This document shows positions 1 through 64,000 of a DNA stretch of 64,000 nt, piece by piece. Within the stretch, counting starts at the first letter, position 1. Every line of letters starts with the position of its first letter. The notes below the pieces were generated by a model, which was not told the DNA's origin, made no database searches, and worked only from the letters and a program-made list of their open reading frames with translations. Position numbers and translations under genes: made by a program. Where the stretch lies: positions 34,221,567-34,285,566 of the forward strand of contig OX579636.1 of assembly GCA_951230915.1 (NCBI GenBank). Reading direction: 5' to 3'. The stretch is from Antitrichia curtipendula. Its lineage: Eukaryota > Streptophyta > Bryopsida > Hypnales > Leucodontaceae.

Positions 1-29
1 CAACAATCATCCACCTCATCGACAAACCA

Positions 30-1064
30 TGTACTTCACGGCAATGTATGTTGTAGTAGAATTTTATCGTCCACAAATCCTGCACAAAATTGACACTTTA
101 GTAGTTTTAGCCGTTTTACGATGGTGGGTTAGGTTTTGTTTGTCTTTTTTTAACTATGAGCAAAGCTCTTACTAATTCTAATTTACACATTCCACATGGT
201 TGTTTTACCTCCTATTATCCTATATGTAAATTAAAAGCTTATCTTCTTAATTATAAATGCAAATAATCAATGACTTTTGAAGCAAAGTAAGGACGTAAAG
301 TAGATGTTATGTTAAGCCACATTAGCATGGGCCCACTTTGAATGGACAATTTAATATTTTGCAAAGAAGGATGTTCAATTTTCCATTTGACCACCACCCA
401 CATCCGTCAGCAAACCATATACTTCATGGCAACATATGCTACAATAGAATTTCATCATTATGTGGGTCCTGCACAAAATGGACACTTCAACTATTTTAAA
501 GTTACCAGAAATTTCATTTAAGAAGGGCCTTCTTGCTTATACATCCTACAAAATTTTCAAAAAATGTTGCCTGAATTGCCCCACGAAATGTTGTTTTAGT
601 AGAACTTGAAAAAATTGTTTGAGTTCAGAAAACAATGTTGTGAGCATTGTCTACCCAATCATTATTTGAAAAGCAAGAAAATGCAATGACATTTCTAAAG
701 AGGAAGTGCTTACAATTTTTAAAGAAGACAATTTGAGATTTCCAAAAGAAAATCCATACAACTTGCAGAATTTTGTTCATACCACTTACAAAATTCAACA
801 TCTTTCTCACTTTGCTTCAAAAGTCATTTATTATTTGCATTCAAAGTTGAGAAGACAAACTCTTTATATACATATGGGGTGATAGGAGGTAAAACAACCC
901 CTGTGAGATATGTAAATTAGAATTAGTAGGAGCTCAACCGCTCATAGTTAAAAGAAGACCTCCAAACTCAAACCCGACGTCGTAATCCCTAAAACAACTA
1001 AAGTATCCACTTTGTGCAAGACCCATAAAATGATGAAATTCTACTGCAGCACATATTGTTGAGA
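30..1064. repeat. Large foldback (inverted-repeat) element
   Basis: Two arms of about 260 bases, near 30-300 and 805-1064, are inverted copies of each other. Both hold the strings CTAATTCTAATTTACA and TTTTACCTCCTAT and a GACTTTTGAAGCAAAGT stretch. The spacer at about 400-500 is a further direct copy of the outer arm. Identity looks like 75-85% by eye. The same arm family recurs at 37871-38448. No protein is encoded, so this is a non-autonomous foldback element or an inverted duplication that later decayed. Confidence 0.75.
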
Positions 1065-1068
1065 AGTA

Positions 1069-1581
1069 AGGTAAACCAGCCTATGACAGGCATAATGACT
1101 GATTTGGTATGTTGCCATTAGCAAAATAAAATCAGATTTTTTTCTAGCAGAGACAACTTTGAGAAATGAAAGAAGCAGTTAAAATTTTAGTTTTTGGACA
1201 AAGTAGGAATTTGTTATGAATTTTTTAAGGATTTTTCCAAAACAGTCTGTAGACTATCTGAAATCAATTAAATATGTCTTCATGATGGTCATCTTACCAC
1301 CTAATGCAGTCTTCAGATTTCCTAACACAACCACAAGAATTTTTAATGTGGCCATCACACAAAGGAATAAAAAAAAAACTCTTTATGATGAGTTTACACT
1401 CACAATGTGTAAGTGTCCTATGACAGTCATTACTAATTCTATCACAATCACCAAATGCACTAATGTGGGCCACTAACCAACCTAATTAAATTGTAGAAGC
1501 AAAAATCTGAAATGGACTGTAATGGAGGGGTTATGTAGATGTCTGCATTAGACAGTTGGCCTGTCATAGGCTGGTTTACCT
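1069..1581. mobile_element. TA-flanked element with perfect terminal repeat
   Basis: The left end AGGTAAACCAGCCTATGACA (1069-1088) is repeated exactly in inverse at the right end, finishing at 1581. Both ends abut TA (1067-1068 and 1582-1583), the target duplication of Tc1/mariner-type transposons. The 513-base interior has no credible gene. A single copy of one terminus occurs near 5035. The AGGTA start is shared with the elements at 2593 and 50388. Confidence 0.8.
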
Positions 1582-1740
1582 TATATGATTCACCGACGGA
1601 TGTAGGTGGTTGTCGTCATCCTCAATTCTATTGGGTGAATCTAAACGTGTGCATAGTCGAATTCACCATGGTCCGAGGCTATGGTCCGAGGCTATGTTAG
1701 TATGGGCCTATTTCAAATGAACAATTTAACATCCTGCCGG

Positions 1741-1880
1741 GCCCATTCCCTTCTATGGAAAAGAACATGGCTTCCATGTGCCAAACCCACCCAGGCCATC
1801 CCGCCTGACACTCAGATGAGAATCTGTTTGATGAATGTGTCCACCGCCCACCTTCGTCCACTGTCCATCCTTCTCTCGTT
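1741..1880. repeat. Dispersed repeat shared with 60955-61095
   Basis: About 140 bases match, in opposite orientation, a segment upstream of the DUF21 transporter gene. Shared strings include CAGGCCATCCCGCC and AGATGAGAATC. The left flank (1690-1735) also resembles 318-362. No function can be assigned. Confidence 0.6.
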
Positions 1881-2289
1881 GCTCCTTTCGAATTAGGTCC
1901 ATTTTTTTTTGGCTTTTTGGTGCCAAATTGCACCAGAAAAAAATAATTTGGCTAAAAAATGGCAAAAAATCAAGAAATTTTTTATCAAAAAACTTTGAAC
2001 TAAAAAATCTTGGATGAAATTGCTAGATTATAGATGAAACACAAAAATTATAGACATGTAACACGTGCAAATGTGATATTTTTTCTATCCAAAATATGGG
2101 GATGAATGCAAAAATTTGGAGCACCACTCAAAGAATCTATGTCGCCACGTTGGCACTTCATAAAAAATGAAAAAATCTTGGATGAAATCTTGGAAAAATC
2201 TCATCGTCGGTCTCTGTTTTTTGTTGTTCTGTTTGTGGAGTTTCGGGCAGAGATTTCTTGTTCTCTTGTTGCACGGAAAATAGAGGATG

Positions 2290-2548
2290 TACCATTTAAA
2301 TTAGCAATCAAACCGTCAGTGCATCCCGGAGCTTCCAATGGCTGCAAAACTTGCGACGGTCATGCTCTGCAAGCACGACTTTGAGAATTTTTCCTGAGAA
2401 CTTGTTGGGGATCACCAATTGTTGTAGACTCATGTTGTAGACAGTGACTGCTCGGTTGCCGGCAAACATATCACGGTCGGTTTCTCAGGAGTCTTCATTA
2501 ACCAACGAGCTCGCCGCTTTACGAGAGATGGCAAAGGCATTAAACAGG
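2290..2548 (+). pseudogene. Fragment of duplicated membrane-protein gene (copy 1)
   Basis: This stretch is a diverged copy of 15224-15553, where a fuller version of the gene lies. The readable part ends with residues TNELAALREMAKALNR, equivalent to TDELATLREIAEALNR in the other copy, and stops at the same donor site (AACAG then GTGAAG). It lacks nine bases present in copy 2, and the upstream part is disrupted. The next intron carries the 1.25-kb transposon at 2593-3838. Homology continues to about 3965 and is then lost, with no counterpart of the later exons seen. I therefore call it a truncated pseudogene. Confidence 0.55.
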
Positions 2549-2592
2549 TGAAGATCCAGTAGGCTCTACTATCCGTTTTGTTGATTGATGTA

Positions 2593-3838
2593 AGGTGGGT
2601 ACACCCAAAACCACCACTTTTTTGCTACTGAGTCCAGTTAATATTATTAGACTAGACAAATTTTCATATGTTCTTGTTGGTAAGTGGAAGGAGGTTCCAA
2701 CGCACCAGAGAACGTGACATTTGGATACTGTACGCAAAAGTTATTAAGGAACAAAAGTTGGGTTCTAAAATGGTTTCTTCCACATAGGTACAGAACTGAT
2801 TTTGGAGATGTGCACAGAGTAAAGATGGCGGTTTAACCCTAGACCGCCCAAGAAGACAGAAAGTGTCTTCACATAGTTTTAAGCTAAATTCAAAGTACTG
2901 TAACTTTTGCATCCGATGTCCAAATGCAATAAAACTTGTTGGAGAATTTTCACCTTTTCTTCTAGTTTGTGAGGTAAAGTTTTCAAATCAATATAATAGG
3001 TAATGATTTTATGAAAGCCAATCGAAGTTCACAAGCTCAATTTGATTCACCAAAGTGCACTTCATGACTACAACTTCGGGGGCTTGTATCTCCTTCATCC
3101 AATGTTCGATTTCAATAAAATTTGGTGGGTTAAAATCCCCTTGAAGTCTACTTATTGCGATGAAATTTTCATGTCAATACAAGTTGTTTTGAATGTTTGG
3201 GAGCAATTCAAAATTCAAAATCCCGTCATTTTGCAACTACAATGAACTTTGACGGCTTGTATCTTCCTCATATAGTGTCTGATTTCAATAATTTTTTTGG
3301 TGGAAGTAGCGCATACTAGTCTAGTTAGTGTGGCTAAAATTTCACATCAATCGAAGAAGTTGTCAATGACTGAGAAGCATTCTATTAGAAGGAGGTTCAG
3401 CTGTAGATGTGTTTTTTGCAACTTTTCTTGCCTATTTTTGACATTTGCAAGTCATTTTGCAAACATATTGAGTCAATTGAATGAAATTTTTTTTCACCAA
3501 TGCATTTGCGTGTTGGTTTTGAATCACTTTGTAGTTTAAAGTTTTTTCATTTGATTAGGTTTAGAGATCAAATTTGGCCTCTAAATGTGTTTTTAGGAAA
3601 ATTTCAGCATTCTTTTTCAACACTAAAACATTATAATCTTGCAATCTATGCGGTCAAATGACTTCAAATTTGATCCCTGACATCTACAACATGTGTACTA
3701 CATAATTGTACGGTTAAGATCTGTATAACTTAGTCACATTTAGATTTATAGCACTTCAAAAACTACACTGTTTTTCACCCAAATCGGCCATGGGCGGTCT
3801 AGGGTTAAGGTCAGTGGCACATTTGGGTGTACCTACCT
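2593..3838. mobile_element. TA-flanked mariner-like element A carrying a nested insertion
   Basis: Left end AGGTGGGTACACCCAAA and right end, inverted, AGGTAGGTACACCCAAA differ at one base in 17. The element is bracketed by TA (2591-2592 and 3839-3840). The paralogous locus near 15594-15600 reads straight through with a single TA, so it is an empty site. A short relative lies at 50388-50654. About 970 of the 1246 bases are a second element (2837-3804). There is no transposase gene. Confidence 0.88.
2837..3804. mobile_element. TTAA-flanked element T1, nested in element A
   Basis: The terminal inverted repeat CCCTAGACCGCCCA is perfect over 14 bases. It is flanked by TTAA at 2833-2836 and 3805-3808. 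The related element at 50388-50654 has an uninterrupted GCGGT-TCAA-GGTCAG at the matching point, so that is the unoccupied target with one changed base. The interior has degenerate units around ATAACTTTTGCAT and GTCCAAATGCAATAAAA, shared with 16796-17782. Non-coding. TTAA plus a CCC start fits piggyBac-like transposition. Confidence 0.88.
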
Positions 3839-4099
3839 TACAGGTGTTACGGGGGAGAGGGTTCATTTTGAGATTCAAAATGCAAGAAGATCTTAAGGAA
3901 ATGAAGCAAGTGTCAAGAGATAAGGGGTTTAGCCCAACATGTAGGAGTGTGATATTGAGAGATCCCGTTTGGGTTCAACTGCATTTTAAAGCGACAGGTT
4001 CCTTGCAAGTGATTAATTTTGGAATTTCATTTTTTGGGGTTGTTACCATGTGCTATTTGAGTCGTACACTTAGTTTAGAGAACTTAACTTTATAGGACG

Positions 4100-7000
4100 G
4101 TGTATTCGCAAAGTCAACCCGATGGTCTACGGCTTCAATGTCTTCATTTTCCTTTCAAATATTAATCTGGATGATAGGCACACTTGAGGCCCAGACCTGA
4201 ATTGAGCAGTGACTCTGAATTGTTACATCGGAAACAATAGGAACACATTCAAATGGACAACAAATTTCAGGTATTTGTCTTTAGAGTTCAGGAATTTCCA
4301 TCCCCACTTCCCTTGTCATTCACACCCTTGCATTTGGGTAGGCCACCTGTGGCTAGTTGTTTCATTTGTTTCTTGGCAGTGAAATTTTGTTTCATTTGTT
4401 TCAAAATGAATAAAAATAAAAGCATCCATCGATTGTATCAATTGCATAGCATTTCAAAAATACAAGTAGTGGGGTGGTGGTGGGAGGTTATTGAATCGAA
4501 AATAATTAATTTCAATTCAATTCAATTTGAATGCATGAGTGACACTCAGAAGATGGGGTTTGGTAGTAAGGTAGGAGGCTCTGAAATGGCACATCTAAGG
4601 GCTGGTCTGCCTTTTTCCTGTATTTCATTGAATGGGAATAATTTTAGCTCATTTTTCAGACAAAGAGAAATAGATGAGGAACATAACCCAAGTGGTTTTG
4701 TATTTTCTCAAGCATTTTTGAATTACTTATGAATTTTCAAACAAGTTGGGTCATAGGTCCTGTCTTCGTTTCTCACATTTGCTGATTTGGTAGAAGGGTG
4801 AGAAAATGAATTTGAACTAATATAATTCGTGACTAGCAATGAGTTCAGTTCATCAAATCCACTAACAAGGTAAAAACTCACTGTGTAAAAGTTGATTGCC
4901 TTCACATATGCTGGAACATTAAATATGTAGTCCTTTTGCATATGACTTGTTGACTACCTATCTGAAATAGCCTTGAAAATCCACTTCTGTTTGCAATAGT
5001 CAAATTTGTTATCATTTTCTTTGCTCGCAAGGAATAAGGTAAAGCAGCCTATGACAGAAAATAAGTAAATTTGGGGACAAGTTTTGAATTGGTTATGAAT
5101 TTTTGAAATTGTGTTTTTCAATTGACCTAAAAGAATTTCTACACTATCCCCCAAACCAATAATAGGTGATAGTTTTTGATGACTGAACATTGGAAACTTG
5201 AATTTTTGATTTATACATAAAAACAACATTCATAACCTCTATTACTAGGGATACTATTCTAAACACCTCTGAATTTTGTTGTGGATTATGTTCTAGCTAC
5301 GATGAATATAATACATTTCTCATGGCTTTTGTAGGCAATCCTTCATGAGAGAGTTGCATCCTCCCAACATGAAATCCAATATAAGCATCATTTTGAAGTC
5401 TAACAAGAACACATTGTCTCTTCAACTCACAACAATTGTATAGAATTCAATTTGCCAAGGTAACAAGAGCAACCTTATTAACTAACATATTGAACATCAT
5501 AAACCAAAAAATGAAAAAGAAAAATTATAAACAAACATAACTTGATCCATCATTGTTGGATTTACTTGGTTTGAATTTCTTGAGCATATATGATCTACTT
5601 GGGTTAACTCTGTTACTAATCAAGTATGGCCTAATATCCATTTTACTCAAGCAAATGATTGGCGTTGCTAAAGTTTGTCTTGTACTTAGTTGTGCAACAA
5701 GGGAGGATACAACAAATTGACCATCATTATATACATTTCCATTGACTTGCACTGACATTCTAGGACATCCTATACATGTCATGTACTCCTTATAAAACGA
5801 TATTATAAAAAAGAAATTGATTAAAAAAGTTATAGGACGTGGAAATGTATACTTTGCTTGATTGGCACGTCAAAAGAATATGGTTGCACCAACTATGTTT
5901 GGTAACCTAGTGATGTCCTTAAAAATTTATGTGATGCTTTGTAGTCGATTGCCATGAAGTGTGTGAATAAATTGGAAGAATAAACCATCTTCTCTAGTGT
6001 CAAATGCTTGACATATAATCATAGTATATTTGCGAATGGTGGATTCACCACATCCATACAATTTTGTACATTTTAGCACAACTAGCATCATGTGCTCATT
6101 GATACAAAACAAGCTTCACTTATTTTCTAACTGGGATGGGGGGTTTCACAAATCTTGTTGTAGAGGTGTTGAAGAAGGATAATGACCTATTCGGAAACTA
6201 TCCTATTAGTATAATAAGTTCGTTCCAAGGGAGACGGTCAAGTAGGAAATCAATGCTAATGGGACTAATACCTAAAAATAGGTAATACAATCCCAAAATA
6301 GAAGACTATGATCCAATTTGAAAAATCAATAATCACTCAATCTACAACGACATTGCATATATAATTCACTCACATAGTTTGACTAACACCATCATACTCC
6401 AATTAGGCCCATTGACATGTAGACCTCCAAATTGATAAATATAATTCAACCATGCAATCATAAACACAAGAAACCAATTTGGAAGCTAAACATTTTCCAT
6501 TAAACCAAATTGGTGATTAAATCACCATTTATAGGTTTAACATTATTAACCTTAACTCTAATTGGAATCTAAAATTTTCATTTCCAATTACTGCTTTCTT
6601 CCATTTAACTCCACATCAAATCAACACTCCGATTTGGAAATTTTATTTGCTATCACCCGCAATTCTAACTCTCTGATTGCTCCTTCCAAATTGAACTTCA
6701 CTCCGTAATTCCAAATTGAACTCTTCAGCTTCCCGAATTGAATCCAATTTCCATTACTAATCAATTTGCAACTATCATTGCACTTTTCCAAATAGACAAT
6801 TTGCTCCTTACAGCAACTTCACCATCCTTCATACACTCTGATTAGGAAAATTCACTTTTCCCGAATTATCATCTGCACTTGATCTGCACACACTTTCCAA
6901 CTTGGAACCGACAACCCCAATTTCCATGCTGACAGGCTTGACTCTTCAACTTGGACTCACGCACATGCCAGACAATCATCCAAATTGAACACACACAATC

Positions 7001-7798
7001 CAACCATGACCACCGTCCTCTTAGAACGCACACACTAAAACCAAATAGAAACATAAAATACGCAGCTCACCCGGCTGGGACTTGCACTGGACTCTCTTAA
7101 GCAGTGGGTGAAGAAAAATGAGAGAGAAACACACCTAATAGGAACCACAAGGTGGCGGTTGCCAAAAAGAGAAGGAGGATGACCTAACCACCTACAACTA
7201 TCAACATTCATTCTTCCCTTCCAACTAGGCTTGACCAACTAGACACAATGCCAACTAGGACTAAAAATTCACTTGATACCCCTTTAACACCTTAGCCAAC
7301 TGGATAGACAAATTGACACCTTCCAAATTAAGCAATTGACCTGGCTATAATCTTCCCTTCTTTGATTAGACATACATCAAAAAGACTCCAACTAGATCAA
7401 AGCAACTCAACAAAATGACCCAATTGAACCCCCTCAAACTTAACAAACAAATTGTCAAAATCCATAGAACACTCAAAAATTCAACCCCAAAATTGCCAAA
7501 TTAACCGTCCGAATAGGAGATTTACAAGAGGGACGCAAAAAGGATGTTAATAAATCAACTAAAGCCTTGAATGCTAAAAAATCCATACAATAAGTTTCCC
7601 AATATCTCAAATCCAACATTTGTGGTGATGTTTGCCATACATTGTCTTGTACAACATTACGGGGTATTGAAGTGGTTCAACCCACCATATGCATCGTGGA
7701 AAACACCGCCTCCATGCCATGGCAACAATAATTGGAAGCAAATGTTGCATTGATTGACCTTCCACAATGTCAATTAGAACAATTGAAACGACAACATC
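4100..7798. other. AT-rich non-genic stretch
   Basis: No gene could be supported. Short open frames (for example 4253-4732) show no family resemblance and no splice-linked continuation. One terminus like that of 1069-1581 is at about 5035, and another beginning AGGTAGGAGGCT is at about 4570, like 38730. From 6300 to 7500 the DNA is rich in AATTGGA-like words without clear periodicity. Confidence 0.5.
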
Positions 7799-7979
7799 CA
7801 CTATAAACCTGTGTTGTTTTTTATGTCCAAAATTTGGATGTCCACTTTTTTGGACATCAAACATATCATTAGGATGCTAGTTTTGACATCAAAACTAGTA
7901 TCCTAATGTTATGTTTGATGTTCAAAAAAGTGGACATGCAAATTTTGGATGTCAAAAAAAACACGGGTTTCTTATAGTG
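7799..7979. mobile_element. CACTA-type miniature hairpin
   Basis: This 181-base stretch is almost a complete palindrome, starting CACTATAAACC and ending GGTTTCTTATAGTG. The CACTA terminus is that of the CACTA (CMC/EnSpm) superfamily. The flanking triplets ATC and GTC do not match exactly, so the target duplication is unproven. The arms hold repeated GGACAT and AAAATTTGGATGTC words around a centre near 7889. A further 12-base inverted repeat (ATTGACCTTCCA) brackets it at 7753 and 7983. Confidence 0.7.
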
Positions 7980-9634
7980 GTCTACAACCATGGAAGGTCA
8001 ATAATACCACTAGGAACACAAAAGAAAAGAAAAGTGGATTGCCATATTTGCAATGTCATTGCTACAATCTCAACCAACTATTTTTTTTAAAACACTAAAA
8101 AACTCAAAAGAGGTGTAATCTCTTGGCTACAATCTAAGTTACAACCATCCATTCCCGACCAAGAAGCCAAACCCAACATATAGGATGCATCTATTTCCAA
8201 CCACAGCTAGAATAAATTTACTACTCAAGAATGAAATTTTTTTTTTGCATTTTCAATTTTGGGACTAATAAAGTCATGACACATGTTCTAAATTGTCAGA
8301 AAGTGTGCAAGAAGAACTAAAAGAGAAAGTAGTTTCTTGACTAATTGAAATTAGAAGATTCTAGACATTGACTATAGGTTTGGAACACTTTTTAGCTCCC
8401 AAAATTCATTGTAATTACAATTTTGGGAATAAAATTACAAAAAGTTTACAGTACCAATATTTCTTATCTTTCTACACTAGGAAAAATTTCCATTGCCTCA
8501 CACTGTTCTTCACTTGTAATGAAATTGCTCAAGTGATTGGATATGGGTAGTTCTACTTTAAATCAACAAAATAAAAAATAACTCAATATGTTGTGGCCTA
8601 TGAAGTTGCGACAATGCGTCTTCAGAGGGAGGAGTGTTTGGCGGGCTTGGTTCTTCTTAGAGCATTGCCACTGTGACTCTAGAGAGCCTCACGCCACGCC
8701 ACATGTCAGATCTGGACGAAGAAACAATTTGCACTGTGGCTCCAGGCACTTTTTTTGAAGCACTGGGTGCACCATATTTCCATTTGATTACCTCAACTTG
8801 GCGTAGACAACGTGATTATAGACCAGGCCCGGAGTTGAACAATTTTTGCATAGGAGCGTGATTGGAAAGTGATTGGAGGCTAATTGGAGTTGTGTATAGT
8901 TGGAACACAGAAGAGTTGGGAGCATTAGAAGGAGCAATAATCAATCGAAGTCGAGAGCCAACTCAATTACTACAACCTCTAGTAGGATTTCCACAAAATG
9001 GGAAACACCTCTAGTACCATATGGTAACCTCTCTGGTGGCATGCACTACCCATGATTCTTGACGAATACATGTACTGTAGAGATACAAACTGAAGGCTGG
9101 GCCATTTAAACGCAGGCAGCATCCTGTACTGGACTTGTATTGTTGTACAAGGGGGCCGGGTGGGGTGGTTTCTCTCTCAGTCAGGGAGTTTCATTAAGAA
9201 GTAAGGTGCAAAATTTTAGAAGGGACACAAAACAGGCAGGCACTAAGTAAGCGTACTTACCACCAATGGAATGAAGTTCAACGTTATGGTCTCCCGAAGA
9301 CTGAGCAGCCCTAGTGAGGGAGACCGGAGTAGGACACATGCATGCATACATCATGCACTACCCGTGATTCTCAAAATTTGGCAATTCTCCCTCCCTTTTC
9401 AATGTTTCCTCACAATTCTTAGTTTATATTTTGGAAGATTCTGTGGCGTGCGGACAGCGTTTGCTGTACCTTCATTGGTTTCTTTCGTACTTCATGCAGC
9501 TAGGGGATTGGGAATGTTCTTACATTACTTGAAGAGATTACAAGGAATTACAGGAACTATCTCAAACCCTAATTACTATTTCAAAGCCTAATTGAGAACC
9601 CTAATTCAGAACCCTAAACCCATTGATATGTTCT

Positions 9635-11861
9635 TCAATCAGCCTTCTTCTGCATCTGTTTTATCCATTTTTTGACCATGTTGTCAATCTGTTTCCCCTC
9701 TTTTTCTTGCTTCTTTCTATATGATTCTTCTTGCTTTGCCCTTCTTTTCTCCTCAAGGGCTAGTTTCAATGTAGCTTCTTTGTATGCCTTTTCTTTGATT
9801 TCAGCTGCAAATGATTCACTTGTAATAAGCCTATTGTGACTGTACAAAGCAGTAGTTTTCCTCCTTGCTTTGGTAGAAATAAATTTTGGAATTGCAAGGA
9901 TTTGTGAAAGTGTTGCTCTGCTTTGCTCAAGAATCTCACATGGTCGCTGAATTGGTGCAGCAACTATAGGATCAGCAACATGTGGTATGGAAGCAATATT
10001 TGGTGTGGATTGTACCAGCTCATTACAAAGAACTCTTGTTGAAGGTATGATTGATCCATATTCTTTCTCTTCTATGTTGCCAAAATTCCATCCTTGGTAT
10101 TCAACTGGAATGTCATCATTTAGGTCAATTGCATCTTCCTCAACTTCATCTTGGTTGGAGCTGAACATATAAACATGTGTGAGTTGTTACATAATTGAAG
10201 TAATTGAAACAATTGTTATAAAGAAATGTACATTGCATTATTGAAATTATGTTCATGTCATAAAAGTTTAGGCAGCCTGACCTTGGATAATTGATTGCTA
10301 CGTGAATAGGGTCTAATTCAGCTGCCAAGGACAGTTGAGAAAGGGATTCGATGATTTCATCGGGAGTTTCATCAACTACGCCTTGAGGGAAGAGGTCAGG
10401 TATGGGCACATCTAGCTCTGGGAATAGGTTAGGTATGGGTGATAGGCATAGCATAGCATGGTTAGCTTGGGCATTTTGTTCCCCTTCTAGTGTCCTCTCT
10501 CCTTCATGTACAATATCAGGACCTAATTTTGAATCCATAGCTGTAATGTCAATAGGAAATATTCCTGTAGTTGCAAATCCAGATTTAATATTGTCTGGTT
10601 TAAGAGCTTTTATTAAATCTCTTGAAGACATCTCAGCAAGCATAGACTTCATTGTAGCTCCTTGTGCCCACTGTGGATTATTTCTCATCTTTGTCATTTT
10701 CTCCACAGCCAAGTTCAGCTTGAATGGATGGAAGACTGCCACATCTAGTGGTTGAAGCTCATGGGAGCAATGAGAAGGAAGGGTAAGAATGTCCAATCCA
10801 TTCTCTCTTCCAAACTTGATAGCCTCATTAGTAACATGGCTTGCATGCCCATCCAGTATCAACAAATGCTTGTTCTCTTTAGACATTCCACCAGGAACAC
10901 TGTTTTTGAAATGACATAACCATTCCAGGAAGATTTCAGAAGTCATGTATCCATTTTCTTGGAATGTCATTGCTGCACCTGCTTCACAATTTCTAATATA
11001 ATCAATTTGTGGTCTGGTTTTTCTCTTGAAGATGTACAGGTTTGGGATATGACAACCAGCAGCATTCACACATGTCATGATAGACATCCATTCCCTATTG
11101 TCTGCACAGGTAAACCTAACTGCTTTGCTGCCTTTTTTGGCAACCACTTTGATAGTTGAATTTCCGTCCCCTGCACTCACCCCTGTTTCATCTGAATTCC
11201 ATATGTGACTAGGGTGGTAATCTTGGGCTCTATATACTTGCTGTAGAAGGTTGTAGAAGGTTGATGTTGTTTTCTTTGTGAACCCAAGAGCTCTTCTAAC
11301 CTCCAATCCATCTGCACACCTTAGGCAGATTTCTGGATGCCTTTGCTTGAATAGAGCCCACCATTTAGCTCCAGGAACTCCTTCTTTGAAGGGATGCTTT
11401 CTTGGTGAATTTTCCAAGATACTTTTGATAGTGAACTTTAGCATATTCAAAGTAACACACAAAGCTACTTGTTGCATAGAAAAGCACCATTGGACTAGTG
11501 CCAATTCTTCTTCTTTTGATAGATAGGTTTGATGGCCTACTATTTTAGAAATTGTCTTTCCTTTCTTCCAATCTTCAATGCTAGAGGGTGGTATCCCATA
11601 ATATTCTCCAGCTTGCCTTATTGACATCTCTTTAGTTGCAATTGCTTCAAGTGCTAATTGCATGTCACCTTCTGACCACTGACCCCTCTTTTTTTGTGTT
11701 CTCTTTTTGATTATTCTAGGTTCAAGTCTTGGATCACTTTCAAGTTGTTCCACTCTAGGAGCATTCCTTGGTTCCTTTGCAACTGGCCCACTCCTTAGCC
11801 TCTTGGGTACATTCACATTGGTATGCAAATGTTGCCATACTCTCCTAGTAGGGGGCCTCAT
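9635..11861 (-). CDS. Tigger/pogo-like DDE transposase, two exons, apparently intact
   Basis: Exon 1 is 11861-10282 and exon 2 is 10160-9635. The 121-base intron has GT-AG ends and the join keeps phase, giving about 701 residues. Residues 58-102 form a psq/CENP-B-type helix-turn-helix (GQWSEGDMQLALEAIA start), the DNA-binding part of this family. A DDE_1 catalytic domain follows: first Asp 224 in WNSDETG, second Asp 337 in LILDGHASH, third Asp 373 in LQPLDVAVFHPFK, so the last two are separated by 35 residues. The acidic to basic tail in exon 2 (KEKAYKEATLKLALEEK region) is probably coiled. No stop or frameshift interrupts it, so it may be recently active. A candidate 5' exon (12222 to about 11970) ends in a good donor, but joining it to the acceptor at 11862 runs into a stop, so I start at the ATG at 11861. 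It could also be a domesticated CENP-B-like gene. Confidence 0.85.
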
Positions 11862-12400
11862 CTACAAGAAATAGAGCCATAATAAATGAAAAGCATTTCA
11901 TTGAAAGGTTTAGGGTTTGGAGCTAAAGAATGTTGAAGTTAAGCAAATCAAAAATTGAAATGTAATTACCTTGTTTTTGTAAATCAATGTGCCACTTTAC
12001 AGCTCTGTTGCATAATCTCCATAGTGCCTCTCTCCATAGCGCCTCTGTCCGTTCCTCTCCCCACGGCGCTTGTGTTTGTGTCCACTTCATCAATTGCAAT
12101 AAAGAATCTGCAGTATGGAAGCAGCTTCCATCTAAAAAGATCATCGATTCTCGCAAGTATTCATCCATATAATTGAAAGGTTCATCCATGTGCGTTCCTG
12201 TCATTACTAACGTTGTTCCCAATTTTCAAGAATTGTCCGGTCTTTGTGCGGTAGGTGTCCGATTCAACGCTGTGTGCGGTAAATGGACCACTTACCTTAG
12301 TAGGATTTCCACAAAATGGGAAGTTGGTGTATTAAAACAACTCCATTGCAGCCCGTTGACAAGCACGGGAACAATGCAAGCGTGTCTTATAAAGGCCTGA

Positions 12401-12887
12401 GAGCATCTCCAGTGGTGCTCACTATATTGGGTGTACTATATGGTCTATATTGTACAAATTTTGACTTCCATGCCATAGTAAAATTTCAAGGCTCCATCCA
12501 GTCATTTCAATCTACAAACAAGTGAATTTATTGGAAACAGAATTTATGAGGTGATTGAATTCCCCATTTATGAATTCCAATTAGTAGCTTCACATTGGTT
12601 GATTCTTATACAGTCTGGTAGTCATGGTTTTTTTGGGGGTGGATGGAGGCTTTTGCATTCAAACTGGACACTATCCAATGACTTTCACACCTTGAAAACA
12701 TCATTCTGCCTAGTAGCGTGGTCCTAGGTCAAATGAGTTTGGCATTGGAACTTGGCAAGTGGTGTTCAAATTTTCCCGTAACCTGAGTTGACAAAATAAA
12801 AATCTGCAATTGGTGGGGAAAAAAATCCAAATAGGGCCCAGCAAACCACTTGTAGGGGCATTGTAGCGTGCTCTGATGGAGATGCTC
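12401..12887. mobile_element. GAGCATCTCC-terminus MITE
   Basis: The ends GAGCATCTCCA are identical and inverted, with partial similarity for another 13 bases (GCTCACTA against GCACGCTA). Flanks are TGA and TTA, one mismatch from a TWA-type duplication. The 487-base interior is non-coding. It lies inside the larger element at 8660-13256, which has the same type of terminus, so it may be a non-autonomous relative. Confidence 0.65.
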
Positions 12888-13530
12888 TTATCTGAGAAAT
12901 GATGTTCTAATGCAACCGCTATAGTCAGCTATATTTTGGAGGGCTTGTCAAATAGGAGTCTTTGCTCGATATTGTGAGGTGATTTGCAGAGTACGGAACA
13001 ATACTCCAAAAGTTGACCATGGTGTACAAATTCAAACATCTCACCAAAAGTGAGTTGAAAAAGTGCAAGAGATTTTGTTTGGAACTTAAAAAAATCCCTA
13101 TAGCGTTGAGTTTGTTGGGCCTCATCTTGTTGCTGCATTGGGACGGATGCAACAAGTGGTAGCCTAGCAAGTGATCAGTCCGCCCCCCCATCTGACAACA
13201 AACGCTTGTGTGTCACTTTATACTACTTCTTCCCGTTTCCGCATTGGAGATGCTCTTACAGTGGAAGAGCGGGGAGTCACTGAGTTTCAATTGACTTCGC
13301 CAACACCAGCCTGTCGTGGGTGGCAATCATCGATACTAAGTCAAGAATAAATAAAATCAGGTGAGATATGCGCCGAAGTGGGCCGATGTGGGCGGAAGTG
13401 CAACAATGACGATGAAACATTGCAAGAGACGCCGGGTTGATAACCAAGAGGGGCGGGGGGAGGCCTCCAGCTTGAGCAAAAGGGATGTTGGGCAGCAAGT
13501 GGATCCCCGGTGTTCTGCGAAAAACGTCAG

Positions 13531-13672
13531 GGACTTAGGACTGCTTCACACTATGGCCAACCAAGTCGAGAGCCTGTGGAAGTGAGAGTCCAAAGAAATG
13601 GACAATAAGTAGGCCCTAAAATTTAGGAATTGGAGACTTTGGCTTGCCATAGTGTGAAGCTTCCAAAGTCTA
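13531..13672. mobile_element. Short inverted-repeat element
   Basis: GCTTCACACTATGGC at 13543-13557 is exactly inverted at 13646-13660, and weaker similarity extends the arms to about 37 bases. The whole is about 140 bases, MITE-like. No clear target duplication is seen. CCCAAAGTCTA-like words continue for 30 bases to the right. Confidence 0.55.
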
Positions 13673-13929
13673 TGCCCAAAGTCTAAGCCCAAAGTCCAAA
13701 CCTCACCCATGTGTCAATTTTCTCAAGCAAAAGATAAAAAAAACATGAGAAAGGCGTCCAAAATGGCCTTGAAAAAAAATCACAGCACATGTACTTATCA
13801 TCAAACAAGGAATATGAAGGATATAAATGGATAAAAGGGTGGCATTGGCCATTGAAAGGAAGTAGGTTAAAGGAACTAGGTTCATTAAATGCAAAGACTT
13901 CCATTGTAATGGTGAAGACTAGGTTTCAA

Positions 13930-14037
13930 ACCACAATAACAAATAACAAATAATAAATAACAAAAAACAAATAATAAATAACAAATAACAAATAATAAAT
14001 AACAAAAAACAAATAATAAATAACAAATAACAAATAA
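13930..14037. repeat. AATAACA-type microsatellite, left part
   Basis: Imperfect repeats of AATAACA, AATAATA and AACAAAA run for about 108 bases. The same sequence resumes at 14400-14421 after the Stowaway insertion, so it was one array. Confidence 0.85.
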
Positions 14038-14039
14038 TA

Positions 14040-14397
14040 CTCCCTCCGTCCCAAAATGACCTTCCTGTTGACCTTTATTTAGTGTCCCAAAATGATCTTC
14101 TTGTTGGAGGAGAAAGGGAGCTAGTGACACTTGTACATAGTCCAAAAGCATGGGCATGCTAACCAATCCCATGCATCAAGTGAGTGGCCACCGGTGCTCT
14201 TCAAAAATGCCTCAAAAATTCAATTTTCAAGCACTTTGAAACCACACTTTGAAAACTAATTTAAAACTCAAAATTTCAGAACAATAGGAGGACATCAAAC
14301 TCTATTCATAAGTCAATTTTTTTTGAAAAAATAGTTCTTTTTGAGCTTAATCTATAACATCTTGTGTAATAGGAAGATCATTTTGGGACGGAGGGAG
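14040..14397. mobile_element. Stowaway-type MITE
   Basis: The ends CTCCCTCCGTCCCAAAATGA are exact inverted repeats, flanked by TA at 14038-14039 and 14398-14399. This is the standard Stowaway (Tc1/mariner) terminus of plants. The 358-base interior is non-coding and repeats part of the terminus near 14082. It interrupts a microsatellite. A decayed single end of the same type (GGATGGAGGGAGTA) is near 44314. Confidence 0.93.
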
Positions 14398-14523
14398 TAA
14401 ATAATAAATAACAAATATAGTCTAATCTAACGGTTGCAATCTTGATGGACTCTCGATTACAATTTGGGTTGTCATTTTTGGACGACCCAAACTATAGTCA
14501 AGAGTCTGTCGCAAGGCCATCAC

Positions 14524-14667
14524 CATGTAGGCATTTGCTGCCATGTAGGCATTTGCTGCCATGTAGGCATTTGCTGCCATGTAGGCATTTGCTGCCATGT
14601 AGGCATTTGCTGCCATGCAAGCATTTGCTGCGATGCAGGCATTTGCTGTCATGTAGGCATTTGCTGT
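14524..14667. repeat. 18-bp minisatellite, eight copies
   Basis: The unit CATGTAGGCATTTGCTGC is repeated eight times; the first five copies are nearly identical and the last three diverge. Since 18 is divisible by three and the unit has no stop in several frames, it opens long frames on both strands (minus: six-residue MAANAY repeats). I see no evidence that it is translated. Confidence 0.9.
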
Positions 14668-15383
14668 CATGTTGGGTGCCACGAGGACGACGAACTTTGG
14701 ACTGTGCCGCCTAGTGTGAAGCGTCACTCTTCCTCCCCTCTCTTGCAGGGACGGAAGGGAGGTTTGTGAGTCCATTTGAGGTCAGTGAATGCGCTTGTGC
14801 GTAGACGGCGAGCTTTTTCTCATTCGGTGAGGCGACGTGGGGCAGAAATGGGGTTTCTTCATGGGCGTGGGCGTGGTGGACGCCAATTGCCAAGTAAGGT
14901 AAGCTACGAGTTCCCCAGATCGCCAACTTTGCTTATTACTTGCGCATATTTTCTAGTCGAGGGTTGAAATTGTCACTCCTGTTCTTGATGGGCGAATGAA
15001 AAAGGAATCCACCGCTCTTAAGGACGTATAATGTGCTTATCGTGTGCAATAGTTATGAGGTAATGAAGTTTTACTGGTAGAGTTTTGAAAATGGCTTCGC
15101 GAAGCTTATTCGAGAGTGGGTGCTTGTATGGAGTAAGCGGGGTTAGTCTACCGAGAAGGGGATGCTCTGGGGTTCTAGGGTCTTCGCGAATTTTTCGCGG
15201 ATTAACGTAGGTGTACATTCCACTTGAGCAATCAACCGTCAGTCCATTCCCGGAGCTTCCAATTGCTGCAAACATTTTGACGGTGATGCTCTGCATGCAG
15301 AACTTTGAGAATTTTTCTTGGGGTTGGAGATTGGGGTATCTCACTGCAGCGTATGTCCTGAGTTTGTGTTTTCTTCTGCCCAG

Positions 15384-17820
15384 GCGCTGTCATGTGTCCC
15401 CCTTGTGGTGATCGTTTGGCTTTTGTTCATGGCAACGACAGTGACTGCTCGGTTGCTGGCGAACGTATCACGGTCGGTTTCTTCAGCTGTGCAGGAGTCT
15501 TCATTAACCGACGAGCTCGCCACTTTACGAGAGATAGCAGAGGCATTAAACAGGTGAAGCTCCAGTAGGCTCTACTATCCGTTTTGTTGATTGATTTACA
15601 GGTGTTACGGGGAAGAGGGTTTGTTTTGAGATTCAAAATGCAAGATCTTAAGGGAATAAGGCAAGGTAGAGGATAGTATTTGTGTCACTTGAAGGGGTTT
15701 AGCTAACATGTGGGAGTGTGATTCCATTGAGAGATCCCTTTGGATACGCAATCCCAATCTGTTAAGATCCAAAAAAATATCAGTCAATGTATTGGATGAT
15801 TTCTTACGCTATCATTCAAAGTGGGAGGTTAAAAGTAGACAACCTTATTTCAATTCAAAGGGCAGTGGCATTAGACCAATTCAGCAAGATCATGTAGCTT
15901 CTACCCTTCTGACGTGTGGAGGTGTGTTTGTGTTTTTGATTTCTCAGGATTGTTGAGCTGCTTTCAAACAATTGGTCATGGGTCAAGGTTGGACTGCTCT
16001 CATTTGCGGTTTTGGTTTTCATGGAAATCCTGAAGATCTTCACCGGGGTCTACACCGGGGTTCGCACGCAATATCTTGTGGATCGTCGGAGGGAGGGCAC
16101 GCTGGCGGACCCTCGAACTCAGCAGGCTGCAGCGTCTAATCGAATGGCGACGACAACAGCGGACGCTGATAGGGAAGGAAACCAGACGAACAGGGAGGTC
16201 GACAGGCTGGAAAAAGGGTTGGAAAAAGATGTGGATCCTCATAGTAGAGACAATTCACCCCATTGGCCACCCGTGGAAACTGAAGCCAGTACAGAGAAGG
16301 GGAAGGAAGCACTCATTGAAGAAAGGGGTCATCACTGCTGCTTATCCATCGAGGACGACAAGCAGCTTTCCTGAGCGACTGATGAGCTCCATAAGGCATT
16401 TCTTGCGACACCAAGTGGAGATGCCAGCTCAGTGAGCCTGAAGTTGAGTGGCCATGATTATGAAGTAAGGTAGAAGATTGAATTTTTGCATTCTCACCAG
16501 CATGTGAAGTGTGCATTCATTGGGGGATAGTCTTGTGGACAGATCACTTTGCGGAGAACCCTGTTTAAATATTGATTTTACCTCCGTGTATGATTATTTC
16601 TTATGCAATCTGGCAACCTTGGGAGATTGTAGACCACAATTGTAAATTTTCTAGACCTGAGCCCCGTGATTTTCATTCACAGGTTAGTGACCTTAGAACA
16701 ATTCAGCCAAGTCATTGAAGCATTCGTTGAGGGTATAGCCAAGTTGCTAGTTAGTGGCCAACAAAGTCTGGGCTTATTAGAAATGAATGGGTTAACCTCT
16801 CACCGCCCAAGGGGACCAAAAGTGTCCTCACATAGTGTAGCAGTCAATTTCAAAGTGCTGTAACTTTTGCATTCAATGTCCAAATTCAATAAAACTTGTT
16901 GGGAAAGTTTTGCATACTAGTCTACTTTTTGTGGTAAAATTTTCAGATCTATCCAAGATGTATTGAATTTTTGAAAGCCATTCAAAGTTTGCAGGTTCAA
17001 TTTGAGTTCACCACATTGCAGTGAGATGGTTGCAACTTCGGGGCTTGTATCTTTTTCATCAAATGTTAGTCTTCAATCAAATTTGTTGGGTTTTGTTCCC
17101 CATAAAGTCTACTTATTGTGGTAAAATTTTCATGTCAATCCAAGTTATTTTGAATGCTTGGGAGCAATTCGAAGTTCAAAATCCAGACATTTTTGCATTA
17201 CAGTGAACTTTGGCGGCTTATAACTTCTTCAGATAGGGTTTGTTTTCAATCATTTTTGTTGGAAGAGTTGCGCATACTAGTCTAGTTCTTGTGGTAAAAA
17301 TTCCATATCAATCCAAGACGTTATGATTGACTGAGAAGCATTTTAGTAGAGGTAGGTTCAGCCATAGATGTGTTTTTTTGCTACTTTTTTCACTGTTTTT
17401 TTGACATTTCAAAACAATTTTGCAAACGCAATGATTCAATTGAATGATTTTCTTTTCCACCAAAGTGTTTGTCATTTGATTTTGAATCACATTATAGTTT
17501 AAAGTTTTTTTCATTTGAGTAGGTTTAGAAATTGAATTGCACCTCCAAATGTGTTTTCAGGATAATTTCAGCATCTTTTTGCAACACTAGAACATTATAA
17601 TCTTTCAATCTATATGGCCAAATTACCCCAAATTTGGTTTACACCATCTAAAATATGCACAATACAAGATTGTACGGTTGAGATTTTCATACCTTACTCA
17701 CATTTAGACTTATAACACTTGAAAAGCAAGGTTGTTTTTTTGATTGTTTTTTTGACATGGTTAGGCCTCGAGTGGTGAGGGGTTAACAAATTTATCGAAG
17801 CTTATTATGGTGGCTTCTTA
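15384..17820 (+). pseudogene. Decayed membrane-protein gene split by a transposon
   Basis: Three exons join in phase. Exon a is 15384-15553 (start uncertain; the frame is open back to 15318). Exon b is 15948-16469. Exon c runs from 16683, is interrupted at 16796-17782 by a TTAA-flanked element, and resumes to a stop at 17818-17820. Exon a has a hydrophobic segment (VPLVVIVWLLFMATT) followed by an amphipathic stretch. Exon b has a second (VGLLSFAVLVFMEILK) then a long charged region rich in Arg, Asp and Glu. An in-frame TGA at 16372-16374 breaks exon b, though the frame reads on sensibly after it (ATDELHKAFLATPSG). Exon c reads LVTLEQFSQVIEAFVEGIAK. I do not recognise the family. A diverged fragment lies at 2290-2548. 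Stop codon plus insertion argue for a pseudogene; an alternative is a shorter protein ending at the TGA. Confidence 0.55.
16796..17782. mobile_element. TTAA-flanked element C, inserted in last exon of the broken gene
   Basis: TTAA lies at 16792-16795 and 17783-17786. The ends are CCTCTCACCGCCC and, inverted, CCCCTCACCACTC. The interior matches the nested element at 2837-3804 through most of its length (units with TAACTTTTGCATTCAATGTCC and GCATACTAGTCTAGTT). Removing the element and one TTAA restores a reading frame that ends 11 codons later in a stop, so it is a true insertion. Non-coding. Confidence 0.85.
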
Positions 17821-18455
17821 GTGAGATATTGCACTATTACAACAAATTGTTTCCATATTTTAAAATCTGCGCTTTCCATTTTGTTCTGTTGGTTTGCTCT
17901 TCAAAATGGCATAGTTTTTTGTTCGAAGCGTATCCCTTTGACGAACTCAGATTGTGCTCCAATCTGAGCATAGTGTTCCATACATTCCTTTAGCTGTCTG
18001 ATTTCCACGGATTGTATCAGACTTGAATTATACTGTGCGGGTAATAGTGGGGGTACATGAATGATGAAAGACATCTTCCAGCACTCTTCTAGCAGCATAC
18101 ATCTGACTACCAGAGATATCACAAATCAGCAACAATTTTCATAACTGTAACTTGGCAATTCAAATCCATCCCAATGTCATGAGGGTACATAGTGCTGAAT
18201 GCAACAACTGCCCGCAGCATTTTACAAATACTATACAATTTCTGACCATCTGATAGAAGATTCAGCTATCAAGCTTGCCACTCACCAAGACGTAAAGAAT
18301 ACACCTCGTGTATCAGGCCAAATGCTCATATTAGTGATGACGCTGCCTTTTGGCAAAATGAATTTAAATTACATAAAAGCAAAAAAGGGGAGAAAAATTT
18401 GTTCCAAACTATTGTTACAAATGGCAACTAGACAGAGGACTGTCCACACCAGCAA
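17821..18455. other. Intergenic, 3' flank of the polyprenyl synthase gene
   Basis: No gene seen. The minus-strand part next to 18456 is presumably the 3' untranslated region of the synthase. Confidence 0.4.
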
Positions 18456-21448
18456 TCAATGTATACGTTCCAGGACGTAGTCCACCATCTTTTCTAACGA
18501 AGTCCTCGTGTCCCCTGTAGGCAAGCACACCAATGCTTCTTTCGCCATGTCACCCTTCTCTTGGGCCAGCGCCCGGGCTCTGTCTATGCCACCCCCGCGG
18601 TGCACAAGAGCAATAGCCGATTCCAAGGACCCCAATTCGGTGAACTCGGCGTCGATGAGCTCCCGAAGCTCGGGCTCGTTCTCCAATGCAAACAAAACTG
18701 GCGCTGTGAGGTTCCCCTTGGACAGGTCACTTCCCGCAGGCTTCCCAAGCTGCTCCGAGGTCTGGGTGAAGTCCAAGATGTCGTCCACCACTTGGAAGGC
18801 CAAGCCGAGATACATCCCATACTCGAACATTTGCTTGGATACACTCGGGCTGCAGCCGCTAAAAATGGCCGCCGACTTCGTACTGGAGGCTATCAATGAT
18901 GCAGTCTTGTAATAACTCTTGTCCAAGTAATCTTGCAGCGTCACCTCCGTGTCAAACAAGTTTTGAGCTTGCTTGATTTCTCCACTGGCGAAATCTCGAA
19001 TCACCTGCATGCCAAAACAGGGATGCGAGAGGTAGGTCGAGGTTAGGAGTTGCAAGGCCACATGACTGTCAAATGCTTCTTCAAAAACAAACAACCCAAA
19101 AGCTTGGGAGATCCATGAACGATACGAAAGGGGTGGATTCTCAAAAATGGGTCAAAAGACATAACTAGTTCTAAGTAACGAGTCCCTTTGCCGCCCAAGA
19201 AAATAGAGACCCTGCTAGTGGATAAATATTACACACTCTGGTGAGGAGTCACAAAGGCCTATGAGAGGAAATCTCCGAGTTACGGAATGTCAAGCAGTCT
19301 TAGATTCAACAAAAAGGTTCTAGTTTACCCATACCCAGCAAGAGTCTATGGTAAATGATATGAAAACCTTGCAATCAACATAAACAGTAATATCGAGGAG
19401 ACATTACTAACCTGACTGATAAGTTTGATGACCTCCAAGTTGTCAAGGTTGGCCAAATACCAAGAAGATTGCGCAAACATGAAGTCCCCAGCGAGGACCG
19501 CAACACGTGTCCCATAGGTTTGGTGAACAGTTTCTTTGCCTGGACAATGTTGGAAATTAACGAAGATTCAAACGAGGAGTCCTTCCAGTCTATAACTGCT
19601 AACAATCCATCGCAGTCTACCTAGAAAGCACCTTCAAGTCGCCCACACTATTTACCCAAAAATCTAAGGTTGGATGTGATCACCCACAAGTATCCTCTAG
19701 CTTGCAGCCATTTCAAACAACACATTCACACGTTCCAAGTTAAATAAAACCAGCTGTCTATTCACAAACTGGAATGGCATACCTCGCCTCGTGTCACTCT
19801 CGTCTAAGACATCGTCGTGGATCAAACTGGCAGTGTGGATCATTTCGGTAATTTCGGCAAGTCGTCTATGCTGTGGCAGCAGCTCTCTGTACATTTAAAA
19901 GTAACAATGATTAGTCCATTTCTTCAAACACACCTCTGATTGTTCGTCGTACCGACAGAAAGAGCAGGAAAAAACGTGAAACAGGCGTCAAATAATGAGA
20001 ATAAGGACACGCTGACGAACCGAATGTTAGAAAGTTGACAAGTGGCTCTGGAGACGAGAAAGATTAGGGCAGGCCTCATTCGCTTGCCACCAGCACCAAA
20101 TATTTGCTTCGCTGCTGCCATGAGCATGGGGTTGTCGGCACCCACTATCTGCAATCCACTGTTACATGTCAAAACCTCAGGCATACAAACACGAACAATT
20201 CATGGAAAGGAAAGAATATGTAACGAGAAATTCAACGTCGCGTCTTCTGGCTATGTTTCCAAGCTCAACAAGTAAACTATCTGAATTTACAGGATACTAG
20301 CTGTTAAGGACCTCATTCCGTCTCCAGTACTGACCCCTGCTACCAATAGCAACTCATCTATTCATACACTCGGTTGATCTTCAGTTAGCAAGTTGTGTAT
20401 AAGCACGACTTGGGTAAGTGTCTATGGTCACTCGTCTTTGAATGGAAATGGGGTTGTCGACTGTCTCGTCAATTAAATAATTGTCTACAACCTTCCACTG
20501 TGAGTAAATGCATACTCATATTGGTAATTTTTTTATCTTAACAGGTTTTTCTCTAAAACCTAAAGTGCACCCTCCATAGCTCCATAGTGAGCTCCCAATG
20601 AACGCAAACTCCTGCATAATGTATGCAGTGACGCAAACAGTATCCTTAAGCTTCAATCTCCAGAGCGAGTACGGACCTTTTGCAAGTTATCATTCAAGAG
20701 AAGCAAGTCGTCCGAAACAGGAGCCACTAAATTTGCTAAGCTTAGTTTCGCCTTTCCTTCAACTTTCTCTGATGTAGGCAACGAGAACGCCCCCACATTC
20801 AACCGTCCCGAATAAATACCCAATTCTGCACTCATTCACCATTCCAGTAAATCTCCATCCGTTCCTTACTCCCAAAGTTTGCAAAATTCAAAACCAATTG
20901 AAAGATTCTACTTCCACAACACCATTATTGTGTCAACCAGTCAGCATTCACAGTCTCGATCATCCACTGCACAGTAAATTGCACACACCAAACCTCCTGA
21001 CACAACTAAACATTCAGATCTACTTGCAATGACATGATGCAGGAGCCATCAAAAGCTTATCAAAAAGGATTTGTTTGGTACCAGACACGTCAAGAACAGC
21101 GCCAGACTCCAAGTTCATCAACGAGTCGCGCTCTGGGAAACTCAACGTCGATGGGGCAGCCTGCTGCACAATCTCCAGCCGTCGTCTACTGCTGCTGTAG
21201 TCCTCGTTTCGGTAACTCGTAATCTTCATAGAATGCCCATCACTCAATCCTGTTGCCCTGCTCAGTCCTAATGAATTTCTAATTGGCGACTGACTGATTT
21301 GCATACAGCATCCAACACAAGTTGGCTCCATAGCCGCCCTGCTTACGCCATTGCCAGACTTTCCATCTCCAGGGCAAGTGCTCGTGGAGTCGACGGAAAG
21401 GGACGAAGCCAAAGGCAAACCGATACAAGAAAGAGCCGACATAGCCAC
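18456..21448 (-). CDS. SPS: Solanesyl diphosphate synthase, plastid type, six exons
   Basis: Exons 21448-21082, 20825-20677, 20148-20021, 19886-19783, 19539-19412 and 19004-18456 join in phase through GT-AG introns into 474 residues. It is a trans-polyprenyl synthase adding isopentenyl units to make the C45 chain of plastoquinone-9. The first Asp-rich motif is DDVLD at 239-243 and the second DDILD at 366-370; GKRMRP near 193-198 is the conserved substrate-binding part. The residue five places before the first motif is Ala (HTASLIHDD), the small residue typical of long-chain enzymes; a bulky one there gives short products. The first 150 residues are Ser-rich, with basic residues mainly downstream, compatible with a plastid transit peptide, and make the protein longer than the about 400-residue Arabidopsis enzymes. 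The last exon closely follows Arabidopsis SPS1/SPS2 to the end ([20 protein letters not shown]). Chain length and location are inferred. Confidence 0.93.
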
Positions 21449-24400
21449 CAGCTCTCAACCAACACCTAATTCAAATTCAACCTCTAAAAGCTCGCATCAA
21501 CCAACCCCTCCAAAACGAAAGTTCACAACAACAGACTAGAATCAAGAAAGCCTAACAGTAGGACCCGATTCCGTAATCACAGACAGGCTCCAAAACTCAG
21601 CGTCTAAAACAGAGCCTTATCCCTTCCACTGTAGAAACCCGCCTTCACAATCCTCTCAAATACACTGCCGCATTGGCATCAAATGTTATGAGGCGGTTGC
21701 GAGACAAGCTCCTGAGACGCAATTGCTGGTATACGTGGTCAATCCATGGTCATTGAGGCGGCCACGAGAAGCGAAGCTGCAAGTGAGCTTCTCCGTCGAC
21801 TGTGATAACAACCGCTGCAATGTTCCTCGAACGACTGCAGCCAAGACACGATGGGGCTCCAGCAGTCGATTTCCAAGTCAGAGAAAAGGTGAAAGAGTGT
21901 GTGTGGCCCCACCGGGATTGAGCTTGTGTCACCTGCGTGCGACGCTGGTAGCTTACGTTTGCTTGCGGTGGGATGCGAATTTTCCTGAAGGCTCCTCTGA
22001 CAGCCACGTCGAGGTTTGATTTCAGTTTGACAAGGATCGCAAACTGAAAGCGCACGAAGGGATGCTCGTCGGATCAACTTAGGATCCTGCAAAACCGCTT
22101 CATCGCCTCCCTCGCTTCATGTGCCTTCGGGTTCACGTCACAGATTGAGAGTGACAAGGCTTCCCGCTGGGATTATGCCACCTCTGTCGTGCACTCACTT
22201 GTGATCTGGGACCACCGTTTCCACTTCATTTGCAAACCCAAATTTCGTGTTTTGTTTCCGATCCGTCTCCATCTATTGCCAAATGCCGGCCGATCCTAAA
22301 TTTCGGTCTCAAATTTCGTGGGTCTTGGAGATTCGAAATTACCCAAATTTCGTTCGGCACCAGTTTCGTTTTCGCTTATCCGCTTTTTCTTTTCCGTGAT
22401 AATCTTGGTGCAAATTTGGACCGCAATCTGATCGATCGCCAGTTTGCGGATAACAGACGTCCGACTACTCGACGGAGCTCCCCTCGTTTCGGTAAGCCCT
22501 AAATTGGCTAGCCTAGGGCCTTCAGTTTTCTAGGGTGCAAAAACTCCAAACTTTCCACCTCGCCAAATAATTGTGAAAATCTGTACTTGAGAAATTAAAG
22601 AAATAGTATGAAAATAGTGTGAATTATAGTATATTAATTAATTCTATCTAACATGCTATGAACTTCTATTTTGTAATGCACATTACACATTTGAATAAAG
22701 TATGCATATCCAAAATTGTACCTTTCATAATGAATTCTATGTTTACAAAATTCTAACGCGTCAATCCAATCATCTTGGACAAGAATAGATAGGGGATGTA
22801 ATTGGAAAATGGACAATTTTTGGTACTAATATTTAGCTACTAATATTTATAAATGTGGCTAAATTTAATCAAAATCGTAAATACAACAATGCTATATTGA
22901 TTTGAAATTCTAACACATATAGTGGTGTTTCAGCAACTTGAGCTAATTATTAAAAAAAACTCATTTAGAACTTGTAATGGCTACTTTAATTTCCAAATTA
23001 GTGCAAATCAATATATAAATGTAAAATCTGTTTTAAAACTAATATATCTTCTTATATTATATCTATTGTTTATAGTTTAAAAATATTATGATCATTCAAA
23101 AAAAGTGAGTAATTTATAATTTTATTGTCTGCACTTTCACCTTAGAAGGATGTACAAAAGTAACCACTAAAAATTTATTTGATTTTTTGATGAATAGGTG
23201 CATTCATTGTATCTGTAGTTCCCCTCAAAGTCAATTGCCAAACATTTTCAATCCTATACATCTTTATAAGGTTGAATCAATTTATAATAAACGTAAGTCT
23301 TTAAAATTGAGATGAATTCTCACAATATTTTGTTGTTAGTATAAACATATGAGAGTGATATAAAATAGTTATATATCATCAAATTGTATATGGCCTTATT
23401 ATATAAATATATATTTTAGTAATAATAGTCTCTTAAATAATATAACATGAAATTACTCTAATGTTATAAGTTTTAAAGATTTTATCAAGTATGTAATTTA
23501 TAATCATTTGTAAAGTATAGATTGAATTGCAATCAAACAAAATTAATCTAACTACATCAAACACACCACATATTATGTATGAAATATATACAAGGCCGAG
23601 ATCTTCATTAATTTTGACTTTTCATAACTAATTGTGACTTTGAAAAAAGGATTTTATAATATTTGCTAATTGAATAAATTATTTTAAATTTTAGTTTTTA
23701 TTCACAATATATAGGAAAATTAACATATTACTAATGAATTGTAGATGAAGAATACTAACACATCACAAATGAAGGGCAAAAATAGTCAGTACTTTAACAC
23801 TAGATTGCAATTTAAACAAATCATATTATATCAATTTCTCAACATTTCCTTATAAAGAATTTCTTCACATGATTGAGTATAGGAATTGATCATAGACCTC
23901 AAGGTTCCAAACAAGTTCAATAACCTAAGCCTTAAATATCCTTTGGAATAGTCTTAAAACATTTTAGTCCTTAACTTTTTAGCATTTCAAATCATTGTTC
24001 TTTAATCGTTGTCCTTAAAACTCTATTGCAAACAATGATTTGGTGTCATATGAACAAGATTTCTTAATTCAATTATTGGAGGAAAACAAAAGTTTGATAT
24101 TCATTAGAGAATTGTAGATTTTTAAAGATTCTTATATTATTTATTTATTAAAGTCATTTTTGAAGGACCATTAGAGGGATAATTTTTGAAGTGAAACATA
24201 GTTGTTATCTTCAAACTATACAATATTTGCTAAAAGAAGTTTTGAAAACCCATACACTGTTACTTGCATGGGTCATGTTCAACACCCTAATTTTAAAAGA
24301 TATTTTTTCAAAAAGATCAAGCATTCAATGCTCTAAATAATGTAATTTTTCAACACTCCTATATTTGTAGGCTCTATAAGTTTTCACGATGTTTGAATTA

Positions 24401-24830
24401 TCTCTAAGAATTCCTTCATTTGTAGAATTTTTTGCTTTTAAAGCTCTTCCATCAATTACTCTTCCTCTCTAGTAACATCTCTACTCACTCACATAATGGG
24501 TCACTTGCTTAATCTAGGGTGACTACTACCTAACTGGACAACACCAAGAGTAGACATATAAACAATAAACTCTTAAGTCCATATACGGCAAAAGATTTGA
24601 TTGTCCATTTGTCTTTGGAATTTGCCAAGTAAGCAACGCTTCAAAGACTAGGCCATAAATTGAACTTGAATAACCATTCAAAGTATACATCCCATACCCA
24701 CAAGTAATCTCAACAACAAAAGATTTGTCAAAATGCAACAATTTTGTTATGCAATAAGAGGCACATACATCCCACTCTACAAACAAAAACTCAAAAACAA
24801 TCAAACACTCCTTAATCTATACAACCTACC
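21449..24830. other. Intergenic: promoter side of the synthase gene, then AT-rich DNA
   Basis: From 21450 to about 22500 the DNA is less AT-rich and may hold the 5' untranslated region and promoter of the minus-strand synthase gene. Small frames on both strands there show no family likeness. From 22560 to 24830 the sequence is strongly AT-rich and I see no gene or clear repeat. Confidence 0.4.
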
Positions 24831-24834
24831 TTAA

Positions 24835-25807
24835 CCCCTAAAGGCCCGTTTGTCCCCTCGGGGGACAATTTGGGTCCGGGTAGGTTTCTGTGACCTCAAT
24901 TTGTAGAAAAAAAATTTGGGATTTTTTGAGGTTCTACGGTTCTGCGAGAACCGTAGAATAATTATATATAATTTATAATTTATATAATTTTATATAATTT
25001 TATATTATAGAATAATTTATATAATTTTTATTTCAAATGGTGCCTAGGAGAAAAAAGTTATGCCAAAAATAGAGTTCAATGGGCAATACAAAAAAATCAC
25101 AAAAAATCAAAATAAACTTCTTAAATATTTTTTTTTAGATCTATGCCTTCTGTGTACATTTGAAGCTTTGATTCATTCTATTTGGACTAATAATGAAAAA
25201 GTTATGGACAATCTTAGTTTTTCGGGCAATCTAAGCATCTTCTTGAAAAAATAACTTTTAGGATTCATTTTTTAATGCAATTTTACAATTTTCAGAAAAA
25301 AATTGTTAGACAAGGTTGAATATGCTTGCTAGAATAATCTCACCGTTGGGATTATGGTATTTCAATTTTGTCTTAGAGCTATTAACAATTTAGTTATTCC
25401 TTCAATCTTGAACTACTTCTACTTAACAATTTTTTAATGAGTGAAAATTTAGTGTTTTTTTCTTGAATTTTTTTTCCTAGATTCTCAACTGAAGTATTCA
25501 ACATATAAACTTAGAAAATCAAAATCAGCAATACAAAAAATTTAAGTTAAATAGGTTCAAAGCCCAAAAATCTAGTCAAGCAAGGTGCAAAAAAAAACTT
25601 GTTTTCTTCACTTTGAATGCAAATATCTTGCAATCTATTTGGTCAAAGTTTCTGAAATTTCTTGCATACATTTTCATACTAGTCTAGTATAAGATCCTAT
25701 GATTAGATATGCAAAAAAAAACAATTTTTATAGTTTTTTACTCTTTGCAATAGAAGTGGCAGTTTTGAGTGTGTTTTGATGGAGAAAAGGCCTCAGGGCT
25801 TTAGGGG
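24835..25807. mobile_element. TTAA-flanked element D
   Basis: TTAA at 24831-24834 and 25808-25811. Ends CCCCTAAAGGCCC and, inverted, CCCCTAAAGCCC. The interior contains AAGTTATGGACAAT and ATATCTTGCAATCT, also found in the elements at 30432, 34624 (inverted) and 40685. Non-coding, 973 bases. Confidence 0.85.
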
Positions 25808-26197
25808 TTAAAACACTAATTGCAATTAAGCTCCCAAACTTTGACCTTCTTTTCAACCTAATCCCTTATCCCTACACAAATTTAATTAGAATAGAGTCTC
25901 CCTACTTGCAAAGATACATAATCTAGGTGTCACTTGAACCGGCTTTTTGGAGCCCAACATGGGACACCAACCTTAGAGTGGTTGGAATTATTTCTCTCTA
26001 ATTCTCAAACGTGATTTGAAAACACTACTATGGGGTGTTAGGGGGGTGTTAGGGGACAAATTTCCAAAGCTAGAATCACATGATGTCAATAATGGAAAGA
26101 GATAGGTACATCTCGCCCAAGAAGTCAAGAGGTTTGACACTCCTCATTGGAGGCAGGAGGCACACAGGAGGCAGGAGGCACACAGGAGGCAATTAGG

Positions 26198-26334
26198 GCA
26201 ATGCAATTTCAAGTTCCTACGAGGGGCCTATTACTCAGATCTGGCAATCACAAGTGGACAGACTTGAAAACAAGAGGGAGAGTTGCATGGTTGAAGAGGT
26301 GTACCGTAACACAAATAATGAACTCGGGACTCCC
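26198..26334. repeat. Copy of a ~140-base repeat near the SAM-domain gene
   Basis: It begins GGGCAATGCAATTT and has a middle TGGACAGACTTGAAAACAAGA and an end with GTAACAC. Related copies are at about 27236-27370, 27475-27590 and 27627-27755, three of them in the intron of the neighbouring gene. The copy is cut off at 26335 by the TTAA element. A small GGAGGCAGGAGGCACACA tandem repeat precedes it at 26146-26190. Confidence 0.6.
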
Positions 26335-26338
26335 TTAA

Positions 26339-26743
26339 CCCATTAAGGACCAGTCGACCATTCTGTTGTCGATTTGGGTCTTTGGGGGTTTGTAGAGAGA
26401 GCATGTCAATGAATTTGATGACGTGGCAAAGGGGACGGGTCTGGGAAATTGAGAAGTGAAGAGTTTAGGACAATAACTAGGCCAATCTGAGGTGGCATGT
26501 GGCCAAAGGGTTGAAAAAACCAAGACAACAGGGGCTGAAATTACACCAAGATTTGCTAAAAATTCTTGCTTTACAACCCATCTTTACCAAAAATTTAAAT
26601 GCTAAATCCTATAACATGCACAATACTTCCATCCATACGGTTAGATCTCCGATAGGCACTTGCATTCAAAAATTTTAAAACTGCTCCCAATTGGCCATAC
26701 AAAGGATTGCCCACCCCCCAAATCAACCACGGTCCTTAATGGG
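26339..26743. mobile_element. TTAA-flanked element E (short)
   Basis: TTAA at 26335-26338 and 26744-26747. The 13-base terminal repeat CCCATTAAGGACC is perfect. At 405 bases it is the smallest complete member in the window and is non-coding. It lies just downstream of the SAM-domain gene and may fall in its 3' untranslated region. Confidence 0.85.
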
Positions 26744-26978
26744 TTAACTTGTGATAATTCAAACCTTTCCTGCTCGATTAATATGTCATCTCTACAACAC
26801 TCAAATACACAGGCAGCACATGGTTCAAATTCAATGTAAAGAAAGCGGGACTTGCAACTCACAGCCGTTGGCAACAAAATCCGAAACTTCCGAAGTCAAT
26901 GACCCTGAAAATGTGAAGGAAAGGAAAGGGTGGCTCACCCCATTCAATTCCCTGCTAGATTCAGCACCCGCATGCTCA

Positions 26979-29197
26979 TCACCTACCCTTCAATTGCTGG
27001 ATCAACAACTCCAGCTTCCTTCGATCGCCAAAACTCAGGATCTGAAGCTCATCACGAAGGTCATTGTTCGTCAGCTGCAGAAGCAGCTCTCCGTCAATGT
27101 TATTGTCTGCAAATGTGGCGGCGTACCGTGCAAGCCCTTGCTGTCCCAGCCACTCCATCGTCTCCCCTACGGTCCAGTCCTTCGGCTTCGCTGCAATGGA
27201 TCAAGGGTTCACAATCCCACATTAGTGCGAGATTTGCATTTTGCAATACGAAACTTGAAACTCAAAATGCTAGTATGTTTTACAAGAGAGCCTCAGAATC
27301 GCGCAGGGCTCGAAGTAGAATATAGAAGGAAGAGACTCTTACAGTTGGAGTCACGCACTCTGACACCCCTATTCAATAAACAAGAAATGGGTTCCAAGCA
27401 ACTATGAAGAGACAACACCGCATGTAAGTTAAGGGTGACAGAGTTCAAGATTCATACTCCAAGAATGACGGCGATTTGGGCAATGCAATTTTAAAATTCG
27501 ACCAGAGACTCATAAACGCACAGGGCGGGATTTGGACTGAAACGTCATATTGGAGTGGCTGAAACTATGAAGAGTGATACCCCTATTAGGGAGTGTAAAG
27601 GTTCAAGACTTTATACTCGAGAACGGAAACAATTTCAAGTTTCTACGAGAAGCCTCGTAGTTTGAGACGAGATCACAGATGGCCAGATTTGGAAACAAAA
27701 AGAGAGCTGTGTGGCTGAAATTCATGAACTGTGACACCCTTATTGCAAGAAATCCATAACCAGAAATCCCACCTTGCAACATAACATAACATTCTAGAGC
27801 AGTGTTGTTCGCCCACCCTTTTTTCCTGTAGCTGCCCCCTAATTAGCAATAACTACCCTTGCCCACAATTGTTTGCTGAGGGCCAAGGTTTTCATTCTTG
27901 AATTCGATATGTGAGATGATCTGTGCCAAAGACGATAGAGAATTCAGAGAATCTTGAAGATCATGATTCTTCCTTGAAGAAACAGTTGGACTAAACGAAT
28001 TCGCAGCTCCTTTCATGAATGTTATGAGCCCAGAACTGCATCAATTCTTCGCAACCCTAAACCCTAATCCTGTGTTGAGACTTGTTGGCACGTTTCAAGG
28101 AATTGCGAAAGAGTTTGAAGAGAGCAAGCGAGCTCACCAGGCAAGACCGCAGTGCCGGGGGAAGAAGAGCTTTGAGCCAGCAGCATGTCGAATTCCTCCA
28201 ACTCCTTAAGCCTCATAATGCGTTCCTTCTCCTCCAGACTAACGATCTCTTTAGGTTTTTGAGCTTGCGCCTTTAGCTTCTCCGCTTTCACCACTTCCAT
28301 CACCACTTTCTCATTCTTCACCCTCGCCTCCGCCAACGGCCGGTGGACGGCACTGAGAAGAAACGCGAGGCTGCTTACGACTCCGATTTGCAGGAAAACA
28401 GACAGCCCTCCACTAAACAAGAAAAGCAGCGCGAGCAGACGCGGAACTTCGTAGATAAGCGCGTTCGCGACGAGCGCGGCTCTCGCTTCGCCCGGCAGAC
28501 TCTTTTGCTTACTGGCGAACCTCAACCACAGAAACAAATTGGCGAAGGGGATGAAACTTACGGCGAGCGAGAATCCCATGTCCAGCCACCCAGGCGCGGC
28601 GGCTTTTAGCTTGCGAGTGAGGTTCAATGCGTCTACTTCGCTCTGGCTTTGCTCCAAGGCGTACCACCCGCCCACGCAATTCGCTATCATAATACCCGAG
28701 AGGACAAGATCCGCGACGCCGAAGTAAGCAAGGGAGCCAGGGATGAGTCCTCGCAAGCTCGCTATCCAGCCTACAAGAAACAAACCTTCAAAAGACGCCA
28801 GTCCAAGCGGCAGCGACACTGTCAATTGCGAGAGTGGCTTCTTGTCATCTTTCAATGTCACCTCAAATTCGCCCACGGGCTCCTCACTCTTCTCCTTAAT
28901 CCCAGCTCTTGCAATGTAGAGCTCAAATCCTCGCAATCTTTTGTGTCTCAGCACAATCCTATTGGCTAGGACTAAGGTGCCGCGGAGAGAAGAGCCGAGT
29001 GTCGAGGGTGTTATTATTCTCGCGCGACATTGCTGCTCTGAACGACGAGAACGAATTGCTACGGGTGGGGGATTCTTTGTGCTAATTACACAGAACGCCG
29101 AATATGGCGAATGAGCTCTGGCAGAAGACATTATTGCGACCACCATATCCACACCGAAAACCAAAACAGAGCCCCGAGTGCGCACTTCAAACTTCAC
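26979..29197 (-). CDS. Plastid-type membrane protein with C-terminal SAM domain, two exons
   Basis: Exon 1 is 29197-28138, exon 2 is 27190-26979; a 947-base GT-AG intron (donor CCTG-GTGAGC, acceptor TTGCAG) joins them in phase 1, giving 423 residues. Residues 1-75 are rich in Ser, Arg and Ala and resemble a plastid transit peptide; Met18 or Met23 could be the real start. Four or five hydrophobic segments lie near 127-146, 157-180, 205-226, 240-262 and 264-285. Residues 289-340 are Lys/Glu-rich and probably coiled. Exon 2 encodes a sterile alpha motif domain (WTVGETMEWLGQQGL start, RRKLELLIQQLK end), usually a protein-protein or oligomerisation module. Without the splice the frame would run on to a stop at 28064 with unrelated sequence. 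I do not recognise the membrane part; its job is unknown. Intron and 3' flank are rich in repeats. Confidence 0.8.
27236..27755. repeat. Three degenerate ~140-base repeats inside the intron
   Basis: Copies at about 27236-27370, 27475-27590 and 27627-27755 share GCCTC, AGAGACTC or similar blocks and end in GACACCC(C/T)TATT. They match 26198-26334 in the 3' flank. Identity is low, about 60-70% by eye. Confidence 0.5.
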
Positions 29198-30427
29198 AAT
29201 GTATTAGCTTGCGCTTTTCAATTAGATGTCCTTACATACCTACGGCTGGAATAAGAGTAAGTTAAGAAGGATTTTTCCAGAAGAAATGAAGAGGAAGGAT
29301 CGTGGTCCAAGACCGTGACACCGATATAATGACATGAAGAAAACTTCACTCCCGTGTGTAGAGCTCGCAATGGACTACTTCGGTTCAAATTAATATCAAC
29401 TGTGTTTGTCAATCCCTACACCGTAACCATAGATTGGTGAAGCTGAATGCCGACGACCAAAAGGGTGGAAGGCGATCTGCTACATCTTGCACATCTGAGT
29501 TCTGGTTGACCTCTTTTTCTGAATGACATTGCATCTCGCCACACTGAATGAAATTCTGCTACGTCTCCTTCTAGACCACTGCCACCAGTAGGAGCCTTTC
29601 TATGGTGGATGGCTACAGGCTATAACAGCTTCTGTGGTGTTTAGGGAACCAGTGTCACCTTTGACAACCATGAACCCATGATCCCTTCTGGCTCTTCCTC
29701 TTCGTCAAAAGCTTCCCTGCGTAGTGGCTTCTGCAGGGTAATAGATTGCTATAGGACATGCTTAGGGGTAACAGTTAGATACACCATCAGATCACACAGC
29801 GTTGACAGATTTCTGCAAGTATTCCGAATAGGGCAATCCCCGCCGACAAGATATTTATGTAACTATAATCCTTACTTCCTCCTAGAACGGTCCAACGGAG
29901 GCAAGACTGTTGAGATTAGGAAGATTGAGCACGGTTCAGATTCAGATGAGAATTCAAATCCTCACGCCCTTCGCCAAACATTCAGAGTCTGTGCACTCTG
30001 TGAATATCCCTATGTGGTTGTGAGGAATTGGATAACAGAGGTTCACGTCATCGAAACCCTAATTGATTTTCATCGCAATGCTGCCTCCACTGCAATCAGG
30101 ACATCAAACTCCCGAACGTAACTTCAGTGATTTTGACGAAGGTTGCGGATTTACTTCTTGAAAGAAGAGAGGGCGTCATTCCCTTGAACCCTAAACCCTG
30201 GAACCCTGGAATTTGTTTGAATTTGTTGATTCCGCATTTTCAACGAAGAATACAAATGTAGCCCCAAAGTGTCAAAAAACTCAAATTTGGTCTCTCTGGC
30301 GCATAAATCCTTGCCCGTACACGTCATGAACATGAGGCTAGAGTTGATTTTGATAAATTTGAAAACTCAAAGATTATTCATTTGTTGTCTCAAAATACAT
30401 GCTAAATAAAATAATCAAAATCTTTTT
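29198..30427. other. Intergenic between the SAM-domain gene and element F
   Basis: The first few hundred bases should be the promoter and 5' untranslated region of the minus-strand gene ending at 29197. A 147-codon open frame at 29678-30121 (plus) has no recognisable domain, and I do not call it a gene. Confidence 0.4.
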
Positions 30428-30431
30428 TTAA

Positions 30432-31367
30432 CCCCTAAAAGCCCATTGTCCCTTCGGGGGACAAATGTGTTTTTGGGCAGGTACCTACAGGCTGCAATTT
30501 TCTCCTGATTTTTTGAAACTTTTTTTGGAGGTAGAAAAGCTGATTAGCTACGTGGGAATATAATTTTTTTCACAACCGGTGCCCGGTAACAAAAGTTATG
30601 ACCAAATAAGCTCAAAACAGGGGACGGGGGGCAGCACGGGCAGCAAAAAAAAATTGCACTTTTTTAATTTTTATTTATTTTTAATATTTTTTTCTCATAG
30701 ATTATATTTTTATCTATCTGGAAAGCTTTGATTCATTTCATTTGGATTTGTTATGAGAAAGTTATGGACATTCTTGTTTTTCGGGCAGTTAGAGCATCTT
30801 TTTGAAAAAATAACTTGTAGGATTCATTTCTAAATGCAATTTTTCAAATTTTTCAATTTTTATTTTTTTTCATGGTTTAGTTTACTTGCTAGAACAATCT
30901 CACCATAGGGATTAGTGCATTTTAATTCCATCTAAAATATATGAATACTTTAGATTTTCCTTCTATCTTGTACCTACTTCTCCTTAACAATTTTTTTAAT
31001 AATGAAAATTATGGTTTTTTGATTTGATTTTTTTTTAATTAGACTCTGAACTCAATTCTCCACTATAAAGATTTAAAGCTCAAAACTCTGTAGTGCAAAA
31101 ATTTTAAGTTAAAAATGTTCAAAGTCAAAAAATCCAGTCCCACAATGTGCTGAAAATTTTGTTTTTTTCACTTTAAACGTAGATATCTTGCAATCTGTGC
31201 GGTCAAGAATTCTGAAATTTTTTCCACACATTCTCATACAAGTTAGGTGTAAGATCCTACGGTTAGATGTGCACAAAAAGAAAATTTAGTTTTTTTTTCA
31301 CTCTTTGCTAAAAAAGTGGCAGTTTTGGGTGTTTTTTGGCAGAAAAAAGGCCTTGGGCCTTTAGGGG
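30432..31367. mobile_element. TTAA-flanked element F
   Basis: TTAA at 30428-30431 and 31368-31371. Ends CCCCTAAAAGCCC and, inverted, CCCCTAAAGGCCC. Very close to the element at 40685-41610 through most of its length (shared GGTGCCCGG, GGCAGGTACCTACAGGCTG and AAGTTATGGACATTC). 936 bases, non-coding. Confidence 0.87.
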
Positions 31368-31371
31368 TTAA

Positions 31372-32888
31372 TTGCTAACAAGATTCTACAAAAATTGTGG
31401 TAGTTTAAAGTTCATTCAAGAAGTTTTAGATGTACCAATAATTATTTAATTCTAATGAAGGCGATGCAAGTGACTTCTAATATTGTTTTTAGATTTTTTT
31501 GATAAAAGTTGAAATTAACGTTAATTTTTGGTGAAACAATGAAGAAAATTCACATCAAATGCAAAACACATTCAAATTTATTGAAAACTTTATTAAAAAT
31601 ATACATAATTATAGTGAAAGTAATCATACCGTAGTGTGTATCATGTTTTCATTTCATTCTATTCATAAAAAAATTTAAGGTCATATTTATATGTCTAAAT
31701 TTAAAAAATCCTAATCTTCCTTGTGACACTAATTTATCAAAGTCAAATTGTTTCAAATTAGTTTAGATAAAATGTTCATATATTATACCAATTCCACAAA
31801 AAAAACAAGAGGTAAATTGCAAATATCTCTACCAAAATAAATATGTAATACTTTTGAATGCTTCTTTTTCATGTGATCTTCAGCTAAGTCTTTCATTTGA
31901 TTATTATATAAAAATCTCCATATTATGACAATAGAAGGCTACTTCTATTATATATTCAAATGCCACAATTCTACTAATATAAGAAATGAATCTTTTTAAA
32001 TAATGGGTCAAAGATGGTACTATTATTTTTAATACATTTTGTGCTTTCATTTGCTTACATAACTTTTGAAATTTCAAACCATTGAGCACCAATACTATCT
32101 CTTCCTATCCCTAAAATGTTGCTAGCGCCCAAAAATGGCATTTGGATGGCTTCAAAACAATATACAAAATGATTGCAAATCATTTTTCATCCAAATCTTG
32201 TTGGTAGAGTTGCTTGAATAGAAGTTGCTTAAGATGATGTTGAAAACTGCTTCATTGACATATTTTTGACCTTTTAACACAAGAAGATGCAAAAAAATGG
32301 ATCACAAAATGTGTTATTGTTGGATATTTTGTAGAATTGTTGTTTTTTGCTCTACATCTTAAATTTCTCTGTAGAAATGATATTTTTTTAGTTTGAGCCC
32401 AATTACTAAAATAAAGGTCATATGTTCTAATTTCTATTCCAATTTGAACATTGTAAAATTCCTAAAATTGAATATCTTATTATATATTGAACTTTAGATG
32501 TATTTCCAGTGTCTACTCAAAATTTTTTAGAATGATATATGAAAATTTTATTTGCATTACAATGTACTTCACTACAATATTCACCTATGGTGAAATTTTC
32601 ATGTTTTGGGAGACAATTTCTATTTGATATGATTCTTCTTCATTTTTTTATCAAAAAAGTTCAAAAAGTTCAATTTTGTATGAAAATGAAACTGAAAAAA
32701 ATTCATCTCTAAAAAATAAAACTCATTCACATTCCGTTGCTAAATGGGAATATACAAGGTGAAGGAAAATATGTTTTGCAACAATATAATAATAGATCTA
32801 GAGTTTCATGACTATGGTTGATAGAGATAATAAAATATTATAGCAACACTAATTTTTCTTCTTCTCTATTAGTTTAGACCTTTACAAG
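31372..32888. other. AT-rich DNA with decayed element remains
   Basis: No gene. From about 32106 to 32790 the sequence resembles the interior of the elements at 32893-33657 and 53356-54081 (shared TTTCTATTTGATATGATT and GTCTAAAAAATAAA-like words), but intact TTAA termini are not seen, so it is an eroded copy. Confidence 0.5.
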
Positions 32889-32892
32889 TTAA

Positions 32893-33657
32893 GCCTACGA
32901 CAGTGTGGTCGCCTAGAAGTGTCCAATGGATGATTTTCCAAATCACTTTAGAAACGAAGTGTCCATTTGGATGACTCCACCTAAGATTGTAGGATGGAGG
33001 AAAAAAACATTTCATTCAATTTTTTCTTGAAGTTGCTTGAGTACATTTTTAGTGAATAGTATTGTAATTCTTCTCATTATCATATTGCTAATTTTTCTGA
33101 AGAAAAAGATGCTTTATTTGCAAATCACCGTTGTAATGTATTTTGACCATTTTTTGTTATTTATTCTTGATGTGAATTTTAGCCATAAAGAATATAATTT
33201 TGAATTTGAATCCAACTAATAAAGTAAAGCTTATCAAAAATAGTTTCTACTCCAATTGCAAATTGGAAAAATTCATAAATTTCAATACTTTATATTAATA
33301 TGAACATTTTGGCCTATAACCATGTTTTTTTTATTTTCTAATTTTATAAAGACACAATAACTTTGATTTATATTATGATGATATACACTATAATATATAT
33401 AGTAAAAATTTCATATTTCTTTTAGTATATTTGATATTTGATATGAGTTTTTTCATTTTTTTATTTTAAAAATTCAAAATAATTTCAAATTTTTTCCAAA
33501 AAATTTGAAAAATTTATGAATTTTTTAGTAGACATATGAAATTATCTCTAAAAAATAAAAATAAAACTTCCATGCATATCTAGTTGTTAAATGATAGCAA
33601 ATATAGTGATGGATAGTGAGGCTAAAAATAAGTAGTCATGGACATATTCTTCTAAGA
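32893..33657. mobile_element. TTAA-flanked element L
   Basis: TTAA at 32889-32892 and 33658-33661. The right end, inverted (TCTTAGAAGAATATGTCCATGA), is similar to the right ends of the elements at 53356-54081 and 62454-63452. The left end starts GCCTACGACAGTG. Terminal repeats are poorly kept, so it is an older copy. Non-coding. Confidence 0.55.
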
Positions 33658-33694
33658 TTAACCATCTATTAAATTTAGATGTTTTTTTTGTTAG

Positions 33695-34163
33695 GTTGAT
33701 ATCTCTTGGAATTTGTGTTTCCTTGTTTGTATTCTTGGTATTGTTGGAAAAATCTGTATAAGGAGGGTTGCATGGGCTTTGTTTCATGATGTTTTGACAT
33801 ATGGTGTCAAAGATATTGAATTTTATTTTATTTTATAAATTATAAAGATGGAAAATTATTTTTGTTTTTGTTCTTATTGTGGCACATTGGTCTATACCTT
33901 AAGTGGGGTTGTTTGTTTTGTTTGATACATTGAGACCTTAGAGACTATAAGGCATCTAGTGGCATTATTGGAACCGTTGGAAAGATCTTTCCAAGGAGGG
34001 TTGAAGTGCACAGACTTTGTTTGTAACGTTTGAACAAACGGTCTTTGTACCGTTGGAAAGATCTTTGCAAGGAGGGGGATGCGGACTTTATTTGTGGCGT
34101 TTGAACAAACGGTCTTGGTACCGTTGGAAAGATCTTTGCAAGGGGTGCATGGACTTTGTTTGT
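33695..34163. repeat. Tandem ~71-76-base repeats
   Basis: ACCGTTGGAAAGATCT occurs at 33973, 34049 and 34120, each followed by CAAGGAGGG and GGACTTTRTTTGT. A weaker copy is at 33700-33790, and further weak copies lie at about 35400-35490 and 35625-35730. The element at 34624-35344 splits the series. Confidence 0.75.
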
Positions 34164-34623
34164 TTCAAATTATTTAATTTCAAAGTTTTTATGAATTTAG
34201 AAATTGAATCAGATTACAAATCTTTTATTTTGGAAAAATCATAACTTTTACATTGCATGTCCAAATGCCACAAAACAAAACCCTTGCACTCCTTCATATA
34301 AAAAAACTTTCTATTTGTGCCAATTTTGTGGCGTTTGCACTCATGGTGTGAAAAGTTATTTTTATTAAAAAACTGTTATAAATTATCTTCTATTTTGAAA
34401 AAAACATAAATTTCACATGGTATGTCCAATTGCCATAAAAACAAAGCCCTTACACTCATTTGTGCATAGAGTTTTTTATTTGTTTCAAGAATGCAACCTC
34501 TCACATTACCGTGCGAAAGATATTGAATTTCCAATTTCTAATGAATTAAAAAATTAGGAAATGATTTTGATTTTGATTTTGGTTGTAGCAACGACAAAGG
34601 GCACACTTATGTAAATCCATTAA

Positions 34624-35344
34624 TCCCTAAAGGGCCAAGGCATTTCTTCCATTAAAAGACACTCAAAATTGCCATTTCAATTGCAAAGACAAAAAAATTT
34701 AGAAATTGTTTGTTTTGCACATCCAGTTTTTATGTTGAATAGTTGAGTTGAAAATACAAGAAACAAAAATTAGGAGAAAAACAATTAATTTTCACTCATT
34801 AAAAAATTGCTTAATAAAACTAGGTTCAAGATTGAAGGAAACACTATATTGTTAATAGCTTTAAGATGGAATTGAAACACAATAATCCCAATGGTTAGAT
34901 TGTTTGAACATGCAAACTAAACGCTATCTAACAAAAAAAGTTATAAAAATTGCAATAAAAAATGAGTTCTATAAGTTATTTTATTAAAAAGATGCTTAGA
35001 TTGCCCAAAAAACTAAGATTGTGCATAACTTTCTCATCACTAGTCCAAATAGAATGAATCAAAGCTTTACATGTAGAAAAGTATAATCTTTTAGGGAAAT
35101 TTTTTTCTTAAAATCATTTTGACTTTTTATAATTTTTTTGTGTTGCCCGCCAAACTCTGGTTTTGCTTATTGTGCCATAACTTTTGCTTCCGGACACCGA
35201 TTGAAATAAAAATTGTATATACACAAAGCTCTCTTACAACTGCACATCCTCAAAAAGTTTCAAAAAGTTTCACTAAAAATTGAGGTTGTAGAAACCTGCC
35301 CGGACCCAAATTGTCCGTCAAGGATATAGACGGTCCTTTAGGGG
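34624..35344. mobile_element. TTAA-flanked element G
   Basis: TTAA at 34620-34623 and 35345-35348. Ends TCCCTAAAGGGCC and, inverted, CCCCTAAAGGACC. Its interior is the inverse of elements D, F and H, with shared strings around ATAACTTTCTCAT and TAACTTTTGCTTCCGGACACCG. 721 bases, non-coding; placed within the tandem-repeat series of 33.7-35.7 kb. Confidence 0.82.
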
Positions 35345-35799
35345 TTAAGTTAGGATGTTTGTTTTCTTTTGTTTGTTACATTGAGATTTCCATGATCGTG
35401 TGTCCTTCAATTCCTTTCTTGGTACCGTCAAAAAGACCTTGGTGAGGAAGGATGCACGGGCTTTATTTCTTGGCGTTTGGACCTACAATGTGGAATTTTT
35501 GAAATTTTGAGTAATTTTTGAATTAAAATTAGAAAATTACTTTTCTTTGGGTGTGGCAATAATACAAGGTACACTATTACATACATCAAATTAGGTATTT
35601 TATTTTTTTTGTTATGATGAAATCTCCAAAACTATGCGTCTCTTGGTCACATTCTTGGTATCATAGGAAAATTCTATGCGAAGAGGGGTGCACGAACTTT
35701 GTTTCGTAACATTCCAACTCATGGCAAAAAAGATATTGAATTTCAAAGTTTATATATATTATAAATTAAAAAATTACCATTACTTTTTATTTTGTTATA

Positions 35800-36281
35800 T
35801 TGCATGTGACAAGGCATCATACCAGTAGTTTTTATAAACCCATAAATGTCGCCGAGGACGTTCTCTGGCCGATGAATGATAAATAATCTTTCCGTGCAAG
35901 ACAGAAATACAACTATTCATCCTCCCAATTTTGTATGGAAAGGGAAGGTCTTCTACAATAGTTTGTCTTCCAATGAGTGTTTTTTTCATTTTTATAAGCC
36001 AACAATTCACACGGTATCCAAACAGACGATTTCCATGGTGACCAGCTCGTCGTTTAACCTTTAAGCGATGGACTTATAACTGTGGAAATCATTTGTTTTG
36101 TCACTGTGTGACTTGTTGGCTTATAAAAATGAAAAAGCACTCATTGGAAGACAAGCTATTGTAGAAGGTCCCTTTCCACACAAAATTGGAAGGATGAATA
36201 GTTGCACTTCTGTCCTGCAAGGAGATATTCTTTGTCATTCATCGACTAGAAAACCGTCCTTGGCGGCGTTTATGGGTTGAG
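35800..36281. repeat. Foldback element with ~170-200-base arms
   Basis: Arms at about 35800-36012 and 36112-36281 are inverted copies joined by a 100-base loop. Shared words include GGAAGACAA, CACTCATTGGAAGAC (inverted in the left arm) and AGGATGAATAGTTG. Both arms keep an open frame with related peptides (KIGRMNSC), suggesting an inverted duplication of coding-derived DNA. Confidence 0.72.
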
Positions 36282-36338
36282 GATTAAATTCTATAAGTAA
36301 AAATAAATTCTGATGAAAACTCATGGCACATTGGAGTA

Positions 36339-36580
36339 AGCTAGGGAGGATTGATCCATGTATTGCCCCACGTTTTACCCCTGCAAAAAACGCTTAAATT
36401 TCTTATTTGTTGCATATGGTAAATTTTTCAAATTTCAAATTTATATTCTCAATCAGATGCCCCAAATGAGCTAGGAGATGCAAAGAAATACAAAATTCTA
36501 TAAGCGACACAAAATAGAGGGCAATTTTTACTGATTTACCCTTTGATGGGGACAATACATGGGTCAATCCTCCCTAACCC
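36339..36580. mobile_element. MITE with 9-base target duplication
   Basis: The inner ends TAGGGAGGATTGATCCATG and, inverted, TAGGGAGGATTGACCCATG agree at all but one base. Flanks ATTGGAGTA (36330-36338) and ACTGGAGTA (36581-36589) match at eight of nine. A nine-base duplication fits Mutator-like elements; eight would fit hAT. 242 bases, non-coding. Confidence 0.72.
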
Positions 36581-36907
36581 ACTGGAGTACCCGATGAGTC
36601 AGAACCACCGTAGCTACAGCTACGAGGCGAGGCGCGGTGAGGGTGCCCGAGACAAGTGTGCAGCCAACTGTCAGTCCACCTCACTCCGATCCAGATATTT
36701 CATCGGGCTGGGAATCATCCCCTTCCCCGAATGCCTGCAGACGAAGAAAAAAAAAAAGACTTGGAAGCGGTCGTTGCGTGCGCAGAATCGACGGACCCTT
36801 TGTGTACACTGTACCTCCACAACTGAAAAACGGAAGGAGCCAAAACTGAACAGAATGAGAGCCACGTTGATGGGTTTCGCCACCGGATAACTTCGAGCTC
36901 CGTCACC

Positions 36908-37206
36908 AATGGCTCCAAAAGAAAAGAAGAAGAAATATACTGTAGAATTGATACTCATAAAATGTAAAACAAAAAGGAAAGGAAAGTTCCGTCATGAAGG
37001 TTCACGAATGGCTCCAAAAGAAAAGAAAAGAAAAGAAAAGAAAAGAAATACTGTAGAATATGATACTCATAAAATATAAAAACAAAAAGGAAAAGGAAAG
37101 CGAAGGTTCACGAATGGCTCCAAAAGAAGAAGAAGAAATACTGTCAGTAGAATATGATACTCATAAAAATATAAAAACAGAAAGGGAAAGGAAAGCTCCG
37201 TCGTGA
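36908..37206. repeat. Three tandem ~100-base repeats
   Basis: Each copy starts AATGGCTCCAAAAGAA, at 36908, 37007 and 37113, and contains TACTGTAGAAT and GATACTCATAAAA. Copies differ in the length of an AAAGA run. Non-coding. Confidence 0.88.
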
Positions 37207-37446
37207 GTGAATGAAATATTCCCTTCAGGAACTAATACCATATACTATTTGGTTGTTGCAATACAGTACGTTCCTACTCGCTTTGGAGGGAGGATCTCAG
37301 TCCCTGCAAAAAACTGGAAAGGCAGATCCAGTTGTCACCCTGGGGGGAGGGGGTATTGATGTCGCTCTGTTGTTGCAAGTCAAAGACCACCGAATAGTTT
37401 GCCCCGCTTGCGGCTGGGGCTCTTTGTTCCTCTTTTCTTGCAGTAA

Positions 37447-38727
37447 GAGCATCGCCACGGCTGCTCGCCAAGCGGCCTAACACGCTGACTGAGCGAGCCC
37501 TGGCTTCATTTCCTCCCCCACGGCTGACGCGCCAAACGGGGAAAACAACCCGGCCGCGCCAGAATTTTAGGGAGACACGGGGAAGTAGTGGAGCTTCAGC
37601 GCGGCTCGCCAAAGGCTCTGACTACATTTCTCAACCCAGTTTCGAGGCACTGACAGTCCTTCTCACCAATGTTCGAGGCACATCCCCCTTTTACCCTCAA
37701 ACTTTTCTCACAAGTAATTTTAACCTCAAATAAGTTTCCTTTACCTGTGTGAAAAAACTGAAAAGAAGGCATTTCCCAACTAGAGTAAAGTAACCTTTAT
37801 TTTGAATCTAGATAATTAGGAGAAATGCACATTCACCTTAGATGCATTGCAAGAGGTAAGAGAAGCTTACTATATACACATGGGGTGGTAGGAGGTAGAA
37901 CAAACAATGTGGGATAAGTAAATTAGATGTAGTAGGAGCTCCACCATTCATAGTTTTTTCCAAAGTAGAAATTGTGTTAGAATTACAATTTCAGACCTCA
38001 TTTAGGCATAGTAGATTAACTTTTTCCAAAACACTTTGAACTCATAAAAGATGTGAAATCAAGATAAATTTCATCTCTAAATATCCATTTGAGATTTCAA
38101 GTCTCTAGTCAAAAGTTATTCACAAATTTCTACTATGCATTTCTACAAATGTAAAAAAAATTTCCCTTCTAATCCTCTTTTGAAATTTGTCCATAACTTT
38201 TGATTGGAGTCTTTAAATCACAAACGGATTTTTGGAGGTGAAAAATGTCTTGATTTCACATCTTTTATGAGTTCAAAGTTTTTTGAAAAAAGTTAATCTA
38301 CTATGCCTAAATGAGGTCTGAAATTGTGATTCTAACACAATTCCTACTTTGGAAAAAACTATGACTATGAGTGGTGGAGCTCCTACTACATCTAATTTAC
38401 TTATTCCACATTGTTTGTTCTACCTCCTACCACCCTATGTGTATATATTGAGCATCTCTATTGATTCTCAGAATCAAACTAAGTTGGAAATGCCTCTGAA
38501 ACAATGAGATCTAGATCTCAATGAACTATTGAAAAGTTTTTTGAGTTCAATTTTAAAACCATCAAAATCTTTTGCATTATATATCTGGCACTCATTACAA
38601 ATTTTTTTGCCCCTGTATGGTGCGCAGCCGTGGGGAAGAGGAAGAGTGGTGAAGCCCCACTCTTCAAATCCACTCGCCAAAATCCCTCTTGGCGCCCCTG
38701 TTTGAGGAGTCAGGCGTGGGGATGCTC
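37447..38727. mobile_element. GAGCATC-terminus element, 1.28 kb
   Basis: The left end GAGCATCGCCACGGCTG and inverted right end GAGCATCCCCACGCCTG agree at 15 of 17. TAA flanks both sides (37444-37446 and 38728-38730), a TWA-type duplication. It belongs with the elements at 8660-13256 and 12401-12887 by terminus. A foldback element (37871-38448) sits inside it. No transposase. Confidence 0.75.
37871..38448. repeat. Foldback element nested in the GAGCATC element
   Basis: Arms at about 37871-38095 and 38225-38448 are inverted copies at about 90% identity, beginning TATATACACATGGGGTGG. Both include TTTAGGCATAGTAGATTAA (or its inverse) and CTACATCTAATTTACTTA. The outer arm sequence is related to the foldback at 30-1064. 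Confidence 0.82.
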
Positions 38728-38729
38728 TA

Positions 38730-39457
38730 AGGTAGGAGGCTGTTAAAGCAACCCTTTAACAGCTGATTGCATTTTCAGGGAAGCTGAACTCCTTGAAACA
38801 ATTTTCAGTAAATTTTACGAGGAAGGAAAATGGAATTGGCATCTAATCCAAGTTTGTTTCATATTTTTTGGACCTTCGTGGAATTAGTTACAAGTTTTTG
38901 AAGTTGAAACGCAGTGGTTTCTTAAAGCAACCCCCTCCTGAAATGTACAATGTTGGTACATTGAAGAAAGTAAAATGTACCTCTGTGTTAGAGGTCGCTT
39001 TTAGAGCCAGGTCGCTTTTACAAACACCTACCTTAAAAGGCTCCTTCACTTGTGTCAAAAAGAAAAGAAAAGACCACAAAATATGGGAGCATCCGCAACA
39101 CAAACGGTTATCCGAAACCAGAATCGGCATGAAGAACACTCACTCACACAACGAGCTTAAGGTAATACCATCTAAAATCACACAAATAAGCAATTCAAAA
39201 TGCTTCCTATTATTATATTGGAAAATTTTTTTGAAGGGAGGGGGGGGGCGAGAGGCTGTTGGTAGTGAAAAGGGGATTTTAGATTCTCTTAGAATGCATT
39301 TTTGGACACTATATGAATAATCTATGAATTTTTAAAGTACTGAAAATAGGTATTCCTAAGAGCAATCATAGACTCCCATGAACAGTGGGAGTACATTTTA
39401 GGCAAAAATCTATAGTGTGCAAGTTTAGGAAGCATATGCTTTTAGGTGTAGTTACCT
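38730..39457. mobile_element. TA-flanked element with AGGTA termini (candidate)
   Basis: TA at 38728-38729 and 39458-39459. Left end AGGTAGGAGGCTGTTAAAGC, inverted right end AGGTAACTACACCTAAAAGC. The right third resembles 61900-62040, and the middle resembles 41715-41870. The terminal repeats are imperfect, so the limits are tentative. Confidence 0.5.
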
Positions 39458-39658
39458 TACAAGTAATTACACTCTATATGGTAGATCCACCCATACTCGA
39501 CCACTTAAGCGATTTCGTGCATGTTTTGGAGCAGTAGAAGGCAATGTAAATTTATTGCCCTTTTGAAAGATAGAAATGACAGGCATTGCCAATTTTTTGT
39601 GATTTTTTTCTTTAAATTCAAATTACTATTAATTTTGGAACTTGAAAGTTGGCGTCAA

Positions 39659-40526
39659 CCCATGCCCAATATATAGAGTCTTCCATAGGCTCTATCTTTT
39701 AACATATGAAATTGTAGGATCTTGTAGTATGCTAGCTTGAGGACATGTGGTAAGAATTTCAGAAAATTCCACCACATGGATTGCAAGATGTAAGCATTCA
39801 AATTCATTGAAATCAATATTCTGGCCTGCAAAAATCTAGGCAGTTGCACTTCACAAGGTTACATTTGTATAAAAAAAATGTTCCAAATGGTGGTACTTCT
39901 TAGGATTCATTCTTCAACACAAGTTGTCTACATGCTTGAAGATTTTTACATCATTTGAAATTGTACAACATATAAGAAAAAAATAGTAAGTAGAAAGAAG
40001 TAGAGAATGACTCAAATTACAAAATTGTTAACAATTTATTTATGGAATTGAAAAGTGCCAATCTCAATGTTGCAATGTTGTAGGAAACAATCTACATCCA
40101 ATGGTTTTATTTTTTTCCACGAATATTGAAAATTGAGTAAAATAAAGGATTTCAAAGTTTATTTTAGAGTAGAGAATCCATAACTGCCCACAAACTAAAA
40201 CTCCTCATAACTTTTGACTTGTTGATCAAAATGGAATGATTCAAAACTTTCCATGGATATATAAATCTAGAAAATCAATTTCAAATTTTGTTTCTAATAA
40301 AAGTGATTTAAAAAAATTTGCCCGGATTGCCTGTCTTGGGAAAAAAGTAACATATTAGGCCATAACTTTTTACTCACATTTCCAAATCTCATTAAATTTA
40401 GTATATATGAAAGATATTCCTTGTCCCTGTCTTCTATTAAAATGTCAGCCTAAAATATGAAAATCTCTAGTCATACATACTTGCCCAAAACTTCCAGGTT
40501 GCCAAACAATGCATGTTGGTCAGGGG
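39659..40526. mobile_element. TTAA-type element I, left target base changed
   Basis: TCAA (39655-39658) on the left and TTAA (40527-40530) on the right. Ends CCCATGCCCAA and, inverted, CCCCTGACCAA. The interior has the family words CATAACTTTTGACTTG and GATTCAAAACTTTCCATGG. 868 bases, non-coding. Confidence 0.6.
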
Positions 40527-40684
40527 TTAAAGTTAATTTATGTATTTGTAGTGACACTAATTGCACTTTTGCTAATAGGCTACATAAATGTAGTTTGCTG
40601 ATTTTATAGGATTGGTTCATTCTTTGAGATTGTGAGCTAGTGAGAATGTGAGGAGGGAAAGGAGGTTCATAAAGCTTTCATTAA

Positions 40685-41610
40685 CCCCTAAAAGACCATT
40701 GTCCTTTCAGGGGACAAATGAGATTTTGGGCAGGTACCTACAGGCTGAATTTTTGTTGTGATTTTTTGAATTTTTTTTTGAAAATAGAAAAACTGATCAT
40801 CTTTGTGAAAATATAATTTTTTTCACAATCGGTGCCCGGGAACAACAGTTATGATCAAATAAGCTCAAAACAGGGGATGGGGGCAGTTTGGGCAGAAAAA
40901 AAAATTTGCAAAAATTTGAATTATTTTTTAAGATATTTTTTTCTCATAGAATATACTTTTTCTATCTGGAAAGCTTTGATTCATTTCATTTGGATTTGTT
41001 ATGAGAAAGTTATGGACATTCTTGTTTTTGGGATAGTTAGAGCATCTTCTTGAAAAAAATAACTTCTAGGATTCATTTCTGAATGCAATTTTTCAAATTT
41101 TTCAAATTTTTTTTTTATGATTTATTTTACTTGCTAAAACAATCTCACCATTGGAATTAGTGCATTTTAATTCCATCTAAAATATATGAATATTTTAGAT
41201 TTTCCTTCTATCTTGTACCTACTTCTACTTAACAATTTTTTTAAGAATGATAATGAACTTTTTTTGAACTTTTTTTTCTTCTTCTAGACTCTCAAATCAA
41301 TTCTCTACTATAAAGATTTAAATCTCAAAATGCTGTAGTGCAAAAACTTTAAGTTAAAAATGTTTGAAGTCAAAAAACGTAGTCCCGCAATTTGCTGAAA
41401 AACTTGTTTTTTTCATTTTAAATGCAGATATCTTGCAATCTGTGTGGCCAAAAATTCTAAAAAAAATTCCACACATTTATATACTAGTTAGGTGTAAGAT
41501 ACTATAGTTAGATGTGCAAAAAAAATATTTTTCAATTTTTTTTACTCTTTGCTATAGAAATGGCAATTTTTAGTGTTTTTTGGCTTAAAAAGGCCTTGGT
41601 CCTTAAAGGG
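40685..41610. mobile_element. TTAA-flanked element H
   Basis: TTAA at 40681-40684 and 41611-41614. Ends CCCCTAAAAGACCATTG and, inverted, CCCTTTAAGGACCAAGG. Nearly collinear with the element at 30432-31367, at perhaps 85-90% identity by eye, so the two are recent relatives. Non-coding. Confidence 0.87.
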
Positions 41611-41624
41611 TTAAAGATCCGAAA

Positions 41625-44600
41625 ATTAATTTGGGGAGGTTAAACTTCTTAAAATATTTTGAAAATAAATTTTCCTTGAAAAACAAAAGAAATTGACATG
41701 TAACCCAAGTCGTTTTATACATCTCGGAGTTTTGTGGAATTTATTATGAATTTTTGAAGTTGGGACACCATGGTCACTAAATGTGTCCACCTCCTGAAAT
41801 GTACACTTTTTGTACATTGATGGTGCAACGAGAAAGGCAAATGTACAAACAGTGTACATTTCAGGAAGTGAACGCTTTCCCAGAGCCCCGTGCTTCATGG
41901 ACCTCCTCCATTGGTGAGAAATTCACTGAGAATGTGAGAAGAAAGTGATATAAGAGATTAGAAGTGGTGATATTAAAGAGGTTTTGTTGTACCACACTAA
42001 TAAATGGACCAAATCCTGGCACGTGAGGATTTTCGAATGGCAGCCTTGTGAAATCATCCAAGATCTGTGTCTGGTAATGCATGGACTCATAGAATCTCAA
42101 CTGACTCTGAGCCGGTCCGTCTCTCAAGCACTCCCTTCATTCTATAATACTAGTCCTTTTTTTGTAGTACGGAGTGCTCCGTACATGAGAGACAAGGAAC
42201 TCCAACCTTTTGCTAATTGGCGTAAATAAAGAGCGCTCATCGAGGGTCCTACGACATGTTTTGAAGGTTGTGTTGGGTGCATACTAAGACTGCATACCTC
42301 GGTTGAAAGGGAGACTCTATTGTTCATTTTTTTAATAGAAAATATTTGTATCTAGACAAGTAAATCTATGTGGATCATTTGTATTGGTGTTAAGTGTGGT
42401 TTGCATGTGCTTATATGTATGTAATAAAAGTGTCAAGTTGCTATATGGTGATGTTTTATTAGGTGGTATTGGAGGTGAGGTGTGCAATCATTTGCAGTTG
42501 AGTGTATGATGTTTAACTTGAGATTGAAGGTTGCCTTGGTAAAACCAAGGTCAACAATTGGCACATTGGTCCAAGGTTGTAGTATTGGTAATAGTGAGGT
42601 TTGAGCTTTGAAACCTATGTGGCCTATTTATTTGGATTTCTATTATTTGTACATGGGTTGGACCAAAAATTATAAGAGAATTTATTGTCTGTGTCCATGT
42701 TAGCATTGTTAGTCTGTTTGTTAATGCTTGCAAATTGTTTTAGAAAGGGTGAGGTGTTTGGTATCTCTTGTATCTAATAGATAAGTATTAAGGTATCTCG
42801 CAGGTCTTTTGTAGGAGGTGATTTCTTGGAGTGGCCATGAGTATTTGAGGATGTAGAAGGGTACATGATGCGCAAGTTCATAATCACGTTTGTAGATGGT
42901 GGGGTTTATTGTTACATGTTATACCCAGTTTATCAATTGCTTCATTGCCTTGTATATTTATGTGCGATTTGACTTTTTCAATAGTCAAAATGTTTGTTCG
43001 TGTTTCTAGTGATTGTGCAATGGAAGTGAGCAAGGAGGTATCATGGTAGTTTATATGTGATGTATGATGTTTAGTTTGATTGGTAACAAGGTAATTAAAT
43101 AGAATTTATATTTCTATTAATTTGTATGCTAGTTTATTTGGATTTGTACTGGTTCTATAGAATTTGGAGTAGGGTATGTATGGATGTTAATTCAGTTTGA
43201 AGTATGTTTGGAAGTATTAAGAGTTGTTGAAATTTTAATACTTTTATTAGGCCTATGCATTCCATATAGCACTGCAGATTTTGTTGTCTAGTTTCTTGAT
43301 TATGGAGGATTTTCTTGTATAATAGAAAGAATGGGCCATCAATGTAGTAACAATTTTGTGTAGGATAATTGGTGTCTACCACACGGGCTACTACAAGTAA
43401 GAAAAGGGGAGTGACAAAGGGATAATTTGTTCTGCATGTGATGATTGAAAATGGAGGTTTGTTGTTCCATTGTTTGTTTGCATTGACATGTATGTGAAGT
43501 GGCTTTCTAGATATATGGACAAGTTGTAGATCTTTTATTTGTAGTTGTATTAGAGTTGGTATTAGACTAATAGAAGAATAGTGGTTTGAATAGGATGTGG
43601 TTGATGGTATATGCATAGTATTTGAATGGCCCTTAGTTTATTTTATTTAGCTTTTGTGAGTTCTAGAAGTTTATTTTCTTTATAGTAATTTATTGAGGTT
43701 GGTTGAAAATATGCTAGTATATGTGTATTTAGGAATAATTTTGTAGTGGAGGTGATCTTAATGTATTAGTTAAAGTCAATACTAATGTTATGGATGTAGG
43801 GTTTGCACAAGTAGCTAATCTTGCTAGTATATGACTTGTTTTGATGTATTGTTGTCATGTTGGTGTGACATTCCATTGCATGACCATTGGTGTTGGTATA
43901 CTTGAATGTTGATCATAAAATAGGAGGTTGTAATATATACAAAGTGTCACACATAATAAAGATAGGCTTTCATTATAGAAAAGAAGGATCTTTTTTTGCA
44001 ACTACCTTGCTCTCTCCATGTGTTTAGATCTACACAAGAACAACTCATAATTCAATAGATTGAATGGAAAGTTCAATGTCTTTTGGTCTTTGACCTAGTC
44101 GACTTCAAATTTCTATAAATAATTCAATTTTTATATTTTATATATTTGTGTAGTGGATAATAGGGTAGACTTTTTGTATTGCATTCCATTAATTAACTTC
44201 AAAACAAAAGGTATTGTCTTCAATCCTAAAATTAAGTCTAAAATACATTGCCAAATGGGATAAGTAATTTGGAACAATAAACAAAATCCCAAAAGGACTA
44301 GTATTATTGGATGGAGGGAGTATGATAAGAGTTTAGTAATATGAATCCTAATCTATTGAAATATATTGGTGTAAAGGCTTCAATAAAAAAGAAATTGTTC
44401 ACACATACTTATTATAAGTTTGAGTTTAATAGTTGCCATGAAGTAGAGACACCTAAAAAAAACATTTTTTATTTTGGGCCATTTCTATGATTGTATTGTG
44501 AATTCTTTTATATCTTTTCATTAGCAAGTGCTAAGACAATTCAATGCATCAAAGAACACATCATTTGGATATTGTTTGCAAAAGTAATGAAGAGTAAAAA

Positions 44601-45453
44601 AAAATTGGTAGATGTTATTAGAATTGTTTCTTTAAGAGCAGGTACATATTGGTTTAGGAGATGTATACAATGTGAGCACCTCATCAAGTGGCACTTTTAG
44701 GCACCTGACACATTTGGGTGTCCCTACTTTAAACTTACCAAATTATGTAGTTTTGACCATCAATTTACACATACTAGGCTAGAAAGAAGAATGAATTAGA
44801 CCCCTTCCTAATTATAGATGGTTGATTCTATGCTTGGAAATATTAGGAAGAATTTGAAGTCTTCAAGAAGCCTAAGATATCCATAAAGTGCAAATGGATT
44901 TTTGATTGACTTGAACAACATTTATTTACATTTTTGGATTATTTTGACATTGAAACTTTGAATGTAGATTGTGTGAGCAAATTACCATTAGATCCTAATT
45001 CACTATAATATGCTAAAAGATCTTGAGAATGCACTACTAATGTTAAGAAAACTCCTCCCAATCCAAAAAAGTAAAATGAAACAAATTCTAAGGTTTAGAA
45101 CTTGAAAATGACAAAAAGAATGTGCTGAATATAGGCCTATTTAAAAAAAATGGTTTTACATCGTGGAGACTTCCCAAAGGAATAAAGAGGCCGTATCTAC
45201 TTCCCAAACAAAAAATTACTACTCAATTGGGAGAATCTAAAGCTCCCATCACCAAAGTTAATGAGATTTGCTCAATTCCATACCATCATGCCAAATCTTG
45301 TTAGAACTGACCACTCACTATTCCTCAATTGCCTTGTCCAAGTCCGCTACAACATACCTACCATGTCAATTTGACTACAACATAGTAGCAAAATGCCTTC
45401 ATATGGTTTATGATGTACTACGGTGATAAATTTAATATTCCAAGACATTCAAC
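41625..45453. other. Gene-free stretch with strand-skewed AT-rich DNA
   Basis: From about 42350 to 43850 the plus strand is poor in C and rich in G and T, giving A/C-rich open frames on the minus strand (for example 43155-43616). This could be a retroelement decayed by C-to-T change, but I recognise no domain. A decayed Stowaway end is near 44314 and a right end of the 2593-type element near 44712-44732. Confidence 0.4.
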
Positions 45454-45580
45454 CACTAGTAGAAAGGTGTTTTTTGAGCACCAATGAACAATAGCAAAGC
45501 ATGTTGCCCAAGGTTGTCACTAAAGTTCACGTTGGCACCACTATTCCTCAGTGCCTAAAAGACCACCGTTTCTACTAGTG
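45454..45580. mobile_element. CACTA-type miniature element
   Basis: Starts CACTAGTAGAAAGGTG and ends, inverted, CACTAGTAGAAACGGTG. Flanking triplets AAC and AAT differ by one base, close to the three-base duplication of CACTA elements. 127 bases, non-coding. Confidence 0.75.
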
Positions 45581-45892
45581 AATAATGGATTTTTTTAGTG
45601 TTTTGAGTCCGATAATAATTGATTGAGACATAGAACATCGAGTCGATTCTCGGACACAACAATCCCTCCCCTCCTCCAAGCTTTGATCCACATCGTCAAA
45701 TTGCAATGGGGTCACTCCAAAAAGTGAATGGGAGGATGATGGTGGGTACCCGGCCCTCTTAAACCACCCTCAGGCTCTTTCCAATCTCCCTGCGCCATGT
45801 GGCGACGCCAGTGACTCCAGGGAGGGTCGTGATTTAGGAAGATCCCATCTGGGAATTGTCCGGGACCCCTGCAGCCGGATCTCGATAAATTA

Positions 45893-46109
45893 GTTGCACG
45901 AGATATTTCAGGAGGGGGGGGTGGGGTAAAACCTGCCCCTGTTTTTTTTGGTTTTTTTAAAGTAGAAGGGGACCTCCTAGAGTAAATTGGGGCCGCAGGC
46001 CCCAAATTTGCCACAAAAAATTCAAAAAAAAAGCCTCCGGACCCCTAAAATGAGAAAGCCAGAAATTTGAGAAGGCAAAGGGCCCACCTCCTGAATTATC
46101 TCGTGCAAC
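45893..46109. mobile_element. Short inverted-repeat element
   Basis: The 23-base ends beginning GTTGCACGAGATA agree at all but one position. The DNA between them is 217 bases including ends. No target duplication is evident, but CCCCTGCAGCC occurs on both sides (45867 and 46124). Non-coding. Confidence 0.65.
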
Positions 46110-46858
46110 CAAAATATTGAGATCCCCTGCAGCCAGGGTAGTTGAGAACATGGAACTGGCACGCTGGCAGGAAGACCGGCAAATCGGCCGTTTGGGGAAC
46201 TGGGGAACCTGGGGAACTGGGGGCCCTGGGGAACTGGAGAAGGTGTACCGACCTGGCAAGCAACAGCGGCAGAAGCAGACAGCGGCAGCTACTGCCAAAG
46301 GGCCAGCCGAAAAAGCGGCTCTTTCACTTCCCTTGAATCCCTTCCCAGCCCAGGCCAGGCCAGGCAACGCAAACGTCCCCTCCATGCCAGCCCCTCCTCC
46401 AGCGCTCCGTCTCTTCCCAGGATCCCAATTGAAGGGCTTCCGTGCTCCTCACTGGCATTGGCTCTCCCCCACAGCTCCCCCACAGCTCCCCCACAAGGTC
46501 GAAGCACCGCCATTGTTCAACCAGGTCAGAGCTCGTTAGAAACAACCCAGGCTGGGCCGAATTGGGTACACTTACATATGTAGAGTTGGGCAGGCACGGC
46601 AGGGCTGGGGTCTACAAACCAAGTTCATAACTTCGTAGTCCAGGCCCATCGCCAACGAAGTTCCTTCACACTGATCGTCCTTTAGGTCCCGTTGGGTGGT
46701 GGAGAACTTAGTTGGATTGACGACGAGCAACTCCGCAATGAGCGAGGATGTGAGGTCCTCGACTTGGGTGATGAGCTTGGATTGAAGCAGCATGCATGTG
46801 GCTCGTGTGATCGATCCAGCTGCGTTTGCTGTTGAATCGTAGTTAGTAGTCCAGTGCC
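46110..46858. promoter_or_regulatory. Upstream region of the beta-1,3-glucanase gene
   Basis: GC-richer DNA directly before the start codon at 46859, likely holding promoter and 5' untranslated region. It has a short GGGGAACTG-type tandem repeat at about 46194-46240 and a double CAGCTCCCCCA at 46471-46492. No TATA box stands out. Confidence 0.4.
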
Positions 46859-49800
46859 ATGGCTATGACAGTCGAAGCGATGGTGGTGGTGGTGGTGGTG
46901 CTGTTGGGTTGCCTGGGGCGGGCCGTGGCGGATGTGGGCGTGAACTGGGGGACGATTTCCAGCGACCCGCTGCCTAACAGCATCGTGGTGCAGATGCTCA
47001 AGGACAACAACTTCGTGAAAGTGAAGCTGTTCGACGCGAACGCCGACGTGATCAGTTCCATGCGGGGCACCAATCTGCAAGTGATGGTGGGGATCACCAA
47101 TGACGAGCTCGCGGCCATGGCCGGCTCTGTCGACACCGCCGCCGCGTGGGTGAAGCAGAACGTCACGGCGCATCTCGGCAGCGGAGGAGTCAATATCACG
47201 TACGTGTAGGAATGCTTATATATGCCGGATGCCTCCCCTTTGTTATGCGGTTTCAGAATCTCAATTGCGCATAATTTGCACTAGTTTTAAAGTGAAGGTG
47301 GCGTTCACCTAAAACTTCGTCGCGTTGCATTGGTTTTGTGTTTCGGCAGCCTTGGTTGTTGTGTCTTGGTTGTGAGATTGGTGGCGACCAATTGGACTAA
47401 ATCTCCTTTCGGAGGTTCTGATTGTGAGGTCTTGGTTTTGATTGGTTCTCTATTGATGCATTGGTTTCGTCGTCACTCAGGTTTTGTCATATCTTGGTGT
47501 TTGTTTTTCTTTTAAGAGTTGCACTAAACCTTTTATTCAGAGGTCCTAATTTTCGACATATGCACTGATTATCTCTTGAGCCAGCCTTGATATGTCGTGC
47601 CCCTGGATTAATGTTTCTTTAAGAGACATATGGCTACCTATTGCAACGAATCTTCTTTCAGAGCTTCTAATTTCCAACAAGACACTTAAACCCAAACTCT
47701 TCTCTCAAACCTTCTAATTCCAAATTTCCAACCATCTTTTTTTGCAACTAACAATCCTGCATCCCTTCCTTAGATACGTCGCCGTGGGCAACGAGCCCTT
47801 CCTCAACGGCTACAACGGCAAATTCATCGACGTCACTCTCCCCGCCCTCAAGAACGTCCAATCCGCTCTCGCCTCCGCCGGTCTCGCCACCACCGTCAAA
47901 GCCGTCGTCCCTTGCAACGCCGACATCCTCAGCAACTCCGCCCTCCCTTCCCAACAAACCTTCCGCTCCGACCTCGCCCCTCTCATGCTCCAAATCGTCG
48001 CCGCTCTCGACAGCACGGGTTCCCCTTTTGTCATCAACTTCTACCCGTTTCTTTCCCTCGTGCTCAACACGGGCTTCCCCATCGAGTACGCCTTCTTCAA
48101 CCCACAGTACGGGACCCCTGTTATAGATGGCACCCGAACTTACTACAATGTGTTTGATGCGAGCTACGATGGGTTGGTGAGTGCGTTGACGAGTTCTGGG
48201 TACCCAAATATGAAGATCAGTGTGGGAGAGATTGGGTGGCCGACGGATGGGGCGGAGTATGCGAATGTGACGCTGGCGCAGATGTTCAATCAGCAGCTGG
48301 TGAATCACTTGGAGAATGGGATGGGGACGCCGTTGAGGCCGGAGAAGCTGGAGGCGTATTTGTTTAGTTTGCTGGATGAGAATGCGAAGAGCACGTTGCC
48401 CGGGAACTTTGAAAGGCATTGGGGCGTGTTCAACTTTGATGGATCGGTGAAGTATTCGCTGGACCTGACAGGTATGGCATGGACACTCTCTTGTTGCAGC
48501 GCCTGTTGCTGGATATGTGTAAGGTTTGAGGGTTTTAGCGGTTTAGAGAATTTAGGGTTTGTGAATTGTACTTTTTTTTTTTCTAATTACGTTGTGAGGG
48601 TTTAGCTGTGGCGCACCTGTGTTGACAAAAGATTGAAGTTATAGGAAGAAACTTGTGAGACAATCAAATGGCATGTCTAATAGTTTGCGTGTGGAACAAA
48701 TGGGCTACAGGCAATGATATTGCGTCATTGAAGAGTGAGTCAGATTACGGGTTTCGCGTGTAGTCTCGTTTCGAATTGTGTGTTTTTCTATTCCAGTTGT
48801 GAGGGTTTAGCTGTGTCGTTTGAGTGTTTACAAAAGATTGAATTTTTAGGTTGAAACTGTAGGTGGATGAAATTCATAGGTTTAGTTCCTGTGTGGGTGA
48901 ACTAAGAAGAGAGAGTGCCCCTTTGGAAGTTTAGATGCCTTGGGATCTTTGATTTTGACGTCACGTGATTCCCAGAATGCGACTGTGACGTAGTTTGAAT
49001 GCGCGATAAGTGTGAGTGGTATTTGAGAATGTTGTTGGTAGGAAGGAGGTCATGTTAACGAGGTTTGAGTGGAGTTAGTTACAGTTTACTCTTGAAGCAT
49101 ATATTCTGCTTTCTGTTGGTATTTTTTTTCTTTCGTTGAAGCTTTCTCATGTTTTGTTTCAGTAGATACGGCAGTCGCCACTTTTGTCCATTTAGGTACT
49201 GTGGGTTAATGGTACAATTCACAGCTATTATTTTACTTTTTATTTTGTACTTGACCTAAGCGAGGATTTTATCATTGCTATGTTTCTTAAGTTTCTAGCT
49301 TACATTGATGGTTGATGGAGTTCTCAGTTATCTTCCTTTTGGGTTACCCCTACCGTGCATATGTACCGAGGAATTAGATAAAGACGAGCCTGTTCTACCG
49401 GCAGTTCTACTTACCAGGCCACACGAACGCAGATAGCGAGTGCTTCTTTTGGACCCCAAGTCTCTTGTTTTTTTTCCCTCTCTTGTAAGAGATCAATCAT
49501 GGTGTCTATTTCAATTCCATTTTCTAGTTTTATTTTTATTTTCATCTCTCATATCTCATTGATTTTCTTTCCTTCCTCTGCACAGGTGGTGCGAGTCCGA
49601 ATGGCGCCCAGACCAAGCTCGTGGGAGCTCAAGACGTGCCCTACTACCCCAAGCAATGGTGCATCTTAAACCCTAGCGCCACCGACCTGTCTACATTGCC
49701 AGCCAACTTAGATTACGCTTGTTCACGCGCAGATTGCACTCCCTTATACTCTGGAGGCTCCTGCAGTGGCTTAACCCTGCAACAAAACGCTTCCTACGCC

Positions 49801-50049
49801 TTCAACACGTACTACCAATTCAACAACCAGCTCCCCATCGCCTGTGGTTTCCAAGGATTAGCTCAGGTGGTCACCACAGACCCGACTGTAGGCACGTGCA
49901 GTTTCATTATAGGAGTCAAGCCAGCTACCAGCTCAAACATCTCGCCGCCTGGGTCGACTCCTGCCAATGGGGGTGTGCGTGCCCAGTTGAGAATCTTGTT
50001 GTTGGTTTTTGTTGCTGCAATTGTAGGAAGCTTATTTCTCTTTTCCTGA
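46859..50049 (+). CDS. GPI-anchored glucan endo-1,3-beta-glucosidase (GH17 with X8 domain), three exons
   Basis: Exons 46859-47199, 47774-48471 and 49586-50049 join in phase (introns 574 and 1114 bases, GT-AG) to give 500 residues. A signal peptide covers residues 1-24 and maturation probably leaves DVGVNWGT at the front. The GH17 domain has its proton donor Glu121 in YVAVGNEPFL and nucleophile Glu266 in ISVGEIGWPTDG. An X8/CBM43 domain follows at about 370-455 (QWCILNP, several Cys), which binds beta-1,3-glucan. A Ser/Pro-rich linker and a hydrophobic tail (LRILLLVFVAAIVGSLFLFS) signal GPI anchoring. It should hydrolyse callose at the outer plasma membrane or plasmodesmata. The first intron splits the codon just before the donor-Glu motif, as in many plant relatives. 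No damage seen. The specific sub-family is not resolved. Confidence 0.94.
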
Positions 50050-50387
50050 GTACCAAGGTTTTTGTGAACAATTCCATTGTTTTCTTTTTGGGGGGTGTGT
50101 GTGTGTTTTTCCCTGTTTGGTGTGTAGCTTCTTCAGGCAATTGGTTTCTTCATTCTTGGCAAGTTCCATTTGTGGTTGTTTTGTAGGTTCCTTGTTTTGT
50201 AGACACACTTGAATAGGCATTTGGAGAGGTCCCAATTTGGGGGATCCATACTGAGGTCCGACCGTATTTATTATTTTTTCATACATGGATCATTCCGGAA
50301 TGCGTTGTGATCCAATCCAGAATTGTGAGAACGAATGAACGGCATATTTTCTGCCTCTCTTTCAACTGATGGAAATCTTGGGATATA

Positions 50388-50654
50388 AGGTAGGTACACC
50401 CAAAACCGCCACTTTTTGCTACTGAGCCTATTATTAGACTGGTCAAATTTTCATATGTTCTTGTAGGCAAGTGAAAGGAGGTTCCAACGCACCAAAGAAC
50501 ATGACATTTGGATACTGTATGCAAAAGTTATTAAGGAACAAAGTTTGGTTCTAAAAGCGTTTCTTCCACGTAGGTACAGAACTGATTTTTTGGAGATGTA
50601 CACATAGTATAGATGGCGGTTCAAGGTCAGTGGCACATTTGGGTGTACCTACCT
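50388..50654. mobile_element. TA-flanked mariner-like element B, short relative of A
   Basis: Ends AGGTAGGTACACCCAAA on both sides, inverted and identical, with TA at 50386-50387 and 50655-50656. It matches element A (2593-3838) minus the nested TTAA element, so the two diverged before that insertion. 267 bases, non-coding, just 340 bases after the glucanase stop. Confidence 0.9.
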
Positions 50655-50659
50655 TAAGC

Positions 50660-51800
50660 TTTCTGGTGAAGTCAGGATTGTGGCTAGAGGCAACAATTAT
50701 TTGCCCCTCATCTTTTGACATGAGAAAAGATGTCAAAGTCAATTAGACATACAATTTAAATACAACAGTTTGTAGTTAAAAGTAGCAAAAGAGATTACAA
50801 ATTTGTTCAATCCACCTTGTTTTTAATAGTGGAACATGTTGAACGAGATTTTAAAAAGATAAATCAATAGTTGCTTTAGATTTACTTAATGCCTTAAGAT
50901 TGATTGCCTTAATAATAAGGCAACTAGGCATGGTGTGAAGGACATAAATGGAATGCAAGGGTAGAAAGGATCATCTTATCTCTTACTTCCAATTATACTT
51001 GCCAATAGAGAGTGTCTTGAAGTTACCACCTCATAATTTAGAGACTCATGCCATACTAAAAAGAATTTTGTTTTACTTTGTGGTTATTTAGGTGAAAATT
51101 TTGGAAGAATATCTAAATAGTAGTTATAGTTTTTTTTTAAACTATAGAAATCTTTAGATGCTAAACTTGTCTAAACGATGTGTTTGTTTTCATAACTTAA
51201 ATTAATTACAGTAATTGTAGGATTCATACAACGTGCCTAAAGATTGATGCAAACAATTTTAATCCAAAGAGTTTCTTGATGAATGCTTCTTGTTAAAACC
51301 AATTTCTCCTATTGTAATATTTAGATGATTTTACACTTTTCCATTAATATTCAAGTTGTCTTCTAAATTTCTTTTATAATATTTTGAAGTTCATTTTTAC
51401 TATGGATGTAGCTATTTTGAAACATTTGAAAGTTAATCTTTAAAAGTTAAAATATTCAAAAATTAAAGATACTATTATATATTATTATTATATATAGATA
51501 TTATTACATATCTATATATATTGAAATAAATTATTTGGTGATAACTTCTAAAACCATACCATATCAATAATCACCAATGGAAATAATGAACCATTTCCTA
51601 CAATTTCACCAATAGAAATATGATTATTAAAATTGATGGTTTTATAATTAATTAATTTCTTCTGTAGTGTAGCATTATTATTGATCTAGGATGAACACTC
51701 TTACAAATAATTTAAGAAAAAAAACTTATGTTTTTAGATATACTTCTATTTTTGTAAAGTCATAAATTCAAAAAATTGCTTAAGAATTGTCTAGTACTCT
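50660..51800. other. AT-rich, no gene
   Basis: I see no gene, terminus or strong repeat in this stretch, apart from short TATATA runs near 51480-51530. Confidence 0.4.
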
Positions 51801-52320
51801 GCATAGTGGACTTGCCATTTACCAAACAGAGTTGACAACTTACCAAACAGAGTTGACACTATGCACATGGACTTGCCATTTACCAAACAGAGTTGACAAC
51901 TTACCAAACAGAGTTGACACTATGCACATGGACCTGCCATTTACCAAACAGAGTTGACACTATGCACATGGACCTGCCATTTACCAAACAGAGTTGACAC
52001 TATGCACACTATGCACAGTGGACTTGCCATTTACCAAACAGAGTTGACACTATGCACATGGACCTGCCATTTACCAAACACCAAACAGAGTTGACACTAT
52101 GCACAATGGACTTGTCGTTTACCAAACAGAGTTGACACTATGCACAGTGGACTTGCCGTTTACCAAACAAAGTTGACACTATGCACATGGACCTACCATT
52201 CACCAAATAGAGTTGACACTATGCACATGGACCTGCTATTTACCAAACAGAGTTGACACTATGCACAGTGGACCTGCCATTTATCAAACAAAGTCAATGA
52301 CTTACCAAACAGATTTGACG
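51801..52320. repeat. ~40-base minisatellite, about eleven copies
   Basis: The unit contains AGTTGACACTATGCACATGG followed by ACCTGCCATTTACCAAACAG. Copies vary at CATGG versus CAGTGG and some carry an extra TTACCAAACAGAGTTGACAA. Non-coding. Confidence 0.92.
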
Positions 52321-52720
52321 ATTGAACAATCAACATTTCAATGACCAATGACCACAAAGTAAATGCACTAAAAAATTATTAGTACTACGATGGAATTGGA
52401 ATTTGCATAGTCAATGATTAGAATTTGCATGATTGAGACCGCGATGGAGCTAATGATTAAACAACCAACATCTCAATGACCGCACAGTAACTACAAGGAT
52501 TGTGGTGGAATCATAATTTGTATAGTTGATGATTAGAATTTGCATGATTAGGACCGCATGAATTGTAGTGGAATTAGAATTTGTATAGTCAATGATTAGA
52601 ATTTGTATGATTAGGACCGTAATGGAATTAGAACTTGTATGATTAGGTCTACGATGGAATTAAAATTTGCATGATTAGGACTGCAATGGAATTATAATTT
52701 GTATAGTAACTGCACGCTAG
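52321..52720. repeat. Second tandem array next to the minisatellite
   Basis: Loosely repeated words GGAATTAGAATTTG(C/T)AT and GATTAGGACCG recur every 30-60 bases. It follows the first array directly, and TTTGACGATTGAACAATCAAC-like sequence links them. Non-coding. Confidence 0.75.
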
Positions 52721-53355
52721 GTGGTAAATGGCTATAAGAAAATTTAAATTAAATTACAATAAAATTTGTAGGAAGAAACATTTTTGCATTTTGTTTTTTG
52801 AAGGTGAATCTTAGTATTATTTTATTATAGAGAAGTATTTGAATTTTACATGTGTAGTAATTGGCAAGTTTATTCTATTAGTGTTCTATTATAAGGTGTA
52901 AAGAGTCTACCATTCATTAATAGTTAGTTCTCATAAATTGATTACTCACTAACCCATAATTAAAATATTTTTCAATTCAAAAGGGTAATATTTTTAAACT
53001 ACTATGTAGAAGGGGAAAGGACTTGAAAACATCGTTGTAGATAATATACCATGACATCTACCCATAATCTTCTTAAAACCATGTATCACACTTGTCTATT
53101 AATTGGTTTTAATACTTGTGAAATAGATTAGTCTTGAATTTTAGATCCTAGAAAATTTTTGTTTTCTAATTTTCAAGATTTTAGAAATTTTTACTAATTC
53201 TAGAGTTTTAGGATAAATAAATAGCTAAAAACATTAATTATATTATCTTTATCATATTAGTATACAAATCTCGTATGAAATATTTATTTATAAAACAGAC
53301 GCATACTTGGGTTACTCTCAATATCTTGTGAAGGCATCCAGTGTGAGTAGTTTAA

Positions 53356-54081
53356 CCTTGGAATGCCACACACGCCATTCTATAGCATTTGGATGACAAT
53401 CTAATGTGTGGGAAAGAATTTGAAAGTATTTTTTCATCCAATTTTTTCTTGCTGACCTTTCATGTTGGGTTATGAAGAGTATCCAATTGACTTTGCAATC
53501 TTGCTAGCTTGTCTTTATGTAAATGAGAAGTAAGTAAAAAAAAATTGATTGCAAAATATGTTATTTTTTTGTATTTTGGAAAGTTGTTGCTCTGTGTTGT
53601 AAATCTGAAATTTCTCCACAAAAATTATATTTCTTGAGTTTGAAGGTCATCTACTTTAGTTTTTACTCCACTTTGAATTTTGAAAAAATTTCTATTATTG
53701 AATATTTTATTGCAATTTGAACTTTACATGTATTTTCAGTGTCTATTGAATTCTAATTATAGAATGACATGGAAATTAAGTTCACATTGTGATGTTTTTC
53801 ATTGTAATATATACACATGGGGAAATTTTCTCACTTTTTGAAATAATTTTCTATTTGATGTGATTTTTCTTCACTTTCTCTTCGAAAATTCTCAAAAAAA
53901 TCAATTTTCCACAAAAAAATCTAAATTTTTTGTGAAATAAAGAAGACATGTAATTTTATGTCTAAAAAATAAACATAAAAACTTTCATATATATATATAT
54001 ATACAGTTGCAAAATGGCAGCAAACTGAGCCATGAACAGTGAAGCATGAAAGCAATGGTCATAGGTCCGTCCTTTTAAGGG
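53356..54081. mobile_element. TTAA-flanked element J
   Basis: TTAA at 53352-53355 and 54082-54085. Left end CCTTGGAATG, inverted right end CCCTTAAAAGGAC. Interior resembles 32106-32790 and 32893-33657. It lies 470 bases downstream of the stop of the DUF21 transporter gene. Non-coding; the terminal repeats are weak. Confidence 0.65.
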
Positions 54082-54554
54082 TTAAACTCATCAACAAAAG
54101 GTTCAATCAAGTATCACAAAATCTTCAAAACTAATGACAAGGAAACACAATGTTGAAGAAAAATCTATCGGTACACTGGAATTTTTTACAACTCTTCGCA
54201 CACGAAGGAAATCTTTGTAAATCAAAAGCCCGGATATATCAGTACGGATATATCACCCCGGGTATGAGTCCAGGCGAGGGACTTAAATCAATGCTCCACT
54301 TCTATCCATAAGAACATTACTTACACATGAACATCCTCCAGGTCAAGGTTCAGTTATTGCCTAATACACGCAAAACAAACACAAACTAAACGTTTAAAAC
54401 ACTAAACACAAACGACTACAAATCTTCAACTCCATCTGTGCTCAGCACGATTTACATGCGCCGAGCTTTGCGTCAAGATTCAGTCTACAAGAATTCAGAT
54501 TGTCATATCACTCATCTAACGAGCACATTTAATGAGGGCCAAAGCTCGTACTTT

Positions 54555-57500
54555 CTAAGAACCTGCATGTCGGTGGCTGTCAGGTTTAGAGCTCGGGGCT
54601 GTGGAAACTGACAGCGGTGAAAAAGACGGTGATGCCCAGGGAGAAGCGGAGTTGGCAGGTGTCACATTGTGAGTATTTGGTGCAGTAGACGCCGGTGAAG
54701 TAGGAATGTTCCTGAGGGTGCTTCCCAATCCGGGCGAGACCATTGGTGTTGAGACTGGTGATTGGGACTCAGGACTCCTTACCTCTGGTGGAAGCATGTT
54801 GACCCGAATCCTGCAGGCATGCAAAAGAAATTAGTCCAGAGAAGAAACAGGCCCGCTCGAGGTTGCAGTTGGTAGACACCTCAGACCCCCTCAAATAGCA
54901 GATGACTAAAAATCTTTCGCCCATTAACCAATACCAGTATCTACACAACGGTACGTAAAGATCTCATTTCAGAGCTTGAAAACAAACTAAAGGCAGACAA
55001 AGAGAGAGGTGAGCAACAAGCAAAGACTTACTTGTTGTGAATGTCCACGTACTCATCCGTTTCATCTAGAATCTCCTCCTAATGGAAATTTCACGACGAC
55101 GATCCAGTCAGTACCCCCAAAACACGGAATCAAGCAAACCTACCCTCACTCCTGAAACTGCAATGAGCTCTCAAAGGCATCCAAACAAAAATTATATTGT
55201 AGGAGTAAACTCAAAATAATCTGCAATGCGTACTTCATTCGGTCATGAGAATCATACAATTGTGCTGAGTATGTTGATGCAAAATGAGAAACAGGAGTGA
55301 ATGAGAGTGTTATGACTCAACCTGTAAGAGTTCTTCTATAAGATCTTCCATAGTAATGATGCCCACAACCTCCTCGTCATTTGCATAGCTTGGCAGAGAC
55401 CCATCACGGATTTCTAAAACATCTCTGTCCACAGAATTCACCCATTTTTTGGATGTCCGTTGTGAAAGCAACTGGCCCCGTGTAACTTCGTCGTGCAGTT
55501 TTAAAATGGGCACTCTCACCTCATCTCCATGTCCATTCTCCACAATCCCCTTTTGTACAAATTTTTTGTTTGTAGAGCCTTCCCCAATCCCAACAGAAAC
55601 ATCATCTGGTTTGCCGAATTTGACCACACCTGCAGCTGCAAAACATTTCTTGTCAATTAACTAATGTTTAACCTCAGTTACATTGCAAATATGATCGACA
55701 TGTGAAGCTCCAACTGCCAGAAGTAAGATATGCATCACAGGGTAGCACCCCGCAATGCAAAACGTCCCACATTTCTGCATCAAATCAGCACTTACATCGT
55801 GAAGAAGTTTTATCAAGTGCGAATTTTGCGCTGCGGAGACTTCTGAGTTGTCTGTTACGGAAATCTTGTAAAGATTCGGTCTTCTCCCCATTGTACTTAA
55901 CAACTACAGCCATATGACTATGGCCTTTCTGAAAATCATTCAGAATATCGTACAATGGCTCATCTTCGGCCACCCTATACAAATCCCAAGTTTAAGAGGT
56001 CATTTCCGATATATAATCCAGTATCTGCAAACACAGGAAAAAACCTAGCAGGCCCTATTTGAGGGGATAAACTTAACTGAATTCCTCACGCGCTGGCTAC
56101 TGTCTACAAAACATGATTATGTACCCCTACTAGATAGCATTTAGACTTTGCTTAATGTCGTACTTGAACGCATCTTTCTGGGTAAAACACGGCGCTATTC
56201 GCTAACGGCGTCTGGGATACCAAGAATCAGAGAAACTTGAGGTACCTGGGGATTTTCCTGATAGTGCAGCTTAGCACCGGAGTCTCGTCCTGAGGAAGCA
56301 GGGTTAACAGGTTCTTGACCTACACATAGAAACTCCAATGATCACCACGTCGAGGATTAAAGTATCTACTATAAAACCTGCCGTGGACAAAATATATCAG
56401 GGAATATATATAGGATATGCACTTGTATTTTACAATTTACAGCAGAGACGCGACAGATGAACAATTAATTGCTAAATAGTAATGCTAGTGAACTGGTTCT
56501 GATGCATTTTCCGTACAAGTAGTAGGCCGATAATATTGTTTTTTTCACCAGCGAATACAGGAATTCTGCTGTGCCCTCTTGCCATGATATTCCTCATTGT
56601 CTCCCTACATCACCACGAAGAGCACATGTTAAGAACGATTACTCTTAAAAAAAGAGGGATAGGTACTATCTGCAAATCATTTTTCTCAATCTCCAACACC
56701 TACTACTTTTAGAATAGCAGCCTGGAAACTAAAAATTATGAGTTTGAGCTACCTTGAGCCGTCTCAAGACGCTTCTCAAGAAGTAGAAAAGCTGATCTGG
56801 TGATAGCTTACATGGTAAGTTTTTCGTTCACATTCAATGCGAAAACATCCTCAATCGGTGTCATTGAGTGCTTAGCAGTCATCTCTGTCAACTGAAGAGC
56901 TCCACCAATGATTGTTGTTTCGTCATGAGTTAACTCTCCACCTTTTCCAGCCTGAATAACTCGCGAGAAATTGAACTCATCAGTCCACTCACGACACCAC
57001 GTCAACATAGAGTTCCTTAGTGTTACCAGCAATGAGTATCGTCTCAAGAACGGTGACAGATAAGCTTAATGAGCATACACAGACTCTGGATCAAACAACG
57101 CGACTTCAAACGGTCACATCCCGCTCTCGGAGAAAAACATACATATTCTTAGAAGGACAAATCCTCACTGTCCTAGCTTAATTCTAGCGCACAATTACCT
57201 TCTCTTCACCCCAGAAGCAAAACTCAATGCATCCGGCGACATCGGTGACACCTAGGATAAAACTTAAAAACATTTCCCGTGTATAATGCAAGCCATGATG
57301 AGGAGTGCGTGAGGGTAGAGGAAAACATATGACAAATGAAAACTGTGAGGAGGTCCATTCACCATATTCACGACGATGATGTTGATGATCCGCACCAAGT
57401 CTTCGAATATTAGGAAAATAAATTAGACTATCAGATTCCAATATCATTTTCATAAACAACTGCTTCTCTATAGAAGTAAACAAACCTATTTTCACGCACG

Positions 57501-59209
57501 GCCTGATTCTACCAGCCCTAGTTGCATGGAAACATTGAAAAGACGAATTACCTCGTCACCATGAAAATCCACGAGTGTCTTCAACTCAGAACGCCTAAAG
57601 AGAGATCCATGCTTTTTTCCGAGTATAGCATCAAGTAGCTGAACAATCAACAGCAATCGATATTAGAACATCAACAAGCAGAAACATCAAAAGATGTACA
57701 CTTCATGAAAACCATTATCAAGTTATAAGTGTGCATGCTGATCTCTTTCATTTGAACTTCAGCTTTCTTGATTCCAAATGCCAGTGTGTAAGATCTACAG
57801 CCGTAGTGTTTAACAAAGACAGTTAGCGAGTGCTGGACGGAAACGCACGATTCTAGACTAGCCGTCCGGGCATACCTTGCTGATTGGATATGAGATTGGG
57901 AAGAAAACCACAAGAAGTACGCGCACTACTGGAGACATAGCAGATCCAACGGCCAATCCATATCGTGAGCAAACCGCTTGAGGTATGATCTGAAGTCAAA
58001 CACAGGATATCGACTACAGCGCATTAACCAGATGCTGAGCATTGTGAGCACATCAGTCTAATGGCAAGGACATCAAGTACCCTTCAACTTGCCCGTAAAG
58101 TTGGCAGACACTTAACCACAGAGCAAACGACCGGACTCACCTAAAACCTCCGACTTTTTCTATGCACACTTCACAAATCCCGATGAAGATGACCTAAAAG
58201 TTAGTAAAATGAAGTGATTTATTCAATATGATTATTAAATATTTGAAAAAAATAGGGAGTTCCACTTTGGTTGATACTGCATTTGATATTCAAAGTTAAG
58301 CCCAAGAAGATGTGCACGATTTAGGTCTGAGAGCCCTGATTGAATAAAATGGCCGCGTTATATGATGAGAACTTAGGACAGACTCGAGGAGACAAAATAT
58401 CCTAACTTACCTCGCCAAATAGAAGAATCAAGGTCACAGAGATGAGAATGGCAGCCCACGCCTGGACCAATGAATCGAGGAAAATCGGGAGTGCCTGCAG
58501 ATCGATTATTTTTAAAAAGCTGTGAGATGATCAGGCATTGCAATGACCAGATCCTTGCTAAAGACGTTGTAAATTGAGTAACCTCATAATCAAATTACCA
58601 CAAAGATAGACATCAAGATCTACGACGTACACAATCCTAAAAGAATACATAGTCCCTTTCGCAGATCAGCTGGTTAGCTCATTTTCAACAAGCGCCAATG
58701 CCACTCGCTACAGCGTACCTCCATGGCCAGTGCATTTCCAATCAAAAGAGTGCAGAGCAAAAGATGCTGTCTCTTCACCACCGGAAGAATTTTCCCTGAC
58801 GAGAAAATCCACAACGATTCTCAATATAGTTATATAGCTAGCGAATCCAAAGCACAATTTCATCAGAAATCGATTAACCACCCCTTGTTTCATAGTAAAC
58901 ACCACCGCACAGGGACACCCAAGCTGAATATTTAGAGGAATACATGCCGGGAGAAAAAATAATTATTCAACCAAGAAGACTAGAGGAGAGCAAGCAAGAA
59001 TGAATTGAGAAGTTAAATTTGACATAGCACATACCAGCATGCTTCTGGTCAGCTGGCGTTCCAGACTTCTGCAGAACCTCAAGGTCAACCAAACTGAGCG
59101 ACATCAGACCCAGCGTAAGACCTGACATCAAACCGGCAAAGAGAACCAATCCAATTACGATCAAAATATATAAGTAAAACGTCGGCGTTCCAGGCTCTTC
59201 GTGTGCCAT
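54555..59209 (-). CDS. DUF21/CBS transporter of the CNNM/MGR family, twelve exons
   Basis: Exons: 59209-59035, 58795-58719, 58494-58411, 57989-57876, 57638-57552, 56951-56812, 56604-56517, 56319-56246, 55974-55796, 55635-55322, 55078-55032 and 54810-54555. All joins keep phase and give 544 residues, slightly longer than typical plant relatives. Residues 12-150 hold a DUF21/CNNM membrane domain ([34 protein letters not shown]). Two CBS domains follow: the first around 200-270 ([20 protein letters not shown]), the second split by an insertion of about 110 residues and ending [14 protein letters not shown]. The C-terminus is Ser/Pro-rich, probably disordered. Family members move magnesium across plasma or vacuolar membranes in plants (MGR proteins) and animals (CNNM); transport by this one is inferred. 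A 53-base spliceable segment lies in the third intron (58141-58193). Confidence 0.93.
58141..58193 (-). other. Possible poison cassette exon in the third intron
   Basis: This 53-base segment is bounded by an acceptor (CTTTTAG) and a strong donor (AG-GTGAGTCC). If included between exons 3 and 4 it would shift the frame and reach TAG 21 codons into exon 4. It matches no part of the family, so it is either a regulatory exon or chance. Confidence 0.35.
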
Positions 59210-60950
59210 CTTTCTTCACGCTCCACTTGTAACAGCTTCCGACGCAAATTGTGCTAGATTGTTCCCACGCACTCACGCTACTCTTCAGATTGACAAGTAA
59301 GCCAAGTCTAGATGTCAACAAAATTGTTTTGCTGGCTCTTTCTGTCACGATAACACTTCGTATCCTGATGCTGGAGTCGATTGAAAATTAGAGCGCATCA
59401 AATAATCACTTTCTTCCTTAATAACCCTTTAAAAACAATCTGGTATACAGAGAAGAACCCTTCAGTATCAGGCTTCATCTCGAGCAGGGATAACACCTGC
59501 AAATCATCCATCACCCTGTCACGAAGATACGCCGACATTGAGCCTCCAATTTCAAATCTGGATTCTCAACCTTGATAGCTACCCCAGATCAGGTCCACTC
59601 CGCTGCAGAACCGACCTCACAATCGCTCGGCATTACCTTCAATCCCTGTGCTAGTCAGCACATCAATCACGCCTTCTCAATTATGCTTGCACGAAAAATA
59701 TCGCTCAGGAAAATCTCATCTCAGCAACACCTGTAAGAGGTTGAGACAACAGTACTCAGACATCAGAATCAATTTTCACACAATCGTATTCTCGCGAGCT
59801 TACATACTTATCCCTTAACACCTCCCAAGTTCATTTGGCCGACGCTCCAAATCATCGCTGAGGAGCCCAAGGGATAAGACTTCGACTGAATCTACAACAA
59901 GATTCGCGCTACCAAAAAGCGCACATAATCTTTCCACCTACAATTCTAAATCTTACAATTTCCATATAGTCTATGCCAAAGTAACCGCACCAACAAGAAC
60001 AGACCCGGACGCACACCTCCCTTAAAACATCTGAGCCAGGAAGTACAGACCCGAATCTCTGACGATAATATGTAAGTCCTTCTCAGTCACAAAATGAAAT
60101 CACTGGCAGGAACAATTGCCAACAAAATTCCTCCGACTTGATCAAAATTAACGAAACACCTCATCAATGTCAACCAATGTCCTGATCACCAATTCCTAAT
60201 TGCCGATCCAATAGCCAATAACACCAACCTCCCAAAAATTAAAAAACTTAACGAGCTACAGTCTCGAAAAAAATTCTCCAAACAAATAACGAAATAACGT
60301 AAACAAGATCACTACCGTACGACAGCCAATTTACCACTTCCACACGAACCTAACAACTCTCCAATAACCAGAAACTACACGTTCATTACCAATCCTACAC
60401 CTAAAAATCCCATGTTCTATCCACACCGTAGACCGAATCGAAACCATCATTTCGCGATGACACGTCCCCAAAAATTAGCAGCAAACGAAACAGCTACCAT
60501 GCCCTATTTCCGCGCAGCAAGAAAACAAGAAATCTCCACCTGAAACTCCACAGAGAGAACAGCAAAAACAGAGACCGACGACGAGATTTTATCCAAATTC
60601 GCAAGCGAACACGCAAAAATTGTCCGGGAATCGCATACGTTTCCTCTGTTTCAGCAGACAATTATGAGCTACTAACAATATAATGTAAAAAACTGGCGTG
60701 AATGCACTCACCGAGAGAGAGAGAAGAGCTAGCGTACTTCCGGAAATCCGGACTGTAAGTACAGTACATGGATCTCGATCTTTCAAAGTGCCGTGTCTTG
60801 CGCGTGCAGCGGCGCGGCGCTGGGATTAGAATGCAACGGAGCTGCTTGCAGACTCATGTTATGTAGGGGCCCAGGGACGGAGGACTCGAGACACGTAATC
60901 GAGGGAGAGGAGAGGAGAGGAGCGGGGAGGAGGAGAGAAGGCGGCGTGAG
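59210..60950. promoter_or_regulatory. Promoter and 5' region of the DUF21 gene
   Basis: Gene-free, moderately AT-rich DNA upstream of the minus-strand start at 59209. A 5' untranslated intron is possible, with donor-like CCTGTAAGAG at 59729 on the plus strand being uninformative. No clear core promoter was recognised. Confidence 0.35.
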
Positions 60951-60954
60951 AGGG

Positions 60955-61095
60955 ACGGACAGTGGATGAAGGTGGCCGGTGGCCACGTTCATCGAACGGA
61001 TTCTCATCTTAGTGTCAGGGGCGGGATGGCCTGTGAGGGGTTGGCACGTGGAAGACATGTTCTTTTCCGTACGGGAGAATGGGCCCGTTCTATTT
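60955..61095. repeat. Dispersed repeat, second copy of 1741-1880
   Basis: Inverted relative to the first copy, about 80% identical by eye over about 135 bases. It lies about 1.8 kb upstream of the DUF21 gene start and is followed to the left by a purine-rich GGAGAGGAGAGGAG run (60903-60940). Confidence 0.6.
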
Positions 61096-61599
61096 CGCAC
61101 GCATCCGAGTGTGGCGAGGATTTGGCGAGGATTGGGCCAGTGATTTTGCAGTTGCTTCAAAGAGCCCTTCCGTCACTTCGAGCCCTTTTGGAGGACGACA
61201 GAGCGTTGACGAACAGGAGCAGTCTGTTGCAGTTGGGTAAAGGTAACTGCACCTTATAATTCAGTCCAAACAGGCAATGCGAAGCAATTTTTTTTTTTTT
61301 TTAATTTTTTCTTCGAAGTAACGGTGTGAATTAAAAAAACCAAGGAGGAAGTACAACTACTCTAGTTAACATGGACGTTTCATCCTAGGTGGAAGACTAA
61401 GAGACAAGTGCCACAATTCAGCTTCAAGCAACATGTATAAAAGTCTTCCTATAATTTTGAAATTTGGCTAGTATGTAACTTACATGATAGAAGATGCAAA
61501 TGTCAAAAAAAGAAACCATATATATAGTGTAAAGATCTCACTCTAAGAGGTGTTAAAGTTTGTTGGCCTTGTCGGGTACCATTGAAAATGTGATATTAA

Positions 61600-61816
61600 A
61601 TCTTTACGATCTAAATGTGATACTAAATCTTTCAATCCATGTGGTCAAAGTTTTTGAAAAAAATTCCACACATTCCCACAGCAATCTAGTAACAAATTTG
61701 TACAAATTAATTTTGAAAAAAAGAAAACTTTTACTTTACATTTTTTCTCACTATCCTAAAAGGTGGAAATTTTTAAATAATTTTTGTCCTTGAAACAAGC
61801 CTCAATCCTTTAGGGG
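61600..61816. mobile_element. Right part of a TTAA-type element
   Basis: The right end AATCCTTTAGGGG is followed by TTAA (61817-61820). The interior matches the right third of the element at 30432-31367 (ATCTTTCAATCCATGTGGTCAAAG region). No matching left end was found, so it is truncated or decayed. Confidence 0.6.
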
Positions 61817-62453
61817 TTAAATTGCTTACCTTGGAAGATCTTGTTGGAAGTCAAAAGAATATTTTAGATTCTTTTTTTTTTTTTTTTTGAAATTATAATG
61901 AATATGTGCGAATTTTCAAAGTGTTAAAAATAGGTGTATCGACAACAATCCTAGACTTTCATGAATAGAGGCCATTCATTTTAGGCAAGAATCTATGCTT
62001 GGTCGGGTTCTTAAAGGGTTTGCAATTAGGTGCAATACTACAATCACCTTAAGTCATCTTCATTAAGTATACGTAATCTGAATTGTGGCCAATTTCTCAG
62101 ATGGATTCCAACTTATTCATATTGAAATGTCGATACAATGTTTGGATTTGCATTCAAATGTCATTTATTGTCTTGAGATCCTTTCGATATTATCAATTTC
62201 AAATTTTTTAAATACACCTTTGAGACAAGTTTATAAGTATTTAAAGCTTTTAAAAAAAAATTGGTTTAATCTTTTAAAATCTAAGCACCCATGAAAGGGT
62301 TGCTTTTATTAAAGAAGTGTCATGTTATAGATCTTGAAGGGCTAATATCACATTTAGATGATCTCAAATATTCAAAAACAGGTTAATATGTGCACTTATA
62401 TCAACATGGTGACAACACTAAGATAAATGATTCCATAATGATAAAGGCATTAA

Positions 62454-63452
62454 ACCTTGAAAAGACATGCCTATGACCATTTTTCTAAACTTCAAGTCCT
62501 TTTTTCTATATATTCCCATTTTGCATCTAAACATGAATTAAAGTTTTTAAAGTTTTTTTTTAGAGATGTAATTATGTGTCTTCTATAAGTCTTGAAAACT
62601 TGAAAACTTGTTGTGGAAACTTGAAATTATTGTTAATTTTTGAATGAAAAAAAAATGAAAAAAAAATCTTAAAATACAAAGTATGATTAAGAAAATTTGA
62701 AATTCTCTTTGTGGGTATATTGTATAGTGGAGAACAATATTATGCAATAATTTTTTTGTATCATTCTAATATTAGACTAACAACATTCAAATTGCATTAA
62801 TAATTTGAGTTTTAGAAATTTTTCTAATTTTTCTAATTTGACTAGAAACAAGACTTGATAAGTTTCAAATTGTTAGTTGAAAATAAGAGCAAGGAACAAA
62901 AAATTGCCAAAATACTCTACATGGTGATGCATGGATTTGTCATTTTCTTATGATTGTAAGAAAGTAAAAGAAAATGTCATAAGAAGGGAATATCTAACAC
63001 ATTATATTCAAGAAACTCCTCCCCTTTTTCACTCCAATCAATGGAAAATAATATTTTTTTCATACTTGAAGCCTCCTTCTAATAGACAATAGTTAGTCAA
63101 AAAGCATCTCATTATTAATAGACATTATTCATTTCTAAATTTTTCCTAAAAGTCTTTTATTAGAGGCTTGTAGTCCTTAGCAATGGTATTAGCTAGGGTT
63201 ATCCTTGAAATGTCTAAGAGTAAATTTTTTTATCCTTTACATAACATTGTATAACTAGGTAATGGTCCTCCCATATATTGGGAAGGTATTGTACCATGTT
63301 AACTCTCGGAATGATGGCGTTGAGAACCATAAGCGTCCTATAGATGACTTCATTGTTTGTTGTTGAAACAAAGAATATAACTTATCTATTGGTTCAATAA
63401 TCAAAACATTTTGGTAAATACCTTGGTCGTGGAAGGTTGTGTCCTTCAAGGG
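62454..63452. mobile_element. TTAA-flanked element K
   Basis: TTAA at 62450-62453 and 63453-63456. Ends ACCTTGAAAAGACATG and, inverted, CCCTTGAAGGACAC. The left part is the inverse of the right part of 53356-54081 (ATGACCATT, TTTTGCATCT, TAGAGATGTAATTATGTGTCTT). 999 bases, non-coding. Confidence 0.72.
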
Positions 63453-63459
63453 TTAAATA

Positions 63460-64000
63460 TTTGGGAAGGAGGGCCTTACCAGTGAGTTCAAAGATGCTAA
63501 AGGGGACCCCTACTTCATTGGTAAACTACAAAAAAATGTCCTCTTAGGTGTTTCAAAGATGATAACCTAAAATGTACGGGTTACCAAAGACTACAAGCAT
63601 CTAATAGAAGACTTTTACGGAAATTTCCGAAACAAAGAATGTACCTACTCATCCTTGAATGAGATGCTGTTTGGCTAACTACCATCCATTACGATATATT
63701 TTCCTTCCCAAAGTTTAAAACATCGTACTCCCCTAGTGGGGATTGTACGGCTGTTTTTTCCTTTCCCTTTCCCCCAAATCTTCCATGCATACGTGTCCGC
63801 CTGCAGTGACTCTGCAGCCTCTGGAGCCCTATTAAAAAAAACCCAGAAAGCAACACTGCAACACTGATGGGGGCTCATGATTTCACAAGTCCTGTCAGAA
63901 CCAGTCCTCATGAATCTAGTTGACAACACTATGCTACATGTGCAAAACTGTGTCCGGTCGTTGTCAAGCAGACAAGTGTCCAAATGGCCAAGCATTTTGT
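63460..64000. other. Window end, no gene seen
   Basis: No feature could be supported. A 106-codon minus-strand open frame at 63675-63995 has no recognisable domain and may be chance or an exon continuing beyond the window. Confidence 0.35.

What the first reader, a model, noticed from the sequence alone, without database searches (positions are those of the whole stretch)
24831..41614. Family of TTAA-flanked, CCC-ended elements in a plant genome
Complete or near-complete copies lie at 2837-3804, 16796-17782, 24835-25807, 26339-26743, 30432-31367, 32893-33657, 34624-35344, 39659-40526, 40685-41610, 53356-54081 and 62454-63452. Nearly all have TTAA on both sides, and most have inverted ends starting CCC or CCCC. 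TTAA duplication with a CCC start is established for piggyBac; Kolobok also uses TTAA. Neither is commonly described from land plants. At least three sub-families exist (CCCTAGACC/CCTCTCACC, CCCCTAAAGG, CCCTTAAAAGG), which argues for long activity.
Basis: partly seen in the sequence, partly recalled or inferred. Interest (0 to 1): 0.88.

Follow-up and report, generated by a model that had tools for sequence, protein, structure and literature searches.

The report
Recent piggyBac transposons in land plant
The repeated TTAA-flanked elements in this plant window look like short copies moved by piggyBac transposons, jumping genes known mostly from animals, and the same plant genome carries full-length piggyBac elements with the same ends, at least one of which was copied very recently.

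Summary
One (32893-33657) is decayed; a further right end lies at 61816. The elements are piggyBac, not Kolobok. The window's own 400-Mb genome has at least 116 piggyBac transposase (PF13843) matches over cut-off. The CCCTAGACC family has exactly the ends of a 4,864-bp element with an open 970-codon transposase frame. The CCCCTAAAGG family matches a 6,982-bp transposase element in its ends and for some distance inside. Sites without the insertion show a single TTAA, or TCAA/CTAA. Four end types number 103 to 13,503 exact matches genome-wide against 0 to 10 for reversed patterns. Two 5,310-bp transposase elements on different chromosomes are 99.83% identical with unrelated flanks, so movement was very recent. 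Published reviews already name plants among piggyBac hosts and a fern repeat table lists PiggyBac, so this is a new member of a known kind; abundance and youth in a land plant are the surprise. Species unidentified; activity inferred, not assayed.

The parts
2837..3804 (+). Family A non-autonomous piggyBac element (968 bp), ends CCCTAGACCGCCC, TTAA at 2833-2836 and 3805-3808; sits inside a TA-flanked repeat whose copy at 50382-50656 lacks the insertion
   Evidence: ends identical over 13 nt to autonomous L029
16796..17782 (+). Family A sub-family copy (987 bp), ends CCTCTCACCGCCC / CCCCTCACCACTC
   Evidence: (79% to 2837-3775)
24835..25807 (+). Family B non-autonomous element (973 bp), ends CCCCTAAAGGCCC / CCCCTAAAGCCCT
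   Evidence: 3' part matches autonomous element in L058, 71% over 167 columns, E 5e-12
26339..26743 (.). Family D non-autonomous element (405 bp), ends CCCATTAAGGACC on both sides
   Evidence: 327 exact ends genome-wide, many pairs about 396-410 bp apart
30432..31367 (+). Family B element (936 bp), ends CCCCTAAAAGCCC / CCCCTAAAGGCCC
   Evidence: (85% to 40671-41614)
32893..33657 (+). Decayed family C relative (TTAA on both sides but no CCC ends)
   Evidence: 67-68% to 53657-53997 and 62776-62517
34624..35344 (-). Family B element (721 bp), ends TCCCTAAAGGGCC / CCCCTAAAGGACC
   Evidence: its end at 35344 equals the left end of the autonomous element in L082/L083
39659..40526 (-). Diverged member of the family B group, TCAA instead of TTAA on the left
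   Evidence: 72% over 199 bp to the 5' end of the autonomous element in L082, E 1e-26
40685..41610 (+). Family B element (926 bp), ends CCCCTAAAAGACC / CCCTTTAAGGACC
   Evidence: first 57 bp match the autonomous 5' end at 76%, E 2e-4
53356..54081 (+). Family C element (726 bp), right end CCCTTAAAAGGAC, left end decayed (CCTTGGAATGCCA)
   Evidence: 103 exact TTAACCCTTAAAAGG genome-wide against 1
62454..63452 (-). Family C relative (999 bp), ends ACCTTGAAAAGAC / CCCTTGAAGGACA
   Evidence: 53864-54085 against 62662-62450, 68%
61627..61816 (+).
50382..50656 (+). Copy of the repeat that family A element 2837-3804 entered, without the insertion: GGCGGTTCAAGGTCAG against GGCGGTTTAA[element]TTAAGGTCAG
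   Evidence: joined flanks 89% identical across the junction

Best explanation
The elements are non-autonomous (MITE-like) members of several piggyBac families. A piggyBac transposase made by full-length elements elsewhere in the same genome recognises the CCC(C/T)(T/A)-A--G-C ends, cuts the element out and pastes it into TTAA, which is left on both sides. Shown here: the ends, the TTAA duplication against sites without the insertion, the transposase elements with the same ends in the same genome, their conserved DDD motif, and near-identical copies at unrelated sites. Inferred from the known piggyBac mechanism: that the enzyme works by cut-and-paste with seamless excision, that it mobilises these short copies in trans, and that some source elements still work.
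For: At least 116 PF13843 matches over cut-off, 907 candidates of which 116 were scored. Family A: L029 element 834-5697, 4,864 bp, ends CCCTAGACCGCCCAAG on both sides, open frame of 970 codons, PF13843 E 1.4e-70, solved piggyBac transposase 6x67 E 3.7e-26 and piggyBat 9c0f E 6.2e-22; a second such element on contig C6. Family B: elements on C1 (6,982 bp) and C5 (7,208 bp) share left end CCCCTAAAGGACCAGCC and right end CCCCTAAAGTTCCTTC, open frame of 939 codons, PF13843 E 1.5e-77, and match family B copies beyond the ends. Catalytic aspartates invariant in the 8 aligned transposases (D635, D714, D825, D828 of L029). Sites without insertion: 2837 against 50382; L044 against L007 and L045, single TTAA; L052 against family A copies. 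Recent movement: two 5,310-bp copies, 9 mismatches, no gaps, unrelated flanks. Between sub-families dN/dS 0.067 or dS saturated, between near-copies dS about 0.01.
Against: Family A shares little beyond the ends with its proposed source. No full-length source was found for CCCTTAAAAGG or CCCATTAAGGACC; nearest ends match 9-10 and 11 of 13. The second copy of the 2837 host repeat (44506) is too diverged to show a clean site, and L043 and L008 give TGAA and TTAG at the junction. No expression or transposition assay. 4 of 20 windows downstream of a transposase showed no CCC end and L057 showed no ends.
Confidence: 0.96

Rival explanations
1. Kolobok elements: another superfamily that duplicates TTAA.
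For: TTAA duplication is shared (PMC9587614, passage).
Against: The elements found with the same ends carry PF13843. I did not search the genome for a Kolobok enzyme.
Confidence: 0.01
2. piggyBac origin, but extinct: all copies are fossils of an old invasion and no enzyme works now.
For: Family B copies in the window are 70-85% alike; family C is decayed; 4 of the 20 best transposase matches fetched as loci have stops inside the domain.
Against: Two complete copies differ at 9 of 5,310 positions; other pairs have dS about 0.01; 16 of the 20 best have no stop inside the domain.
Confidence: 0.2
3. The transposase sequences come from a contaminant (an associated animal, fungus or alga), not from the plant.
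For: piggyBac is best known from animals; the assembly has 303 contigs and is unnamed.
Against: The listed matches lie mainly on the ten largest contigs seen (25-56 Mb), among them C4, which holds this window with its plant genes; short elements with the same ends are spread over the same contigs.
Confidence: 0.01

Closest known systems
piggyBac of Trichoplusia ni (transposase structure 6x67)
   Same: TTAA target duplication, CCC ends, DDE_Tnp_1_7 domain with the same aspartates, cysteine-rich C-terminus
   Different: Elements of 4.9-7.2 kb against 2,472 bp and frames of 778-1,245 codons in five of the elements read against 594 aa (T. ni values from PMC10140906, passage); about 28-30% identity by eye in the local alignment
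MITEs of piggyBac families in animals (for example bats and insects)
   Same: Short copies that keep the ends and the TTAA
   Different: Here in a land plant; one end type alone has 13,503 exact matches in 400 Mb
PiggyBac entries in the Ceratopteris fern repeat table (PMC6890710)
   Same: A land plant with repeats labelled PiggyBac: 1,230 copies, 122 kb (passage)
   Different: Label from a repeat table only; I saw no ends, TTAA sites or transposase described in the passage
Kolobok
   Same: TTAA duplication
   Different: 5'-RR ends, different transposase (PMC9587614, passage)

Membership tests
piggyBac superfamily | TTAA target-site duplication | tested here: met
   10 of 11 window copies TTAA on both sides; sites without insertion single TTAA/TCAA/CTAA
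piggyBac superfamily | Terminal inverted repeats beginning CC(C), about 13-16 bp | tested here: met
   24 representative ends near transposases, CCC 24 of 24 (ends were sought by CC, so partly by construction); positions not selected: A7 24 of 24, G10 23 of 24, C12 24 of 24
piggyBac superfamily | DDE_Tnp_1_7 (PF13843) transposase inside elements with these ends | tested here: met
   both ends found for 10 of 12 transposase loci followed up
piggyBac superfamily | Catalytic aspartates | tested here: met
   invariant D635, D714, D825, D828 in 8 of 8; aligned to 6x67
piggyBac superfamily | Seamless excision restoring one TTAA | not testable with these tools
   Needs an excision assay or resequenced individuals
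Kolobok superfamily | 5'-RR / YY-3' ends | tested here: not met
Kolobok superfamily | Kolobok transposase | not tested
   No search made
Sola3 (TTAA duplication recalled, from no call) | Sola transposase in elements with these ends | not tested
   No search made; the elements read carry PF13843 only

The most novel reading that the evidence does not exclude
Seed-free land plants host their own long-lived radiation of piggyBac: several deep transposase clades with enlarged N-termini, held under purifying selection, still moving today, and feeding more than ten thousand short copies in one 400-Mb genome.
Probability: 0.5. Interest if true: 0.75.

Novelty: new member of a known kind. Interest (0 to 1): 0.62.

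Why it matters
piggyBac is studied and used as an animal element. A land plant with many intact-looking transposase genes and near-identical full-length copies would give native plant enzymes that leave no scar, a test case for how piggyBac and its short copies build a plant genome, and a reason to look again at other mosses, ferns and lycophytes, where repeat surveys may file such elements as unknown.

Tried and rejected
Kolobok: rejected on ends and on the enzyme found. Chance TTAA pairs: rejected. Longer pairs of TTAACCCCTAAARG ends taken first as possible sources (L052-L055) held no transposase; the source was found instead from transposase loci. L057 gave no ends, L049 only a right end. 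Protein search: 4 relatives among 3,936 candidates in 5.8 billion proteins, best a 581-aa metagenome protein at 62% over 77% of the query; the collection names no organism, so it does not identify the plant. Pfam tests for the kind of plant: dynein heavy-chain domain in 5 places, EPF 6 matches; the reading (motile sperm, stomatal peptides, hence a seed-free land plant) rests on my own knowledge; YABBY was asked once and not answered. Degenerate 42-bp motif: the model was built by hand from copies in the window, so its 17 hits at E below 0.01 (best hit in the reversed control E 6.4) are partly circular. Papers: 10 of 10 searches used. No paper held piggyBac with TTAA and gymnosperm or the six terms, and none held five of the six terms; listings were judged by title and abstract start, several lists being cut. 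I saw passages only of PMC6890710, PMC5791352, PMC10619864 (where the word is 'piggybacking'), PMC9587614, PMC10794571, PMC10140906, PMC4438587, PMC10045372 and PMC8086355; the 2017 superfamily survey I looked for is not held.
Full report
The observation. I re-read all 11 intervals. Ten have TTAA on both sides; 39659-40526 has TCAA on its left. CCC stands at both ends in six, at one end in four and at neither in one, 32893-33657. A blind scan for TTAA-bounded inverted ends found six of them, plus one cross-pair and one unrelated hit, against 0-3 hits in each of 30 Markov-1 sequences; the 4-mer AATT gave a similar rate of hits (15 on 822 sites against 8 on 363), which I read as coming largely from long inverted repeats, so the strength lies in the shared CC-type ends and not in the bare count. 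Self-comparison sorts the copies into families A (2837, 16796), B (24835, 30432, 40685, 34624 reverse, 39659 reverse and diverged, and a right end at 61816), C (53356, 62454 reverse, 32893, all decayed) and D (26339).

Genome context. The window lies at G000:C4:34221567-34285566 in a 400-Mb assembly of 303 contigs. Exact end patterns against the same pattern read backwards: TTAACCCTAGACC 387 v 9, TTAACCCCTAAARG 13,503 v 10, TTAACCCATTAAGGACC 327 v 0, TTAACCCTTAAAAGG 103 v 1. A looser pattern drawn from the ends near transposases, TTAACCCYWNANNGNC, gives 23,816 v 166. In the lists shown, opposite ends often stand about 963 bp (first pattern), 915-940 bp (second) or 396-410 bp (third) apart. Roughly, 13,503 ends would be some 6,700 copies of about 0.93 kb if they pair up, near 6 Mb; that is my estimate, not a count.

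TTAA is a target duplication. Element 2837-3804 lies in a repeat whose copy at 50382-50656 has no insertion: GGCGGTTTAA[element]TTAAGGTCAG against GGCGGTTCAAGGTCAG, joined flanks 89% identical over 284 columns. A more diverged copy at 44506 also aligns across the point but shows no clear site. Copy L044 of family A entered a family B element: GGCAATTTAA[element]TTAAGCATC against GGCAATTTAAGCATC in L007 and L045, with CTAA or TAGA in the other copies shown. The B-type element L052:92-1014 entered a family A-like copy; joined flanks align across the point with 24 places, some of them the same copy fetched twice, and eight that I displayed show TCAA (seven) or TTAA (one), with a 10-base gap two bases left of the junction. 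Two weaker cases, L043 and L008, show TGAA and TTAG. For the 19 full-length family A copies fetched by pattern, TTAA on both sides is by construction and is no test.

The transposase. PF13843, the piggyBac transposase domain, matches at 116 places over the cut-off; the first look had 907 candidates, of which 116 were scored, so this is a lower bound; none of 14 control genomes had a match. Of the 20 best, fetched as loci, 16 have no stop inside the domain. The pair of CCCTAGACC ends that stood 4.9 kb apart encloses an element of 4,864 bp (L029:834-5697) with ends CCCTAGACCGCCCAAG on both sides and an open frame of 970 codons at 1786-4698; it matches PF13843 at E 1.4e-70 and the solved piggyBac and piggyBat transposases at E 3.7e-26 and 6.2e-22. 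A second element on C6 has the same left end and the right end CCCTAGACTGCCCATG. For family B, transposase loci on C1 and C5 both begin CCCCTAAAGGACCAGCC and end CCCCTAAAGTTCCTTC, 6,982 and 7,208 bp by my coordinates, the C1 copy with an open frame of 939 codons, PF13843 E 1.5e-77. Family B copies match this element beyond the ends: 24835 at its 3' part (71%, E 5e-12), 40685 over the first 57 bp (76%, E 2e-4), 39659 over 199 bp (72%, E 1e-26), L052 over 205 bp (79%, E 1e-44). Family A shares little beyond its ends with L029.

More sources. Both ends were found for 10 of 12 transposase loci followed up: L029, L050 (5,505 bp), L051 and L084 (5,310 bp each), L056 (5,307 bp), L059 (5,491 bp, frame broken in three), the two B-type sources, the second A-type source, and C2 (L080 with L061, about 5.6 kb); L049 gave one end and L057 none. 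Of 20 windows taken downstream of further transposase matches, 16 show a CCC end at TTAA. Across 24 representative ends CCC is 24 of 24, which is partly by selection, but A at position 7 (24), G at 10 (23) and C at 12 (24) were not selected. The catalytic aspartates are invariant in the eight aligned transposases. A tree of 24 domain sequences, 22 distinct loci, shows several deep clades with near-identical pairs (one quick tree, no rooting beyond midpoint).

Age and activity. Twenty family A copies, one of them the window's and two of them one insertion seen twice in an inverted duplication, are 92.9% alike on average, 87.6-100%. Between transposase sub-families dN/dS is 0.067 in the two comparisons that could be computed and dS is saturated in the others; between near-copies dS is about 0.01 and dN/dS 0.4-1.1. 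That is what elements do that were kept working over long times and then copied recently. The 5,310-bp elements L051 (C1) and L084 (C3) differ at 9 positions with no gap and sit in unrelated flanks, each with TTAA on both sides. Movement was therefore very recent; that it goes on is inferred.

What plant. The window holds a GH17 glucanase with X8 domain and a polyprenyl synthase. The genome has dynein heavy-chain domains in 5 places and 6 EPF matches. From my own knowledge, axonemal dyneins are absent from flowering plants and conifers and EPF peptides belong to land plants, so this is a seed-free land plant; I could not name it.

How it compares with what is known. Kolobok shares TTAA but has 5'-RR ends (PMC9587614, passage); piggyBac shares 4-bp duplications and CC..GG ends with IS1380 (PMC10045372, passage). 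Plants are named among piggyBac hosts in PMC10140906 and PMC8086355 (passages), PiggyBac is in a table of superfamilies found in every group studied in PMC4438587 (passage), and a fern repeat table lists 1,230 PiggyBac copies (PMC6890710, passage). So the kind is known and its presence in plants is not new. In my ten searches I saw no description of intact piggyBac elements with their short copies in a land plant; most subscription papers are not in that library and I opened nine of the papers listed. The verdict is a new member of a known kind, unusual for its host, its numbers and its youth.

Noticed in passing
window 10146-11861 (-): Open frame of 571 codons with HTH_psq and DDE_1 domains, a pogo/Tigger-like transposase; no clear inverted ends found around it.
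   Followed up: partly
window 2590-3840, 50380-50665, 44490-44740: A TA-flanked repeat with inverted ends AGGTAGGTACACCC; at 15584-15604 the flanking sequence of the first copy appears without it.
   Followed up: partly
window 2900, 3086, 3636, 16860, 25206, 31183, 34240, 35024, 35176, 40206, 41014 and others: A degenerate motif of about 42 bp (ATAACTTTTGCATCCGATGTCCAAATGCAATAAAAC) recurs inside elements of families A and B and also outside them; 17 hits at E below 0.01, with a model built from ten of these copies. It might be a binding site or a shared ancestral repeat.
   Followed up: partly
window 37859-38459 and 35837-36278: Long near-perfect palindromes (609 columns at 85%, 447 at 81%), perhaps fold-back elements.
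   Followed up: no
L034 and L035 (C1:20395200-20403000): The same family A insertion with the same flanks in opposite orientation about 6 kb apart, so an inverted segmental duplication.
   Followed up: no
L029, L051 and P0001, N-terminal part: Long N-terminal extension before the transposase domain with a conserved acidic stretch (WT-DS-D--W---Y-DF-GN-SS--NSDW), also in a metagenome protein.
   Followed up: no
window 51796-52319 and 14523-14675: Tandem repeats, the second inside an open frame.
   Followed up: no
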